From assembly GCF_000025625.1 (NCBI RefSeq), contig NC_013922.1, positions 310,001-374,000 on the forward strand: 64,000 nt of DNA, in the 5' to 3' direction. Source of the DNA: Natrialba magadii ATCC 43099. Lineage in GTDB: Archaea; Halobacteriota; Halobacteria; Halobacteriales; Natrialbaceae. The notes under the pieces are model-generated. The model searched no databases. It worked only from the letters and a program-made list of their open reading frames with translations, and had not been told where the DNA came from. Every line of letters starts with the position of its first letter. Position 1 is the stretch's first letter. Shown in pieces: positions 1-64,000 of this stretch. Position numbers and translations under genes: made by a program.

Positions 1-170
1 CCGAGGCAGGGGTTCTCCGGTTTCCGTCTCTGCTACTCTTCGTGCCGTCTCTGCTACTCTTCGTGCGGAGGGTGGTTGGCAGAAGAGCAACAAGCGGGAC
101 AGGCAGCCGAAGTCGCTACGATATGCTGTGTATGGCTCACCCTGTCTGGTGCAGATCGAGAGTCAGAAAC

Positions 171-2505
171 TCACGTCTCGCCACCGCTTGCAGCAGGGAG
201 CGTAAACGAGAACGTCGCACCCTCTCCCGGATCAGACTCGACCCAGATGTCGCCACCGTGGCGCTCGATGATGCGCTTACAGATCGCGAGTCCGATCCCC
301 GTTCCCGCGTACTCGTCCTGGGCGTGCAAGCTCTGGAATATCTCGAAGACACGCTCGCCGTCGTCCGGGTCAATGCCGATTCCCTCGTCGGCGACTGAGA
401 CGACCACTTTTGGACCGTTTCGCACAGCCGATATCTCTACCCGTGGCGTGTCGTCGCTGTACTCGATTGCGTTCGACAGCAAGTTCTGGAACACCTGCCG
501 TAACTGCCCTGGATCACCCTCGACGCGAGGCAACGACTCGGCCGTAATCTCGGCACCGCTCTCTTCGATACACATCTGGAGGTCCTGACGAACGTCCGCG
601 AGAACGGTATCCAGATCAATCGGCTCGAACGGATCACCGCGCGTTTCGATCCGCGAGTACTCGAGTAATCCTTCGATCATGTTGCGCATTCGGTCGGCAC
701 CATCGATGGCGAACTCGATGAACTCCTCACCGTCCTTATCGAGTTCGTCCGTGTAGCGACGATCGATCAACTGGAGGTAACTCGTGACCATTCGCAGGGG
801 CTCTTGTAAGTCGTGTGAGGCGGCGTAGGCGAACTGTTCGAGGCGCTTGTTGGATTCCTCGAGTCGCTGCTCGAACTGCTTGCGCTCGGTGATATCGGAC
901 AGTGCACCGGGGAACGTTACTGGATTCCCGTCATCGTCGTATTCGACGTGACCGCGCGCAACGACCCACCGGAGTTCGTTGTTACTGTCCCAGACGCGGT
1001 ACTCTTCTTCGTACTCCTCTCCCGATTCGATGGTGTCCTCGAGCCTCCGTTTGACTCGCTCGCGATCGTCGTCATGGATGGCCGAGATGAACTGGTCGAG
1101 CGAGACGCCCTCGGTGGCGGCGTCGGGATCGATCCCGAACTTCTTGGCGAACGACGCACCCGTGACCATCTGGTCCTCGGGAATGTGCCACTCCCAGGTC
1201 CCGACAGCGCCGGCTTCTGTCGCTGCTTCAAGCCGCTCTTTTGCATCCTCGAGATAGCGCTCGCGTTCGACCCGTTCGGTCACGTCGTTTGCCGCACCCA
1301 ACCACTGAGTGATTTCGCCGTTCTCATCCAGCAGCGGTGTGGCACGTGAGACGATCCAGGCGACTGTCCCGTCTTCACGAACGATCTGGTGTTCCAACTC
1401 GACGCTACTTTTCGTGCGGATGGCTTCGTCAATAGCGTCCTGAACGCGAGGCTGGTCTGCGGGCGGAACGTGCTTTTCAACCCACGACGTCTCTTGCTCG
1501 CCGGTGTCCGCGAAGAAATCCGCCCCCTCTAAACTACGCATTTCGCTCCAGTCTGCGTTCGTACTGAACACCACGTCTGACGTGGTTGTGACCAACGCAC
1601 GAAAGCGCTCTTCGCTCTCGCGCAGTTGTTTGTACGCTTCTTGTTTTGCCTGTCGGAGCAGTTCCTGTCCGCGCAGCACGACGTCCGATGCGAGCTGTGT
1701 ATCCACCGTGTCTGTCTCCTGTAGCAGCTCCTGCTCGCCGTCTGCCTGGAGTTCCTTGACGATCGGCGTGATATCCTCGACACTATGGACGATGTAGTCG
1801 AGTTCGCCAGCCGTATCAAACACCGGTGAGTTAATCGGATTCCACCAGCGCTCTTCGAACTCGTCACCACCGGACTCGCGGTTGGGGATCGGATAGTGTG
1901 TCACCGGCATGGTGTCTGCTTTCCCGGTCTTCGCTACTCTATCGAGCGATTCGCGTAAGTTTTCGGCACCCTCGGCCGGATCGTCAGGGTTGTCCGGAAA
2001 GATTTCGAACAACGTTTTGCCCAGAATCTCTGCCCGCTCAGTCATCGTCGCGTCCAGATATGCATCGCTCACGGCCACGATTTCGTAGTCCCCTGGCTGG
2101 ACGATGAGATAGTTGCCGGGCACGTTCTCGAACAGTCGCCGAAAGGTCGCTTCGGTGGCTTCCGGCTCCGCCTGTTTGCGTTCATCAATTACGCGAACGG
2201 TTCCGACCGCTCCTTGCACGGCATCGCCCACGTCGAGCGCGTTCATCCGCATTTCACAGCGAATCTGTCCCCCCTCGGCGGTCTCCATCGCAAGATCGAG
2301 TAGCTCGCTTTGATCGGAGGCGTTCGCTCGGAGGCGTTCAATCTCGTGTTCGATTGACACACTGTCGCCGCCGAAGAGCACCGAGACGTGCTCGCCGAGC
2401 AGTTCCTCACGCGTGTACCCGGTTATCTCGACGAGAGCGTCGTTGACCGAGACGAGGCGGCTGTCGCCGTCGAGTCGATAGATCCCATCGTCGATCGTAT
2501 TATTG
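171..2505 (-). pseudogene. PAS-domain sensory histidine kinase, 3' part of a gene split by an IS element
   Basis: This is the main body of a cytoplasmic multi-PAS sensor kinase. Several PAS domains are followed by a HisKA helix with the H-box ASHDLQEPL (His about residue 576 of the reading frame), an N-box QNLLSNA and a G-box DEGIGI/GTGIGLAI, so the kinase core is intact. No membrane segment is visible. The 5' end is missing: the first PAS starts abruptly at NNTIDDGIYRLD directly beside the right end of the IS200/IS605 element at 2506-4078. The missing N-terminus lies beyond it at 4079-4164. A GTG at 2540 inside the IS right end is in frame and could restart translation of a truncated kinase. 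The phosphoacceptor partner is not identifiable here. Confidence 0.85.
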
Positions 2506-2710
2506 ACATCCTCCTCCGCGTGAACGCGGAGGAATCCCACGGCACCGCACCGCTGGATTGGGATATTATGGTTTAGAGTCTACCACCTCTGTCCGAGGTT
2601 GGAATCCTCGGGAGAGGTCATGAAGGTAGACTCCTGGCTGTGCCAACCAGCCGGTACTCCTATCCCCACCCAAACTGGGTGCAGACTCGGAGTTACTTTC
2701 GTTGATGTCC
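2506..2710 (-). ncRNA. Probable omega RNA (reRNA) region at the right end
   Basis: In TnpB systems the guide RNA covers the tnpB 3' end and the right end and extends into flanking DNA. Here that segment holds several potential stems, including CAACCTCGG and the terminal CGCGGAGG hairpin. The guide would start with CAATAATACGATCGACGATG, which is the kinase gene itself. The extent is inferred from the family, not measured. Confidence 0.55.
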
Positions 2711-3879
2711 AGACGGATGTTCTCCGCCCCGTTCACATCAGCGTTGAACGCCACGTCACACGACTCACAGACGTACAGGCCACGTTCAACACGCTGACTA
2801 TCGTCTTCTCTCCCGCAGACACAACACGTCTTGCTCGTGTCACGTTCTGAAACCTCTACGACTTCGATTCCCTCAACCTTCGCCTTGTATTCGAGAATCA
2901 AGCTGAAGCGATCGAACGCCCATCCGTGCAGGTCAAGGTTACCGTGCCGACCCCAGTTTTTCGACTCACCATCTTCGTCTTCACGGACTCCTTCCAAGTC
3001 CCCGACGTTGATGCGGCCAACTCCTTTCTCGACACACCGTTCGACGATGTGCTTCGCTACGGAGTGGAAGAAGTGAGTCCGGCGCTCCGACCACTTGTGG
3101 TGGAGTCGCGTGGCTTCGTCGCCACCAGAATTGCCGCAGTTGGCGATTTCCTTCGGGAAGTAGTAGCCGTCCTGTTTCAAGCGGTTGCCGGGGTAGAGAT
3201 CGGCGTCTTCGGTGCTGTAGGCGACGGCGGCAAAGTTGCTGATGCCGAGGTCGATACCCGCTGTCTCAGTGCCGGGAGCGTCGGGAGTCTCGATTTCGTC
3301 TTTGCAGACGAGGTGCAGCTCCCAGCGTTCCGTTGCACTGTCGTAGACGGCCCTGACTTGTTGTAGGTTTTCGATCGTGACACCGGGGCGTGTCTCGTAT
3401 TCGACAAGGATGTATTCCCACGCTTTCGGGTGTTCTTTGTGATTCGCGCCCTTGGAGAGCCTGACGCGGTTGTTCTTGGTGTCGTGTTTGATGCCGTTTT
3501 GCTTCCACGTCACGGTGGAGCGCGGATGTTCTTCGTGGACGCGGCGGCCCTGGTCGTCATAGTAGTTTTCTTTGCGGTAGCCGGGCGGATTGTCCCTGTC
3601 ATCGTCACTAGAGTACCACGAGTTGAAGGCTTCAGCGAGTTCCTCCAGAACCCGCTGACTGGACTGCGAATGGAGTCCCTTGTACTTTGGATGGGTCTTC
3701 AACTCGTCTTTCAGCTCCTCGTGGTCAGGAATCTCGCCCGTTTCCTCCCAGACGTCTCGGGAGTGGTAGTTGGCGACGTTCCAGAGCTTGCTGGCACTCC
3801 ACCCGTGCCGGTCAAGCGAGTCTGCGACCTGTGAATGGTTGCAGATTTTCGCTTTGTGTGTTCGGTGAATGTCCAGCAT
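2566..3879 (-). CDS. tnpB: TnpB RNA-guided nuclease of an IS200/IS605-type element
   Basis: A 437-residue TnpB. The RuvC-like catalytic triad is visible as D210 (GIDLGISN), E296 (GDLEGV) and D381 (FNADVNGAEN). A zinc ribbon with Cys352/355 and Cys371/374 sits between the last two. The N-terminal half is the usual guide/target-binding region. Family knowledge: TnpB uses an omega RNA from the element's right end to cut DNA matching the flanking guide next to a TAM, which favours retention of the element. Here the 3' end of tnpB runs straight into the right end. The gene looks intact and potentially active. Confidence 0.93.
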   Translation of the reverse strand: MLDIHRTHKAKICNHSQVADSLDRHGWSASKLWNVANYHSRDVWEETGEIPDHEELKDELKTHPKYKGLHSQSSQRVLEELAEAFNSWYSSDDDRDNPPGYRKENYYDDQGRRVHEEHPRSTVTWKQNGIKHDTKNNRVRLSKGANHKEHPKAWEYILVEYETRPGVTIENLQQVRAVYDSATERWELHLVCKDEIETPDAPGTETAGIDLGISNFAAVAYSTEDADLYPGNRLKQDGYYFPKEIANCGNSGGDEATRLHHKWSERRTHFFHSVAKHIVERCVEKGVGRINVGDLEGVREDEDGESKNWGRHGNLDLHGWAFDRFSLILEYKAKVEGIEVVEVSERDTSKTCCVCGREDDSQRVERGLYVCESCDVAFNADVNGAENIRLDINESNSESAPSLGGDRSTGWLAQPGVYLHDLSRGFQPRTEVVDSKP

Positions 3880-4078
3880 TGTGGAACGTCTCTATAAGTA
3901 CTTATACTCTATTGAAATGTAAAGATTGTGGTCAGCGTGGAATATCCAGCCGTGGTGTAACCGGTGGATTGTTGCTCACCGTGTCGGCTTCATCACCCGC
4001 CTGTTCGTCACTCGGTTCCGACAGTCGTCGGAACATCCCCACCTCACGGGAAGGCGGGTGTATTCGCCTTGAAATTCT

Positions 4079-4164
4079 ATAAGGGTGCGATAGTGCTTGA
4101 GGGCCTCAGTGTCATCTGTCTCTCCCCAGAACGTCACTTCAGAAGACCCGGCCCGTTCACTCAT
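4079..4164 (-). pseudogene. N-terminal fragment of the split histidine kinase
   Basis: A short open stretch beginning ATGAGTGAACGG encodes MSERAGSSEVTFWGETDD followed by TEALKHYRTL and stops being kinase-like exactly at the left end of the IS. The ALKHYRTL segment is the usual lead-in to a haloarchaeal PAS domain. It rejoins in frame with the kinase body after excision of the element. A GTG at 4170 is an alternative start two codons upstream. Confidence 0.75.
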
Positions 4165-4219
4165 ATACACGTAGAGGCCCTCGACTCTGATAAGCTCCCT
4201 GCCAGACCGCTCGCTGTAT

Positions 4220-4302
4220 TATAGTAACAACTGCACTATTTACACACTGATCGCCGAGCCGCCTAGCGATCAGGTGTGCAGTGACTTGCAGTGGCTACTA
4301 TA
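4220..4302. mobile_element. MITE-like element, copy 1
   Basis: An 83-bp sequence bounded by imperfect 16-bp terminal inverted repeats, TATAGTAACAACTGCA (4220-4235) and TGCAGTGGCTACTATA (4287-4302), with 14 of 16 bases paired. A second copy lies at 43932-44015. The interior includes TTTACACACTGA and GCCTAGCGATC in both copies. It has no coding capacity. It lies between the kinase start and the 3' end of the aCPSF1 gene. Confidence 0.7.
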
Positions 4303-4451
4303 TAGCTGTGGGTCGAGGCGGAAAACTCGGCTGCCGGCGTGCGTTACACGATCGCGACCGGAGGCGCGGTCGGAGTCACAATCAAGGAGCAGGCAAGAGC
4401 CGGCCCGCGCCGGCGAGCACTACAGAGAAACGCAGCCTCAGTCGACGACGC

Positions 4452-6386
4452 CTACAGGAACCGGAACGTCTCCAGGTTCTTCGGCGCGAACGTGCGCATG
4501 TTGTAGTCGTGATAGAGCGCACTCGAGAGATCCTGCGTCGAGCGCTCGTCGCCGTGGACACAGAGCACCTTCTCGGGGCGCGGGTTCATCGTCTTCACGA
4601 AGTTCTCGAGTCCCGCGCGGTCGGCGTGGCCGGAGAAGCCGTCGACGGTTTCGACGTCCAGATTCAACGCGAGGGTGCCGCGGCCGTTGCCACTGCCCAT
4701 CGCGCCGACTTCGCTCGTCGGGATCTCGTCCCAGCCGTTCTGGATCCGGCGGCCGAGGGTTCCCTGCGCCTGGTAGCCGACGAACACCATCGTCGACTCT
4801 GGATCCGGACCGATGTGGCCGAGCCAGGACATGATCGGACCGCCGGTGACCATCCCCGAGGTCGAGAGGATGATACACTGATCGCCGTCGGCGACCTCCT
4901 GTCGCTCCTCTTCGCCGCCGTCGATGTGGTTGAACTCCTCGGCGAGGAACGGATTCTCGTCCTCGTGGAAGATGCGGTCACGGAGTTCGTCACGCAGATA
5001 CTCCGGATACGTCGTGTGGATCGCCGTCGCCTCCCAGATCATGCCGTCCAGATGGACCGGCATCGACGGAATGTCGCCGTTGCGCATCGCCTCCTCGATG
5101 ACGAGCATAATCTCCTGGGAGCGACCGACGGCGAACGCCGGGATGACGACCTTCCCCCCCTTCTCGTAGGTCTCGTTGATGACTTCCTTGAGTTTCTCCT
5201 CGGAGTCTTCCTGATCCGTCTGGTAGTCGTTGCGACCACCGTAGGTAGACTCGAGGACGAGCGTTTCGACGCGCGGGAAGTCGTTAACCGCGCCGTTGAA
5301 CAGGCGCGTATCGTCGTAGTGAATGTCCCCGGAGAAACAAACGTTGTAGAGGCCGTCGCCGATGTGGAAGTGCGAGACGGCCGAGCCGAGAATGTGCCCC
5401 GCGTTGTGGAAGGTGAGTTTCACGTCCGGCGCGATGTCCGTCACGTCGCCGTACTCGAGTGGGATACAATGTTTGATCGCCTCGCGGACCATCTCGGAGT
5501 CGTACGGTGGGGTGCGTCCCTCCTTGGCGGCGACGTCGAGGTAGTCGAGGGTGAGCAGGCCCATCAGGTCCCGCGTGGGTTCGGTACAGTAAATCGGGCC
5601 GTCGTAGCCGTACTTGAACAGGAGCGGGATAAAGGCGGAGTGGTCGAGGTGGGCGTGGGTGAGGACGACGGCGTCGATCGTTTCCGGACCGGCACCGAAC
5701 GCCTCGGGGGCGTGGAGGTATGGAACCTCACCTTCGGCACCGGGCTTGTCACCACAGTCGACGAGGATGCGCGTTTCGGGTGTCGAGAGGATAAAGGAGG
5801 CGCGCCCGACTTCGCGACAGCAGCCAAGCGTCGAGATGCGGACGTACTCGTCGTCGGACATCTCCTCGCGGTGGATCTGTCGGCCGACCTTCTCCAGGAT
5901 GTCCCGACGTTCGTCGCGCTCTTGCTTGAGGAAGCTCCGGACGTTCGAGACAGTCGAGGACTCGATCGGTGGCGTGCGGACGACTTCGGGTGTCCAGCCG
6001 ACGCTCTTCGTGATGTCACGAAGCGTCGAGCCGTGGCGACCGATGACCATGCCCGGCTTTTCGGCCTCGATGACGACCTCGCCGGTGTCGGCGTGGAAGT
6101 CGAGGTCCGTGACGCCGGCCTCGTCGGGGATGACGTTCATGATCTCCTCGCGAGCCTCGTTCGGCCGGGAGAGGACGCTCGGGTCCGGCCGGACGGTGAT
6201 GCGCTTTCGAAGCTTGCTCGCGAGCTTCCGGATGAGGTCGCCCTGCTGGGCGAACTCCTTTGGATCGCGCGTGTAGACGACCAGCTCTGGTCCTTCGTAC
6301 TTCACCGAGGAGACCGAGATATCACTCGGTAACTCGCTCGTGATCTCTGCTTGCAAATCGTCGAGTTGCTGCTCTACAGTGCTCAT
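4452..6386 (-). CDS. aCPSF1/FttA, KH-domain beta-CASP ribonuclease (transcription termination factor)
   Basis: A 644-residue protein with the full archaeal CPSF1 layout: two N-terminal KH domains (about 1-140, with GMVIGRHGS at 112-120), then a metallo-beta-lactamase core with the zinc motif HAHLDH (H244, H246, D248, H249), then a beta-CASP insert and C-terminal motifs. Family knowledge: it cleaves RNA 3' ends and terminates transcription by RNA polymerase genome-wide in archaea. It is a housekeeping gene. The long open frame on the opposite strand is a composition artefact. The start ATG at 6386 gives the normal N-terminus MSTVEQQLDDL. Confidence 0.95.
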   Translation of the reverse strand: MSTVEQQLDDLQAEITSELPSDISVSSVKYEGPELVVYTRDPKEFAQQGDLIRKLASKLRKRITVRPDPSVLSRPNEAREEIMNVIPDEAGVTDLDFHADTGEVVIEAEKPGMVIGRHGSTLRDITKSVGWTPEVVRTPPIESSTVSNVRSFLKQERDERRDILEKVGRQIHREEMSDDEYVRISTLGCCREVGRASFILSTPETRILVDCGDKPGAEGEVPYLHAPEAFGAGPETIDAVVLTHAHLDHSAFIPLLFKYGYDGPIYCTEPTRDLMGLLTLDYLDVAAKEGRTPPYDSEMVREAIKHCIPLEYGDVTDIAPDVKLTFHNAGHILGSAVSHFHIGDGLYNVCFSGDIHYDDTRLFNGAVNDFPRVETLVLESTYGGRNDYQTDQEDSEEKLKEVINETYEKGGKVVIPAFAVGRSQEIMLVIEEAMRNGDIPSMPVHLDGMIWEATAIHTTYPEYLRDELRDRIFHEDENPFLAEEFNHIDGGEEERQEVADGDQCIILSTSGMVTGGPIMSWLGHIGPDPESTMVFVGYQAQGTLGRRIQNGWDEIPTSEVGAMGSGNGRGTLALNLDVETVDGFSGHADRAGLENFVKTMNPRPEKVLCVHGDERSTQDLSSALYHDYNMRTFAPKNLETFRFL

Positions 6387-6517
6387 AATCGCCAGATGTG
6401 GCTTGCGTGAACTCGCCGCCGGAGAGTACGTCCGTGGACGCTATCGCGAGAGAGATATCGACGCTGTGGTCGATTTCGATGCCGAGAGTGGTTCCGACAG
6501 AGCTGCCTGCCGTGATA

Positions 6518-6591
6518 CGGTTCGTTGTAGTTCGGTACCAGTGATCGCCGTTTCGTCGGGGCGATCACCGGAACATTGCTACAACGATCCG
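6518..6591. other. Long imperfect stem-loop in the intergenic region
   Basis: Two 32-nt arms (6518-6549 and 6560-6591) around a 10-nt loop. About three quarters of positions pair, including GTGATCGCC/GGCGATCAC next to the loop and TCGTTGTAG/CTACAACGA further out. It lies upstream of aCPSF1 on one side and of the 6783 gene on the other. It could be an attenuator, a small RNA or a decayed mobile element. Nothing else recognisable is in 6387-6734. Confidence 0.5.
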
Positions 6592-6734
6592 TCTGAAACA
6601 ACGCAGACTGCGTCGTATCTCGGATCATTCTGTGTGACATCGTCCCATACGAACATACTCCCAGGTCGGTTATCCTGGTCACTGCGGGAAGATTCCAGGG
6701 AGAACCCGCTTACCCGAGGCTATTCTTTGCGTGG

Positions 6735-6744
6735 TATAAAAGCC
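6735..6744 (+). promoter_or_regulatory. TATA-box promoter of the 6783 gene
   Basis: GTATAAAAG lies about 45 nt before the ATG at 6783, predicting a transcription start near 6763 and a roughly 20-nt leader. Confidence 0.5.
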
Positions 6745-6782
6745 TTCGCAAAATCCAGGATGATGGCCCGCGAAGCCGTCCT

Positions 6783-7286
6783 ATGGACCTCACACCGGCC
6801 CGCGTCGCCGCCGAACGAGACTGGGTTCGCGAGCGCGCCGACACCATCGTCCCGTTAATCAACAACGTTCGCGACGATCTTGGCGAACGGTTCGAGACAG
6901 ACGTCGATTCCGTCACCGAACAGCAGTACCGCGAGGAGGTAGACGTCGTCTTCGCCGACGGTGATCTCGCCGTCAACGTCGCCGCGATGGTCGCACTGCT
7001 TCGCGAACTGGACGTCGAGGGCGACTACCCTGGCTTCGTCGTCGACGAACTCCTCGGGCGCGAACTCGCCGCCACGATTTCCGGCACGCAGCCGCTCCGA
7101 ACGCTCGGCGAGGCGACCTTCCACTACACGGACGTTCATGTCCACGGCGATGCGGACGAGAACGCGGGTGTCGACGACCTCGAGGCTGCCCTCGCCGCTG
7201 GCTTTCAGGAACGAATTCCTGGCTGGGACTGGACCGAACGCGAGAGTCCGTTCAGCGTCCCTCCCGTCGACGACACCGATTCGTAG
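6783..7286 (+). CDS. Conserved hypothetical haloarchaeal protein
   Basis: A soluble acidic protein of 167 residues with no signal peptide or membrane segment. I do not recognise a family. The first two thirds are predicted mainly helical (VAAERDWVRERADTIVPL and on), and HYTDVHVHGDAD in the last third is a His/Asp-rich stretch that could bind metal. Codon use is fully haloarchaeal. It stands alone, divergent from aCPSF1, with its own TATA box. Confidence 0.75.
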   Translation: MDLTPARVAAERDWVRERADTIVPLINNVRDDLGERFETDVDSVTEQQYREEVDVVFADGDLAVNVAAMVALLRELDVEGDYPGFVVDELLGRELAATISGTQPLRTLGEATFHYTDVHVHGDADENAGVDDLEAALAAGFQERIPGWDWTERESPFSVPPVDDTDS

Positions 7287-7370
7287 CTATCGCCAAGCCT
7301 GTCGGAAGCACCGGTCCCGAACCAGCGCTATCACCCGTACCTGTACCATGGTCGAAACCAAAGAGAGCAG

Positions 7371-8060
7371 TCAGTTACTCTCGTCGTCGGAGTCCGAGTC
7401 GGCGCTCTCGTCGTCTGTTCCTTCTTCGTCGTCACCGGCTGCCTCGTCGTCATCGGTATCTCCACCGTCGTCGCCGTCAGCGTCGCCGTCATCACCCTCA
7501 TCCTCCTCATCCGCTTCTTGCTCGTCTTCCGGTTCCGGCTCGGGCTCCGGCGCAGGTTCCTGTCCCTCTCCCTCTACCTGCTGCAACACGATCTCGTAAT
7601 CCTCACCCGGCAACAACGCTGCGACCTCTCCGTTTCGAAGCAGATCAACCAGTCGCTCGTCTGGTCCATCGAGCAGGAACGCCCCCTGTTCGGCGATGGC
7701 ACCCTCGAGTGAAATGTCGTCCTCATCGAGCATTGCGGATTCGAACTCGACGGCCTCCGTTCGGAACAGCTCCGTCTCTCGCTGCTCGATTTCCGCCATC
7801 AGCTCTTCCTGACTGGCGTCCTCACCGGCTTCGGCCATGACTTCCTGTTGGATCTGGGCCCGCTCCGCTTGGCTCGGCTGGACCGACGCCGTGATGCCGT
7901 CGGTAGGCTCGATCCCTGGCTCCTGGTCCGTCTCGAGTTCGGGCGCGCTGTCGTCCGAACCGATGCCGGGGATGTCGAACTGGGTACAGCCGGCGAGCGA
8001 CGCTGTCGCACCGACACCGGTCAACTGGAGGACGCGGCGTCGAGTGGGGAAATCAGTCAT
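7371..8060 (-). CDS. Predicted Tat-exported lipoprotein with acidic tail
   Basis: A 229-residue protein whose start at 8060 gives MTDFPTRRRVLQLTGVGATA followed by the lipobox LAGC. This is a twin-arginine signal with a lipid-attachment cysteine, so the protein is expected outside the cell, anchored by its N-terminus. The middle part is Gln/Glu-rich helix. The last ~70 residues are a low-complexity Asp/Glu/Ser tail (EPEPEPEDEQE and DDGDADGDDGG). No catalytic motif is visible; the function is unknown. A longer frame upstream of 8060 lacks coding character. Confidence 0.8.
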   Translation of the reverse strand: MTDFPTRRRVLQLTGVGATASLAGCTQFDIPGIGSDDSAPELETDQEPGIEPTDGITASVQPSQAERAQIQQEVMAEAGEDASQEELMAEIEQRETELFRTEAVEFESAMLDEDDISLEGAIAEQGAFLLDGPDERLVDLLRNGEVAALLPGEDYEIVLQQVEGEGQEPAPEPEPEPEDEQEADEEDEGDDGDADGDDGGDTDDDEAAGDDEEGTDDESADSDSDDESN

Positions 8061-8260
8061 TACGCATTTGCTGTCGGCGACCGGCAGGAATAAACCCTCG
8101 TTCTCGGAGCGCAAACACGTTCGGTTCGTTGTCGGATACGACACAATTAGTCCGCGTGCAGCCGTGTTCAGGATCGTCGCTTCTGGCGAGTCGGTCGGCC
8201 TTTCACGTGTATCGACGCCGGTCGCGTCCCTTTTATCCGCCGCGTCGGTATCACTCGACA

Positions 8261-9121
8261 GTGACCACCAGCCGCAGTACGCAGTCCGTTCGCGCCGTGA
8301 CACTCGAGCGCCCCACCTCGACAGCGGCTCGAGATGCGATCGCGGACGGCCTCGAACGCGAGGCGCTCGTCACCGTCTTCGGCCGCTGCACCGTCGATTA
8401 CGAGGGCCGGGCCTCGAGTCAACTCGCCGCCGGCGACCGTCACGTGATGCTCAAACCCGATGGGGCGGCACTCGTCCACACTGACGAGGGCCAACAGCCG
8501 GTCAACTGGCAGCCGCCGGGCTGTGCGCACGATGTGTTCTGCGAACCCACACGCAGCGAGGCGGAATCCGATGACTTCGATAAATCTGAGAAAGCCAAGG
8601 ACGCCGCGGAAGCTGACGCAGACGGCGGTGGCAGTGTTGCCGATCCGAACGCAGACGCCGCACTACTCGTCCTCGAAAGTACTCGCTCTACCCCCGAAGA
8701 ACGCCTCCTCGTCCGCTTTCAGGACGTTCTACAGGTCTCGACGTTCGCCGGCACCGACGAGGGCGAACTCACCCTCTCGGGCACCGAAGCCGACCTCCGC
8801 GAGCGCATCCTCGAGAACCCCGACCTTCTGGAATCTGGCTTCACCCCGCTGGCCACCGAGCGTGACACGCCGGCGGGTGCGATCGACATCTACGGCGAGG
8901 ACGACGCCGGCAACACCGTCGTCGTCGAACTCAAACGCCGCCGCGTCGGCCCCGACGCAGTCAGCCAACTCCGTCGCTACGTCGACGCACTCGAGCGCGA
9001 CCTCCACGCGGACGCAACCTTGCGCGGGATTCTCGTCGCTCCGTCGGTGACCGAGCGCGCACAGCGGCTGCTGGGAGAGCACGGACTCGAGTTCGTCTCG
9101 CTGGAGCCGACCGGCGAGTAG
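8261..9121 (+). CDS. nucS: Endonuclease NucS (EndoMS)
   Basis: About 286 residues. The C-terminal nuclease domain carries the RecB-like catalytic set GAIDIYG...VVVELKRRR, followed by the helix DAVSQLRRYVDAL. Family knowledge: NucS/EndoMS cuts mismatched or branched DNA and works with PCNA. The GTG start at 8261 is chosen because TTTTAT at 8230-8235 lies ~28 nt upstream, which fits a leaderless transcript, and because conserved sequence begins shortly after. An acidic insert of about 40 residues (near ESDDFDKSEKAKD) separates the two domains. mutS lies 0.8 kb away. Confidence 0.9.
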   Translation: MTTSRSTQSVRAVTLERPTSTAARDAIADGLEREALVTVFGRCTVDYEGRASSQLAAGDRHVMLKPDGAALVHTDEGQQPVNWQPPGCAHDVFCEPTRSEAESDDFDKSEKAKDAAEADADGGGSVADPNADAALLVLESTRSTPEERLLVRFQDVLQVSTFAGTDEGELTLSGTEADLRERILENPDLLESGFTPLATERDTPAGAIDIYGEDDAGNTVVVELKRRRVGPDAVSQLRRYVDALERDLHADATLRGILVAPSVTERAQRLLGEHGLEFVSLEPTGE

Positions 9122-9623
9122 GGTCAGGGTCGCGGTCAGGCTGGATACGTCCCCTCGTCCCCTCGATCGTCGCCGTTGCGAGGACGTGGCCGTCCATCGC
9201 GGACTCGAGGTCGGCGGCGGTGGCTTCTGTATCGAGGTCGGTTCCGAGTTCCGTCTCGAGTGCGAACAGTCGGAACCGATAGGTGTGTTCCCGATCTGAT
9301 GGGCTCGGACCGCCATAGCCGCGCTCGCCGAAATCGTTGGTTCCTGCGCGGGCACCTGCCGTCTCGGGGTCCCAGCCTTCGGGGATCGGTTGCTGCTCCG
9401 GCGGGATATTCCAGACGATCCAGTGGTCCCAGATCTTTCCGGCTGGTTCGACCGCGTCCAGGTCGTCCACGACGAGTGCGAGCGAGGCGGCTCCGTCTGG
9501 AACGCCGTCGAACTCGAGTGGTGGGTTGACGTTTGCGTTGCGGTAGCCGTACTGGTCGGGAATGCGGTCGCCGTCGGCGAACGCGGAACTCCTGATCGTG
9601 TGTGTTCGCGAGTGTGTTGGCAT
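8961..9623 (-). CDS. PEBP / YbhB-YbcL family protein with a frameshifted C-terminus
   Basis: A phosphatidylethanolamine-binding-like protein. The start MPTHSRTHTIRSSAF, the ligand-site strand NVNPPLEFDGVPDG, the DDLDA motif and the IWDHWIVWNIPP motif are typical. The expected end (ATATIEGTYPA then stop at 9136) is destroyed by a perfect 8-bp tandem duplication, GTCCCCTC at 9149-9156 and 9157-9164. Removing one copy restores the normal C-terminus. As it stands the frame continues to 8961 with an Arg-rich tail lying antisense to the 3' end of nucS. It may be a real mutation or an assembly error. Confidence 0.85.
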   Translation of the reverse strand: MPTHSRTHTIRSSAFADGDRIPDQYGYRNANVNPPLEFDGVPDGAASLALVVDDLDAVEPAGKIWDHWIVWNIPPEQQPIPEGWDPETAGARAGTNDFGERGYGGPSPSDREHTYRFRLFALETELGTDLDTEATAADLESAMDGHVLATATIEGTRGRIQPDRDPDPTRRSAPARRTRVRALPAAAVRARSPTERRESRARLRPRGGRARVRRRSDGVG

Positions 9624-9911
9624 TTGGTTGGCCTCCGTTCTCCGTTCTCCGTTTTCTGCCTACGATCCGTTGTGGGCGACAAACTGCATGCTGCAGGCAA
9701 CGAGCGACACGAAATCGTTCGACGAGACACTGGGAGAAGGTTTCAGTGCCAGCGGCGGAGTCTGTGCTCTGTCACTGCCGTGTAGAGTTCTCCCGCCCAC
9801 AGTCCTCGGTTCGAAACATGGGTTGGACGAGTGGCGCACCTCCGCGAAGGCAACGGACACACTGCTACTCACGTTCCCGGCCCCGGCGGCGAGCGGTGGT
9901 CTGCTGCTCGG

Positions 9912-12665
9912 CTACGACTCCTCCTCGAGGAGTCGTTGCAGTCGGTCGAGTTCGGTGAGCGCCTCGACGGGAGTCATGTGCCCGACGTTGAGGTCGCGGA
10001 GTGCAGCGGCGACGCTGTCGGGGACTGGGTCTGACTCCGTCGACTCGAGTTCGCTGGTGCCGCCGTCGGCTGTCGGCTCCGTTTCGGCTGTGGTCTCCGC
10101 GGCAGCGTTGGCGTCGACCAGTTCTCGCGACCGGTCGACGACAGCCTCGGGAACGCCTGCTGCGGTCGCGACTTCGACACCGTAGGAGCCGGTGGCTGCG
10201 CCGGGTTCGATCTCGTGGTGGAAGACGACCTCGCCGTCCGTCTGTTCCACCTCGAAGTGGAGCGTGAACGCGTTCGGGAGTTCCTCGGCGAGTTCAGTCA
10301 GCGGATGGTGGTGGGTCGCAAAGAGCGTCGTCGCGCCGACCGCGTCGTGGAGGTGTTCGGTAATGGCCTGCGCGATGGCGAGGCCGTCCGCGGTCGACGT
10401 TCCTCGACCGACCTCGTCCAGCAGGACGAGCGAGCGCTCGTCAGCGTCCCGAAGGATGGTCGCGAGTTCGTCCATCTCGACCATGAACGTCGAGCGCCCG
10501 CCGGCGATATCGTCGCTCGCGCCGACGCGGGTAAAGACCCGCTCGACGGGCGTGAGCCGTGCCGACTCCGCAGGGACGAAGCTACCGACCTGTGCGAGCA
10601 GGACGAGCTGGGCGACCTGACGCATGTAGGTCGACTTTCCGGACATGTTGGGGCCCGTGATCACCGCCAGGCGCTGCTCCGAATCGAACTGTGCGCCGTT
10701 CGGGACGAACGACTCCTGGGTGCGCTCGACGACAGGGTGGCGGCCACCCGTGATGTCGATCTGCACTCCGCCGTCGATGTGGTCTGCGTCTGGGTCGAGA
10801 ATCTCGGGCCGGCAGTAGTCGTACTGGGCTGCGACGGTCGCAAGCGAGACGAGCGCGTCGAGCGTCGCGAGCGCGTCGGCCAGCCCCTGCACACGTTCGA
10901 CTTCGTCGCCGATGTCACTGCGAACCGCACAGAAGAGTTCGTACTCGCGTTCGTCCGCGCGCTCTTCCGCGCCGACGATTTCGTCCTCGCGTTCCTTGAG
11001 TTCCGGCGTGACGAACCGCTCCGAGTTCTTCAGCGTCTGGCGGCGCTGGTAGTTCTCCGGTACGGCGTCGAGATTGGGGTTCGTCACCTCGATATAGTAG
11101 CCGTGGACGGAGTTGTAGCCGACCTTCAGCGAATCGATACCGGTTCGCTCGCGCTCCCGGGCTTCCAGATCGTCGATCCACTGCTTGCCGTCCCGCGCAG
11201 TTCCGCGGAGGTCGTCCAGATCGGAATCGTACCCCTCGGCGATGATACCGCCCTCGGTAATCTCGATCGGCGGATCCGTGACGACGGCGTCGTCGATCAG
11301 CTCCCGCACGTCGGCGAGCGGGTCGAGATCCTCGTGGAGGTCGCGCAGGCGGTCGCAGTCCGCGTCAGCCAGTTGGGATCGTATCTCGGGCACGACAGCG
11401 AGCGTGTCCCGAAGCGAGCGCAGATCCCGCGCGTTCGCTCGCTCACGGGAGATGCGCCCAATCAGACGCTCCAGATCGTACACGTCGCGCAACAACTCGT
11501 GGCAGTGCTCGCGCGTCTGAACTGACCCCGTGAGCTCTTCTACCGCGTCGAGGCGCGCCTCGATTCGGTGGGACTCGAGTAGCGGCCGGCGAAGCCAGTC
11601 ACGAAGCGTCCGACCGCCCAGGGCACAGGCGGTCTCGTCGAGGACGCCGACGAGCGTCGCGTCGTCGCGGCCGTTGACGGCGCGGGGCTCGAACAGTTCG
11701 AGACTGCGCAGCGCGACGGCGTCGAGCAGGAGGTACTCCCGGGGATCGTAGCGGGTGAGATGCGTGAGGTACTCGAGTCGGTCGGTCTCGCCGATCTTGT
11801 GGGAACGCCCGGCTTTGCTGGTGTCGTCGCTCTCGCCATCCCTCTCCTCATCCCCATTCCCATCCCCTTTCTCGCCCTCGTGCTCGCCGCCGCGAGCGTA
11901 CTCGGCGTAGGCGAGCAACGCGCCGCAGGCTCGAATTTCGGCGTCGCTCGCGAGCAGCGCGTCTGGCTCACCGAAGTATTCGGAAAGGATCGATGCGGAG
12001 CGCTCGCGGTCGAAAACGTGCTCGTCGAACGGCGTCACCATGCAGTCGTCTGGGAGTACGTCAGCGGGTGCGTTCGGGCCGACGACGGCTTCGGCGGGTG
12101 CGAAGCGACTCACTTCGTCCGCGACCGCCTCGTTGGCGGCGGAACTCGTCGCCAGAAAGTCGCCCGTCGAGACGTCGAGGAGAGCGAGGGCGAGTTCGTC
12201 ATCTGCGGGTCGCGTGTCGATGCCGCGGCCGCGAGCGACGGCCGCGACGAAGTTGTTGTCGTCGCTCGCGAGGAGTTCGTCCTCGGTGAGTGTGCCGGGT
12301 GTGATGACGCGAGTGACGGCGCGTTCGACGACCCCCGAGGTTTCGCCGGGCTCTTCGACCTGGTCCGCGACGGCGACGCGGTAGCCGGCCTCCAGCAGGT
12401 CCTCGATGTATGATTCGGCGTTGTCGATCGGAATGCCGGCCATCGGATACTCGCCGGTGCTGTCCTCGCGGCTAGTCAGGGCGATCTCGAGGAGGCGAGC
12501 GCTGCGCTCGGCGGCACCGCAGAAGGTCTCGTAGAAGTCACCGACCTGAAAGAGGACGATCGCGTCGTCGTAGCGGGCACAGAGGTCGTGGTACTGACGC
12601 ATCATTGGCGTCAGCTCGTCGCGTTTCTCGGCCATCGCGTCAGGCGGGCCAAGCGCCGGGTCCAT
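9912..12665 (-). CDS. mutS: DNA mismatch repair protein MutS (MutS1)
   Basis: A 917-residue MutS1. Domain I holds the mismatch-reading Phe-X-Glu motif in VGDFYETF. The ATPase domain has Walker [12 protein letters not shown], Walker [13 protein letters not shown] and the signature helix-turn-helix near the C-terminus. An acidic haloarchaeal insert (near [18 protein letters not shown]) sits in the connector region. It recognises mismatches and normally hands over to MutL; no mutL lies next to it in this window. The C-terminal 50 residues before the helix are low-complexity. Confidence 0.95.
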
Positions 12666-12712
12666 ACAGTGTGGTCGGCCGCCGGACGCTGAAATAGCTT
12701 GCTGGACGGGGC

Positions 12713-12812
12713 GACGGTAGGTTGGGTTGGGGTGGAGGTGGAGTGGAGTGGAGTGGGGCGGGGTAGAGTGGAGTAAAGGTTGGGTAGGTGTGGGGTAGGT
12801 GTGGGGTCGGGT
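12713..12812 (+). repeat. G-rich low-complexity tract upstream of mutS
   Basis: About 100 bp of almost pure purine/T sequence on the + strand, made of GGGTTGGGG, repeated GGAGT and GGTGTGGGG units. It occupies the gap between the CHY gene and the start of mutS. It has many G-runs able to form G-quadruplexes. No ORF is evident. Confidence 0.6.
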
Positions 12813-12824
12813 GAGAACGAACAG

Positions 12825-13157
12825 TCACTCGCCGTCCGTCTCGAAGTAGAGCTCCGCGTGCGCCGCACAGCCCGGGTTGAACGGCGCGTCGCAGTTCGGA
12901 CACTCGTACGCACAGTCGAGGTAGTCGGGAACCGTCAACGTGGTATCGCAGACGCCACAGCGGACGGACGGTTCGTCGAACTGGTGTTCGGGCCAGGGAA
13001 CTGCTTCGTGGTCTGTCACGGCGTCGTGGCACTGAAAACAGGGGTAGTAGGCGTCACAGCAGGCAAAGCGAAACGCGACGACGTCCAGTTCGCTGTCGTA
13101 GTGGTCACACCGCGTGTCGGGGCCGACATCGACGCCGCGGATGGGGCGGAGAGACAC
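12825..13157 (-). CDS. CHY zinc-finger protein
   Basis: 110 residues packed with metal ligands: CDHY at 18-21, FACCDAYYPCFQCHDAV, then C-x2-C pairs (CGVCD, CPNCD). This is the CHY-type zinc-finger domain, which binds several zinc ions. The cellular role in archaea is not known. It is a single-gene unit transcribed in the same direction as gvpO, whose 3' end lies just upstream. Confidence 0.85.
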   Translation of the reverse strand: MSLRPIRGVDVGPDTRCDHYDSELDVVAFRFACCDAYYPCFQCHDAVTDHEAVPWPEHQFDEPSVRCGVCDTTLTVPDYLDCAYECPNCDAPFNPGCAAHAELYFETDGE

Positions 13158-13277
13158 GACTCTAGCCGAGCGAATGCGTGAGTCCCACTTCGAGATTTCG
13201 GATCGTGGATCCCGGGTTTTGGTTACGGTTGCGAGTTCTGATCTTGAGGTTCCGATCTGCGATCTCCGAACTCTGAT

Positions 13278-13940
13278 CTACTCGAACGCGGTCGTATCGC
13301 CGCGGCGATACCTGTCGAGCCGTCGGTACCCCTGGACGACGCCGTCCGTGTCGAGATCGATCTCGTACCGGCCGAGCACGTCCTGTGTGTCCGGGATCGA
13401 CGAGCGCTCGACGACCTCGACGACGGCACACCAGCCCTCGTCGGTTGGCGAGATTTCGCTGACGCCGTCGAACTCGTGGCCGATGAGTTCGCCGGCCGTC
13501 GAGACGACGGTTCGGCGGATCGCGAGTACGCCTTCGATCTGGTCGGAATCGACCTCTGATTCAATCTCGATGTCGACGTCGTCGGTGTCGACGTCGCCGG
13601 GGTCCGTCGTTTCGTTGCTTGCCATGTGGGTTTCTTCGTCTGTCTGGTCGGTGTCTGATTGGTCGGCTTCTTGCTCTTGGTCCGCTTCCTGCTCCTCGCC
13701 TTGCTCTTGGTCCGCTTCTTGTTCCTCCCCTTGCTCCTGTGCTTCCCCATCTCCATCCCCGTTTTCACCATCCTGTTCCTCGGACTCGTCCGTCTCGTCG
13801 TCGGACTCACTCACTGTTTGATCATCCTCGTCGTGTTGAAAACAAAAGCCGTCTTCCTGGGCAGGCCGCGAGCAGCGCTCGCCGTCGGCGGTGAGCGCCT
13901 TACACTGTGTCGTCGCATCCGCTGTGTCTGCGTTTGCCAT
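13278..13940 (-). CDS. gvpO: Gas vesicle protein GvpO, long form
   Basis: Last gene of the leftward gvpA-N-O arm, 4 nt after gvpN. The C-terminal ~90 residues (VLAIRRTVVSTAGELIGHEF onward) are the GvpO domain. The N-terminus carries a Cys/His cluster (CKAL-x5-RC...GFCFQH) that looks like a small zinc motif, followed by a ~70-residue Glu/Gln/Asp repeat tract made of EQEADQ units. At 220 residues it is clearly longer than the GvpO of the well-studied clusters, mostly because of this linker. GvpO is needed for gas-vesicle production, probably at the level of expression. Confidence 0.85.
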   Translation of the reverse strand: MANADTADATTQCKALTADGERCSRPAQEDGFCFQHDEDDQTVSESDDETDESEEQDGENGDGDGEAQEQGEEQEADQEQGEEQEADQEQEADQSDTDQTDEETHMASNETTDPGDVDTDDVDIEIESEVDSDQIEGVLAIRRTVVSTAGELIGHEFDGVSEISPTDEGWCAVVEVVERSSIPDTQDVLGRYEIDLDTDGVVQGYRRLDRYRRGDTTAFE

Positions 13941-13944
13941 ACTC

Positions 13945-15066
13945 TCAGTCCCGAAGTACCTCGCTAATCTGACTGTGCAGGGCGGCCATCCCATCGATTT
14001 CCGTCTCTGCTCCAGCGACTTTCGGGCCGAGCACATCCGTCAACACGTCTGCGAGCAGGTCGTCATCGCCGTCGACCTGTACCCGACCGCCGTCTGCCCG
14101 CTCGGGTGCAGCCTCGTCACCATTCCAGTCGTCGAACACCGAGATCCCCTTCGCGGCCGTAATCGCTGTCCGCGTCCCGACGACGACCGGGAGTTCCTCG
14201 CGCAGCGTCCGGGTCGCGTCGACGACCGTTTCGATCGCTTCGTCGGAAACGGCCACGTGCGACCGCACGATTTCGCGCTCGGTCTCTGCGTCGTAGTAGT
14301 CGACGTGCACGCCGACCATCCGGTCGAGCAGTGCATCCTGTTGCTGGTGGACACCCGCGTACTCCACGTCGTTCGACGTGAAGATCACGCGGAACTCCGG
14401 ATGCACGTCGATCGACCTATTGGCCCCGTGCTTGCCCGGCCGCTCGAGTACACCTTCCTCGAGGACGGAGAGCAAGACGTTGTGGGCGGCGGGGTCGCTC
14501 CGGGAGAACTCGTTGTAGACGAGCGTTGCGCCCTCTCGGACCGCGACGGAGAGCGGGTTGTCGACCCAGCGGTCGCGGACGATCTGTGTCTTCTTGCTGA
14601 CGCCGCTGACGTACTCGTCGCGCTCCTCGTAGCGTTCGCCGCCGCTGTAGCCGCCGACGAGCGCGCTCGTGTCGACCGCCTCGTCGCCGTTGCAGAGGAC
14701 GACCGGGCGGCCGCGCGTTGCAGCCGCTGCCAGTGCGAGTGCCGTCTTACCAGCGCCGGTCGGGCCGATCAGGTGAACCGGCTGATCGGCAGCGAGCCAC
14801 CCGGTGATCCGGTCGCGAACGGCAGCGACGGCGTCGGTTTCGACGAAGGGGTCCGGTGCAGCGTCGGCGGGGTCTATGAGGTGGTCATCTCCGCTCTCGG
14901 TTGCGATGTGAGAGCCCCTCGATTTGCTGGCTGTTTCGCTCTTTGTCTTCGTCTGCGATGCCGATCGAGCCAGCTTCTTTCGGGCCTTGAGGCGCTTCTT
15001 CGCCTCCCGGTCACCGCGAATCTTTCTGCCACGGACTTTGCGCTTGCGCGAGGTGTCCTCGGCCAT
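13945..15066 (-). CDS. gvpN: Gas vesicle protein GvpN (AAA+ ATPase)
   Basis: 373 residues. Walker A is GPTGAGKTAL. The Walker B region LVYNEFSRSDPA has Asn-Glu in place of Asp-Glu, and the later IFTSNDVEYAG segment matches MoxR-type AAA+ proteins. The first ~60 residues are a strongly basic Lys/Arg extension. Family knowledge: GvpN enables gas vesicles to grow beyond the small bicone stage. It starts 6 nt after gvpA, where gvpC would sit in other haloarchaea; no gvpC is present. Confidence 0.92.
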   Translation of the reverse strand: MAEDTSRKRKVRGRKIRGDREAKKRLKARKKLARSASQTKTKSETASKSRGSHIATESGDDHLIDPADAAPDPFVETDAVAAVRDRITGWLAADQPVHLIGPTGAGKTALALAAAATRGRPVVLCNGDEAVDTSALVGGYSGGERYEERDEYVSGVSKKTQIVRDRWVDNPLSVAVREGATLVYNEFSRSDPAAHNVLLSVLEEGVLERPGKHGANRSIDVHPEFRVIFTSNDVEYAGVHQQQDALLDRMVGVHVDYYDAETEREIVRSHVAVSDEAIETVVDATRTLREELPVVVGTRTAITAAKGISVFDDWNGDEAAPERADGGRVQVDGDDDLLADVLTDVLGPKVAGAETEIDGMAALHSQISEVLRD

Positions 15067-15072
15067 CGTGAG

Positions 15073-15360
15073 TTATTCGGTGGCCGATTTCGGTGAGGAT
15101 TCGGGCCGCGGCTCGACCTCGAGTTCTTCCAGATCTTCGAGGTCGCCCTCCGCGGTCGCTTGCTCAATTTTTGCGATCTCCTCCGCATAGTGGAGGAACG
15201 TGTCGACGGAGGCGACGACGACGCGAGCCTCGACGGTGAGGAGTTCGATCCCAACGACTGAGACGCGCGCCCAGATGTCGATGACGACACCTTTGTCAAG
15301 TACGCGGTCCAGTACCTCCGCGAGACTCGATGAGTCGGGCCGTCGTTGTGGTTGTGCCAT
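15073..15360 (-). CDS. gvpA: Major gas vesicle shell protein GvpA
   Basis: A 95-residue GvpA beginning [20 protein letters not shown], with the shell-forming core [20 protein letters not shown] and [20 protein letters not shown]. The C-terminal tail is acidic and somewhat longer than the usual ~76-80 residues. It polymerises to form the gas-permeable wall. It is the first gene of the leftward arm and should have the strongest promoter, in the divergent region upstream. I saw no clear match to a GvpE-type activator box there. Confidence 0.96.
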
Positions 15361-15856
15361 TGCGAGTCGCGATTCACTCCGGTTTCGTAACACGACTTCC
15401 GTTGCGACTGCAAGCCGGTCGCCGCCAACGAGCGGTCGCAAATCGGTATTGCTGGTCGGGCTGCGTCTGCAAGCAGTACGATAAGGCACGGGGCTGTGGA
15501 ACACCTCGTGACGATTGCGTTTCACGACTGTGGGACAGGATCACTGCGGGTAGACGCCGAGGGGTCGACCTGTCGTGACCGTGCCCCTGGCCAGATGCGC
15601 CCCCTCTCATGACCGATACACGATTCAGCCGTTTCAGTTGCACGCGGGCCGTGTCCGTGTCCGTGTCCGTGCTCGCAGTGGTGGAGAACGCCGACTGTAC
15701 CCGGACCCGGATTCGGACCCAGACACAGACCCTGGCACAAAATCTGACCCAGACTCTGGCACAAACCCTGACCCAGACCCTGGCACAGACCCTGGCCCAC
15801 ACACAGACCTCCCGTTCGTCCCACTCCCCTCGTCCACTACGGAGCGTGACTACCAA
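15361..15856. promoter_or_regulatory. Divergent gvpA / gvpF control region
   Basis: About 500 bp separate the two oppositely directed gvp arms. The gvpA-proximal 200 bp show no recognisable gene. The gvpF-proximal part (about 15695-15815) is an imperfect 24-bp-period repeat of the type CAGACCCTGGCACAAACCCT. The repeat is open in the gvpF frame and would read PDPDPGT. The regulator genes gvpD and gvpE, which often sit between these arms, are absent. Confidence 0.6.
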
Positions 15857-16492
15857 ATGAGCAACAGTAACCGATACGTCTACGGTATCGTCAACAGCGG
15901 CGACATCGAGTTCGAAACCGACGCCGTCGCCGGCGCAGACCGCGTCTACACCGTCTCCCATCGCCGGCTCGGTGCCGTCGTCTCGAACATCGACACCACC
16001 GACCCCGAGGAGACCGATGAGGACGCCAAACGCCACGACGACGTGCTGCGCGAGATCATGGACTACGACGGCGGCCGAACCATCGTTCCGATGCAGTTCG
16101 GGATGGCCTTCGAAAGCGACCGCGCCCTCAAGAACGTCCTTCGCGGCGCACGGCCTGCCTTCCGTCGCGCTATGAACGACATCGAAGGGCGCGTCGAACT
16201 CGGCCTCAAACTCGTCACGCAGGAAGACGCCTCGGTCGACCCCGACGAAATCGAGGCCGCCGTCGAAGACGAACTCGGCCCGCTCGCCGCACAGACTGTT
16301 CCAAACGGCCAGTTCAGTGACCGCCTCGTCCTGAACAAGTCTTACCTCGTCGACGAGGACGACCGACCAGCGTTCGACGACGGCGTCGCCCGCCTCGAGG
16401 ACACCTACGGCGACGACCTGCTGGTCCAGTACACCGGCCCCTTCGCGCCGTACAGCTTCGTCGACGTGGAAATCGGGGCCCAATCTCGGTGA
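15857..16492 (+). CDS. gvpF: Gas vesicle protein GvpF
   Basis: A 211-residue GvpF/GvpL family protein. The start MSNSNRYVYGIVNSGD is typical, as are VPMQFGMAF and the C-terminal GPFAPYSFVDVEI. GvpF is a minor gas-vesicle protein that binds GvpA and probably keeps it soluble before assembly. It heads the rightward gvpF-M operon. The same frame is open ~280 nt further upstream through the PDPDPGT repeat, but the conserved protein begins at 15857. Confidence 0.93.
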   Translation: MSNSNRYVYGIVNSGDIEFETDAVAGADRVYTVSHRRLGAVVSNIDTTDPEETDEDAKRHDDVLREIMDYDGGRTIVPMQFGMAFESDRALKNVLRGARPAFRRAMNDIEGRVELGLKLVTQEDASVDPDEIEAAVEDELGPLAAQTVPNGQFSDRLVLNKSYLVDEDDRPAFDDGVARLEDTYGDDLLVQYTGPFAPYSFVDVEIGAQSR

Positions 16493-16497
16493 CCACC

Positions 16498-16751
16498 ATG
16501 TTCATTCTCGACGACCTTCTGTTCCGGCCGTTCGTGGGCATCATCGACGCGCTACACTCGCTCGCACTCGAGGAACTCTACGACGTGGAGGCACTCGAGG
16601 ACGAGCGCAAGGAGAACCAGTTGCTGTACGAGCTCGGCGAACGCTCGGAGGAGGAGTATCTCGAGCGAAAGGAAGTGATCGAGGAGGAACTCGAGATTGC
16701 CCGCGAGGTTCACGAGCAACTCGGGAGCGGTCGTGTCGAGGTGAAGCGCTG

Positions 16752-16752
<1 letters not shown>
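16498..16752 (+). CDS. gvpG: Gas vesicle protein GvpG
   Basis: An 84-residue helical protein starting MFILDDLLFRPFVG, the normal GvpG N-terminus. The rest is a charged coiled-coil-like helix (ERSEEEYLERKEVIEEELEI). It is a minor accessory protein of assembly. It starts 5 nt after gvpF and its stop overlaps the gvpH start (TGATG). Confidence 0.92.
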
Positions 16753-17680
<928 letters not shown>

Positions 17681-17684
<4 letters not shown>

Positions 17685-18709
17685 GCGACGATTCGGCAGC
17701 CGAGTCGGGCGATGCCAACCTCGGTGACCTCGTCACTGATGCGGAGGGAGCACTCGAGTCACTCGAGACGTTTAGCGAGCAGGACGACTTCGACCTCGCT
17801 GCCCTCGACGACGACACGCTCTCCGACCTCTCACAGAATCTCGATACGCTCGCCGAACTGGCGACCGAACTCGAGTCCGTCCTCGAGATGATCGACCTGT
17901 CGGAGCTCCCGGAGGCAGTCGACGCGGACGAGGTCGTCGGGGCAATCGAAGCGGAGGAGGTTCCGTCCGCGATAGCCGAGGATGAGACGGGTGTGTCCGA
18001 CGTGATCGATTTCGGCGACCTCTTTCGGGCGATCGACTTGCTCGACGCCTGGGATGCAACCGACCTCGGTAGTCTCTGGGAGGCGAAACGCGATATCGAG
18101 GAGACGACGGAGAAGCTGACGGGTGACGACGGAGGCGAGGATGGGGATGGGGGCGGAATCACAGAGACCCTCATCGGCGATGACGATGGTGATGACGACG
18201 ACCTCATCGAAACGGACCTCGACGGCGACATGCTCGAGACCGACGCCGACCCCACCGAACTGCTCGGCGACATCGACGTGATGGAGGATCCCGAGGCCTA
18301 CCAGGTGGCGATCCAGCAGACGGCGATGGAGGGGATCGACAGCTTTCGCGCGGCGTTACTCGAGACGCACGCCAAATTCTCCCGGGTTCACGAGTTCAAC
18401 CGGGAGAAGATGCGCCGCCAGGATACGAGTGCCAACTCGCGCAATCCGACGGCGGCGTCGACGATGCCGACGGAGCGAGCGGACGTTGCGAGCGGCGTCA
18501 AGCACTCGACAGTGCCACAGCAGGTCAAGCTCTCGACGGCCCCGAGCCGGAAGCGAATCTACGGCAAGCGCTTCGAGCGCGAACGGAAGAAGCGCCGCAA
18601 CGATGTCGCTCCCGACGAGGCCGAGGACGAACAGGCGGCCGAACAGCCGGAGGAGCGGCGCGCGAGTGCCGATGCCGGAAACGGAAACGCCGACGGAGGT
18701 GCGAACTGA
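17681..18709 (+). CDS. gvpI: Acidic protein in the gvpI position (probable GvpI-type protein)
   Basis: 342 residues, overlapping gvpH by 4 nt (ATGA). The first ~200 residues are extremely acidic and helical (LESLETFSEQDDFDLAALDD). The C-terminal part turns basic, VPQQVKLSTAPSRKRIYGKR then FERERKKRR. Position between gvpH and gvpJ argues for gvpI, whose product is small and basic in other haloarchaea, so only the C-terminal part would correspond. The symbol rests on gene order; I cannot confirm homology by eye. Confidence 0.55.
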
Positions 18710-19020
18710 TGGCTGTTCGAGCGCAACGATCGGTCTTCTGGACGCGCCGTGTCGCCACTGCCGCTACAGTACCAGTATCCAGTATGAGTTACACCAGTCC
18801 TGAATCAGCGACGACGCGCCGCCGCAGCCGAACCGCTCGCCAGACACCACGGACGTGCCAGACGTGCCAGACGAAGCACCAACGGAACAGGGACTCGAGT
18901 ACGCCGTCCAACTCGAACTCGAACTCGAACTCCAATTTCAATTCCAACTCCAACTCGAGTGCCACTCCGTTGCCGATGCCAAGCACACACCCAGCACGAG
19001 GTGGTCCCAATGCCGGATAG
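18709..19020 (+). CDS. Doubtful small Arg/Ser/Asn-rich ORF between gvpI and gvpJ
   Basis: The ORF starts in a TGATG overlap with the preceding stop and ends inside the gvpJ start, so translational coupling is possible. The product is basic (RRVATAATV, RRRSRTARQ) with an (Asn-Ser)n tract from a hexanucleotide repeat at ~18903-18960. Codon use is atypical, and a second frame (DEAPTEQGLEYAVQLELELE) looks about as coding-like. It may be a decayed or frameshifted part of gvpI. Confidence 0.3.
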   Translation: MAVRAQRSVFWTRRVATAATVPVSSMSYTSPESATTRRRSRTARQTPRTCQTCQTKHQRNRDSSTPSNSNSNSNSNFNSNSNSSATPLPMPSTHPARGGPNAG

Positions 19021-19468
19021 TTTCCAGCCGAGTCGCCAGCAGAGCGACCTCGCAGATATCGTCGAGATGCTGCTGGACAAGGGCATCGTCATCAACGCCG
19101 ATATCGCCGTCTCGATCGGCGACACGCAGTTACTCGGCATCCAGCTTCGGGCTGCTATCGCCTCCTTCGAGACGGCGGCGAAGTACGGACTCGAGTTCCC
19201 CGAAGGGACGGACATGCAGCGGGTCGCCGAAGCGGCGGGCGATCCAGAGCTCGCCGAGATGGAGCGACCGAAGCCGGCGATCGATCCGACGCGAGGGGTG
19301 AACGTGACGGCGGCTGACGACGGTGACGAGGACAGTGATGATGACGACGATAGCGAGGCCGGTGGGAATGGTGACGACGATGATGGTCACGATGATGAAA
19401 GCGACGAAGAGACAGCACAGAACGCCACTAACAACGAGACCGCGGCCAACACGGAGGGTAAAGAATGA
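19010..19468 (+). CDS. gvpJ: Gas vesicle protein GvpJ
   Basis: 152 residues. The first ~80 are a GvpA-like core ([39 protein letters not shown]), as in GvpJ. The C-terminal half is an Asp/Glu/Gly/Asn low-complexity tail, longer than usual. GvpJ is a minor, GvpA-related structural or nucleation component. The start at 19010 matches the conserved N-terminus. Its stop overlaps gvpK (ATGA). Confidence 0.92.
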
Positions 19469-19809
19469 CCACGATCGACGTCGGCGACGGCGACGACGCC
19501 CGCAAGGGACTGATCACCCTCGTCATCACCGTTGTCGAACTCCTGATCGACGCACTCGAGCGCGAGGCCGTCCGACGCATGGAGTCTGGCAACCTCTCGG
19601 ACGAGGAGATCGACCGTCTCGGCCGCCAACTCGCCACAATCGAGGCCGAGATCGAGCAGCTCAAAGCAGACGAAGGGATCGAAGACGGCGTCGACGACCT
19701 GCGCGGTGATCTGGACGGTCTCGTCACGGACGCGATCGAACAGTTCAACGCCGACGCACCGTCCCATCGCAAACCCGGCTACTCGGTTCTTGGAGGTGAC
19801 GAGCAGTGA
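19465..19809 (+). CDS. gvpK: Gas vesicle protein GvpK
   Basis: 114 residues. The [20 protein letters not shown] segment and the coiled-coil [20 protein letters not shown] are characteristic of GvpK. It is an accessory protein required for gas-vesicle formation in several species. It overlaps gvpJ and gvpL by 4 nt each, so translation is probably coupled. Confidence 0.93.
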
Positions 19810-20888
19810 CAACGGACGAGGGGACCCCTGGCGTAGACACAGCGGACATTCCGGAGATCAACGACGGGCGCTACCTCTACTGCGTCGTCCAGGCTGAGTC
19901 CGACGCCCAACTCGAGACGACCGGGATCGACGGCGAGTCAGTCTCGGTGGTCGCGGAGAACGGGATCGGTGCCGTCGTCCACGCCTGTGACGGGCTCTAC
20001 GATACGGACGACCTCGCACAGATCCAGCGCTGGCTGATTCGCCACCAGACGGTGGTCGACGCGGCCGGGGAGTCGTTCGGGACGCCGGTTCCGTTCCAGT
20101 TCGACACGATCCTCCGCGGCGGTGAGGCCGGCCTTCGCGAGTGGCTTCGTGAGGAAACGGACACGCTGCAGCCGGTGCTCTCGGAACTCGCCGATCACTG
20201 GGAGTACCGCGTCGAAGTCGTCGAGTACGATTCGCCGGACGACGAGACGCTCGTCGAACAGGACGAGCGCCTGTCCGACCTCGAAGCGCAGATTGACGAG
20301 GCGAGCGAGGGTCAGGCGTTCTTGCTCGAAAAGCAGTTCGACCAGCGCCTGACAGAGCTTCGGACCGCTCGCCGCGAGACGATGACAGCCGAACTGGAGG
20401 ACGAATTGGCCGAGGCGGCACGCGAGGTGCATACACTCGAGCGATCGCCGGCGTCGGAGATTTCGAAGGTTGCGGGTCGTGATAGCGGCGGGAGCAGTAG
20501 GGAGAGCGATGGCGATGATGTTACCGATAGCTCCAGCGGTGACGGCGACAGCGAGGCCGAGACCAACGCGACCGCAACTGAGTCGGAGACTATCTGCCGG
20601 CTCACACTTCTTGCACACGAAGACAACGAGGGAGAGATCGGTTCGATCCTCGACGGCGTAGCGGCCGAGGACGGAATCGAAGTCCGATTCACGGGCCCGT
20701 GGCCGCCCTACACGTTTGCGCCAGCGATCGGCGACGACGAGACCGCTGGCGATGGTGATGGGGATAGAGATAGAGATAGAGATAGAGATAGAGATAGAGA
20801 TAGAGATAGAGATAGAGATAGAGATAGCGATGGGGATGGCGATAGCAGTGGCGGAGACACGGGCGACCCAGCCCGCGTGGGGAGGTGA
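19806..20888 (+). CDS. gvpL: Gas vesicle protein GvpL with Asp-Arg repeat tail
   Basis: 360 residues, GvpF/GvpL family: [12 protein letters not shown] at the start, [13 protein letters not shown] in the middle, [13 protein letters not shown] near the end. GvpL is thought to act as a hub binding other accessory Gvp proteins. The GTG start overlaps gvpK. After the conserved end the protein runs into (Asp-Arg)10 encoded by ten perfect GATAGA units, then a Gly/Asp tail. An internal Ser/Asp/Gly linker separates the two halves. Confidence 0.92.
20763..20828 (+). repeat. Perfect hexanucleotide microsatellite (GATAGA)10 plus one variant unit
   Basis: Ten identical GATAGA units (20763-20822) followed by GATAGC, inside the 3' end of gvpL. 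The near-perfect identity suggests recent expansion. Gain or loss of units keeps the reading frame. Confidence 0.95.
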
Positions 20889-20894
20889 CCAGCC

Positions 20895-21275
20895 GTGGAA
20901 CCGCGCAAAGACGACGACGCGCTGGTCGACTTACTCGACGTAATCCTCCGGGATGGCGTGATCCTCCGGGCCGACGTCATCATCTCCGTCGCCGAAATCC
21001 CGCTCGTCGGCCTCAAGCTCACGGCCGCACTTGCCGGCATGGAGACGATGACCGAGTACGGCCTCTTCGAGGAGTGGGACGAGAGACACAGACTTCGCGG
21101 CACGGAGAAGCAGGACGCACTCGAGCAGACAACGGGGTCGGGCACGAAGACGGGAGATGCACAGCGGACTGCAGTTCCCGGTCCGCGTCCGAGCGGCGAG
21201 TTAGACGGCCGTATCGGCACGTCGAGTCCGACTGGCGGCAGGAAAACAGGGAGCAGACACGATCCTGATCGATGA
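20895..21275 (+). CDS. gvpM: Gas vesicle protein GvpM
   Basis: 126 residues with a GTG start. The GvpA-like core DLLDVILRDGVILRADVIIS and ALAGMETMTEYGLFEEWDE is the GvpM signature. The C-terminal ~50 residues are a Gly/Thr/Arg-rich tail absent from short GvpM proteins. It is the last gene of the rightward arm. GvpM is a minor protein that binds GvpL and several others during early assembly. Confidence 0.92.
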   Translation: MEPRKDDDALVDLLDVILRDGVILRADVIISVAEIPLVGLKLTAALAGMETMTEYGLFEEWDERHRLRGTEKQDALEQTTGSGTKTGDAQRTAVPGPRPSGELDGRIGTSSPTGGRKTGSRHDPDR

Positions 21276-21330
21276 CGCGGTGGTCGCTGAACGTACCGGT
21301 GCCCCGTTTGGGAACACCAGTCGCTACCTG

Positions 21331-21546
21331 TCAGGCGAACTTCGGCCGCTCGGTCGTCAACTCGACGTCGCCCGACACTGTCTCCTCGTCGCTGTCCTCG
21401 TCGTAGACGTACTGACCGGTCGACCCACAGAGGGTACACTCGTAGCTCTCGGACAGTTCGTTGATGACCTCACCATCTTCGAAATAGACGCGGCTCTGGG
21501 TGATCTGCAGGAACTGTGGGGTCTCACAGTTTGTACAGGTGATCAT
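21331..21546 (-). CDS. Small zinc-ribbon protein
   Basis: 71 residues with two Cys pairs, CTNC near the start and CTLC at ~37-40, so one zinc ribbon is likely. The remainder is acidic. It belongs to the abundant class of small haloarchaeal CPxCG-like proteins of unknown role. It converges on the gvp operon. The 300 bp between it and the next gene hold only a divergent promoter region. Confidence 0.75.
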   Translation of the reverse strand: MITCTNCETPQFLQITQSRVYFEDGEVINELSESYECTLCGSTGQYVYDEDSDEETVSGDVELTTERPKFA

Positions 21547-21846
21547 ATCCGACGGGTCGCTTGCACCGGTTGTAGTTATCCGGCTTGTAACCGAATCGAA
21601 CGACGGGCTATCGGAATCTTACCAGCTGGAACGTGCTCGATCACGTGCGTGCTATTGGCTCCCGTTCGACGCGCTCGGCCGGTAGTGACGAACACCGCGT
21701 AAACACAACATAACCGCCCGACTGAACCGCCACTCCCCGCCGGGTCACCGTCCCGAGTAGCCGCTGGAAAACGAGCTGTTATCACCTCGTATCGAATCGT
21801 TATCCACCTCCTTCTCCTGTCCGAAATGCCACCGATTCACGGCGTC

Positions 21847-23049
21847 TCACTGGACGGGGGACTCGAGTGCAACCGAGACTCGCTCACCGGTTCGGGCAGC
21901 CTCGTAGGCTGCCTCGGTCAAAGCGGTCACCCGAAGGGCATCGCGGGCAGTTGCCGGCGGTTCGTGCCCGGGTCCGTTGCGGATGCTCTCGACGAAGGCG
22001 TCGGCGCGAGTCTGTTCACGCCGGTGGTCGATGTAAGGGACGCGTTCGCTCGCGTCGGTCTCGATTTCGAAGACATCGCGCGAGCCCCATTGCGTCCCCT
22101 CGATGTAGAGTGCGCCATCGTCGTCCCAGCAGTGGATGTGTTCGCGGGTCGTGGGAAGATCGCCGTGGAGCGAGACTGTTCCCGTTGCGCCGTTCTCGAA
22201 TTCGATGTCCAGGTGTGCACGACTATCCACTCGCTGCTCGTCGTCGTGAAAGTCCATGCTCGCGGCGACGGAGGCCGGCTCGAGTCCGGTTGTCCAGAGG
22301 ATGCCATCGAGGACGTGACTCCCCGTATCGTAGAGAAAGCCACCGCCCGACAGGTCTGGATCCAGCCGCCACGTTCCCTGCGAGTCCGCGATCCAATCCT
22401 GCGTAATCGAGGCCGTTACCCACCGCGGCGACTCCGAGCCGAAGCGATTCCGTGCCAGCTGAAACGCAGTCTGGAGGTGGCGCTGATAGCCGACCATCAC
22501 GGTTAGTTCGGTCTGCGCCGCTCGCTCGGCAAGCTCACGAGCGTGATCGAGGTCCGTCGTCAGCGGCTTGTCGCAGTAGACGTGCAGGCCGGACTCGAGT
22601 GCGGCGACGACTTGCTCGTAGTGGAGCGTGTGGGGTGTGGCGATGAGGACGGCGTCGAGGCCTGTATCTGGGCTTGAGCCGGAGTTTGAGTGCGAGCCAG
22701 AGCCTGAGTCTGAGTCTGAGTCCGAGTCTGAGTCTGAGTCCGAGTTTGAGCCTGAGTCCGAGTTTGAGCCTGAGCCGGAGTCTGCGTTCGAGTTCAACCT
22801 CGTGTCGCTGTTGGCATTTGCATCAGCGAGCATCGACTCGTACTCGGTGTACTGCCGCTCGGGCGGAACCTCGAACTCGTCGCCGACGGACTCGAGCTGG
22901 TCGGGATCGAGATCGCAGACAGCCGCGATAGTGGCCTCGTCGTGTTGGTGGAGTTGCCCGCCGACCGTGGTACCGATGTAGCCGAGACCGACGATGCCGA
23001 CGCGGATCGGTGTCGAGGGCGCTTCGGGTGGGGATGGGCTGGCGCACAT
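21847..23049 (-). CDS. Gfo/Idh/MocA-family NAD(P)-dependent oxidoreductase with Ser-Asp repeat insert
   Basis: The Rossmann motif GIVGLGYIGTTVGG, the catalytic-site motif HVYCDKPLTTD and the C-terminal dehydrogenase domain (GGFLYDTGSHVLDGILW) mark this family, which acts on sugars, inositols and related compounds. The substrate is not predictable. Between MLAD and LDAVLIATPH, where other members have only a short connection, there is a ~50-residue Ser/Asp/Gly/Asn repeat coded by hexanucleotide repeats at 22670-22795. The start at 23049 (MCASPSPPEAPS) is preferred over 23070. Confidence 0.85.
   Translation of the reverse strand: MCASPSPPEAPSTPIRVGIVGLGYIGTTVGGQLHQHDEATIAAVCDLDPDQLESVGDEFEVPPERQYTEYESMLADANANSDTRLNSNADSGSGSNSDSGSNSDSDSDSDSDSDSGSGSHSNSGSSPDTGLDAVLIATPHTLHYEQVVAALESGLHVYCDKPLTTDLDHARELAERAAQTELTVMVGYQRHLQTAFQLARNRFGSESPRWVTASITQDWIADSQGTWRLDPDLSGGGFLYDTGSHVLDGILWTTGLEPASVAASMDFHDDEQRVDSRAHLDIEFENGATGTVSLHGDLPTTREHIHCWDDDGALYIEGTQWGSRDVFEIETDASERVPYIDHRREQTRADAFVESIRNGPGHEPPATARDALRVTALTEAAYEAARTGERVSVALESPVQ
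22670..22795. repeat. Hexanucleotide repeat tract (GAGTCT / GAGTCC type) in the oxidoreductase gene
   Basis: About 125 bp of imperfect GAGTCT, GAGTCC and GAGTTTGAGCCT units. On the coding strand they give Ser-Asp and Ser-Gly-Ser-Asn runs. Confidence 0.9.
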
Positions 23050-23070
23050 GAATCGAGCCACACGGTCCAC

Positions 23071-23725
23071 AGGTATCGGTCTGGCGGGGGTTTCGGCGAC
23101 TCTCGTGGCGGTAGGGGGTGAGATACGCGCGACAGGCAGCCCGTACCGCTCCGTTGCGCACTGGATACATCCCTGTGTTCGGTTTTGGACTCATCTCACG
23201 GAGTGCGAATTTCAGACGGACGCGTGGAGAACTGACGGCGAATTCGACCGTAGTGGGGTGATACGTCTGCCGTATTCTCATCCTGTCGCTGGTTTGAACA
23301 CACTACGATACGCCAACTCTGTCCATAACAAAGGGGTGTACCGCCCTTTGAACCACGTGCGGGGATAACACGCCCCGCCGGGTACGCGCTTGGCCCAGAC
23401 ACGACGCGCTGAAAGCCGATTGCGTGCGTTCGTGCCCGGATCGCTCGGAAGTGGACTCGCCCCCGCTTCGAGTTAGCTCATGTCTCTCACGCCCGAGCGG
23501 GCTCCCGCCCCCGTTCGGGTATACGTGCTGTCTGTCAGTCGCCCCTCGCCGTTCCGACGGCGGCGATGGCGGCGACTTTCACGCCAGTAGTGTCGCAGTG
23601 TACTAGTCCACCAGTGTCCCGTCCCAGCTCTGCCGTTCACTTCTCAGAACAGTCACACACTGTGGAACAACCGAACCGAAAGATCGGGACGAGTCAGAAC
23701 GAGACCGAATAGACCCTCCGGGACC
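23071..23725. other. Gene-free 655-bp stretch
   Basis: I see no credible coding frame. It contains GC-rich palindromic pieces, for example CCCGAGCGGG near 23491 and GCGGGGATAACACGCCCCGC near 23358, that could fold as RNA. It does not match tRNA, 7S RNA or RNase P RNA as far as I can tell. Confidence 0.4.
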
Positions 23726-24787
23726 TCAAAACTCGGTGATGACCGGAATCCCGACCGTCTCGTAGCTATCCATCGAGGACAGCGTTTCGGGGGCCTCCTC
23801 GAGTGACAGCGTCTCGCCGATGATCTTGCTCGGCTCGAGTGTGCCCTCGCCGATCAGCCTGAACAGTTCCTCGTAGCGGACGAGCGGCATGCCGAACGAG
23901 CCGTGGAAGTCGAGTTCCCGCATCGTCATCACGTCGACGGGAACCTCGATCTGCCCTTCCTCTTCGTCGGTAGTCAGGCCGACCTGGACGTGCGTACCAC
24001 GGGTTCCGAGACTGCCGATCGAGTTCTGGCAGGTCTCAGCGATACCGAGCGCGTCGATCGAGACGTCTGCGCCGCCGCCGGCGAGCGCTTTGACCTCCTG
24101 TGCCGTGTTGTCGGCCTCGGCTGCGTTGACCGTCGCGGACGCGCCGAGTTCGCGGGCGCGATCGAGTTTGTCCTCGCGAACGTCGACTGCGATCGGGTGT
24201 GCACCCAGCGCGTCGGCGATGTGGATTGCCGAAAGGCCGACACCGCCACAGCCGTGGACGGCGACCCAGTCGCCGGGCCGAAGGCCTGCGCGGTCTGCGA
24301 GCGCGTGGTAGGCGGTCATGAACCGGCAGCCGAGGCCGGCCATCTCGGTGAAGTCGACGTCGTCGGGGAGCTTCACGCAGTTGTAGTCTGCCTCGCGGAC
24401 CGGGAAGGCCTCGGCGAACGCACCCGGCGCGATACTCGACAGACCGAGCGGGATGACGGTCTCGCAGTTATTCGCTCTTCCCTCGCGACAGTGTGAGCAG
24501 GTGCCATCGCCGAGGTGGAACGGCACCGCAACGCGGTCGCCCTCCTGGAGTGTCTCGACATCTTCGCCGACCGCGGAAACGACCCCTGCTGGCTCGTGGC
24601 CGAGAATCTGCCCCTCCGGCACCGAAGCGCCGATCCAGCTCCAGTCGCCCTGCCAGGCGTGCCAGTCGCTCCGACAGATCCCGCAGGCTTTCGTCTCGAC
24701 GATAACCTGATCCGGTTCCGGATCGGGGTAGTCGACCTCTTTGACCGCAAGCGGTGCACCGTGTTCTTCGAGTACTGCTGCTCGCAT
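23726..24787 (-). CDS. Zinc-dependent alcohol dehydrogenase (MDR family)
   Basis: 353 residues. Catalytic zinc ligands Cys38 (ACGICRSD) and His64-Glu65 (LGHEPAG) are present, as is a structural-zinc lobe (CSHCREGRANNC) and the nucleotide-binding motif GCGGVGLSAIHIA. It oxidises alcohols or reduces aldehydes with NAD(P); the substrate is unknown. It is monocistronic. The TATA box and an adjacent inverted repeat lie just upstream, so the gene is probably regulated and leaderless. Confidence 0.9.
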   Translation of the reverse strand: MRAAVLEEHGAPLAVKEVDYPDPEPDQVIVETKACGICRSDWHAWQGDWSWIGASVPEGQILGHEPAGVVSAVGEDVETLQEGDRVAVPFHLGDGTCSHCREGRANNCETVIPLGLSSIAPGAFAEAFPVREADYNCVKLPDDVDFTEMAGLGCRFMTAYHALADRAGLRPGDWVAVHGCGGVGLSAIHIADALGAHPIAVDVREDKLDRARELGASATVNAAEADNTAQEVKALAGGGADVSIDALGIAETCQNSIGSLGTRGTHVQVGLTTDEEEGQIEVPVDVMTMRELDFHGSFGMPLVRYEELFRLIGEGTLEPSKIIGETLSLEEAPETLSSMDSYETVGIPVITEF

Positions 24788-24793
24788 ACCCTA

Positions 24794-24820
24794 CTGGTTC
24801 CTGACCAGCATATAAAAATA
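24794..24820 (-). promoter_or_regulatory. TATA box and operator-like inverted repeat of the alcohol dehydrogenase gene
   Basis: On the gene's strand, ATTTTTATATG (24810-24820) lies about 25 nt before the ATG. Between them is CTGGT-N5-ACCAG (24794-24808), a perfect 5-bp dyad where a repressor could block initiation. Confidence 0.5.
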
Positions 24821-24885
24821 TGATAGTTGGTCACAGGTGACACGGCCGTCGATACACCCATCCCGCTTCGGTCCGAACGAGACCT

Positions 24886-25551
24886 GTGACGCATCCGGAC
24901 GAAGAGTTTACACGTCAGTCACCAGACGCTGCAGGTGCACTGCAACCCCCACCGGAGACACAGACGGCAACGTTCGGCATGGGCTGCTTCTGGGGTCCTG
25001 ACGCCAGATTCGGCGCGATGGAGGGCGTCGTCCGAACGCGAGTGGGCTACGCTGGCGGCACCGAACCGAATCCGAGCTACTACTCGCTGGGCGACCACAC
25101 CGAAGTCGTCCAACTCGAGTACGACCCGGAAACGCTCTCGTACGAGGACTTGCTCGAGGTCTTCTGGGCGAACCACAGCTGGCAACCCCCGTCCCGAAAG
25201 CGCCAGTACCGCGGCGTCGTCCTCGCACACGATGACGAGCAGTACGAGGCTGCACACCGTACGAAAGACGACCTCGCAGAGCGCACCGGGACGACCGTGG
25301 AGTCTGAGATCGAGGTACTCGAGTCCATCACGCTCGCAGAGGACTATCACCAGAAGTACGAACTCCGGTCGACGCCTGTGGCGGGTGACGAGCTTGTCGA
25401 CCAGTACGGTGACGAGTTTGTCGACTCGACCGTCGTTGCCCGACTCAACGGGTTCGTCGCTGGTCACGGGACCGAGGAGCAGCGCCGTTGCGTACTCGCT
25501 GAACTGGACGTGCCGGCGACGGTTGTCGCTGAGCTTCGGCGACGGTTCTGA
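24886..25551 (+). CDS. msrA: Peptide methionine sulfoxide reductase MsrA
   Basis: 221 residues. The active-site motif GCFWG with Cys34 is present, followed by the family sequences RTRVGYAGG and DHTEVVQLEYDPE. It reduces methionine-S-sulfoxide in proteins. The C-terminal ~60 residues are an extension beyond the minimal MsrA fold and contain a Cys (RRCVLAEL) that could recycle the active site. The GTG start at 24886 is accepted because little conserved sequence lies before residue 25. Confidence 0.93.
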   Translation: MTHPDEEFTRQSPDAAGALQPPPETQTATFGMGCFWGPDARFGAMEGVVRTRVGYAGGTEPNPSYYSLGDHTEVVQLEYDPETLSYEDLLEVFWANHSWQPPSRKRQYRGVVLAHDDEQYEAAHRTKDDLAERTGTTVESEIEVLESITLAEDYHQKYELRSTPVAGDELVDQYGDEFVDSTVVARLNGFVAGHGTEEQRRCVLAELDVPATVVAELRRRF

Positions 25552-25636
25552 TCGGCGAGGAGGCCCCGTCACCTGACCGCGCTGTCAGGCGAGCAATTAT
25601 ACAACGTCCGGGTGTAGATGGGTGACGAGTCAGGCC

Positions 25637-25789
25637 ATGTCCACACTCTGTGCGAACTGCGGCGACGATAGTCTGCCGGTACAGTGGCGTCACGTATACC
25701 TCTCGACGGACGAGGTCGTCGAAGTGGAACTCTGTGAGGGGTGCCGATACAGATTCGTTACTGCAGAGTGGGTCGAGGCCGTCGTCTAA
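25637..25789 (+). CDS. 50-residue zinc-finger protein
   Basis: MSTLCANCGDDSLPVQWRHV and CEGCRYRFVTAEWVEAVV give two C-x2-C pairs about 30 residues apart, a single predicted zinc ribbon. Stop at 25787-25789, 4 nt before the next ATG, so it is probably co-transcribed with it. The role is unknown. Confidence 0.7.
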   Translation: MSTLCANCGDDSLPVQWRHVYLSTDEVVEVELCEGCRYRFVTAEWVEAVV

Positions 25790-25793
25790 GCCG

Positions 25794-26192
25794 ATGACCG
25801 CCTCACGCTACAAACTGTTCGGCGTCTACGTCTCACAGCCCGTGTTCGACGCGCTCGCAGCCCACCTCCACGAGGAGGCCGGCGTCGTCGATCTCGAGTC
25901 GTACTTCGACCCGGCTACTGATTCTGTCCCGCAGGGTGATCCCGGTGCCGACGCAACTGCCGACCTCGTGATGGAGGTCGTGGGAGGGTTCACGTCGCTC
26001 TACGACGACGCGCCGTTCGAGACGGTCAGCGACGTCGACCCGAACTCGTTCGTTCTCACGCACCTGGCCGCGCCGCCGAAGACGGTTGCCAACGCTCGCG
26101 AGCGGTTCGAGGCCGCCGCAACGATCCAAGAGACAGACCACCGGGAGGTTCATACAGCGATCCTGGCCGCATACTTCGACGTGGGTCCGTGA
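25794..26192 (+). CDS. Conserved hypothetical haloarchaeal protein
   Basis: 132 residues starting MTASRYKLFGVYVSQPVFDA. It is acidic and soluble, without metal motifs. I do not recognise the family. It follows the 50-residue zinc-finger gene by 4 nt, an apparent two-gene operon. The following 70 bp contain a short AGTTCCAGATCCAGAACC repeat. Confidence 0.7.
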   Translation: MTASRYKLFGVYVSQPVFDALAAHLHEEAGVVDLESYFDPATDSVPQGDPGADATADLVMEVVGGFTSLYDDAPFETVSDVDPNSFVLTHLAAPPKTVANARERFEAAATIQETDHREVHTAILAAYFDVGP

Positions 26193-26261
26193 GAATAAGT
26201 GCCAAAGCCAGGTCCAGAACCAGTTCCAGATCCAGAACCATTGTGACTATCGTCTCCCTCT

Positions 26262-26720
26262 CTACTCGGCGTTTTCATCCGAGTTCCGTCGCTCGATCAT
26301 CCCCAGTCCGATCCACGAGATGACGACCTCGCCGTGCTGGTTGAGCCCCTCCAGTCGGCTGTCGACGTACCCCCGCTTGGGATCGCTCTCGGACACTCGC
26401 TTATCGATCACTTCCGTTCGAATCGAGAGCGTATCGCCCGGTTTGACAGGGCGCTTCCAGCGCAGTTCGTCGACACCGCGGGCACCCATACTCGCCCGGT
26501 CGTCGATCGGTCCGTCGGCGAGCAGCCGCATACACATCGACGCCGTGTGCCAGCCCGAGGCGACTAGCTCGCCGAACGCCGACTCCGTCGCTGCCTCCTT
26601 GTCGATGTGAAACGGCTGTGGATCGTAGGACTCGGCGAAGTCGACGATCTCCGCTTCGGTCACGTGATACTCGCCGAACTCCATCGTGTCGCCGATCTCG
26701 ATGTCCTCGTAGTACTTCAT
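26262..26720 (-). CDS. MaoC-like hot-dog dehydratase
   Basis: 152 residues from MKYYEDIEIGD. The hydratase motif region AEIVDFAESYDPQPFHIDKE contains the expected Asp and His of the (R)-enoyl-CoA hydratase site, and ASGWHTASMCMRL follows. It probably hydrates or dehydrates acyl-CoA. Starting at 26720 gives the standard N-terminus; a 9-codon upstream extension is less likely. Confidence 0.88.
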   Translation of the reverse strand: MKYYEDIEIGDTMEFGEYHVTEAEIVDFAESYDPQPFHIDKEAATESAFGELVASGWHTASMCMRLLADGPIDDRASMGARGVDELRWKRPVKPGDTLSIRTEVIDKRVSESDPKRGYVDSRLEGLNQHGEVVISWIGLGMIERRNSDENAE

Positions 26721-26978
26721 CTTCTGCCACTGGGTCGTAGACGGCAAAGAGCGTACGGGGTGTGGAACGTACCACGACGTTCGGACAGCCGATTCCTCGA
26801 ACAGCGTGAGGATCGCGATATGCCCTTGCTACCGGCCGAGAGGCGCGTGAGGGATCTGCAGGTGAGTCTTCACCGAGCTACTGCACGAGCACCGTCGACC
26901 GACAAAGAAGTGTTTCACTGACCGGTTTCACCGACCGGATGACTGTGTCACGACCCTGCTGGCTGTCTCGCTGGCGGC

Positions 26979-27119
26979 TCAGGCTATCTGCAGGTCGTGG
27001 ATACTCACCCAGTGACTGCCGTACTCCGCTTCGTGCTTTCGTGCAGCGCTGCTGGCTTCGACCCAGCCGGCGAGCTCCTGGTCGAAATCACAGCTGTCAC
27101 AGCGGACCTGGTATGACAT
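26979..27119 (-). CDS. 46-residue small zinc-finger-like protein
   Basis: MSYQVRCDSCDFDQELAGWV followed by EASSAARKHEAEYGSHW, with CDSC as one metal pair and two His near the end (KHEAEYGSH) as possible further ligands. This looks like a short C2H2-like finger. The 231 bp before it, towards the MaoC gene, carry no further gene. Confidence 0.65.
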   Translation of the reverse strand: MSYQVRCDSCDFDQELAGWVEASSAARKHEAEYGSHWVSIHDLQIA

Positions 27120-27366
27120 GGCTTATCACCCAACACGAAACTCCTTAAGCGTTCCTCGGGCAGTGTCCAGGGACCGATTCCAAACCACACTATTGGAGGC
27201 TCGTGGCGACTGACGGCGGCTGTCCGCTCACTGTTCGTCTGTTCGTATTCGTCGCTGACTGCCAGTGGGACACTCTGCCCGTTCCGTCTGTACGGCCCGC
27301 AGATCGGTCGTTCCCCCTGAAAAAGTGTTATTCACTCACCGAGCGTCTCTAGTACCGGTGATTCCC

Positions 27367-27804
27367 ATGGCAGTTGACGCATCCACAGCGCCGAGCGCGG
27401 TCGTCCGGCGAGAAATCGAGACCGTCTGGAACGACGACAATCTCGACATGATCGACGACCTCGTTACGGACGAGTTCACCTACCACAACCCGATGATCGA
27501 CGAGTCGATCCACGGCCCCGCTGACTACCGCACGCTCGTCGAGAACTTCCGCGGTGCCGTTCCCGACTACGAGATGACGGTCGAGGAGATGATTAGCGAT
27601 GGCGAGATCGTCGCGACCCGATTCCGCGCAACTGGAACGCAGGAACGGCCGCTGCTCGACATCGAACCGACCGGTGCCAAAATCGACATCACCGGAATGC
27701 TGTTCGACCGCATCGAGAACGGCAAACTCGTCGAGCGCCGGGTCAACGACGACGCGTTCGGACTCCTCCGACAACTCGGCGTCGTCGAGCGCCAGCCGTT
27801 CTGA
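27367..27804 (+). CDS. SnoaL-like / ester-cyclase family protein
   Basis: 145 residues, the NTF2-like fold of SnoaL-type proteins: ETVWNDDNLDMIDDLVTDEF then YHNP, GPADYRTLVENFRGAVPDYE, and GKLVERRVNDDAFGLLRQLG. The catalytic role and substrate are unknown. It is a single gene with its start at 27367 (MAVDASTAP). Confidence 0.85.
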   Translation: MAVDASTAPSAVVRREIETVWNDDNLDMIDDLVTDEFTYHNPMIDESIHGPADYRTLVENFRGAVPDYEMTVEEMISDGEIVATRFRATGTQERPLLDIEPTGAKIDITGMLFDRIENGKLVERRVNDDAFGLLRQLGVVERQPF

Positions 27805-28040
27805 TCGGCTGTTCTACGCGCCGCTCACAATCTCGACTTTTTCGACCAAACAACTGTCCCACAAACCGCGTCCGGCTGGTCACATTCTCGCGTCACTGTC
27901 CACTGCAGCCCTCCTCCGGTTACTATCGTGATCGTCGGTCTCACTGACTGTACTACTGCTTTGAACACTTCTTGCTGTACAGTGGTCCGCTGTTCTCGAT
28001 CCAGTTTTGGGAAGGTCCCCCCAGCAGACCCGATTCCGTT

Positions 28041-28334
28041 TCACGGCATCGACTCGAGTCCCTCCCGAGTCGCATCCCGTTCGAACACCTGGGGGATATC
28101 CAAACGCACGTTTCCGGCTTCGGTGACGGAGAGGACGGCCTGTGCAGCCGTTTCGACGTCCGGGAATTCGCTGATCGTGATGGTATCGTACTGCCCCATC
28201 AGCATGTCGAAGGACTCGAGTTCCCCGCCGAGGTCTTCGAACTGCTCTTCGATGCGGTCGATACGGTCAGGGCTGTCCCGAATCGATGCCGCGCCTTGCT
28301 CTGTGAACTGCCATAGGGTGATGTATGGTGGCAT
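28041..28334 (-). CDS. GYD-domain protein
   Basis: 97 residues from MPPYITLWQFTEQGAASIRD, a small ferredoxin-like GYD domain. The usual GYD triplet appears here as GQYD in LMGQYDTITISEFPD. Biochemical role unknown. It is the last ordinary chromosomal gene before the integrase. Confidence 0.85.
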   Translation of the reverse strand: MPPYITLWQFTEQGAASIRDSPDRIDRIEEQFEDLGGELESFDMLMGQYDTITISEFPDVETAAQAVLSVTEAGNVRLDIPQVFERDATREGLESMP

Positions 28335-28537
28335 TGCAGCGCAATCGCCACCGGCTGGTGTAATAAATTTCACAGGTGGTCGTAGTCTGTGTGCGAGCTG
28401 TTGCGATGCGTTGGGACAGTCGACCCGGTAGTTGGACTGTGGGGCTGTTCAACGGGTCAGCGTTGAAAATCGGTGGCTGCAGTGAGACAGGGTACTCGAG
28501 TGCACCACTCAATACGTGGGTTCGCTGGTGAACAAGC

Positions 28538-28687
28538 GGGCAGATTTGAACCACGCCCGAGAACCTGCGCCTGGGGCGCAGAACCTCGGTCTAGTTTAAA
28601 TCAGCCGTAACAATTTTTCCCGACGCGGACTCCTCGTTTCGCTCGTCGGTATTACGTCGTGAAAAATGGGTTGGGGCAGATTTGAAC
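28538..28687. other. Candidate attachment site: direct repeats resembling a tRNA 3' end
   Basis: GGGCAGATTTGAAC occurs at 28538-28551 and again at 28674-28687. Its complement GTTCAAATCTGCCC resembles the T-arm and 3' end of a tRNA, the usual target of tyrosine integrases, but no complete tRNA folds here. The rest of 28335-28914 has GCTTCGC-centred palindromes (CGACGCTTCGCGTC, CTCGCTTCGCTGCG) and no gene. It marks the change from chromosome to accessory DNA. Confidence 0.45.
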
Positions 28688-28914
28688 TGTCAATAGGATT
28701 ACATGCTCGACGCTTCGCGTCTGCGCGTGTAATCCATTGGAGTTCGTCTCGCTTCGCTCGACGAACTGCCGACTTCCATGCGTTCCGCCCTCGGGTCCTG
28801 CCTGCTCGCTTCGCTGCGCGGGCTGGCCTTCCGACTACAGGTGAAGGCAATTTAGAAATAATTGCTGAGATCACCGGCGATTCGCTCGCACTCCCAGGCA
28901 CGGAGCAACAACGC

Positions 28915-29871
28915 ATGCCACCAATTGACGAAGCTATCGAGGCGTACTTCACGGAAAGAGAGACCGAACTCAGCGACTCATCGCTGCAGAATCACCACTA
29001 TCAGCTCAAAATGTTCCGCAAGTGGGCTTGGGGTGCAGGAGACGTTAGCAACGTTGAAGAACTCGAACCTCTTGACCTGTCCCGGTTTCGACGATACCGA
29101 AGCAAGTCGATCAACACCAACACAATGTACAACCAACTCTGTGTGGTGCGACTCTTCCTCCGGTTTTGCTTCCGAATGGGATGGGTTGATGAGTCACTCC
29201 CGGAGTCGATCGTACTGCCAACAAGAGATGGAGCGGCACGTGATAGTAAGATCGATCCAGATCGTGTTGCAGGACTCCTTGATGACTTAGAACGCTACCA
29301 GTATGCGTCAACCGACCACGTAATCCTCTCGCTCTTATGGTCCTGTTCGCTCCGCATTGGTGGTCTGCGGGCACTTGATCTGAACGACGTGGACTTAGAT
29401 AACCGTTGGGCAGATCTAGCATATCGCCCTGAGAGTGAGACTCCGCTCAAAAACAAACGCGGCTCGGAACGCGAGATCAACTTACACGGATGGGTCTGCG
29501 ATTTGCTTCGTGCTTGGATCAACGACCGTCGTCCCTCAGTAACTGATGAATTCGGGAGAAAACCTCTCCTGGCGACTAAGCAAGGACGTATGTCTCGATC
29601 AGCAATTCGTGTTCGGGTATACAAACTGACTGCGTGTGGTAACTTAGGACAGGGGTGTGCCTGCGGATCAACGTATCCAGCAGAGTGTGATGACTCAGTC
29701 GCTCCACACGATATCCGCCGTAGCAGTATCTCTGCGTGGCTTGATGAGGGCCACGATCCAAATCTACTATCTGGGAGGGTAGATACAAGCACTCGTACGA
29801 TGGAAAAGCACTACGACGTGAGATCTGAGCGTGAAAAGAGGGAACTCAGAAAGGACGCATTCAATATTTGA
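28915..29871 (+). CDS. Tyrosine recombinase / integrase (XerCD type)
   Basis: 318 residues. The N-terminal SAM-like core-binding domain is followed by a catalytic domain with Arg in CSLRIGGLRALD, the HxxR motif APHDIRRSS, a late His/Arg (SGRVDTSTRTMEK) and the nucleophile Tyr in MEKHYDVRS. It integrates or excises an element at an attachment site; the candidate site lies directly upstream. Codon use is less GC-biased than in the chromosome. The start at 28915 is chosen because sequence upstream is palindromic att-like DNA. Confidence 0.92.
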   Translation: MPPIDEAIEAYFTERETELSDSSLQNHHYQLKMFRKWAWGAGDVSNVEELEPLDLSRFRRYRSKSINTNTMYNQLCVVRLFLRFCFRMGWVDESLPESIVLPTRDGAARDSKIDPDRVAGLLDDLERYQYASTDHVILSLLWSCSLRIGGLRALDLNDVDLDNRWADLAYRPESETPLKNKRGSEREINLHGWVCDLLRAWINDRRPSVTDEFGRKPLLATKQGRMSRSAIRVRVYKLTACGNLGQGCACGSTYPAECDDSVAPHDIRRSSISAWLDEGHDPNLLSGRVDTSTRTMEKHYDVRSEREKRELRKDAFNI

Positions 29872-30009
29872 ATATTATATATTATTAATTTCCAGCCTGC
29901 ACGTCAAAAGTGCGCTGCGCGGACATGCAACTCGTCTGCCTCTGATCGTCCATCACACACTCCCCTAAGTCGCGCACCGGGCGGGGGACTTCTGGAGAAT
30001 ACGGTCATA

Positions 30010-31254
30010 TTATAACTCGGACACTTTATATTCGTTCCTAATTCTATCAATTTTTGTTTCTCGCAGCTCATCAACTGATTCCTCTTCACCTACGATCCTT
30101 TCATCATATTCAAGGCGATACAATGGTTCTTCTAGATTAATAACAATATCGCTTTCTTCAAATTCAAAACCTGCTTCTTCATATTCACCACAATAAGAAA
30201 CCTGATTAGCGGCAAATATATCGTTCACTTTACCAATATACTGTATGTGATCTGCAGGCCCATGTTCATAAACTGCAATATAATCTGGAGTGGTAGAGTT
30301 TGAGATAAATGAGAGATCTAAAAACCCCCAATCTAAATATTTCCTGATAAATTCAACACCTCGTCCAATTCCTGGCTTGTTTTCGGTATAGACAAAAACA
30401 TCATCTGATTGATGTCCAGGAACGTCTTTTCTTGGTATTTTTTCAATACGATATCGAGATATCTCCTCCCAGATCTCTGAACCCCCAAGAACACGAATTA
30501 CATAAGTCACAGCATATCCAAAAATTGGTGTTAGTACATACACTGGACTAACAGAAATTGCAAAAAGAGGCATTATTATAGATATTGAAAGCGATATAAT
30601 AATAAGCATTAATGCACCAAGTATTAGCTTAAAAATAGGTGTTCCACCACCTGTTCTGTATTCATTACCTTCAAACCATTCTTCCTGATATATATCAAAT
30701 AGTTTCCCTGTTATATCAGGTAATTCAAGGAGAATAGCATCCCAATCTTCATCTATACGTTCGTATAATTCTCCTTGGTCAAATTTATCATCACCATCTA
30801 ATCTCCTAGAATATTTGAGGATTGAATTTACGGCGTTGTTTTCATCCTCTATTGGAGAATTTCTAACAACATTTCTGATCCAATGTCTAATCGAATGGTA
30901 TTTTGGGTTCTTTGAGTTTATCGTTAATTCATGATAATTAAGTTCATTCCCTTCTGGTGGCAGGTTTCGAATGTGCTCCACCCCATATGAAGATAGTAAT
31001 TTATTCATTTTTACAATTGAATCATTTATATTTTTAATTGATTCTCTTATGTTTGATGGATGGAATTTATGTGAGAGCTCATCTCTTTCATTTCCTTTGA
31101 AGTTGCCGTATTCATGGAGAGTCATAAAGCCGTCATAGAATATTTCAAGTTCATTTTCTAATTCTAGCGCAACTCCTCTTGGAGATTGTCCATCCAAACT
31201 AGCTAATGGTGAATCTGGGTCTAAATTAGAAAGTTCATGTCTGCAGTTTCCCAT
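30010..31254 (-). CDS. Membrane protein of unknown function, AT-rich gene
   Basis: About 414 residues from ATG 31254 (a TTG at 31338 is possible). Two or three hydrophobic segments in the middle (KLILGALMLIIISLSISIIM, VYVLTPIFGYAVTYVIRVLG) divide a helical N-terminal half from a C-terminal domain with a YIAVYEHGPADHIQYIGKV strand pattern. No family recognised. The gene is far more AT-rich than everything around it, so it was probably acquired separately. It is transcribed away from the CBASS operon; a defence role is only a guess from position. Confidence 0.7.
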   Translation of the reverse strand: MGNCRHELSNLDPDSPLASLDGQSPRGVALELENELEIFYDGFMTLHEYGNFKGNERDELSHKFHPSNIRESIKNINDSIVKMNKLLSSYGVEHIRNLPPEGNELNYHELTINSKNPKYHSIRHWIRNVVRNSPIEDENNAVNSILKYSRRLDGDDKFDQGELYERIDEDWDAILLELPDITGKLFDIYQEEWFEGNEYRTGGGTPIFKLILGALMLIIISLSISIIMPLFAISVSPVYVLTPIFGYAVTYVIRVLGGSEIWEEISRYRIEKIPRKDVPGHQSDDVFVYTENKPGIGRGVEFIRKYLDWGFLDLSFISNSTTPDYIAVYEHGPADHIQYIGKVNDIFAANQVSYCGEYEEAGFEFEESDIVINLEEPLYRLEYDERIVGEEESVDELRETKIDRIRNEYKVSEL

Positions 31255-31592
31255 ACATGATTGATGCCATAACCCACATAATATTCTATTGATTGATGTC
31301 TGAATAACATCTTGATTGCAGAATGGATGTTTAATCAAATATGTGGATGGTCTATTGAGAACCTACTTAATTTGAGATCAAAGCTAGCTGTGGTGTGTGA
31401 CAGGCTCGTACATGGTATAGGGATTTGACCAGCGGATCACTGGTTTCGTGGAACCTGTCGATCCTGCCTCTTGGGAAACTGAGTGGCCACGAGTTCCACA
31501 CTAAGCAGTACGTTGAGCACACCGACGGCAGAGCGAAATCAGGATTTGCTAGCTATTTTTGGGACCGACCACTTTCACCCTGCTCTCACCAC

Positions 31593-31599
31593 ATATTTG
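31593..31599 (+). promoter_or_regulatory. TATA box of the CBASS operon
   Basis: CATATTT lies 24-30 nt before the ATG at 31623, consistent with a leaderless transcript. The rest of 31255-31592 shows no gene. Confidence 0.45.
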
Positions 31600-31622
31600 A
31601 ACAGGCAATACGTGACGTCATT

Positions 31623-32741
31623 ATGGCGACTCTCCCGTCCCTCTTCGAGCAATTCTTATCGGACATCCGGCCGACAGAGGAAAACAAGCAAGATTACAAA
31701 GACGGCCACGAGACACTTCGTGAGCGGTTACGAGAGGATGACACGGTGAGTGAGTTCTACGTCGGAGATTTCCTTCAGGGAAGTTATCGACGCTGGACCG
31801 CTGTGAAGCCGATTGGTGACGAAAAATCCGACGTGGACATTATCCTCGTTACGAACCTCGACAAGAACGACAATTCTCCCGCTGAGGCGATGGAGAACTG
31901 CGAGCCGTTCCTAGAGGAACATTACAGCGGACAATGGGAACGGAAACACCGGGCCTACCAAATCGACGAGGAGAGCGTCGAACTCGATCTCGTATTGACC
32001 GCCGCACCAAGTGAAGCAATGCAGGACGCGATAGGCCCAGACGGCTCCATCGGATCACTGTCAGTCGATGCAGCCTTGGACATGGGAGAGACCGAAGAAT
32101 TGCTGCAGGGTCTCGGATTCGAACCTAGTACGAAAAGCGACGAGTGGAAAGTCGATCCGCTCGATATCCCCGACCGCGAACTCGAAATCTGGGAAAAAAC
32201 CCACCCACTCTACACCATCGCTTGGACCATCGACAAGAACGCCCGCACAAACAAGCACTACGTCAACGTCGTCAAGACCATCAAGTGGTGGCGGCGAACC
32301 CAAGTATCGGAACCAGAGCGCCCGAAGGGCTACCCACTTGAGCACATCGTCGGCTGGTGCTGTCCGGACGACATCGAGAGCGTCGCAGAAGGTGTGACTC
32401 TCACCTTCGAAGACATCGCGCAGCGCTACGACACTCATGCACAGAACGAGGAAACACCATTCCTCGGAGCCAGGGGCCTCCCCGACAACAATGTCTTGGC
32501 CCGCATCGATGGCGAGGATTTCGCTGCGTTCCATGAGAACGTCGTTGAAGCCGCCGAACTCGCCCGGCAGGCCCTCGATGAGGAAGACCCGTCTACCTCC
32601 CGTGATCTGTGGCACTCTCTTCTTGGAGACGAATTCCCACCGTACGGGAGCGATGACGACGACAGTGACGGCGAGCGTCAGTCTGCACAGTTCCGCTCCT
32701 CGTCAGGATCTACCAGTGTTTCCGACCAGCGATTCGCCTAA
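31623..32741 (+). CDS. CD-NTase (CBASS cyclic oligonucleotide synthase)
   Basis: 372 residues. The nucleotidyltransferase motif GSYRRWTA (G53-S54) is followed by Asp70 and Asp72 (KSDVDIILV), with a third carboxylate at Asp122 (VELDLVL). This is the complete metal triad of CD-NTases, which make cyclic di- or trinucleotides on phage infection. The C-terminus is a flexible Asp/Ser/Gly tail ending RFA, suitable as the end that Cap2 conjugates. First gene of the operon, 19 nt before the Cap2-Cap3 gene. The product nucleotide cannot be predicted by eye. Confidence 0.88.
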   Translation: MATLPSLFEQFLSDIRPTEENKQDYKDGHETLRERLREDDTVSEFYVGDFLQGSYRRWTAVKPIGDEKSDVDIILVTNLDKNDNSPAEAMENCEPFLEEHYSGQWERKHRAYQIDEESVELDLVLTAAPSEAMQDAIGPDGSIGSLSVDAALDMGETEELLQGLGFEPSTKSDEWKVDPLDIPDRELEIWEKTHPLYTIAWTIDKNARTNKHYVNVVKTIKWWRRTQVSEPERPKGYPLEHIVGWCCPDDIESVAEGVTLTFEDIAQRYDTHAQNEETPFLGARGLPDNNVLARIDGEDFAAFHENVVEAAELARQALDEEDPSTSRDLWHSLLGDEFPPYGSDDDDSDGERQSAQFRSSSGSTSVSDQRFA

Positions 32742-32760
32742 CACACTGCTGAACTAACGT

Positions 32761-35076
32761 ATGCCACCTAGGGAACTAACGCAGGCAGTGGATACTCTTG
32801 CCCAACTCGACGCAGTCACGGTACGTGAAGACCTCCGACAGAAGGAGGACGGGCGCAAATGGATACTCAAGGTCCAGCTACGCCTCACCGACCCCCCAGC
32901 AGACACGCAGGTGCCGCGAGAGACCGACTGGTATGTCCTGATCGAAGATACCTATCCGTGGGGATCAATCGAGATCCACCCGTCTAAGGAAAACAGCATC
33001 ACTGCAACCTTCCCCCATCAACGACGGAACCACCCCGGTAGTGAAGAGGAGCCGTGGCGAAACGGGAACATCTGTGTCTCTCAATACGGCCACATCCTTG
33101 GCCGGTCAGGTGCAATTACCGAACCACGCGACCCAGACGAACGGCTCCGGTGGCACCTAGAGAGAGCCGTTGCGTGGTTGGAGACTGCCGCAAACGGAAA
33201 CCTTCAGCAGCCAGGTGATCCGTATGAGGTGCCAGAATTCGATACCAGAGCAGCCCCGAATCGAACCCTTGCCTTCAATGAGACCTATGACTCATTCGAA
33301 GACTGGCAATCAGTTAGCGGATCGTGGGGTACTGTCGAGCTTCGACAGTTAGCGGAGCCCACGGGAACACTCGCCACCGGCGAGTTCAGAGATCTGGACG
33401 ATCACGTCATTCACCAACCTGAGTGGGGCGACTACATCAAGGACAATACCGAGGACGTATTCCACGGAGCTTGGATTCTCCTCGATTCGACACCGTTCGA
33501 ACCCCCATGGGAAGCACCAGAAACATGGCGTGAATTGGAGAACGTCCTCGAAGACGCTCCCATTGAACTGTACGAACTCTTGGGGAAGGTCAGTTCAACT
33601 GTCACGGAGGAAGACATCCAAATCCTACTCATTGGGTTTCCCATTCCCGAAGAGATTGGTGACCCTGACGCTCTCATCCGGTGGCAGGCTGTCAAGCTCC
33701 CCAGTCTCAAACAACCAGCCGAGCATGCCGGCGGATTCCGGAACACTGAGCGAAACCGCGAAATCCTCGCCCGCGTCGATTTAGTGAACAAGGAGATTCA
33801 ATGGCTGGACTCGGAGAATTGGGCACACGAGCAACTCGCACGGCGTGGATCATTGTCGAAGCCGCTATCTGAGACGAAGGTCCTCCTCATTGGGACTGGA
33901 GCGTTGGGGAGTACACTTGCGGAGTGTCTTGTACGAGGAGGCGTTCAGGAGTTGACGCTCGTTGATGGTGAAACATTCGAAATCGGGAATCTCGCGCGCC
34001 ACACTCTGACGCTTCCCGACGTTGGCGAAGAGAAAGCCACTGCACTTGCTGAGCGACTCCAGTCACTCACCCCGCATGCCAGCGTCGAAGCGATAACCGA
34101 GGATTTCCCACCGACCGACGAATCACGGGATGCAGTCGCTTCATCAGAGATCGTTATCGATTGCACTGGGTCAAACGCTGTGCTGGGAGCACTTCGCCGC
34201 TTCCCGTGGAAGCAACCAACGTTGTTCACCTCCGCCTCGATGGGACGACGCGGCAACCGGTTGTTCGTCTATTCTGCGTACGATACTGCCTTCCCACATA
34301 ATCGCTTCCGAGAGGCGCTCGAACCGTGGCTACTCCAAGAACGACTAGAGTGGTCTCACGGAGAGGATGCTGTGCCGGAACGAGTTGGCTGCTGGCACCC
34401 GGCGTCCGTTATCCGGATGGACCGAGTGACCACGTGGGCAGGTACGATCTCCCGGTACCTCGACCAAACAACAGACCTCGGGCACGGCCAATCCAAACTC
34501 ACTGTTCTTGAAACGCAGGCAGAAGGTGAAGTACCACTTGTGTCTGAAGCCGAGCCACCATTCCAAGACTCGATAGAGTGGGCATCCGCAGACTCGTCGA
34601 TCACTGTGAGAATCCCGGCGGGTCGTCTTGCTGCTGTGAAAGACTTGTGTGCTGAAGCAAAGGAGGTTGAAACCGGCGGGATTCTAGCAGGGACATACTT
34701 CTCGGGAGGTGAAGCGCTTGTTGTTCGGGCGACAGACCCGCCGAGCGATTCGACTCACGGGCCGACGACCTTTCACCGGGGAACCGAGCAAGTGGATGAA
34801 TGGCTCCAAGCGGCTAACGAACGCCTCGGCATCCAGTATCTCGGAGAGTGGCATTATCACCCGGCCGCACCACCGGAAGCAAGTGATGACGACTATGACG
34901 AGATGGTGTCCATCGCTACGAACGAGAGTTACCATTGCCCCGATCCAATCCTCGTCATTATCGGCGGATCACCACCCGATGATCTCTCTGTGAATGTGTA
35001 CGTCTTCCACCGCGAAGGCGACTTCGAAGAGCTCCATCGTGCGAACCCGGAGGACGAACCGGAAGATAGTCAGTGA
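32761..35076 (+). CDS. Fused Cap2-Cap3 (E2-E1-JAB) ancillary protein of type II CBASS
   Basis: 771 residues in three parts. Residues 1-150 are an E2-like domain with candidate Cys105 (NGNICVSQYG). Residues 370-600 are an E1/ThiF adenylation domain (GTGALGSTLAECLVRGG, VDGETFEIGNLARH) with candidate Cys544 (RVGCWHPAS). Residues 610-750 are a JAB/JAMM peptidase with Glu637, His698-x-His700 and Asp711 (EWHYHP...SDDD). Cap2 joins the CD-NTase C-terminus to a target and Cap3 removes it; here both activities sit on one chain. All catalytic residues appear present. Confidence 0.88.
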   Translation: MPPRELTQAVDTLAQLDAVTVREDLRQKEDGRKWILKVQLRLTDPPADTQVPRETDWYVLIEDTYPWGSIEIHPSKENSITATFPHQRRNHPGSEEEPWRNGNICVSQYGHILGRSGAITEPRDPDERLRWHLERAVAWLETAANGNLQQPGDPYEVPEFDTRAAPNRTLAFNETYDSFEDWQSVSGSWGTVELRQLAEPTGTLATGEFRDLDDHVIHQPEWGDYIKDNTEDVFHGAWILLDSTPFEPPWEAPETWRELENVLEDAPIELYELLGKVSSTVTEEDIQILLIGFPIPEEIGDPDALIRWQAVKLPSLKQPAEHAGGFRNTERNREILARVDLVNKEIQWLDSENWAHEQLARRGSLSKPLSETKVLLIGTGALGSTLAECLVRGGVQELTLVDGETFEIGNLARHTLTLPDVGEEKATALAERLQSLTPHASVEAITEDFPPTDESRDAVASSEIVIDCTGSNAVLGALRRFPWKQPTLFTSASMGRRGNRLFVYSAYDTAFPHNRFREALEPWLLQERLEWSHGEDAVPERVGCWHPASVIRMDRVTTWAGTISRYLDQTTDLGHGQSKLTVLETQAEGEVPLVSEAEPPFQDSIEWASADSSITVRIPAGRLAAVKDLCAEAKEVETGGILAGTYFSGGEALVVRATDPPSDSTHGPTTFHRGTEQVDEWLQAANERLGIQYLGEWHYHPAAPPEASDDDYDEMVSIATNESYHCPDPILVIIGGSPPDDLSVNVYVFHREGDFEELHRANPEDEPEDSQ

Positions 35077-35116
35077 GATAGGAGTAACTATCTTTTCAGA
35101 TCAACAGTGACCGACT

Positions 35117-36337
35117 ATGACTGACCCAACGGGGAAAATGTTCGTCAGCTATCGAAGGAGCCAAGCGGACATCGCTGAAGCGCTCATCACGTCGTTACAC
35201 GAGCATGGGATACGGACCTGGCAGGACATTTCCGATCTGCCTACCGAGCCAACCCAGCCCGAGATCAGGAACGTATTAGAGGTAGAGAATCCTGAACTTG
35301 CCGGTGGCATTGTACTGGTGAGTGAGGATGTCACCAAATCGGATATCATTCTCGAACTGGAACTCCCTGGTCTTCATAACCGATGGAAGAACGAGGAAGA
35401 GTTCTTCGTGGTAGTCGCGCTCTGTCCTGGGATTGACTATGACGACGCGAACGAGATCCTCTCCGAATCTCCGACACTGCTCGACTTCTCCGATTGGAAC
35501 ATGATTAAACTGGGGTCTACAGCGGATACGCCAGCAGCAGCCGATGATGTCGCTACTGCCGTTCTCACTGAACGGGTTCGTCTCAACCATGAACGACTTG
35601 ATGAGGACCATCCGTTCGACATATCTCTCGATACGTACGCTCCTCCCACCCATGCATCTCGACCAGCGGTTACCATCGATTGGTCATCGTATTTCGCAGA
35701 CGGGGCTCCGACGCCTGATCACTGGAATCAACGGCTTCTCCCTCGACTCCAAAGGGTCATCGACCTTGTGGAAGAATCTGCTCCCGGGAGATCTCTCCGC
35801 GTCCGCGGACAGGCTCACTTGCCAGCCGCGTTCGCATTAGGACACTGCCTCCAAACGACCAGAGCGATCGACGCGACGTGGCTGCAATACAGCGCAGGCC
35901 AGCATAACCCATGGAACCTCCACACCGATCAGCAAGACAGTGGATTGGAGAGCGACTTCCATGTGAATGACATTACGGGTTCTGACTTGGCCGTCTTGGT
36001 CAGTGTCACGAATGAGGTAGACGCAGCTGTCGGGAGATCCAAATCATCGCTTCCTGATTTCAGCGGCGTTCTTGAACTCTCGCTTGGCGATGTCATTGGA
36101 TCAGCACTTAATGCTTCAGAGGCCGCACACGCCGCGCATATGTTTCGCCAAGAGGTGCAAAGGGCACTGAATGAACTATCTGCCACATCAACCATACATC
36201 TCTTCATGGCGGTCCCAGCGGGCCTCGCGTTCCTATTCGGTCAATTGAGTAACACCTTCCCCGAAATCCAGACCTATCTCTTCGAGACTACGAACGGAGC
36301 AAGAACCTACCAACCTGCTGCCTCACTAGGAAACTGA
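35117..36337 (+). CDS. TIR-SAVED effector of CBASS
   Basis: 406 residues. The N-terminal TIR domain (KMFVSYRRSQADIAEALITS) has the candidate NADase glutamate at Glu80 or Glu82 (DIILELELPG). The C-terminal ~230 residues are a SAVED domain (RSLRVRGQAHLPAAFALGH; LFMAVPAGLAFLFGQLSNTF), which binds the cyclic oligonucleotide. Family knowledge: TIR-SAVED oligomerises on ligand binding and destroys NAD+, stopping phage growth by killing the cell. Third gene of the operon, 40 nt after Cap2-Cap3. Confidence 0.88.
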   Translation: MTDPTGKMFVSYRRSQADIAEALITSLHEHGIRTWQDISDLPTEPTQPEIRNVLEVENPELAGGIVLVSEDVTKSDIILELELPGLHNRWKNEEEFFVVVALCPGIDYDDANEILSESPTLLDFSDWNMIKLGSTADTPAAADDVATAVLTERVRLNHERLDEDHPFDISLDTYAPPTHASRPAVTIDWSSYFADGAPTPDHWNQRLLPRLQRVIDLVEESAPGRSLRVRGQAHLPAAFALGHCLQTTRAIDATWLQYSAGQHNPWNLHTDQQDSGLESDFHVNDITGSDLAVLVSVTNEVDAAVGRSKSSLPDFSGVLELSLGDVIGSALNASEAAHAAHMFRQEVQRALNELSATSTIHLFMAVPAGLAFLFGQLSNTFPEIQTYLFETTNGARTYQPAASLGN

Positions 36338-36385
36338 CTGTGCTTGAAAGCACCTTGTTGTGCCCAACTAAAGACTCCGGTAAAG

Positions 36386-36577
36386 ATGACTGAGGACTCC
36401 AACGACTCAGAGGACTTTACAGACCTATCAGACGAGGAGATCTAAGACCTCTCACAGGAATTCACCGAAGCAGTTCCAGAGGCGCTGGGGAAAACATTGG
36501 GTCTAGACTTGTTTAGTGGTGCTGGGGTGGGTGACACAGATGAGGACGAAACTATTCGAAGTGGCCTTGTTCCTTAA
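36386..36577 (+). pseudogene. Small acidic ORF with an in-frame stop
   Basis: From ATG 36386 the frame reads MTEDSNDSEDFTDLSDEEI, a TAA at 36443-36445, then DLSQEFTEAVPEALGKTLGL and continues to a stop at 36575-36577. Both halves have the same acidic helical character, so this looks like one 63-codon gene interrupted by a point mutation. It follows the TIR-SAVED gene by ~50 nt. Confidence 0.4.
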
Positions 36578-36778
36578 GGAGCTCCAGTATGCAAACTTCG
36601 GTGGAACCCACCCTCTCGTTTGACCATCAAACGAAAGCAAGACCGTGCCTGTTCGACCGATAATCGCTGTCCTATCTGGCGATTATGTGAAATCCCCCAT
36701 ACCACTTGTTGCCTGCACACCACACTGGCATGATGTACACGGTCAAAGCAGCTCACACACATAATTTACTTGCTACCA

Positions 36779-36846
36779 TCATTTGGAATATGCTTCACTC
36801 ATCAAATTAGCAAAACCACTAGGCAGCGGCGGTTCTCATTTGGAAT
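36779..36846 (+). repeat. TCATTTGGAAT repeat pair, 57 bp apart
   Basis: Two exact 11-bp copies at 36779-36789 and 36836-36846. The segment between them resembles that at 40679-40747 (ATCAAATTAGCAAAA is shared exactly). The remaining 36578-36951 is gene-free and continues with sequence similar to 40790-40850. Confidence 0.8.
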
Positions 36847-36951
36847 CTACACACCCCCCACCCATGAGCCGAGACGGATCTTAAAACGCTAATTCAGCGA
36901 TATCGGGACATAGAGGGGGTGGTAGGTGTCTTGGATCGGAAATGAGGTGTT

Positions 36952-37965
36952 CTAATCGGCGGAGTTGGGAAGGCTAATCACTGGCGCTCGTTCGTACATT
37001 TCACGTAGTTCGCCATGTGATCGTGCTTCGGTATTCCGGAAGCAGCGCCGAGCACGACCGTTCGAATGTCGAATCTTATGATACTTGTAGAACTCGCAGA
37101 GGCAGTTCTGGATGTTTGCTAATGATAGCTCCAAGCCGCCCTTGTCTTCTGTCTCCAGATAGGGAAAGTCCAGATCCAACCGTTCAAACTCCTGTTGCTG
37201 GTTCTGGCGGAGCCACCGCATCACGTCAAGACGACCGAAACCGTTGAACTCCGTGACAAGCTGTTTCAGCCCCTTCTGAGCACCCGGACCGGGAGCCGAC
37301 CAGTCGTTCGGAGAAAACGGGAGTACGGAGTTCCCATCGTAGTAGTCCACAGGATACAGAAGATCAACAAGAACCTGATACGAAAGAAAATTTCCGAACC
37401 CGGGCTGTGAACGGATCAGCTTGTAGGTGCCTTCCAGCGATTCGGTAGAAAGCATGTCGTCAAAGAACTCCGGATCATCCGTGATTTCGCCGAAAAGCGC
37501 AGCCACGTTTTCTACTTTGTCAGAAGACCCCATCTGATTGTAACCACTCACCATGTATGCGCCAGTGAACACCGTCTCCCCCAAACCGTCCCGTCGATGT
37601 TTCAGTTTCCCCTCAAATTCTGCTGCATCGAAGGTTTCCCGTGACTGAAATCCGAGATGCTCGTGCGTTTCGAGCCGGCCGATCAGCCGGTATAGCATCA
37701 CATTCAGAATCTTGTCCTGACGCGAGGCATCCGCCTCCAAGATGTTCTGAATTACGTACTGCGTCCCGGGATCCAGTTCGCGGTAGACGTTCGTGAATCG
37801 ATACTCCTGCAAAATCTCGTCATCGGTCCATGGAGACGGTCGTCCCTCAATCACTCGACGATACCATACCTTCTGCCGTTCGGTGATGAACTGCCAGAAC
37901 AGATCGAGTGATTCCTCATCAAGACTGTTCTGAATATTATCAGGCTGTGTCAAGGACTCAGACAT
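36952..37965 (-). CDS. 5-hmdU kinase helical-domain / thymine pyrophosphorylase-type protein
   Basis: About 337 residues. FWQFITERQKVWYRRVIEGR, PWTDDEILQEYRFTNVYREL and the later PGFGNFLSYQVLVDLLYP, APGPGAQKGL and NIQNCLCEFYKYHKIR match the helical domain found in proteins that hypermodify thymine-derived bases in phage DNA. No P-loop kinase domain is fused to it. The start at 37965 (MSESLTQ) has GGAG 5 nt upstream; an in-frame ATG at 37998 is the alternative. It is divergent from the four-gene operon at 38081-40511. Confidence 0.75.
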   Translation of the reverse strand: MSESLTQPDNIQNSLDEESLDLFWQFITERQKVWYRRVIEGRPSPWTDDEILQEYRFTNVYRELDPGTQYVIQNILEADASRQDKILNVMLYRLIGRLETHEHLGFQSRETFDAAEFEGKLKHRRDGLGETVFTGAYMVSGYNQMGSSDKVENVAALFGEITDDPEFFDDMLSTESLEGTYKLIRSQPGFGNFLSYQVLVDLLYPVDYYDGNSVLPFSPNDWSAPGPGAQKGLKQLVTEFNGFGRLDVMRWLRQNQQQEFERLDLDFPYLETEDKGGLELSLANIQNCLCEFYKYHKIRHSNGRARRCFRNTEARSHGELREMYERAPVISLPNSAD

Positions 37966-38080
37966 TACTCCTACTCTGAAAGCCAGCAGTTGACTCATTG
38001 AATCTTACGGCACACCCGTCCTCACCGAACATTCGGTTGGAGAAACAATTTATAGGAAGAATACATCCACCAAACATAAA

Positions 38081-38968
38081 ATGAGGTATGAATCAGATAG
38101 GACTCCTGATTATGCGCCTCCCAACGACCCGTGGGAGGAGCATCAGGCATCGGAAGATGCCCAAAGTTATCTAACACTGTACTACTGCGAGGACGAGATC
38201 AGCAAATATCCCGTTCGAGAGGTCACCAAGGTCAACGACAATAAGAGCGACCCGAATCTTGAGACGATGAGTTACGGATTGTGCTCTACCTGTACTCGGG
38301 ACATCCGATCCGGCCTGGTGAGGAACAACCGGCCCTACCTCTTCTTCTGCACGAACTTCAAAGGAGAGCGGCATCTCGCTGGGTACTACCATATTGGCTG
38401 GTACTCGTTGGGTCCACCGTTGCTCACCAACTACCGGAACGGTAGCATCCAGGACGACTACCGTCTCGTGGCGGACGAGATGAAGTGGATTTACCCTCCG
38501 ATCAGTTTCGAAACCATAGCCGACGAAACCGGATTTGACGGTATCTTGACCGGGTTCAGAAAGAAACTTGTCACACCCGAGACAACCGATGCTCTCCTCA
38601 GCCTTTTCGAGGATAGGGAGGACTATTCCCAGCAGTACCTTGATGAGATCCAGCGACTAGAACTGATTAACAAACGGTACCATGAATTCCGGTACCCGAC
38701 CTGGGAGCGGAAGGCCGGATTCGATTGGGAATCTGTCCAGAGCTACGTCGGAACGATGCAGACCGAAGAAGATGACGAGACCAAGGAGATTCTTGAAACA
38801 AAGATGGAGGAGATGGACATTGACTTTTCTCTTATCGCCTCAGAGGGCGTATCTGACTGGTTCTGTCTGATATGTAATCACGACTTTGAAAATAAGGCCC
38901 CGCTGAAATTATGCCCAAACTGTGATAACAATGGAGGGATTATCCCCGCAAGAGCGATCAACGAATGA
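38081..38968 (+). CDS. Zinc-binding protein of unknown function, first gene of the TIR/SLATT operon
   Basis: 295 residues. An N-terminal beta-rich region (EISKYPVREVTKVNDNKSD; HLAGYYHIGWYSLGPP) has CSTC near residue 68. A C-terminal zinc ribbon (WFCLICNHDFENKAPLKLC, then PNC) ends the protein, with a charged helix in between. The N-terminal part may be one of the small beta domains seen with nucleotide-modification genes, but I cannot assign it. TATA-like ATTTATAGG lies ~30 nt before the ATG. It overlaps the next gene by 4 nt. Confidence 0.75.
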   Translation: MRYESDRTPDYAPPNDPWEEHQASEDAQSYLTLYYCEDEISKYPVREVTKVNDNKSDPNLETMSYGLCSTCTRDIRSGLVRNNRPYLFFCTNFKGERHLAGYYHIGWYSLGPPLLTNYRNGSIQDDYRLVADEMKWIYPPISFETIADETGFDGILTGFRKKLVTPETTDALLSLFEDREDYSQQYLDEIQRLELINKRYHEFRYPTWERKAGFDWESVQSYVGTMQTEEDDETKEILETKMEEMDIDFSLIASEGVSDWFCLICNHDFENKAPLKLCPNCDNNGGIIPARAINE

Positions 38969-39540
38969 ACGACTCCACGGAACTACTTGATCTGCAGAAA
39001 CGTCAGCAAAAACATGATAAGGAGCATCACCGCGACATCTTCACACTCCCATATCCAGAGAGGATGAATCACTACGTGCTCCACTTTTCGAAGTACGTGG
39101 GCCGTATGTCTCGTGACTATGCTGATGATGACATGCGGATTGAACAAATCGAAAAGACGCTGGCTGATAGCTTCATCGTCGGACTGGCAGCGGCGAACAC
39201 ACTCAACTTAGATCTTCAGAATGAACTGGAGAAGATGTTCGGCCTTGAGGCAAACGGAGTTGCTGAATGGGGAGAAGCATTGAATCCTGCCGATGACGTG
39301 ATGGATTCGGAGGAACTGAAAGAATGGCTGTTTACGCGGATGGCCTCTCCGGCGGGACGTATGGCGAACGCGATGGAATCGCTGGACCACATGGAGCCAA
39401 TGAATACCCGCGAAGTCTTGGAAGAAGAGACAGTGGAAATCATTTCTGACCTTCTCATCGCTGCAGAGAACCTGGGTACCGACCTTGAGGAGATACTAGA
39501 CGAGAGATGGACCGAAATTGAGGAAGAGTCCATTCTGTAA
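38965..39540 (+). CDS. MazG-like all-alpha NTP pyrophosphohydrolase
   Basis: 191 helical residues. HYVLHFSKYVGRMSRDYADD, DSFIVGLAAANTLNLDLQNE and LLIAAENLGTDLEEILDERW follow the pattern of the MazG/dUTPase-like superfamily, whose members cleave (d)NTPs to monophosphates. Acidic residues suitable for Mg binding (EEL, EIISD) are present, but the canonical ExxE...ExxD set is not certain by eye. Coupled by ATGA to the upstream gene and 15 nt before the SLATT gene. The substrate could be a modified dNTP or a signalling nucleotide. Confidence 0.6.
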   Translation: MNDSTELLDLQKRQQKHDKEHHRDIFTLPYPERMNHYVLHFSKYVGRMSRDYADDDMRIEQIEKTLADSFIVGLAAANTLNLDLQNELEKMFGLEANGVAEWGEALNPADDVMDSEELKEWLFTRMASPAGRMANAMESLDHMEPMNTREVLEEETVEIISDLLIAAENLGTDLEEILDERWTEIEEESIL

Positions 39541-39555
39541 GTCAGGATTTCGAAC

Positions 39556-39996
39556 ATGGTAGAGAACTTCGACGAATTCTACGAGGAATTCTATAAACCG
39601 CAATTTGAGTGGTACGATACGAAGGCAATTAACAACAAGAAGTACCATCGAGGGATGAAGATTTCCCAGATTTCCTTAGCTGCGATTCTCCCGGTCGCCG
39701 TCACGTTGTTTCCGGTGACATCCAGCGCGTTCTGGCAGAACACGATCATCATTGCTTCTGTTCTACTTATCATCCTCGAAGCCCTCGAATCATACCTGAA
39801 CTACCAGAAAAAGTGGATGAACTATCGGACCACTGCTGAGGGACTTCGGCGCGAGGAGCAAATGTTCAAAACCAGAACGAAAGAATACGAAGGCGTGGAA
39901 AATCCTGAAAAGCTGTTTATCAAGCGGGTGATGGCGCTCACAAGCCAAGAGAATCGATACTGGGAGATTACTACGCGAAAAGCACAAGAGGCCTAG
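39556..39996 (+). CDS. DUF4231/SLATT-family two-transmembrane protein (putative effector)
   Basis: 146 residues. FEWYDTKAINNKKYHRGMKI leads into two hydrophobic segments (QISLAAILPVAVTLFPV and NTIIIASVLLIILEALESYL), then WMNYRTTAEGLRREEQMFKT and a C-terminal helix with SQENRYWE. This is the DUF4231 type of the SLATT superfamily. SLATT proteins are proposed membrane effectors that breach the membrane when a linked sensor makes a nucleotide signal. It lies 44 nt before a TIR-like gene. Confidence 0.85.
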   Translation: MVENFDEFYEEFYKPQFEWYDTKAINNKKYHRGMKISQISLAAILPVAVTLFPVTSSAFWQNTIIIASVLLIILEALESYLNYQKKWMNYRTTAEGLRREEQMFKTRTKEYEGVENPEKLFIKRVMALTSQENRYWEITTRKAQEA

Positions 39997-40040
39997 CCAC
40001 ATTGTGTCAATTAGAACGGCTTACCAGGCCGCATGAAAGA

Positions 40041-40511
40041 ATGACCACCCGTCGAGTCTTCATCAGTTACGAGGGAAGCGACCGGATGAAAGCCAAGGGC
40101 TTCCGGTTGCTTCGATGGAACAAGAATGTTGACGTCGAGTTTCAGGACCGCCACCTCCTTGATCCCGTTGACAGCACGAACGACCAGTACATCCAGCAGT
40201 GTATTCGGGACGAAATCAAGGGAACCTCCACTACCGTCGTTCTGGTAGGCGAGAACACGAAGGACAGCGACTGGGTTGACTACGAAATCGAACGGTCGCT
40301 GAAAGAAGGGAACGGCTTGGTGGCTATCAAAGTAGATGACGAAATCACCGACGAAGATGTACCGGACAAATTGAAAGAGAACGGTGCAGAAATCGTCGAT
40401 TGGAATCCGGACGAGTTCGGTGATGCGATCGAACGGGCGGCGAGCCAACGGAGCAAGGTTGGTGAGTCAACCGTTAGAGGACGTGCAGGTGCTGGATGCG
40501 GACGGTCCTAA
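40041..40511 (+). CDS. ThsB-like TIR protein (DUF1863 type)
   Basis: 156 residues starting MTTRRVFISYEGSDRMKAKG. The Rossmann-like TIR fold continues with ECIRDEIKG-type helix QQCIRDEIKGTSTTVVLVGE and SDWVDYEIERSLKEGNGLVA, which is the pattern of Thoeris ThsB proteins that make cyclic-ADP-ribose-type signals from NAD+. The Glu in DYEIERS is the candidate catalytic acid. Last gene of the operon, after the SLATT gene. Start at 40041 chosen on conservation; a 13-codon extension is possible. Confidence 0.82.
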   Translation: MTTRRVFISYEGSDRMKAKGFRLLRWNKNVDVEFQDRHLLDPVDSTNDQYIQQCIRDEIKGTSTTVVLVGENTKDSDWVDYEIERSLKEGNGLVAIKVDDEITDEDVPDKLKENGAEIVDWNPDEFGDAIERAASQRSKVGESTVRGRAGAGCGRS

Positions 40512-40678
40512 TTACTGAAGTAACCTTCCGGATGTTCGGGGCCAGGTGAAATCGCTAAGGTTAGTGTCTCAGTGGGACTCACCCCGCGTCTTATCGTACG
40601 CTGACGATCGATAACAGTGAGTGGAATCTGTTGGTGTACGCTTTCTGAGCGGATGTGACCATATTTCACTAGGCGATC

Positions 40679-40936
40679 TCATTTGGAATGCGCTTCAACA
40701 ATCAAATTAGCAAAATCGACAGAAAGCGTACGATTCTCATTTGGAATCTGCGTACTCTTCATCCACAAACCAGAGGTGATTCTCAAAACACTAATTCAGA
40801 GAAATCAGCGTATAGAGGATCTTAGGAGGGATCTTGGAGCGGGTCTGAGGGGTGAGGACACCGCGGATTCCAAATGAGATACTCCTTCGTGAGGCACTGA
40901 GAGGCGGACCCAACCACACCCCTCGTACCGAGTGAG
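40679..40936. repeat. Dispersed-repeat cassette: paired TCATTTGGAAT, inverted copy, and CACACCCCTCGTACCGAGTG
   Basis: TCATTTGGAAT at 40679-40689 and 40737-40747 (58 bp apart), the inverse ATTCCAAATGA at 40867-40877, and CACACCCCTCGTACCGAGTG at 40915-40934. The same order of modules recurs at 44.1-45.8 kb. The rest of the gene-free stretch 40512-41107 shows no coding frame. Confidence 0.8.
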
Positions 40937-41107
40937 CATGTTGGGAACTCTCAACGCAGAGAAAATGCAAGGTATCTCTTGGGAGAGGACTCACTGAATT
41001 ACTTGGAATGATTCTGCAGCGACAGCTTGACTGTTAGCGCTGGGGGTGTAGCTCTAACACACTTACGTAACACTATAATTAGTTCAACACGTAACACTAA
41101 ACAGAAG

Positions 41108-41308
41108 ATGCCCAAAACAAAGGTCCAAGTCACCGAATCCGAGGTTACTGATCGGGATGGCAACACACGCGAAACCAAACAATATCGAGTCACCATCCCG
41201 AAGGACACTGCCGAGTTCTTCAGCCTAAAACAAGGCGACGAACTCGAATGGGAGATGGGGCGAGCGCGAAACAAGATGGAAGTCACCATCCACCATAACG
41301 ATGACTGA
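41108..41308 (+). CDS. AbrB-type swapped-hairpin DNA-binding protein
   Basis: 66 residues starting MPKTKVQVTESEV. KQYRVTIPKDTAEFFSLKQG then DELEWEMG is the AbrB/SpoVT/MazE-like swapped-hairpin fold. It overlaps the downstream recombinase gene by 8 nt, so it likely regulates or accompanies that gene. It could also be an antitoxin, but no toxin partner is adjacent. Confidence 0.8.
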   Translation: MPKTKVQVTESEVTDRDGNTRETKQYRVTIPKDTAEFFSLKQGDELEWEMGRARNKMEVTIHHNDD

Positions 41309-42050
41309 CGAGCAGGAACCGTTAGTCGTAGATGGGTACACCCGGCTCTCCCAGGACAGCGACCGCAGCATTCCACGCCAGAAAGAAAAGATCCAAGAGT
41401 ACATCAACGAGCTAAATGACCGTGACGACCACCCGCCAGTCGTTCTGAACACGATCTTCGATGACGGCCGATGGTCTAGCGGATTCAGCACCGCTAATCG
41501 AGGCGAATACGGACAAGTCCTTGAACGAATCAAAAACAGCGAAGCAGATCTGGTCGTTGCCGATGGAAAGCGCCGGTTTGCACGCGACTTTGACGACACA
41601 ATGGATCTAATCCTGTCGTGTCGCAGCACTGGTGTTGAACTTCACGACACATCAACTGGCACGTTAGATCTTGACGATTCGATGAACGTTGCTATCGAGC
41701 TCTTACAGGCAGCGACCGAACACAAAGCTATGCGACGGTATATCGAGAAAAGCATCGAAGAGACCAATCGTCGCACAGATGCTGGATATTATCACGGGCA
41801 ACCTCCAGTCGCGCTCAGGTTCGATGAGAACAAGCAGTTTCTCGTTGCGGATGAGAATAGGATTGACGACGTCCTCCGCGTCTACGAGTTACGAGATGCA
41901 GGCGAGTCGTACCGCTCGATTGCTGAAGAGGTCCCGTGGAGTCCACCGACTATCGGTAAACTCATCGATCGACGTGATCAGTACGAAGCAGTTGTAGAGG
42001 GTGCGAAACTCGGGTTCAAGTTTACTATTGTTGAGCCAGAACTCACATGA
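41301..42050 (+). CDS. Serine recombinase (resolvase/invertase type)
   Basis: 249 residues. The N-terminal catalytic motif GYTRLSQDSDRSIPRQ contains the nucleophile Ser17 and the following Arg; the middle DLVVADGKRRFARDFDDTMD matches the resolvase core. The long E-like helix (LLQAATEHKAMRRYIEKSIE) and a C-terminal helix-turn-helix (SYRSIAEEVPWSPPTIGKLI) complete it. It performs site-specific inversion, resolution or integration. Translationally coupled to the AbrB gene. Confidence 0.88.
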   Translation: MTDEQEPLVVDGYTRLSQDSDRSIPRQKEKIQEYINELNDRDDHPPVVLNTIFDDGRWSSGFSTANRGEYGQVLERIKNSEADLVVADGKRRFARDFDDTMDLILSCRSTGVELHDTSTGTLDLDDSMNVAIELLQAATEHKAMRRYIEKSIEETNRRTDAGYYHGQPPVALRFDENKQFLVADENRIDDVLRVYELRDAGESYRSIAEEVPWSPPTIGKLIDRRDQYEAVVEGAKLGFKFTIVEPELT

Positions 42051-42210
42051 CCACCGCGAGTGGTGTGCATAACGCTACCCATCTTGTCAACAAAAGGATA
42101 TGTTAGAAGCATATCTGGTGAATTCTGACCGGTCCTGTTTAAGACTTTCTCACAAAACCCAGAAACGATGCGAAATCGATGGTGGGTTTGCTGAATTTAA
42201 GCATAGAAAA

Positions 42211-43149
42211 TTAGTTGATACCATAGAGTTCCGAGCAGCCCAGCGCTCGGTGAATAGTTTTCCGGCTGACGTCAAGTTCGCGTGCAGCTGCGGATTTGCT
42301 GAGATCCTCATACTTGACTGCATGAAGGACCTCGCATACACGGTCGTAATTGTTTGCAGGGACACGTCGTCCTGCGTCATCTTTGTCGAAGCCGAGCCTT
42401 GCCCGACCTGGGCGTATATTGTTATCGCCAGAGAGCCGGTCCTCAATATCCACACGCTCAGTCTTCCGCTGAATATCAATCCCAGCTGTATCAATCGCTT
42501 TGAGGAGTTCCGACGCGATCGTCTTGTCTTTAGAGCAGAGGACGAAACCAGAATCGACAACGTGAATCTCACAACCAGCATCAAGGATAATTCGAACGCG
42601 TTCTTCAATCTCTCGCACGTCGCGCCCGAAGACGCTCAGTTTGTCAACTATTATTGTGTCGAGATGTGTACTCTCGATCATAGCAGCGAACCTTTCACGT
42701 GAACTTGACCCGAGGACGATGCGCGGAGCAAACCAGATTTTAAACACTCGGCAGTTACGAGACCCACTATCAGTATCCTTGATGATGAATTGGGCATCTT
42801 CTCCTGTCGTTTCGCAATTGCTAAAGTGTATGTTCTGGATCGAAGGCTGGCGTTCACGGTCAGCGTGCAGGGCTTTCATGTAGTCAATCATATTTCTAAC
42901 ATCGTCGATTGGCTCGCGCGATGGGAATTCAGAGACTGCGAGCGAGTACCACGGGGTATTATCCGCTGAGAGGTGCACATCGTCTCTCTCTGTGGAGTCT
43001 TCGATTTCAGTCTCTCCCGTCTCACTGTCCCTCACGTAGCTGTCATCATTGTCCGACGATAAGGAGCGACTCATCATTTCCCTGTGTGCATCATCTTCAG
43101 TTCCAACCATTTCCTTCGACATATTTGATCTTGTCAACTCCTGCGGCAT
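42211..43149 (-). CDS. Diverged serine-recombinase-like protein
   Basis: 312 residues. The second half of a resolvase domain is clear (THLDTIIVDKLSVFGRDVRE, IEERVRIILDAGCEIHVVDS), followed by a helix-turn-helix (DLSKSAAARELDVSRKTIHR). The usual Y-x-R-x-S nucleophile motif is not recognisable in the N-terminal 100 residues, which are instead acidic. It may be a DNA-binding regulator derived from a recombinase. It converges with the intact serine recombinase. Two repeat pairs lie 70-120 bp upstream of its start. Confidence 0.65.
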   Translation of the reverse strand: MPQELTRSNMSKEMVGTEDDAHREMMSRSLSSDNDDSYVRDSETGETEIEDSTERDDVHLSADNTPWYSLAVSEFPSREPIDDVRNMIDYMKALHADRERQPSIQNIHFSNCETTGEDAQFIIKDTDSGSRNCRVFKIWFAPRIVLGSSSRERFAAMIESTHLDTIIVDKLSVFGRDVREIEERVRIILDAGCEIHVVDSGFVLCSKDKTIASELLKAIDTAGIDIQRKTERVDIEDRLSGDNNIRPGRARLGFDKDDAGRRVPANNYDRVCEVLHAVKYEDLSKSAAARELDVSRKTIHRALGCSELYGIN

Positions 43150-43216
43150 AAGTCCTCATTCCTAACGCACATCTAATCGCACAGTGTGCAGTTGACTGTG
43201 CGCATCCCATTCCAGG

Positions 43217-43270
43217 TGTGCGATAAGGATGTGCGATCACGAGAATGGATGTGCGATAAGGATGTGCGAT
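43217..43270. repeat. Iteron-like paired repeats, TGTGCGAT-N5-TGTGCGAT twice
   Basis: Four exact TGTGCGAT copies at 43217-43224, 43230-43237, 43250-43257 and 43263-43270. Within each pair the 5-bp spacer is identical (AAGGA), so the 21-bp block is perfectly duplicated with a 33-bp offset. This lies just upstream of the diverged recombinase gene and suits a dimeric or cooperative DNA-binding protein. Confidence 0.85.
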
Positions 43271-43931
43271 AGGGGTCAAACGGGGATGGAATCTTCAAAC
43301 CCGTGCGGCTGTTTCTAATGGCCTTATAGGGTGTATAGGATGATCTAAACCCTCAAATGACGTTTGCGGCTGTTCTATACCCCCACTGAAAATCCGTAGT
43401 TGGTACGAGGTATAGGCATTTAGCCGATGAATGAAACTGACCCAAGGGACGAGAGGAAGAGTTTCCTCCACGCTCATACGCCGCACGGCTTTGAGAATGA
43501 TGTACCTGATGGCACGGATCGGGCATGAACTAACTATCATCGACACAAATGCGCTTACACGCCACGACGAAAGAGACAAAACATTATTCTCGATGCAACT
43601 ATGTGAACGCTCACATTCCGCAAGGTTCCCGCACACCACGCGTCTTAGTCTTCAGGTTGAGAGTCACATTTTCGTCACAGCTAGGTTGCTCACGCTATTT
43701 TCTGGTTTGATTACAGAGCAGGACGAGTGCTTCAGACTTGACTCTATGACAACTCACCATAGAGACTCGTATCTCGTATTCTCGAAGAGAATTGTGAGCA
43801 CATCATTATAATGCGGCCAAGTTCCTGATCAATGTACCAGAATCATGTACCGAGTTACAGTACCACAGTATAACTCTTCGGTACTGTACCATGTCACTGG
43901 GACATGACGATGTGTCGTAAACCGCGGAATC

Positions 43932-44015
43932 TATAGTAACAACTGTAATGATTTACACACTGAGCACGGAGGGGCCTAGCGATCTGGTGTGCAATGACTT
44001 GCAGTGACTACTATA
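43932..44015. mobile_element. MITE-like element, copy 2
   Basis: 84 bp with ends TATAGTAACAACTGTA and TGCAGTGACTACTATA, similar along its length to the copy at 4220-4302. The paralogous segment near 45352-45370 lacks it and reads AATCTCATTTGGAATTC across the insertion point, which gives an empty site and shows that a TCATTTGGAAT motif was interrupted. Confidence 0.75.
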
Positions 44016-44417
44016 GTTTGAAATTCGGGTGAACCGATTTCTGCGATGGATCCGAGTAATCGAGGAACTCTTTTGCGGTTACTCGTTTGGAATCCGCGCA
44101 CCTGCATGCGTAAATCAGAAACAAATCTCCAAAAGACTAATCCGTCGAAACGGGCCACAGAGAGGACGATGAGGTGTCTTAGAGCGGAATTGAGGGAGAT
44201 TATGAGTTTTAATGGGATGCGACACTCAAAGCAAAGATATTGACACACTCCCAGTGGATCGATCGTTTCTAGTGCTGACCAGATTACGAACAAGTCCCAC
44301 TCTGTGGACTTGCCGGATAGGTGGCTGACGACGTGTTTATTAGGACACCACAGTTCCAAATGTGAACACCTGTAAACGACGTTTTGAGTCCCTATGAGTT
44401 CGTATCTTCATCACGGC

Positions 44418-45786
44418 CACACCCCTCATACCGAGTGAGTATGTCAATATTGATTAACGTAAACAGGGCCGAATCAAGAGTCTATCTTCTTGAGGCGAGG
44501 GAATCCCTTCGTTCACGACGGGCGTGAATCGTCGCACGGTGGATTGACGTGTTCTAAAGCGGTAGCGGGTGCTGACCGACGCAAAACAAGCCAGATAACT
44601 CCGAGTCAGCAGGGCAGAACCACGACCCCACTGCCGGATAGGAGTAGCGGTTGCGTGGCCCCGCCAGCACCCCGTCGGTGTGCAAACGTAAGTTCCCACT
44701 ACAGCGGGCCTCCGCTCGTGGGAAGCCTCGCCGTCGTCGAGCTACGCCCGACTGCCTGAGGGATCGAAGATCCCTCTTCGTTTACGTCGAGGAGGAGGTC
44801 ACCTCAGTTACGTCAACTAGCTTTGACCAACAACGAATCAACACTCATTTTCTGAGGGCTTATTGAACAATTGGTATCCTCAAATCGATTAGGACACCGC
44901 GGATTCCAAATGAGTAGTGTCCCTAAACGACGTTGTGAGCCACTATCAGTTCGGTTTTCATCACGGCCACACCCCCCGTACCGAGTGAGTGTGTCTCTCA
45001 ATCTTCACACCAACTGTCTCTACGGCTTCTAGGGGGCATACTACTGCCTGCCCAGCAGTGGTTGCTGAATGCATCTACTCCATGCAGATTCCAGTCATAA
45101 GCAGTGATCGCTTCGATCCCGGGATACTCGCGTTATTCTCTGGTATATAGGCAGAATAGGGAGAGTGCTTCGGGACTTGACTGTAGGGCAGTTCACAACG
45201 GTGACTCTTATTTCTTAGCTCCGAACAAGACTGTGAACACATCACGCTAATAGATCAGATACCCGGGCTATGTATCACAGTATAGCTCTTTGATACTGTA
45301 CCATAGTTTTGTACCAGGCCTCCGGTACATGTCGATGTGGCGTTGAGTGCAGAATCTCATTTGGAATTCGGGTGGACCGATTTGCTAAGATAGATCTGAA
45401 TAATCGAAGTTCCCTCTTGCGGTTACTCATTTGGAATCCACGCACCCACATCCATAGACTAAAAACAGATCCCCAAAACACTGATTCGTCGAAATCAGGT
45501 TACAGAGGAGACAATGAGGGATCATGGAGCGGAACTGAGGGGTGCTATGAGTTTTAGTGGAGTATGATGCTCAAAGACAGAGATATTGAGACACTCTCGG
45601 TAGATTGGCGGTTTGAGTACTATCCCAATTGTAAACGGATGCCAGTTCCGGCTGACTTCTCAGGTAAGTGACTTTGGTATGTCTGCTAGAACTCCGCGAA
45701 TTCCAAATGAGAAGGACCTATAAACGACACTGTGACCCTCTATGGGTCGGGTCAACATCACGGCCACACCCCTCGTACCGAGTGAG
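44418..45786 (+). repeat. Three further copies of the CACACCCCTCGTACCGAGTG motif
   Basis: Copies at 44418-44439 (one mismatch), 44968-44989 (one mismatch) and 45765-45786, each as a 22-bp core usually preceded by ATCACGGC. Inverse TCATTTGGAAT motifs stand at 44903-44913 and 45700-45710, and direct ones at 45357-45367 and 45427-45437. Confidence 0.8.
44560..44803 (+). pseudogene. Remnant of a tnpB 3' end plus IS200/IS605 right end
   Basis: A frame reading AGADRRKTSQITPSQQGR and DRSSGCVAPPAP resembles the tail of haloarchaeal TnpB (GAEN..., then GDRS-G-LAQP). AACTCCGAGTC and GGATAGGAGTA are shared with the intact element's 3' end. It ends in a GTCGAGGAGGAGGTCAC hairpin-type right end like that at 2506. 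The catalytic domains are missing. It sits inside copy 1 of the duplicated segment. Confidence 0.65.
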
Positions 45787-46047
45787 TATACTGTCGGCAG
45801 AACGGTTGGGACCTTCGGTAGAGACATTACCGGCGAAGTCTACCAAAGCCCTTGTCCGATAGTATATGTCTTGTTGCTCTGTATGCCGTGTAATCTTCAC
45901 TCAGCAGTCTCTACAGTCATAAGCCGCACACCACTTACTGCCCTGCTCTGCAGGGATCGTACTACATGCCGACCCCACCAACAAGCAGTGAGCGCTTCGA
46001 TCTCGGCCGTGACCGTTCGGTATTCGCCAAGAGCAAAACTAAATCGC

Positions 46048-46175
46048 TCATTTGGAATGTGGTCAGTCCATTTTGTTTGCAAAACCCCATGACAGCGAGC
46101 AGTTCTCATTTGGAACTCGGTCCACACTCCGATAGAGACACATTCGGCTGCCCTACGGCGATTCTCATTTGGAAT
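46048..46175 (+). repeat. Array of three TCATTTGGAAT units at 58-59 bp spacing
   Basis: Units at 46048-46058, 46106-46116 (final T to C) and 46165-46175. The last two are preceded by TTC; the intervening sequences are not alike. Regular spacing suggests binding by a repeated protein complex rather than chance. Confidence 0.8.
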
Positions 46176-46280
46176 GTGCGCAGGTAGCAGTCCATCTTCT
46201 ATATACAACATCTTACAGTACCACTCTTTCACAATAGTGCGAGACAGATACCCCAGGTTTTGACCCCGTAGCAGTTGGCA

Positions 46281-47501
46281 CACCCTCCCCCCTTATTTCG
46301 AACGTACTATTGGTCCAAGCAGGGGGAGGGGGTTAGATTCCAATCAATGGTCCAACACCTTTTCTTCGCCCCGAACGTACAACTATGACGATGAAAGAGT
46401 GAGAGTTACTGTAATATGAGGACAAAAACAGCGCCCCCACACCCCTAATTTCGATCGTTTTAACCTGAACGAGGTGGGTGGGTCGAACAATCAATCGATA
46501 CGACAACGCTAATTCTTGTTGGGGTATTGTATCGAGCAGTCAGTTTTGGTTGCGCCAAATAGCCGTATTCTCATCACTCCCTGAATTTCAGCCACTCATA
46601 TGATCTCTACGAGATTAGATCGGCATTCACTACTAAGTTCTACATTGCAATTGCACAACGATCTGTGTTCTTCACAGTAGCGTTACTCGCTTCACGCTAT
46701 GACGGATCAAGAGGTAGTGATAGTGGGTTTCTGATAGTACAAGCGTCTATAACTTCTTTAGGAAATAAGATCCTATACCATAAGAGTTAAGTTACTATTA
46801 TATATTAACATTTATTAATTTATAACAAGGTAATTAGCCACAATCATCTACACTAAAAGCATGTCATAGAAGGGTTTCCGTGAATTCAGCCAGTGGTCAG
46901 TACAGACGCTACTCATGTGCTGTCGTTGCTAATGAAAACGCTCGTATCACATTCTATTGCTGTTTCGAATGCTCCCACAGCTTTCTTCATCGAATCAACG
47001 ATATCGTTACCCGACACTTCTCGTACCTCCGCCCCCTTATTTTTCCACATCAATACTATCGTATGTTTTGATTTCTCTTCATTATCCATAACTGCGTATT
47101 CGTTCCTCGACGGATTAAGAAAGGCTGATCATAGACTTCTCGGTTCTCACCGTACACTGTAACTGATCGACTGCAGACGATTCTGTAACACACCGACTCT
47201 AAAGATAGAAATTCTACATGGTACACAAGCACCTCACAGTATAGGACCGCTTACCCCCATCAATAGCTCTAGCCCACGAACCGAGTTTAGATGCCATCCA
47301 CGTTGTTTAAATGTGGACTATTCGATTTCTTTGACCCTACCCACCCCCTCAAACCCGATTACGCTCGAAATGAGGGGTGGGGGTGTTGAGAGATAGTCCA
47401 ACAAGTTCAGGTAATCCGCCTCAAGATAGCGGTAAACAAACCCAGATCCTTTGACCCCCACCCCCTCGAACTAAATTACGTTCGAAATGAGGGGTGGGGG
47501 C
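46281..47501. other. Candidate replication origin of the integrated element
   Basis: Four G-string repeats: two on the left read C-run then TTTCGAACGTA/TTTCGATCG (46281-46306, 46433-46457). Two on the right read the reverse complement, TTACGCTCGAAATGAGGGG and TTACGTTCGAAATGAGGGG, each followed by a further G-run (47359-47385, 47476-47501). They flank a very AT-rich core at about 46785-46840. Inverted origin-recognition-type boxes around a melting region, with an Orc1/Cdc6 gene 0.55 kb to the right, is the usual layout of an archaeal origin. The motif is not the classical ORB sequence. Confidence 0.6.
46913..47089 (-). CDS. Small ORF (58 residues) inside the candidate origin
   Basis: Reads MDNEEKSKHTIVLMWKNKGA then EVREVSGNDIVDSMKKAVGA. 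It looks like a compact alpha/beta protein with sensible haloarchaeal-plasmid codon use, and has ATG and TGA ends. No family is recognised and no clear promoter is visible. Confidence 0.45.
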   Translation of the reverse strand: MDNEEKSKHTIVLMWKNKGAEVREVSGNDIVDSMKKAVGAFETAIECDTSVFISNDST

Positions 47502-47734
47502 GTTGAGAAATCGTTCCGGATCTCTCACTCTATTTTTAAGGAAAGAATCTGACTATTCATGGCAGCGTAAATCCGACAACACCTGCGCAGCCTACATTCC
47601 ACAATAGCACAGTCTTTAATCTATATAAGGATTCTAATTTTATATTACACTAAGGGGGCACGTATGTCCACTTATTCGGATAATATTGGAACTCCAAAAC
47701 CGGGCAGGTTCGAGACACTCTCTCGAACCCCTGT

Positions 47735-47947
47735 GTATCTCGTTACAAAATAACTCCAAGTCCTCTGCTGGGATACGAGTGACGGCGGTGTGGCCCCACC
47801 AGTAGCCTTGTCGTGCCGACCGAGAGACAAATCAGCATATCCCAACCCAGTGGTACAGTGCCGTCGGAAGCCTCACCGTCGTCAGGTGTAGCCCGCCTGC
47901 CTGGGGGCTCTTTGATCCTTCTCCGTTTTTAGCGAGGAGAAGGTAAC
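47735..47947 (+). pseudogene. Second remnant of a tnpB tail and IS200/IS605 right end
   Basis: AACTCCAAGTC, GGGATACGAGTGACGG and a terminal AGCGAGGAGAAGGTAAC correspond in order to the right end of the intact element at 2506-2710. Internal stops break the frame. It lies directly before the Orc1/Cdc6 promoter. Confidence 0.55.
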
Positions 47948-48016
47948 TTTGCAGTCAAGTAATTCGAGATGGGAGAAACGCGCAGCAGGTGAGTTTGTCT
48001 GACAGTCGGTGAAACC

Positions 48017-48024
48017 GTTATATG
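48017..48024 (+). promoter_or_regulatory. TATA box of the orc1/cdc6-like gene
   Basis: GTTATATG lies 24-31 nt before the ATG at 48048, which fits a leaderless transcript. Confidence 0.5.
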
Positions 48025-48047
48025 TAAACAGGAACTGGCATACAGCC

Positions 48048-49319
48048 ATGGAAAATCCCTTCAAAAGATCGAGTGTGCCGACTTCTTCACCGCGAGCCGA
48101 GAGTGACCAGATATTCGAGACGAAGGAACCCTTCTCGAAGGATTTCTGTCCTGACAAAGTGTTTGGCCGAGAGGATGAAATTGATAGACTTAGCATTCTC
48201 CTCAGTGATGTTGTCCAGGAGTTCGGGGCACCAAACATCCTTATCGAGGGTCAAGAAGGCTTCGGCAAAAGAACAGTGACAACGTATGTATTAGACGCAC
48301 TTCAAGAGGAATGTCCGACCCAGATCACTATTCTTGATGTAGACTGTAAGGAACACAATAGTATTTACCAAATTCTTCTGCATTTGTCCTATGAATTTGG
48401 TGAGTCATTCGTTAAACAAGGACATCCAACTAGTACATTACGAAAAATCGTCTACAAGAAACTGAATGAGTTCGGTGGAACAGTTCTTATTATCCTCAAT
48501 AATATTCAAGAATTGGGTCCAGATGATCAACCCGTCGCTGAGTTTCAAGAAGCGTGCACAGATGGAGATATTAGTAACGCTGAGGTGGGTGTGATTGGCC
48601 TTTGCAATAGAATTCGCCTCCCCTATCATCTTGCGGAGTCGGTCAAGAACCATGCTCAAACATCAAAAGTAACCTTTGAACCATACCGATCACCAGAACT
48701 TCGGGCTATTTTGGAGTATCATGCTGAAATAGCTTTCAAAGATGATGTCTTAGCTCCTGGTGTAGTACCAAAATGTGCAGCGATTTCGGCTCAACTCACA
48801 GGAGACGCTCGAACAGGCTTAACTCTGTTAAAATTGGCAGGAGAAATCGCTAAGGAATCCAGTGATGAACAGATTACTGAAAAGCATGTTGATAGAGCTA
48901 ACTCTAAGCTTGATACTACACAATTTATTGAGTCATATGTTGAAGATTTCTCCAGAGAAGAACAGCTCGTTGGGCTGATCATAGCATTACTTGATATGAG
49001 GAACGAGTGCGAAATAGAGTTCAGACACGTTTATTCGCATTACTACGAGTACGCCGAGAAAGTAGGATTGAATCAAGTCAGCGAGCGTCGTGTCCGTGAT
49101 TTTTTGTGGCCATTTGAAGAAGAAGGAGTGGTTTCTGTCGAGAGACATAATGCAGGGAGGCAAGGCGAGAAAACCGGTGAACGTGGAGGTATCTGGCATA
49201 CATATTCACTAGAAGTTCCAGCACCAGAGATAGTTGAAGCAGCCAGATCCGCATTTACGCCATTTCAAAAGCTAATCACATACGAAGAGGAATCGAATTG
49301 GGAAAACTACGATAGGTAG
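48048..49319 (+). CDS. Orc1/Cdc6-family replication initiator with degenerate ATPase motifs
   Basis: 423 residues. PDKVFGREDEIDRLSILLSD is the standard start of the AAA+ domain. Walker A is GQEGFGKRT, with Arg where Ser/Thr is normal, and Walker B is LIILNNIQEL, with Asn-Asn replacing Asp-Glu. Lid and winged-helix parts follow (LTGDARTGLTLLKLAGEIAK; ERRVRDFLWPFEEEGVVSVE). Orc1/Cdc6 proteins bind origin repeats and recruit the helicase. Low GC and position beside origin-like repeats indicate the initiator of an integrated replicon. ATP hydrolysis is probably lost. Confidence 0.88.
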   Translation: MENPFKRSSVPTSSPRAESDQIFETKEPFSKDFCPDKVFGREDEIDRLSILLSDVVQEFGAPNILIEGQEGFGKRTVTTYVLDALQEECPTQITILDVDCKEHNSIYQILLHLSYEFGESFVKQGHPTSTLRKIVYKKLNEFGGTVLIILNNIQELGPDDQPVAEFQEACTDGDISNAEVGVIGLCNRIRLPYHLAESVKNHAQTSKVTFEPYRSPELRAILEYHAEIAFKDDVLAPGVVPKCAAISAQLTGDARTGLTLLKLAGEIAKESSDEQITEKHVDRANSKLDTTQFIESYVEDFSREEQLVGLIIALLDMRNECEIEFRHVYSHYYEYAEKVGLNQVSERRVRDFLWPFEEEGVVSVERHNAGRQGEKTGERGGIWHTYSLEVPAPEIVEAARSAFTPFQKLITYEEESNWENYDR

Positions 49320-49349
49320 AGTAGGAACTAATTCGCTATTAGGGGCGTT

Positions 49350-49367
49350 GTCCGCGTTCTCGCGGAC
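49350..49367. terminator. Short hairpin after the orc1/cdc6-like gene
   Basis: GTCCGCG-TTCT-CGCGGAC, a perfect 7-bp stem starting 31 nt after the stop codon. No strong T-run follows, so termination by it is uncertain. It could equally be another IS-end fragment. Confidence 0.35.
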
Positions 49368-49550
49368 CTTGGCGTCTCACGGTCGTGCTTGTATCGCAAC
49401 CCTCCCAACCCAATTTTTCAAAAGTGAGTCACGGCACAGCGTTCTGTGATACAGTCATTGGGCACCCTGTCCCGTAGGGTTCCCTCGAATTAAATCCGCC
49501 CCCATAATGACGGAAAGTAGTTGCCAGCACGTGGTGTGCGGAACTGCACT

Positions 49551-49622
49551 CGTGCAGTTGTACGTACGGCCGAATGTACGCTCGAACGTGCAGTTGTACG
49601 TACGGCCGAATGTACACTCGAA
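49551..49622. repeat. Two tandem 36-bp repeats rich in GTAC
   Basis: CGTGCAGTTGTACGTACGGC begins each unit (49551-49586 and 49587-49622), with a single mismatch between them. More GTAC motifs follow to about 49690. 49368-49791 has no credible gene. Confidence 0.85.
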
Positions 49623-49791
49623 CGAATACTGGCGTGTACACTTGGTTATACTTCGGTAATATGGGTAGTACGTACATCTGGACGAACGACTGTCGATACA
49701 TAGCGTCGTGCGATCGTGCGTTGACAAGATCAACCGGACCGAATAGAAGTGGACTCTAAGTAGACCTGATAGCAATTACTCAGGTATCCCG

Positions 49792-49953
49792 TCATCCTCT
49801 ATGTCCTGTTGCTAATGTTCCTTCCTCATCGAGAATCTCATCTAAGTCCTCGAAATAGTGATTATCGATCACCCGATCTTCCTCTTCCTCGCTGTCGAGA
49901 ACATCGTCTAAGCCTTCGAAACCAATGTCACCTGCCTTATCTCTGTTAGACAT
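49792..49953 (-). CDS. Small acidic protein (53 residues) with an internal repeat
   Basis: MSNRDKAGDIGFEGLDDVLD and HYFEDLDEILDEEG show two copies of a F-E-x-L-D-x-[VI]-L-D motif separated by an acidic linker. A TATA-like TTAATTATAGG precedes the start by about 33 nt on this strand. It may be a small regulator or antitoxin; no family is recognised. Confidence 0.5.
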   Translation of the reverse strand: MSNRDKAGDIGFEGLDDVLDSEEEEDRVIDNHYFEDLDEILDEEGTLATGHRG

Positions 49954-50016
49954 GCGATTCGTACGATTCGCGGCCTATAATTAACGATATCTGGGTTTGA
50001 GTGTCCCATTGCATTG

Positions 50017-50073
50017 GTACTGTACCTCGGTGCTGTACCATGGTACTGCGACGTGGTACTGTAACGTGGTACT
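50017..50073. repeat. Cluster of GTAC palindromes
   Basis: Five GTAC motifs in 57 bp within repeating GGTACTGTACC, CTGTACCATGGTACTG and GTGGTACTG units. Similar clusters occur at 43834-43892, 45290-45335, 51876-51912 and 54103-54180. Confidence 0.8.
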
Positions 50074-50140
50074 CTCCGCACACCACACCGCGGTTCAGTC
50101 GCGTGGATTTTAGACCCATCGCCGCATACATGCGCACGAC

Positions 50141-50245
50141 ATGGCGCATGAGGTTCGTGATGTGATCGGGATTGAACAAGTTTTGATCCTTGCGCTCGGG
50201 ATCTCTATGATAATCGTCGGTGTCGCAGGGCTCGTCTGGTTCTGA
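50141..50245 (+). CDS. 34-residue single-pass membrane microprotein (tentative)
   Basis: MAHEVRDVIGIEQVLILALG continues as ISMIIVGVAGLVWF, one well-formed hydrophobic helix ending at the stop. It lies between a GTAC cluster and a decayed recombinase. Small membrane ORFs of this kind are common in haloarchaeal elements, but there is no homology support here. Confidence 0.4.
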   Translation: MAHEVRDVIGIEQVLILALGISMIIVGVAGLVWF

Positions 50246-50457
50246 CTCTCAACGATCGATCTTGCGTGCGTGGTGTGCGGCTAAACATGGGTCACTCGTC
50301 AGGCACCCACATCGTGATCTCCTCTCTATCGTAAAATTCCACAGCTGGTGGGTCCTCATCTATGCACGGTTCGGGTGGGTCTCGATTGAGAGACTCTTGC
50401 AGAAGTGGGTGCATAAGGTCCTTTTAGTGATCTCTGATGTTAGTCGTTTCCAAGAAG

Positions 50458-51189
50458 CTACCTTCCGAGGGGTTCGAGTTGTTTCTCCCCGGCTTCGACC
50501 TTCGCACGTTCGCCCTTCCACTCGTCATTGTCGAACGAGATTTCGTAGTTCTGCTCAGCGCGCTTCAGGATCGACTGGACGGCCGACTGCGGGATTTCGA
50601 AGTAATCCGCGGTCGTACTCTTGGACCGTCCTTTCTTGACTTCCCTGATGAAGTTCTGAGCGCGGTTGTACTCGACCGGATCCTGGTACATGAACCCGTC
50701 TTCAACATAGTAACCGAAGGGAGGTCTCCCGACTCGCTTCCCATCGCGCCGGGCTTTATCGACTCCTTGCTGCACGCGGTCTTGGATCATCTTCCGTTCG
50801 GCGTCGTCCAGCACTATCAGCATGTTCAGTAGCATGTCGGCCATCCAGTCGTCTTCGCGCGTGGTGTCGATCAGTTACTGCGTGAGATTAAGACCGATGT
50901 TTTTCTGCCGTAGGTCCTCGACGAAAGACGCGAGTCCACTGAACGATCGTCCGAGTCGATCAATCTCTGTAGCAGTGATGACGTCAAATTCATCGATCGA
51001 TTCGCGCATGTCGTTGTACTGGTCACGGAAGAGTCACGCCCCTGACTCGATGTCCACGAACCACTGGACTTCATCTTCGTCGTATTCGTTGAGAATCGAT
51101 TCGCGTTGGCGTTCGGCGTCCTAGTCAGCTGTGCTGACTCGGACGTAGGCTGCAGTGTTCTGAGGAGGTGTTTCGTCTATACCCAACCT
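50458..51189 (-). pseudogene. Serine recombinase with three in-frame stops
   Basis: One continuous frame encodes a full-length serine recombinase: AAYVRVSTAD (nucleophile Ser), DVITATEIDRLGRSFSGLAS, DDWMADMLLNMLIVLDDAER and DGKRVGRPPFGY. It is broken by TAG at 51121-51123, TGA at 51034-51036 and TAA at 50875-50877. There is no frameshift. Each stop is one C-to-T change from a Gln or Arg codon. The likely start is TTG near 51186. Only the C-terminal part after 50844 is open from an ATG. Confidence 0.85.
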
Positions 51190-51622
51190 AATCGACGTAC
51201 CCCTATCAAAGAGGTTAGTTCTCTTGACGGTATGGAATAGATTAGTTTTCCTTAGTTAGTCGCGCAAGTCGTGTGCAAAATCCAGTAGGTTTGGTTGCGT
51301 CGCAGCGTCGATGGCGTACGCTCCCGTGAGCGCTGCTGGTGTGAGTAGTGTATTAGCAGTGCACCGGTGAGTATTCACGTGATGCGGTTATCCCAGTTCA
51401 TCTGTCCCATACCTCCAACGGGTGCTCGCTCGGTGTGCACGCTGAGTGCGGGGCCGAGTGTCTTGGTGGTTGCGTGCAAATCAACCGCCTGTCCGGTGCA
51501 CGGCGTCGCACGCCGGGTTCCCGCACAACCGGCGTTCCGGGCTGCATTCGCAGTGAGTGTTGCTTGCCCCATACTCGATACTCCGGGTTACACCCGTGAA
51601 GGAAAGATAAGATAGTTGATGT
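51190..51622. other. 433-bp stretch without a supported gene
   Basis: Short frames exist on both strands at 51367-51615, but none has a recognisable domain. The sequence CGCACGCCGGGTTCCCGCAC is GC-rich and partly palindromic. I see no RNA gene. Confidence 0.35.
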
Positions 51623-51811
51623 CTAACCCTCGTCGTCCTGTAGGAAGTCGCTGGTATCGCACATATCGACCGCCTCTTCGAAGGCCTCCCGGTCCTCCCG
51701 CATCCCGTCGATCACGTCGTCACCAAGTCGCTCCCGCACTTCATCTTCCGTGATGTCTCCTGCACGGTAGCGTTCGTACGTAGCGATTTTCTCCGCGTCG
51801 CGCATACTCAT
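51623..51811 (-). CDS. Small acidic helical protein
   Basis: About 62 residues, MSMRDAEKIATYERYRAGDI then TEDEVRERLGDDVIDGMRED. It looks like a compact helical protein of the SHOCT-like or antitoxin kind (short helix, ITEDEVRERLG). No family is assigned with certainty. ATG codons at 51811 and 51805 are both possible starts. Confidence 0.6.
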   Translation of the reverse strand: MSMRDAEKIATYERYRAGDITEDEVRERLGDDVIDGMREDREAFEEAVDMCDTSDFLQDDEG

Positions 51812-51853
51812 AGTTCGACTCAAAGACTTCTAATTCTTCCTCCGGGACCGTGG

Positions 51854-51912
51854 ATTCCAAATGAGAGTGTAACAAGGTACAGTACTACGTCTCGGTACCT
51901 TGGTACTGTAAG
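51854..51912. repeat. Inverse TCATTTGGAAT motif followed by a GTAC cluster
   Basis: ATTCCAAATGA at 51854-51864, then GGTACAGTAC and GGTACCTTGGTACTG to 51912. It is upstream of the 51623-51811 gene on that gene's strand. Confidence 0.75.
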
Positions 51913-52136
51913 GAAGGTAATTCGATCCAATAACCATCAGCGCTGCATACCACTGCAGCGTGATGGCATGAATCAGGGTGGGAACGGGCCACCACGCCCG
52001 CTCGTCTCTCTGTCAACCGGGCCCAACCACGCGCCCGGCACTTGTCGACACAGATACTGGGTACTAATACCTCCGGATTTCTACGAGGTGCCTCGGCTTC
52101 AGCACGTCACCGTTGTCGTACCCAACCAGCGTCTTG

Positions 52137-52256
52137 CTAATTGGAGAGCATTACGAGGACTACGAGGAGAGGCTGAACGATAGCCTCAGTAACGTCACGC
52201 ACGGGCGTTTCCGCGCGTACTGCGACGTACAGGTCAATCAAATCTGCTGTACTCAT
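52137..52256 (-). CDS. Doubtful 39-residue ORF
   Basis: MSTADLIDLYVAVRAETPVR then DVTEAIVQPLLVVLVMLSN, with a hydrophobic C-terminus. Codon use is acceptable, but another frame on the + strand (GEHYEDYEERLNDSLSN) looks similarly coding. It may be a decayed gene. The remainder of 51913-52522 holds nothing else I can support. Confidence 0.25.
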   Translation of the reverse strand: MSTADLIDLYVAVRAETPVRDVTEAIVQPLLVVLVMLSN

Positions 52257-52522
52257 CGTCGTTGATCATTAAAACTCAAGCTTGAATTGGTACGATAGTA
52301 GTGGTTCCAGTGGTGCAGAGTTTTGGAAAGATCATTGTTCTGGTGACCGATTTAAACGCAGATTGTGTGCTGGCGCGCGCGGTGTGACCCAATAGCTCTG
52401 GATTTTGGAAGGGCTATCGAGTGGCGTCAGGAGTAATTTGGGTGGGTTTGCCGCTTTCTCAGGATAGTCGATTCCTCAGAGGCCAAGGTGTTTTAAATGA
52501 CCACGAATTTACCCCAGGTGCG

Positions 52523-53341
52523 ATGAAAAGCAACGAGAGCCCGAATGCTGCCGCCAGAGGCGGTAACAACGTTGAATATGCAGATGGACAAGAACAGGTG
52601 CGATCATATGCTGAGGTGAAGCGTAGTCGAGATACTGTTCGATCCTATTCGGCTGGCGGGAGATTGTACGCGTACCGAGAAGACGATGAACACGTAGTTG
52701 TGTCATGCGGACAAGAGCCTCAGACACAGTGGGTGAAGCGTGTCCAAGCGGAGAGAACGACCGTAGAAGAGAATGAGAAACTCTGGACTATTCCGGAGAA
52801 CTGGAATCATCAACTCACCGTTCGTGAGACAGACCTTGCTAGGTATTGGGTGTACAGAATCCCGGAGACCAATGTTGATCTGAAGGTAGCGGTACCGACA
52901 AATGACCGTTTGGTCGATGCTTGGTACCAAGTCAAGGAAGTAGGGACACTCACTGCGAAATACGATGATGAGTGCAATTGGGATCGACTGGACGAATTGA
53001 TCAAAGATGCCCGTGCCGAAGATTGGGAGACAGCTGTTGTTGAGGCTCTTGATGAAATTGCTGCGAACGGGGAACAGATCGAGCAGGAACTCGTTGAGGA
53101 AGTCAATCTGTCCGCAGTAGGCGCAGTCAAAGCTGGCCGGGACGTCACTCCTTCGTTTGATGGATGGATTGTCGATCCGTGGGTCGAGACATGGCACCAA
53201 TACTACACCGACATACTGGAGACAGTACTGACTGAGCAGAACAGCGATGCTGACACTCAGACTGATGCAATCAACATCGTCCTAGATGCTAATGTACTGC
53301 CCGCGTCGCCTCGCGTTCGCCTACAAATCGATGATCACTGA
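52523..53341 (+). CDS. Hypothetical protein of the integrated element
   Basis: 272 residues from MKSNESPNAAARGGNNVEYA. It is mostly acidic, with RETDLARYWVYRIPETNVDL and DELIKDARAEDWETAVVEAL as well-formed secondary-structure blocks. No membrane segment and no known motif. It is followed by a second hypothetical gene 57 nt later, suggesting a two-gene operon. A 34-codon upstream extension lacks coding character. Confidence 0.7.
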   Translation: MKSNESPNAAARGGNNVEYADGQEQVRSYAEVKRSRDTVRSYSAGGRLYAYREDDEHVVVSCGQEPQTQWVKRVQAERTTVEENEKLWTIPENWNHQLTVRETDLARYWVYRIPETNVDLKVAVPTNDRLVDAWYQVKEVGTLTAKYDDECNWDRLDELIKDARAEDWETAVVEALDEIAANGEQIEQELVEEVNLSAVGAVKAGRDVTPSFDGWIVDPWVETWHQYYTDILETVLTEQNSDADTQTDAINIVLDANVLPASPRVRLQIDDH

Positions 53342-53398
53342 GGGAGACCTTATCAAGACTGGAGCGGACCACTTGCTGCCAACTGGTGGTGAGGCGTA

Positions 53399-54022
53399 AT
53401 GGCAGCTACAGCCCCTATGCCGATCAACTTGAACCTCACCCCCCGTGAGAAATCGATGATACGCGCAAACTGGAGTGAGTTCACGCAGTACCTCGCACCC
53501 CCCGGTATTGCGTGGAAATGGGGCAAGAGTGGACTATCGGAAAAGTCGAAACAGTACCTGAAGCATCACAACCTCATCGTTCGAGACCCCAATGACGAGA
53601 AGTGGCAGACGACCGAGGACCTGTGGCTGTTCATCATCAGTCGAGCAGGAGATGATGAGATCATCGGGACGAATGCTATAGGGCAGTGCAAAATCCCAGA
53701 TGCGGCAGTTCGAGACCCGAAGACGCGATTACTCCAATCGGAAGCGAAACACAATGGACAACCGAAGCGAGACGAACAGCAAACGCTCACTGGCGACACG
53801 GCCAACTCTGTCAACGCCCTCCAGTCAATCGAACATGGGGAAGTGAATCAGACAAAGGACCCAACTCACTCGTCAGACCGTGAGCAGGCCGCACCCCACA
53901 CGGACCAAGCCCCGCTCACCGCGTGGTGTGCGGCGGATAACTCGGCAATTGACGAGGACCTAGTCGTATGGGACGGTCCGACCGTCCGGAGCGAGATAGC
54001 GATCCGAACACCTGCGGACTAA
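53399..54022 (+). CDS. Hypothetical protein, partner of the preceding gene
   Basis: 207 residues. The N-terminal ~75 residues look like a winged-helix-type DNA-binding region (LTPREKSMIRANWSEFTQYL; LSEKSKQYLKHHNLIV). The C-terminal half is disordered, rich in Gln/Asn/Thr. GGTGAGG 4 nt before the ATG could act as a ribosome-binding site. No family recognised. Confidence 0.65.
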   Translation: MAATAPMPINLNLTPREKSMIRANWSEFTQYLAPPGIAWKWGKSGLSEKSKQYLKHHNLIVRDPNDEKWQTTEDLWLFIISRAGDDEIIGTNAIGQCKIPDAAVRDPKTRLLQSEAKHNGQPKRDEQQTLTGDTANSVNALQSIEHGEVNQTKDPTHSSDREQAAPHTDQAPLTAWCAADNSAIDEDLVVWDGPTVRSEIAIRTPAD

Positions 54023-54602
54023 TTTTCCGTATCAACCCGGATTTGTTGCCGTTCTTGTAACAGCAATGCGACACCGGATTAGAGTTCTATATTATAAGAA
54101 TCTGTACCACGATCGTGTACCTCCAGAGTGTATCACGGTACAGAATCGTGTACCAGATCCACTTGGGAAACGAGTACCGAACCTGTATCGATCACGCTGG
54201 AGGAATTGGATGATGTACCCGGTTTGAGCTGCACACCACACAGACCGCGAGTGGTGTACGGGCTTCCCCTTTGAGTCGAGCCAGTGCATAATTGCACATG
54301 TTTTCCAATGATGACAGTGCTTGAAAGAGCTCCAGTCCGACAATATCGAAATCGACGACAAGTACTGTACACCATGTGGAACCGCCACGAGTGGTAGAGG
54401 GAAGACACCGACCTCGACAGACAACACCAACCAAATGGGAGTCTGTAAGGTGCACTGACAGCACGACCGTTCTACCGGTTACTCGTGATCGCTGCGGGTA
54501 ATCCAAGTACTGACGCAAGCGATACTGCCAACTGTCCTAATTATGACCCCTCATCAAAATCGAGAGTTGATAAATGGAAATGTCCTCTACGAGCAACACG
54601 TG
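54023..54602. other. 580-bp stretch without a supported gene
   Basis: Holds a GTAC cluster (54103-54180), one GCACACCAC motif (54231-54239) and the related GAGTGGTGTACGG nearby. Short frames on the minus strand have no domain and overlap these repeats. Confidence 0.45.
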
Positions 54603-54612
54603 AGATTTTATA
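54603..54612 (+). promoter_or_regulatory. TATA box of the mcrBC operon
   Basis: GATTTTATAAGG lies about 27-35 nt before the ATG at 54638, fitting a leaderless mRNA. Confidence 0.5.
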
Positions 54613-54637
54613 AGGACTGCACATCCTTTATCTGAAA

Positions 54638-55870
54638 ATGGGTAATTCGTCCGACGATACATACACACTGGAGGGCGCCAAAGAGGAGATTGACATCCTT
54701 CGACGTGTCGAGGAGGACGTTATAGACGCGATTGAAAACGCTGAAGATGAGGACGTGTTACAATATCTCATCGAAGACGAGAAACTGGACGAGACACACG
54801 ATGGAAAGCGTGGGCTCGGCAAAGTTCGACGTGCAGTTCTTGAATCTACACTTGCGTCTGACCGTCTCAAGCGCGTCGTGAGTCTCCGAGGTGACGAAAC
54901 GCCCAAAGACATCCTGGTTCCTGAGGACGTTACGCGAAACGCCAAAGTCGCGCTTGAGGCAGGGAAACCCGTCGTGCTCTATGGACCGACGGGAACGGGC
55001 AAGACGACGTTTGCGAAGCAGTTGGCCCGAGATACGGGAATCGGATACTCACTCCACACCGCGACGCCTTCGTGGACACCCTCGGACATCATCGGTGGAA
55101 TCAGTCCCGACTACACTGGTGAATCGCTAAGCTATCGGACCAAGCTCGGCTGTGTCTCGGAGGGTGTTCAACGGGCTCGGCGGTTCGACGTCAAATACGG
55201 TGTCATCCTCGACGAGATTACCCGGGCCGACATCTCAAAGATCTTCGGGCCACTTTACACCGCCATCGAAAACCCGCACCAGACGATTTTCGAGACCGAT
55301 GAGGGAGAGACCATCCAACTCGACGAGCGGGTAAACATCATCTGTACGATGAACATGTCGGACCGCACAGTAAACGAACTCGACAACGCGATCACCCGCC
55401 GGTTCGCCATGATCGAGTTGGACGAATACGAGGAGGACAAGCGACGGCAGCTGTTCAGAGACTGGCTCGACACACACGTTTCAGGACAGACTGATATCGA
55501 CGACAGCGAGTTGCTCCGTCTCTTTGAGCGAGACTACGAGGGGATCAACCACGGCAACGAATCCACGGCACAGGGAGCAATCATGCGGTTCGGTCCGATG
55601 CACTACCGCGACGTCGCCGTGTTCGTCGGTGTCGCCTGCCGAGAAGGTGGGGAGTACGAATACGACCAAACCGATTCGGTCGGACAAGCCTTCCGAACGT
55701 ACATCGTTCCCCGGCTGCTGAACTCCGCAGCGTTCCCACAGGTGGAGCGAATTGCAGAACACTACCGGGCGCTGAACGACGAGTTTGAGGAATTCGACCT
55801 CGCCCCGGCGGCTGAACTCGCTGAACGGGAACTTGAACAGGAGCGACGCCAGATGGGTTCATACGAGTAA
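54638..55870 (+). CDS. mcrB: McrB-like AAA+ GTPase of a type IV restriction system
   Basis: 410 residues. Walker A GPTGTGKT at 116-123, Walker B VILDEITRAD with Asp191-Glu192, and the McrB-type TMNMSDRTVNELDNAITRRF segment, which corresponds to the GTP-binding NTxD region. The N-terminal ~90 residues are charged helix and do not resemble a known modified-base reader, so specificity may come from elsewhere. It forms the motor for McrC; its stop overlaps the mcrC start. Confidence 0.88.
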   Translation: MGNSSDDTYTLEGAKEEIDILRRVEEDVIDAIENAEDEDVLQYLIEDEKLDETHDGKRGLGKVRRAVLESTLASDRLKRVVSLRGDETPKDILVPEDVTRNAKVALEAGKPVVLYGPTGTGKTTFAKQLARDTGIGYSLHTATPSWTPSDIIGGISPDYTGESLSYRTKLGCVSEGVQRARRFDVKYGVILDEITRADISKIFGPLYTAIENPHQTIFETDEGETIQLDERVNIICTMNMSDRTVNELDNAITRRFAMIELDEYEEDKRRQLFRDWLDTHVSGQTDIDDSELLRLFERDYEGINHGNESTAQGAIMRFGPMHYRDVAVFVGVACREGGEYEYDQTDSVGQAFRTYIVPRLLNSAAFPQVERIAEHYRALNDEFEEFDLAPAAELAERELEQERRQMGSYE

Positions 55871-57630
55871 TGAGTAGCATCGACGAAGTCTATCAGTACG
55901 GCCGGGATACGTTCGACGTCCCCGAGCGAGGGGAGATCCGGATAGAGGACTGTCCGTCGACCATCACTGATCAACTTCGTCGCGCGTCATTCACGCAGGA
56001 GAGCCCCGGCGTGTTCACGAAGCGCCAGGAGGCTCTCGACTCCGACCAACAGTACGATGTCATCACGGTGACTGTGGAGGGTGACGACGGCGACGTCATT
56101 CACGTTTCCGCGACGGATATCGTCGGAGCGGTCAGTCTAACACCGTCATCGAAGGTGACGATCTCTCCGAAGATCGACTGGGGACCGATCTTCGACATGC
56201 TCCTGGCAGTGTACGATCAGAACCGGTCGATCGACTACCACGGGATCCCACTTCAGGACTTCCTCTCTGACGATATCGAACTCGACGACGTGCTCGTGGT
56301 GATGGCGATCAACTACTTGGAGGGACTTGAGACCATCCAACGCAACGGGTACATCCGGGACCTGATCCTTCGACGGACCAACAGCCTTGAAGGTCGAGGA
56401 GAGATCGACGTCGAACAAACCCTTCTGAACCACGCCCGCGGGACTGTCGAGCCGAATTGGATCCGAAACGAAACGGAGTACGACAACGCTGCGAACTCGT
56501 TACTCCACTACGCAGGGAAAACACTGCTTCGGCTGTTCCGTCAGAACGCCTCGGAGTACGACCATCCCGGTTACGATCGTATCTTCTCAGAAGTTCATCG
56601 GGAGATCGAACGGTTGGAGGGGATGGGTGTTGACAGCGGGTTGGACCGTATCGACGAGTATCGGCGCATCACTCTCGGTGACTTGCCGAAACAACGCCAG
56701 TACTACCGAAAGGCGTTCGACGTCGCAAAGGCAGTGTTGTCGTCATCGCTCGGTCAGCAGCTCAAGGACGGACCTCGGGAGTTGGTTGTGGACTACGTCC
56801 TGAACATGGAGTCACTGTTCGAGCAGTACTCACAGGTGGTGATCGAGCGCGAACTCTCGTATATCAAGTCCTACGATCATTTCGATTCGATTGCCAACGT
56901 CAAACCTGCGTCGTCACCGTCAGTAAATCCGTTCGAAGGAGAGAACCAAATCTACCACGAGCCCGATCACGCGCTCCAAGAGGGCGAAGAAACGATCGCC
57001 GTTCTTGACTCCAAGTACTACGCAGAAGGGCACGATCCCGTTAAGGAGTCCCAGTCACGGTCACGGCTGTTCAGCTACGCCTACCTCCTGCACGCCGACA
57101 GACTCGCATTCCTGTGTCCGTTGCTCGAACCACGACGCCGTCGAGTTACACAGACTGGCGCAGAGTTGGAGATCGTCTCTCCGACGGGCGACTTCTCGCT
57201 AGACAAGTATGACGAAGTCGTACACGAGTACCTCCATAGCGTTCTCGTAGAGATCCACCCAGAACTAGAACCGTTCCACGCCATCGCAGAGAACAAGCTG
57301 TGTTTGGATGGGGTGGACGAGAGCGATCTCAGCAAAGCTGCCGATATGAACGGCCCCTTTGCATTCCAAGACCCCCGAGATTTCTCACTTCAGGTGGTAA
57401 AAGCGGCTGCTGATGAACACTCGTACAACGTTCGGAACCGGTACGACTTAGAACATGGTGGCGATTGGACGCGAGAACAGATCGAAACACGATGTGGCCG
57501 ACGTAACGAGTACACGTGGACTTGCCTTCCCGTATTTTACGAGGGGGGAGGTGAAGACTGGGTAGACCTGTACTTCCTCAAACGAGATACGGGGGAAGTC
57601 GAGAAGGAAGGTCCGTTAAAACTCCTGTAA
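55870..57630 (+). CDS. mcrC: McrC-like nuclease subunit
   Basis: 586 residues. The N-terminal part (VTISPKIDWGPIFDMLLAVY; GLETIQRNGYIRDLILRRTN then SLEGRGEID) is the McrC DNA- and McrB-contact region. A PD-(D/E)xK nuclease follows, with Glu/Asp then AVLDSKYYAEG as the catalytic core. A ~150-residue C-terminal extension is not typical of short McrC proteins. It cuts DNA after GTP-driven translocation by McrB. The start codon overlaps the mcrB stop (TAATG). Confidence 0.85.
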   Translation: MSSIDEVYQYGRDTFDVPERGEIRIEDCPSTITDQLRRASFTQESPGVFTKRQEALDSDQQYDVITVTVEGDDGDVIHVSATDIVGAVSLTPSSKVTISPKIDWGPIFDMLLAVYDQNRSIDYHGIPLQDFLSDDIELDDVLVVMAINYLEGLETIQRNGYIRDLILRRTNSLEGRGEIDVEQTLLNHARGTVEPNWIRNETEYDNAANSLLHYAGKTLLRLFRQNASEYDHPGYDRIFSEVHREIERLEGMGVDSGLDRIDEYRRITLGDLPKQRQYYRKAFDVAKAVLSSSLGQQLKDGPRELVVDYVLNMESLFEQYSQVVIERELSYIKSYDHFDSIANVKPASSPSVNPFEGENQIYHEPDHALQEGEETIAVLDSKYYAEGHDPVKESQSRSRLFSYAYLLHADRLAFLCPLLEPRRRRVTQTGAELEIVSPTGDFSLDKYDEVVHEYLHSVLVEIHPELEPFHAIAENKLCLDGVDESDLSKAADMNGPFAFQDPRDFSLQVVKAAADEHSYNVRNRYDLEHGGDWTREQIETRCGRRNEYTWTCLPVFYEGGGEDWVDLYFLKRDTGEVEKEGPLKLL

Positions 57631-57639
57631 GTAGACGCC

Positions 57640-58023
57640 TCAGAAGGGCGTAAGGAGCCAGTTTCCATCCTCTTTCCGTTCGAGTTGAGTCCCAAACACG
57701 TCCTGTAACGAGTGGAGCTGGTCATCGTAGCGGAGATCGTACGTTTTCCCCTGGCGATGGAACGACCCCTCAACGACGAACTGAACCGTCGGATTCTGGT
57801 ACTCCAAATCGTTCGCCCGTCGATCCATCGCTCTCTTCAGATCTGTTCGGAGTTCGCTGTCGGAGAGAGCCTCTTCAAGTCCAATTACGGAGACTTCGTC
57901 CGGAACGTCGTCATTCTGAAGCCGATTGATGAACTCCTTGATGGGCATGCGGTGATCGAAGGTATCGTACGCGCCTTCGATGACGAGATTGTAGCGTCCG
58001 GGGATACGTCCGGGTCCTGCCAT
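57640..58023 (-). CDS. Small protein of unknown function convergent with mcrC
   Basis: 127 residues starting MAGPGRIPGRYNLVIEGAYD. It has helical stretches (MPIKEFINRLQNDDV; LEEALSDSELRTDLKRAMDR) and a C-terminal beta region. No family recognised. It ends 10 nt from the end of mcrC on the opposite strand and lies between two defence loci, so it may be a regulator or accessory protein of either. Confidence 0.6.
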   Translation of the reverse strand: MAGPGRIPGRYNLVIEGAYDTFDHRMPIKEFINRLQNDDVPDEVSVIGLEEALSDSELRTDLKRAMDRRANDLEYQNPTVQFVVEGSFHRQGKTYDLRYDDQLHSLQDVFGTQLERKEDGNWLLTPF

Positions 58024-58263
58024 TGGTCGATTTACAGTTTCACAGGATAAATAACGGGATGATGTCGCTTAGCCAGACAGACACCTGTAACCGGGTTGTT
58101 GGAGTCTATATTCAAGCATACCGGATAATGGGGACATTGTGTACGAAAATGTTAAACAAGGTACTGATAGGGGTATTATAAAAACATCATATTTTGTACT
58201 GTCTGTGTCGGTGCCGGTGATGTGGATTTATGATGTTCGGATGGTTTGAATGGCATATCCAAA

Positions 58264-60948
58264 ATGTCTCAGGAAACGGATCGCTCTGCTGACCGAGAGG
58301 AACGGAATGAACTACCGATAGAACGCGGGTACCCGATTGAACAAGTCAATGAGATTGTTGACCGGGAAAATCGAGCAAAGCGATACTACCGTCCACTATC
58401 CACCCTTCATAAGTGGTGGGCACGGCGACTGGGGAGTGTCTTCCGCACAATTTGCCTCTACACACTCTTAGATGACCCAAAGGAGGTATCGGTCATAGAG
58501 TCCGGAAATAACGAGACACTCGGAGATTTTGGTGGCGGACACAGCGAAGTTCAGCAGTTATTGGAACAGGTTGATTTAGCAGACCCTGAGAGCCTGTGGG
58601 AACTCTACCCAAAAGATGTACGAGTAGATGACAAGAAGGTACTTGATCCGTTCATGGGTGGTGGGACATCACTTATGGAAGCATCGCGTTTCGGAGCTTC
58701 TGTCGTTGGCAATGATCTGAATCCTGTTGCGTGGTTCGTGACGAAGAAAGAGCTTGAAGCGGGGCAAACCGACCCTGATACGTTGGAATCTGCTTTCGAT
58801 GAAGTCGAAGAGCGTGTTGCAGATTCTATTGGTGAACATTACAGTACCTCTTGTCCGACCTGTGAGAAGGATGCGGATGTAATGTACTATCTGTGGGTGA
58901 ACGAACTTGACTGTACATCTTGTAGCGAGACTGTTTCACTATTCAAGGATTATCGTGTGGCAAAAGGTCGGTATGATGACAAAGACAAATACAATATTCT
59001 TTGTCCCGACTGTGAATCTATATTCTTAGTCGATGAGTGGCGGGAAAGCTGTACGTGTCCTGCGTGCCAAAATGAGTTTACACCATCACAAGGAACTGCT
59101 GATGGTGCAGACTATTCTTGTCATGATTGTGGACAGCGTTATCCTGTCATGGACGCGGTAAATGAACAGGATGGACTCAAGCCCCGCCTCTACGCAATAG
59201 AATACTATTGTCCACATTGCGACGACCGGGGATTAGATCGCAGCGAAGTGAAGGGGTACAAGGTGCCCGATGACCGAGATATTGAGCGACATCGAGAAGC
59301 TGTTGAGGAGTGGGAAAATAGCCCGGAACTCCGGTCATACGTTCCATCACTCGAAATCCCGCTTGGAATAAAGACTGATAGTGCAGCATTTGATGAAAGC
59401 GTAGGCGGCGGGCACAATCTCCTACGATATGGGTATACCCAATGGACAGACTTATTCAGCGAGAGACAACTTCTTTGCCTTTCTAAACTGTTGAAAGCAA
59501 TAGATGAAGTTGAAGATAATAATGCACGTGAGTATCTCCTCACAGCGTTTTCTGATTCACTTATGTTCAATAATATGTTCACAATATACAATCTTCAAGG
59601 GCACAAGATAGAGGGCGTCTTTAGAGGAAATTATTTCAAACCCTCTAAGGAATTTGTTGAAAATAACCCATGGGGGACAAAGTATGGCCGTGGTACATTT
59701 ATCAAGTCATGGGACAAGATAAAAGCAGGTGTCGACTGGGCTAAAGCCCCTGTAGAGCGCCATATTATAGATGGCTCTACCGAAAAGACTGAGCCTTTCG
59801 GACAGCCTGTTGGAGAAGAATTTGAACTTCTGTGTGGAGATGTTCGTGATCTTGAATTCCAAGATGAATTTGATGCAGTTTTAACCGACCCACCATACTA
59901 TAATAACGTGATCTATTCAGAACTTTCTAATTTCTTTTATGTGTGGCTGCGACTGTTGCTATCTGAAGAATATGAACAATTTGAACCGGAGTCCACACCA
60001 AGAGCAGACAGTATTGTTACTAACCCCGCTGAAGGAAAGACAGAAGAGGATTTTGAGAAAGAACTGCGAGAATCCTTTTCAGTCGTTCACAGCGCCCTCA
60101 AATCAGACGGTGTTCTCGCTTTCACATATCATCATAGCAACGTAGAATCATGGGGTGAACTCCTCGAAGCCCTTTGTGATGTTGGGTTTGAAGTTACAGC
60201 TACGTATCCGGTAACAGCCGATACGAATCGGGCGACATACAAACTAACGGAAGGTGATGCGGTTTCGTTCGATATAATCATCGTAGCCCGTCCTGCATCG
60301 GAGCGGAAGCCTATTTCGTGGAATAGCCTCCGACGGCAAATATACCGGACAGCACAGCAAACCCGCCAACGGCTTGAAGAGAATCGTAATATTTCACGTG
60401 GTGATATTGGGGTCATTGAGATGGGTGAGTGCTTCCATGAGTATTCCAAACACCACGGAAAAGTCATGCGGGCGGGCGAGGAGATGAGCGCCAAGGAAGT
60501 TGTCGAAGAAATCTATGGCGTTATCCAACAGGGAAGTGAGATTGGCGAGATTGATGTATTCTTTGACCTACTTGAGACTGATGAACCGACCTACGACGAC
60601 CTGAACAAACTCACGCGAGGAACGAACGCGAACCCTGAGCAAATGGAAGATATGCACCTCTACCGGAGAGATGATGGCGAGTTCCTTCTTGGAACATGGG
60701 ACGATGAAAAGCGCATGGCCTACATCCAAGAGCGTGTGAACGGAGACGGAGATAATGGCCTGAACGCTCTTGAAAAGGCACAATTCCTTCGCTACCGCTA
60801 CGAAAAGGGCAAATCCACACAAAACTATCTTGAGAAGTGGGACATAGACGACGAGCTCCGCGAGCTGTGTGAAGGATTAGCCGACGCGACTGGCGACGAC
60901 ACCTACCGACGCATCCTTGGAGCCGACTCTTCACTGAGTGAGTTCTAA
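58264..60948 (+). CDS. DUF1156 DNA adenine methylase-like protein
   Basis: 894 residues. The N-terminal YRPLSTLHKWWARRLGSVFR is the DUF1156 signature. The AdoMet motif DPFMGGGTSLMEASRFGA (about 128-145) comes first, a large insert with several zinc-ribbon Cys pairs (CPTCEKD, CTSCSE, CPDCE, CHDCG, CPHCD) follows, and the catalytic TDPPYYNN lies at about 541-548. Such methylases are components of helicase-methylase-ATPase defence loci. GC is low relative to the chromosome. The start at 58264 is preferred because GATTTATGATG sits ~30 nt upstream. Confidence 0.9.
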   Translation: MSQETDRSADREERNELPIERGYPIEQVNEIVDRENRAKRYYRPLSTLHKWWARRLGSVFRTICLYTLLDDPKEVSVIESGNNETLGDFGGGHSEVQQLLEQVDLADPESLWELYPKDVRVDDKKVLDPFMGGGTSLMEASRFGASVVGNDLNPVAWFVTKKELEAGQTDPDTLESAFDEVEERVADSIGEHYSTSCPTCEKDADVMYYLWVNELDCTSCSETVSLFKDYRVAKGRYDDKDKYNILCPDCESIFLVDEWRESCTCPACQNEFTPSQGTADGADYSCHDCGQRYPVMDAVNEQDGLKPRLYAIEYYCPHCDDRGLDRSEVKGYKVPDDRDIERHREAVEEWENSPELRSYVPSLEIPLGIKTDSAAFDESVGGGHNLLRYGYTQWTDLFSERQLLCLSKLLKAIDEVEDNNAREYLLTAFSDSLMFNNMFTIYNLQGHKIEGVFRGNYFKPSKEFVENNPWGTKYGRGTFIKSWDKIKAGVDWAKAPVERHIIDGSTEKTEPFGQPVGEEFELLCGDVRDLEFQDEFDAVLTDPPYYNNVIYSELSNFFYVWLRLLLSEEYEQFEPESTPRADSIVTNPAEGKTEEDFEKELRESFSVVHSALKSDGVLAFTYHHSNVESWGELLEALCDVGFEVTATYPVTADTNRATYKLTEGDAVSFDIIIVARPASERKPISWNSLRRQIYRTAQQTRQRLEENRNISRGDIGVIEMGECFHEYSKHHGKVMRAGEEMSAKEVVEEIYGVIQQGSEIGEIDVFFDLLETDEPTYDDLNKLTRGTNANPEQMEDMHLYRRDDGEFLLGTWDDEKRMAYIQERVNGDGDNGLNALEKAQFLRYRYEKGKSTQNYLEKWDIDDELRELCEGLADATGDDTYRRILGADSSLSEF

Positions 60949-61054
60949 ATAAACCACTCCATCGTAAGAGTTCTTTTCGGGCATATCACGCCGCGAACCG
61001 GCATATATTGAAGTATCTGTCGTGTTCAAATGAAGTTGGAACGCTTGGGGGTGT

Positions 61055-61074
61055 CGGGGTTCAAACAAACCCCG
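61055..61074. other. Stem-loop downstream of the DUF1156 gene
   Basis: CGGGGTT-CAAACA-AACCCCG, a perfect 7-bp stem about 105 nt after the stop. No T-tract follows. Nothing else recognisable lies in 60949-61191. Confidence 0.4.
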
Positions 61075-61199
61075 GTTGAAATCAGATCGTGGTTTCGAGC
61101 GTCAAACCGCCTGAAGTCTATGCTGTCCGGTGAATGAAAATTACATAGAAACCGGATGCCGCCTATTCTTTAATCAGAGGAATCAGCAATAGAGAAGAT

Positions 61200-62110
61200 G
61201 GCTCTGGTGAATCACTAGGCGGCGTCGGTTTAGTCCGGTAGAACTAGGGAGTTGAAGCGGGAAGCTTCCGATGTTCATGTCGAAGATCTCTCGCTTCACT
61301 GGGAACGTCGTGACGTTGGCTAAAAATGCTGTTGGTGGCCGAGGCGAAGTCGCCGCCCCGCAGGGTGGCGGCGGCTTCGCCGACTACGCCGTTGTTTCGC
61401 TGCATTGTCTGCAGATTCACCTAGAGAAATCCTACCGCGAGGCCCTATATCTCCTGAGCGAGATGCCACATATATTGGCGGAGATCGGCCTCGACGCTCG
61501 TAAAGGCGTTTGACAGAATCAAGATGGCGGTCTGGCGAGTGCTGCTGCGCCGACAGGCGCAGCTGCACGAGCCATCTGGTCACGCTGCGATGGACGCGAC
61601 GTTTTTCGACCGCGAAAACGCCAGCAAACACTACTGCCGCCGGACGAATTACCGCGTCCAGACGCTCAAAACAACCACTCTCGTCGATACAGAGACACAG
61701 GCTGTCCTCGACGTTCATTGTACGACCGAGAAACGTCACGACACCCAACTCGGCTGGCAACTCGCCCGCCGCAACACGGGCGAGTTGCACAGCCTCGCTG
61801 CCGACAAAGGTTACGATTGGCAGCGATTACGTGAGAAACTGAGGGAAAAGGGCGTGAGGCCACTGATCAAGCATCGTGAGTTCCGCCCCATCGATCACGC
61901 GCATAACGCGCGGATCGATGGAACTCTCTACGGCCAGAGAGCCCTGTCTGAGACCGTCTTTTCGGTGATCAAGCGCACGCTCGGCGACGCCGTGCGTGCG
62001 CGATCCTGGTATCGAGAGTTCCGTGAAATCGTCCTGATGTGTGTCGTCTACAACATCAAACGTGCTGTGAGCTAAGCAAATCCAACGCCGTATGGTGATT
62101 CACCACGGCC
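61200..62110 (+). mobile_element. IS5-family insertion sequence with 8-bp target duplication
   Basis: 911 bp with imperfect inverted ends: GGCTCTGGTGAATCAC (61200-61215) matches the complement of GTGATTCACCACGGCC (62095-62110), and similarity continues inward (CGGCGTCGG / CGGCGTTGG). It is flanked by perfect direct repeats GAGAAGAT at 61192-61199 and 62111-62118. The transposase is broken, so this copy is probably not autonomous. It landed between the DUF1156 gene and the convergent zinc-ribbon gene without cutting either. Confidence 0.9.
61277..62075 (+). pseudogene. IS5-family transposase, disrupted by an internal deletion
   Basis: The N-terminal frame (MSKISRFTGNVVTLAKNAVG ... LLSEMPHILAEIGLD) shifts at about 61500. 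The second frame resumes as LVKAFDRIKMAVWRVLLRRQ and carries the DDE-domain features GHAAMDATFFDRENASKHYC, LAADKGYDW and ETVFSVIKRTLGD to the stop at 62075. Compared with intact relatives, roughly the sequence for a nine-residue LPDHS-type segment is missing, in a number of bases not divisible by three. Confidence 0.85.
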
Positions 62111-62120
62111 GAGAAGATTG

Positions 62121-62579
62121 TTATCTGCAGACTGGGCAAGAAGGATCGTCCTCGTCCCTTCGTACAGCATAGCGGAAACTACACTCAGAACAAGTTACCT
62201 GTACAGTTTCAATCGATAAATGTGGAGATGGAGCATTCCGTGAACCGAAATCGATCTCATCAGTATTGGTTTCCACCTCGATGAAATCGTTCGAGGATAA
62301 GCCGTTGAAGGCGTCTTCCCACATCTCTGCAAATTCTTTTTCCGCCATTCTCCGTAGCTCTGTTTCAGCTACTGCCTCACTATACGTTGCTTGTTCTTCA
62401 GTCAAGAACTCATCCACCTCTTCTACCCACTCACAGTATGGGCATCGAAGATTCAAATATTGCTGTTCCTCAAAGGTCTCAGAGTGAATAGTGAACTTGC
62501 CGTCACAGTGTGGACACTGGCGAGGGATCAAACCGTTTTCGTCCGTCGGCAAAGTGATATTCACTTCTTTCTTCGTCAT
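62121..62579 (-). CDS. Zinc-ribbon protein coupled to the PLD-like gene
   Basis: 152 residues from MTKKEVNITLPTDENGLIPR. There are two zinc ribbons: CPHC with CPYC in the first third, and CSEC with CPVC at the very end. An acidic helical middle lies between them. Its start overlaps the stop of the PLD-like gene (ATGA), so the two are translated together and probably act together. The function is unknown. Confidence 0.75.
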   Translation of the reverse strand: MTKKEVNITLPTDENGLIPRQCPHCDGKFTIHSETFEEQQYLNLRCPYCEWVEEVDEFLTEEQATYSEAVAETELRRMAEKEFAEMWEDAFNGLSSNDFIEVETNTDEIDFGSRNAPSPHLSIETVQVTCSECSFRYAVRRDEDDPSCPVCR

Positions 62580-63574
62580 ACGATCACACTTCCTTTCTGC
62601 CAAGCATTTTCGAACTGGCCAATAATCGTCTCCCGGTTAATCGGTCTGAGTTCTGAAGCCGTATGCTGTGTATCTCCGGCATCATGGAATGAATGACCCC
62701 ACGCCCAACCATCTTCTCTATCTCGAATAACATAGCGGTCATGGAAATCCCAGTCACTATCGGGGAGAAATCGAACCTCAATAGTCGAATGATTCTGAAC
62801 GAACTGGTTCACCCGTTTCTGATAACCACCTCCCGTAACACGGTCGGTCGTAACCACCTTGATCTCAACACCTTTCGGTACATGCTGTAACAGATCGTAC
62901 AGTCCCTCACGGGCAAAACGGTCGATAATGATGACCTCGTCACGCGCTAACTCAGCGAAGTCTCGAAACAGATTCTCCGCCTTCCCCGACTCACCAGGAC
63001 CAATCGATGCCTGCCGAAACTTCTGCCGGCTGCCGATACGTGGGATTTCAACTCCGTCCTCCTCAAACTGCTCGAACCGTTCACTACCACTCTGAGTAAT
63101 CTTGATCTGGTGATAGAAAAGACCGCCACCACCTCCTCTGGTCTCTACAAACCGCTTCTCCTTCAAGTACCAGATATTCTGATCAACTTCATCTTCGTTA
63201 GCGTCGGCTTCAGCTATCAACTGATCTCGGTCGATATAGCCCCACCCAGGATCCTCTCTAATCGCTTGATACAGAACCCTCAAAATTTCGTACCGAGTAT
63301 CCGATTCAAGGATCGTCTCGTAACCTTGGGAATACAGCTCCTCAATCCCAGCTGGCGTGATCTGTATCCGTGCAACCTTACTGCTCATCGTCGGCTCGTT
63401 CTCTAAAAATTCTCCGTTGAGCCGTTCTACGTTGTATATGATATCTTCCCTGCTGTACTCGCTGAGGCTTTCGAATATCTCATTCCCGCCCCACTCTGTT
63501 AACGGATCGTCGTTGAATCGTTCATACAACCATTTCAGGATTTCACGTTGGATCTTTTTGTCCTGCTCTGCCAT
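62576..63574 (-). CDS. Winged-helix plus PLD-like phosphodiesterase-fold protein
   Basis: 332 residues from MAEQDKKIQREILKWLYERF. Two winged-helix-like segments (1-90 and 95-170) are followed by a PLD-like domain: ELARDEVIIIDRFAREGLYD and FHDRYVIRDREDGWAWGHSF then HDAG. The catalytic HxK becomes H-D-R-Y in this half, as in single-domain PLD proteins found in defence loci. TATA-like GTATATTTATG is ~30 nt upstream. It could be a DNA-end-binding or nuclease component. Confidence 0.7.
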   Translation of the reverse strand: MAEQDKKIQREILKWLYERFNDDPLTEWGGNEIFESLSEYSREDIIYNVERLNGEFLENEPTMSSKVARIQITPAGIEELYSQGYETILESDTRYEILRVLYQAIREDPGWGYIDRDQLIAEADANEDEVDQNIWYLKEKRFVETRGGGGGLFYHQIKITQSGSERFEQFEEDGVEIPRIGSRQKFRQASIGPGESGKAENLFRDFAELARDEVIIIDRFAREGLYDLLQHVPKGVEIKVVTTDRVTGGGYQKRVNQFVQNHSTIEVRFLPDSDWDFHDRYVIRDREDGWAWGHSFHDAGDTQHTASELRPINRETIIGQFENAWQKGSVIV

Positions 63575-63770
63575 TTTCTTGTTAGAAAAACAGCGAGTCA
63601 AGAGCATAAATATACTGTTGATGCAGATTCAAATCGCTAGATTATTCGACTACGGCACCTCTCGATAAATTGTAGCAGTTCAGGTCTGAATCCGCAATAC
63701 GTCGCATATCTCGGTCAGTGTAACTGTCGAGTCTAAAAATGGGATTACACCATAGCCAGTTCCGCGTCCC

Positions 63771-64000
63771 TTACTTTTGGAAGCTAATCTCGACTTTCAA
63801 ACTCGACGCCTCGTCGGGCATACGCTCGAACAAGTCCTGTACCTTGGTGTAATCCTGTTCGGAGCGGAGCGTCAAGCTCACTTGCGAACGTTCGATGTCG
63901 GCCGTCCCCTGAAGCGCGCCGGGTACACCCTCCCGGTCCGGGAGCATGAACGTGACGTCGCCGTACTCGACAGTCCCGGTCTGGTGGTCTCTTCGCCATT
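63771..64000 (-). CDS. 3' end of a large gene, possibly a DUF499-type ATPase (partial)
   Basis: The frame that runs off the window end reads TGTVEYGDVTFMLPDREGVP, then ADIERSQVSLTLRSEQDYTK and ends LKVEISFQK at a TAA (63771-63773). This resembles the small beta-rich C-terminal domain of DUF499 ATPases, partners of DUF1156 methylases. The call rests on that resemblance and on context. The other minus frame here, an Arg-rich one, is not coding. The 196 bp between it and the PLD-like gene hold only the promoter. Confidence 0.45.
   Translation of the reverse strand, partial: WRRDHQTGTVEYGDVTFMLPDREGVPGALQGTADIERSQVSLTLRSEQDYTKVQDLFERMPDEASSLKVEISFQK

Follow-up and report, generated by a model that had tools for sequence, protein, structure and literature searches.

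A predicted mobile-element replication origin in Natrialba magadii, paired with an Orc1/Cdc6 initiator of a clade with degenerate ATPase motifs

In this work we analysed a 64,000-nucleotide stretch of the chromosome of Natrialba magadii ATCC 43099 (positions 310,001–374,000; the window), and we describe within it a locus that is likely to be a replication origin together with its initiator gene, brought in by a mobile element that inserted itself into a tRNA-Val gene. The origin is of the Orc-linked haloarchaeal kind and has a lineage-specific ORB. The initiator belongs to a clade that has lost the key residues of the ATPase site, and this clade matters more than the origin itself. It is also the new part of this work, as our search of the open-access literature yielded no description of an archaeal Orc family with degenerate ATPase motifs, while the kind of origin is known.

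Four copies of the box ACGNNCGAAATNAGGGG lie upstream of an orc1/cdc6 gene, arranged as two inverted pairs that flank an AT-rich core, and all of them extend into G-strings oriented outward from the core. On the left, ORB-L1 with its G-string occupies positions 46281–46305 of the minus strand (ACGTTCGAAATAAGGGGGGAGGG; box proper 46289–46305, ACGTTCGAAATAAGGGG) and ORB-L2 positions 46434–46458 of the same strand (ACGATCGAAATTAGGGGTGTGGGGG; box proper 46442–46458, ACGATCGAAATTAGGGG). On the right, ORB-R1 (47361–47385, ACGCTCGAAATGAGGGGTGGGGGTG; box proper 47361–47377, ACGCTCGAAATGAGGGG) and ORB-R2 (47478–47502, ACGTTCGAAATGAGGGGTGGGGGCG; box proper 47478–47494, ACGTTCGAAATGAGGGG) are on the plus strand. 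The core, a putative duplex unwinding element to which no strand is assigned, lies at 46763–46822 and is 83% AT; no 60-mer between the inner boxes has a higher AT content, and only 0.04% of the 60-mers of the window are equally AT-rich. The initial annotation had proposed inverted box pairs around an AT-rich core, and both are present. Its layout of the left boxes also holds, but one of its sequences does not: the plus strand of ORB-L2 reads TTTCGATCGT, which makes this box a one-base variant of the TTTCGAACG that had been given. An additional element, which had escaped that annotation, is a C-rich arm about 25 nt inward of each box, in other words an inner inverted G-string. Read on the plus strand, the arm of ORB-L1 is G-rich (46322–46333, GGGGGAGGGGGT, inverted repeat I3), and those of ORB-R1 (47340–47351) and ORB-R2 (47457–47468) are C-rich and belong to the 58-nt repeat D1. 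These inner arms resemble the G-rich inverted repeat of Haloarcula hispanica oriC1, which acts there as an enhancer (PMC3936714). The four boxes found in 45801–48047 compare with none in 2000 dinucleotide shuffles, and the 4.44-Mb genome (4,443,643 bp in total, with contigs of 3,751,858, 378,348 and 254,950 bp) contains no further exact match, a reversed-pattern control giving zero. An Rfam scan of the window gave no match.

The Orc1/Cdc6-like gene that had been announced after the boxes is intact (48048–49319, plus strand, 423 amino acids). Its product scores 269.9 bits against NCBIfam TIGR02928 (cut-off 181.3) and matches Pfam Cdc6_lid (2.8e-21) and Cdc6_C (1.9e-7), so that the AAA+, Cdc6 lid and winged-helix domains are all present. 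Its homology to Sulfolobus/Saccharolobus Orc1-1 (PDB 2qby, E 2e-37) and to Aeropyrum pernix ORC1 (2v1u, E 1e-32) is whole-length and spans these three domains. These two proteins use ATP and carry GKT and LDE, whereas the N. magadii protein carries GKR and LNN, within a degenerate Walker A (GQEGFGKR) and a degenerate Walker B (LIILNN), a feature absent from the initial annotation. The closest relative is 37% identical, and no near homologue was found. The same degeneration is found throughout the clade: Walker A reads GKR in 7/7 Orcs and Walker B reads LEN, VEN or LNN, with the catalytic glutamate replaced by asparagine in all seven, whereas the 46 Orcs compared from outside the clade have GK[T/S] and LDE or LDD (the Orc encoded at 1.96 Mb is a trimmed sequence, and its motifs were read in a separate comparison). 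Alignment to 2qby and 2v1u places these changes at the nucleotide site. The sensor-1 asparagine is kept, and alignment to the A. pernix Orc indicates that the arginines of the winged helix that contact the ORB are kept at three of four positions (RR347-348 and R371), the fourth being Ala, Thr or Ile. The clade Orcs are under purifying selection, with dN/dS of 0.11–0.24 in four close pairs, as measured in relatives, the N. magadii copy being too diverged (dS saturated). These values indicate that the orc genes of the clade are maintained, and on this ground gene decay was rejected as an explanation for the clade.

The boxes and this type of Orc go together across genomes. The clade has seven members, from six genera and three families, and is supported at 100/100, a support that remains 100 after removal of the ATPase motif columns. 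At least two exact boxes were found in five of the 392 scanned genomes of the order, all five carry a clade Orc, and no genome without a clade Orc has at least two boxes. This association has a Fisher p of 8e-11, a value that ignores relatedness: there are about four independent lineages, because three genomes are nearly identical (G153, G222 and G385) and two are close (G224 and G549). The sixth member of the clade, in G224, has variant boxes, and the seventh, in G549, was found in another sample by its match to the Orc profile alone; although this locus played no part in defining the box, its boxes have the identical inverted layout. A search for the motif near related orc genes had been suggested, and these boxes accompany all seven homologous Orcs in one and the same inverted arrangement, the distal ones on the minus strand and the proximal ones on the plus strand; homologous orc genes without boxes, an outcome named beforehand as arguing against an origin, were thus not observed. 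An AT-rich stretch lies between the boxes at 7/7 loci, within the top 0.3% of its surroundings, and a 13-mer (CCTATACCATAAG) at the left edge of the N. magadii core (46772–46784, plus strand) is identical in the cores of G224 and G549. In the 23 boxes of the clade, ACG, CGAAA, GGG and three G-string positions are invariant. The inner boxes are 490–1826 bp apart, compared with about 300 bp at several other Orc-linked sites, a wider spacing that counts against an origin of this kind.

Outside the clade, the single box matches of other genomes are not extended by a G-string, and other Orc clades, including the sister clade, have different boxes. That sister clade (L051–L056) belongs to the same starred grouping of the tree, shows the best BLAST identity to the N. 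magadii Orc (36–37%) and likewise has inverted boxes upstream of orc, but these read AACACTTACAATCCGGGG and its Walker motifs are intact (GKT, LDE). No clade Orc was found in the six congeners searched, a back-translated peptide search of the genome and viral contigs gave no near relatives, and phage records gave no match. The viral contigs contain seven single box matches, which we take as background because none has the G-string extension. Among the plasmid matches listed there is no clade Orc, the best identity being 36%. On the Haloferax gibbonsii plasmid pHG4 (L108, 3754–4030), boxes of the form AACGTCGGAAAC..GGGGTGGG lie downstream of orc in both orientations and resemble the N. magadii box; this candidate (AACGTCGGAAAC..GGGG beside orc) was rejected, as its Orc, with intact motifs, does not belong to the clade. 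As a separate observation, proteins encoded 3.4–11 kb upstream of orc are 99–100% identical between G224 (L179/L180) and G549 (L182/L183), which are of different genera and whose Orcs are only 88% identical, a pattern that by its sequence looks like a recent exchange beside an older origin.

Most features of this locus have precedents in the haloarchaeal origins adjacent to orc/cdc6, as described by Wu et al. (2012; PMC3528665) and for oriC1 and oriC2 of Har. hispanica (PMC3936714). There too orc stands beside the origin, the core is AT-rich, the inverted repeats carry outward halophile G-strings with a G-rich inverted repeat inside the boxes, and each Orc family has one box sequence, gained with new genomic content. 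The differences are the core of the box (ACGNNCGAAAT instead of CCAGTTGAAACGAAGGGG), the wide inner spacing and the degenerate ATP site of the initiator. The core motif was thus correctly described as unlike the classical ORB, ACGNNCGAAATNAGGGG here contrasting with the oriC1-type CCAGTTGAAACGAAGGGG found at the N. magadii oriC1 region. The claim that the box is unusual holds for its sequence and not for its kind, which is ordinary, every haloarchaeal Orc family having an ORB of its own (PMC3528665). The origin has probably been predicted before: Wu et al. count seven orc genes on the N. magadii chromosome and predicted origins beside five of them (PMC3528665), another study reports five full-length chromosomal orc genes and a main origin near 1.96 Mb (PMC3403918), and on our reading the gene at 48048–49319 is one of five full-length ones.

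The origin locus lies inside a 43,718-bp element inserted in a tRNA-Val(CAC) gene, and the proposal that it belongs to an integrated replicon is borne out. A 27-bp repeat, attL (AAAATGGGTTGGGGCAGATTTGAACTG, 28663–28689, no strand assigned), has an exact copy, attR, at chromosome positions 382381–382407, about 8.4 kb past the window, where it overlaps the 3′ end of the tRNA gene. Just inside the left repeat is a tyrosine integrase gene (28666–29871, plus strand; Pfam Phage_integrase 1.3e-8, PHROG integrase 7e-27); the start of this reading frame within attL is mechanical, and the gene probably starts further inside the element. Three congeners have an empty site (G223, G362 and G303; loci L132, L133 and L134), in which the sequence left of 28.66 kb of the window is joined to the tRNA-Val region at 382.38 kb of the chromosome, and G303 has an undivided repeat with an intact tRNA gene. 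The att repeats, the integrase and the empty site establish that this locus is a site-specifically integrated mobile element. Archaeal elements integrated in tRNA genes likewise have a terminal tyrosine integrase and an att site in the 3′ end of the tRNA gene, and tRNA-Val(CAC) is among their most used targets (PMC8371274); the N. magadii element differs in that no capsid or conjugation gene was recognised among the proteins scanned and that its cargo consists largely of defence genes, including a CBASS operon. A related locus in G306 encodes an integrase 35% identical to this one and has McrBC-like and methylase genes in common with the N. magadii element.

In the mechanism that we propose, the orc gene next to the origin would supply a protein whose winged helix would bind each ACGNNCGAAATNAGGGG box and whose AAA+ domain would touch the outward G-string, a contact established for other archaeal Orcs. 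Bound to the two inverted box pairs, Orc would mark the AT-rich core between them, where the host MCM helicase would be recruited and replication would start bidirectionally. The initiator would either load MCM without ATP control or need an ATP-competent host Orc. With its main predicted origin at another site (about 1.96 Mb), the host chromosome would not depend on the origin of the element, which may consequently be weak or dormant while integrated and serve mainly an excised or plasmid form.

In the current view, ATP binding activates archaeal Orc1/Cdc6 proteins and hydrolysis inactivates them. Since the Walker A Thr/Ser and the Walker B glutamate are lost, the clade is predicted to consist of initiators without the ATP/ADP switch proposed for these proteins. 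Such a loss is odd for a helicase loader, because only ATP-bound archaeal Orc is reported to recruit MCM, hydrolysis being the off state (reviewed in PMC7776575 and PMC4010727). We consider it plausible, at somewhat less than even chances, that this initiator lineage, carried at least in part by mobile elements, still initiates after losing its ATP residues, having either escaped the switch or borrowed a host ATPase. Taken alone, the origin would be one more clear case of mobile elements importing initiator–origin pairs with their own box into haloarchaeal chromosomes. A lineage that is under selection without the key residues, and that has a conserved origin in six genera, would in addition be a natural test of whether the switch is necessary, and possibly an exception to the assumed on/off control of archaeal replication. 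If the initiator is autonomous, its loading of MCM would escape the limit set by the ATP/ADP switch; if it borrows a host ATPase, the result would be an archaeal mixed initiator complex, with labour divided as in eukaryotic ORC.

Several other readings of the locus have to be weighed. A chance arrangement of G-rich sequence with no origin has next to no probability. Loose box matches (at most three mismatches) are more frequent than expected elsewhere in the window (14 observed, 6 expected), but we rejected this reading on the shuffles, on the uniqueness of the exact boxes in the genome and on the comparison of genomes, where boxes are linked to Orc in 7/7 cases and background singles lack the G-string extension. 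Another reading makes Orc a DNA-binding regulator and the boxes its operators or autoregulatory sites. The ATPase motifs are degenerate throughout the clade, and Orc1-2 of Saccharolobus islandicus, likewise an Orc1 homologue removed from the standard initiator role, provides a precedent for conversion into a non-initiator transcriptional regulator (PMC9738581). However, the boxes are confined to the region upstream of the gene itself, all seven loci have inverted boxes, an AT-rich core and outward G-strings, and the Orc1-2 pattern is reversed in the clade: Orc1-2 keeps its Walker A and B motifs and has lost the ORB-contacting arginines of the wing (PMC9738581), whereas the clade has lost the ATPase motifs and kept three of the four arginines. 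We therefore regard a purely regulatory role as improbable.

Two further proposals bear on how the origin works. One is that Orc marks the origin by binding the boxes, as one subunit of a mixed complex in which an ATP-competent host Orc performs the ATP step. Eukaryotic ORC, as a parallel, contains catalytically poor subunits. The loss of the ATP site from a protein that keeps its fold, its sensor-1 asparagine and its winged helix is in line with this proposal, as is the presence in N. magadii of several other Orcs with intact motifs. On the other hand, no second orc was seen beside that of the element, and Har. hispanica origins each depend specifically on their own Cdc6 (PMC3936714), so that we consider a mixed complex rather unlikely, with a better chance than a regulator. 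The other proposal is that the origin is real but a dormant passenger, which served the element before integration and is silent on the chromosome; it would differ from the main reading in the state of the origin and not in its identity, and we give it an even chance. The element is a specific insertion, with Orc absent from six congeners and the site empty in three, and the interval from the boxes to orc contains an IS200/605-like remnant; a Har. hispanica origin could no longer replicate autonomously once 203 bp between it and cdc6 had been lost (PMC4441112). Among the origins predicted in variable, recently acquired parts of haloarchaeal genomes, some are dormant (PMC4595724) and others deficient or nonfunctional (PMC4441112), and origins located in newly gained chromosomal regions can be inactive in wild-type cells (PMC4595724). 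Against dormancy, the Orc frame is intact, the four boxes are preserved and the clade as a whole is under purifying selection.

Several other features of the region were observed. The remnant between the right ORBs and orc, IS200/605-like or MITE-like, lies at 47829–47947; it resembles 44717–44802 (74% over 86 nt) and also sequence adjoining a tnpB-like gene at 2566–3879. Two serine-recombinase genes lie near the origin (41301–42050 and 42211–43149), and 50458–50844 is a shortened third. The motif TTCCAAATGAG has 12 copies genome-wide, all confined to a 15-kb part of the element and seemingly intergenic (36835, 40678, 40736, 40868, 44904, 45356, 45426, 45701, 46047, 46105, 46164 and 51855; overall range 36835–51865 of the window). 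Three copies spaced by 58–59 bp are immediately left of the left ORBs; the motif is one base off the ORB part TTCGAAATGAG, has no G-string and was not found at the related Orc loci. It is possibly a titration, partition or operator site. The CBASS-type operon (31425–36337) comprises a SMODS nucleotidyltransferase, an E1-E2/JAB protein and a TIR-SAVED effector. Further likely defence genes of the element, some of them named by eye, are at 40002–40511, 54638–57630, 58246–60948, 62576–63607 and L129:3121–4875, a set made up of a Thoeris ThsB-like TIR protein, an AAA and McrC-like pair, a DUF1156/Hma-like methylase, a PDC-S05-like protein and an SNF2-like helicase. A 5-hmdU DNA kinase helical domain (6e-67) occurs in another protein of the element (36952–37998). 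Left of the element, a gas vesicle gene cluster at 13945–21000, with genes named by eye, is chromosomal and not part of the insertion.
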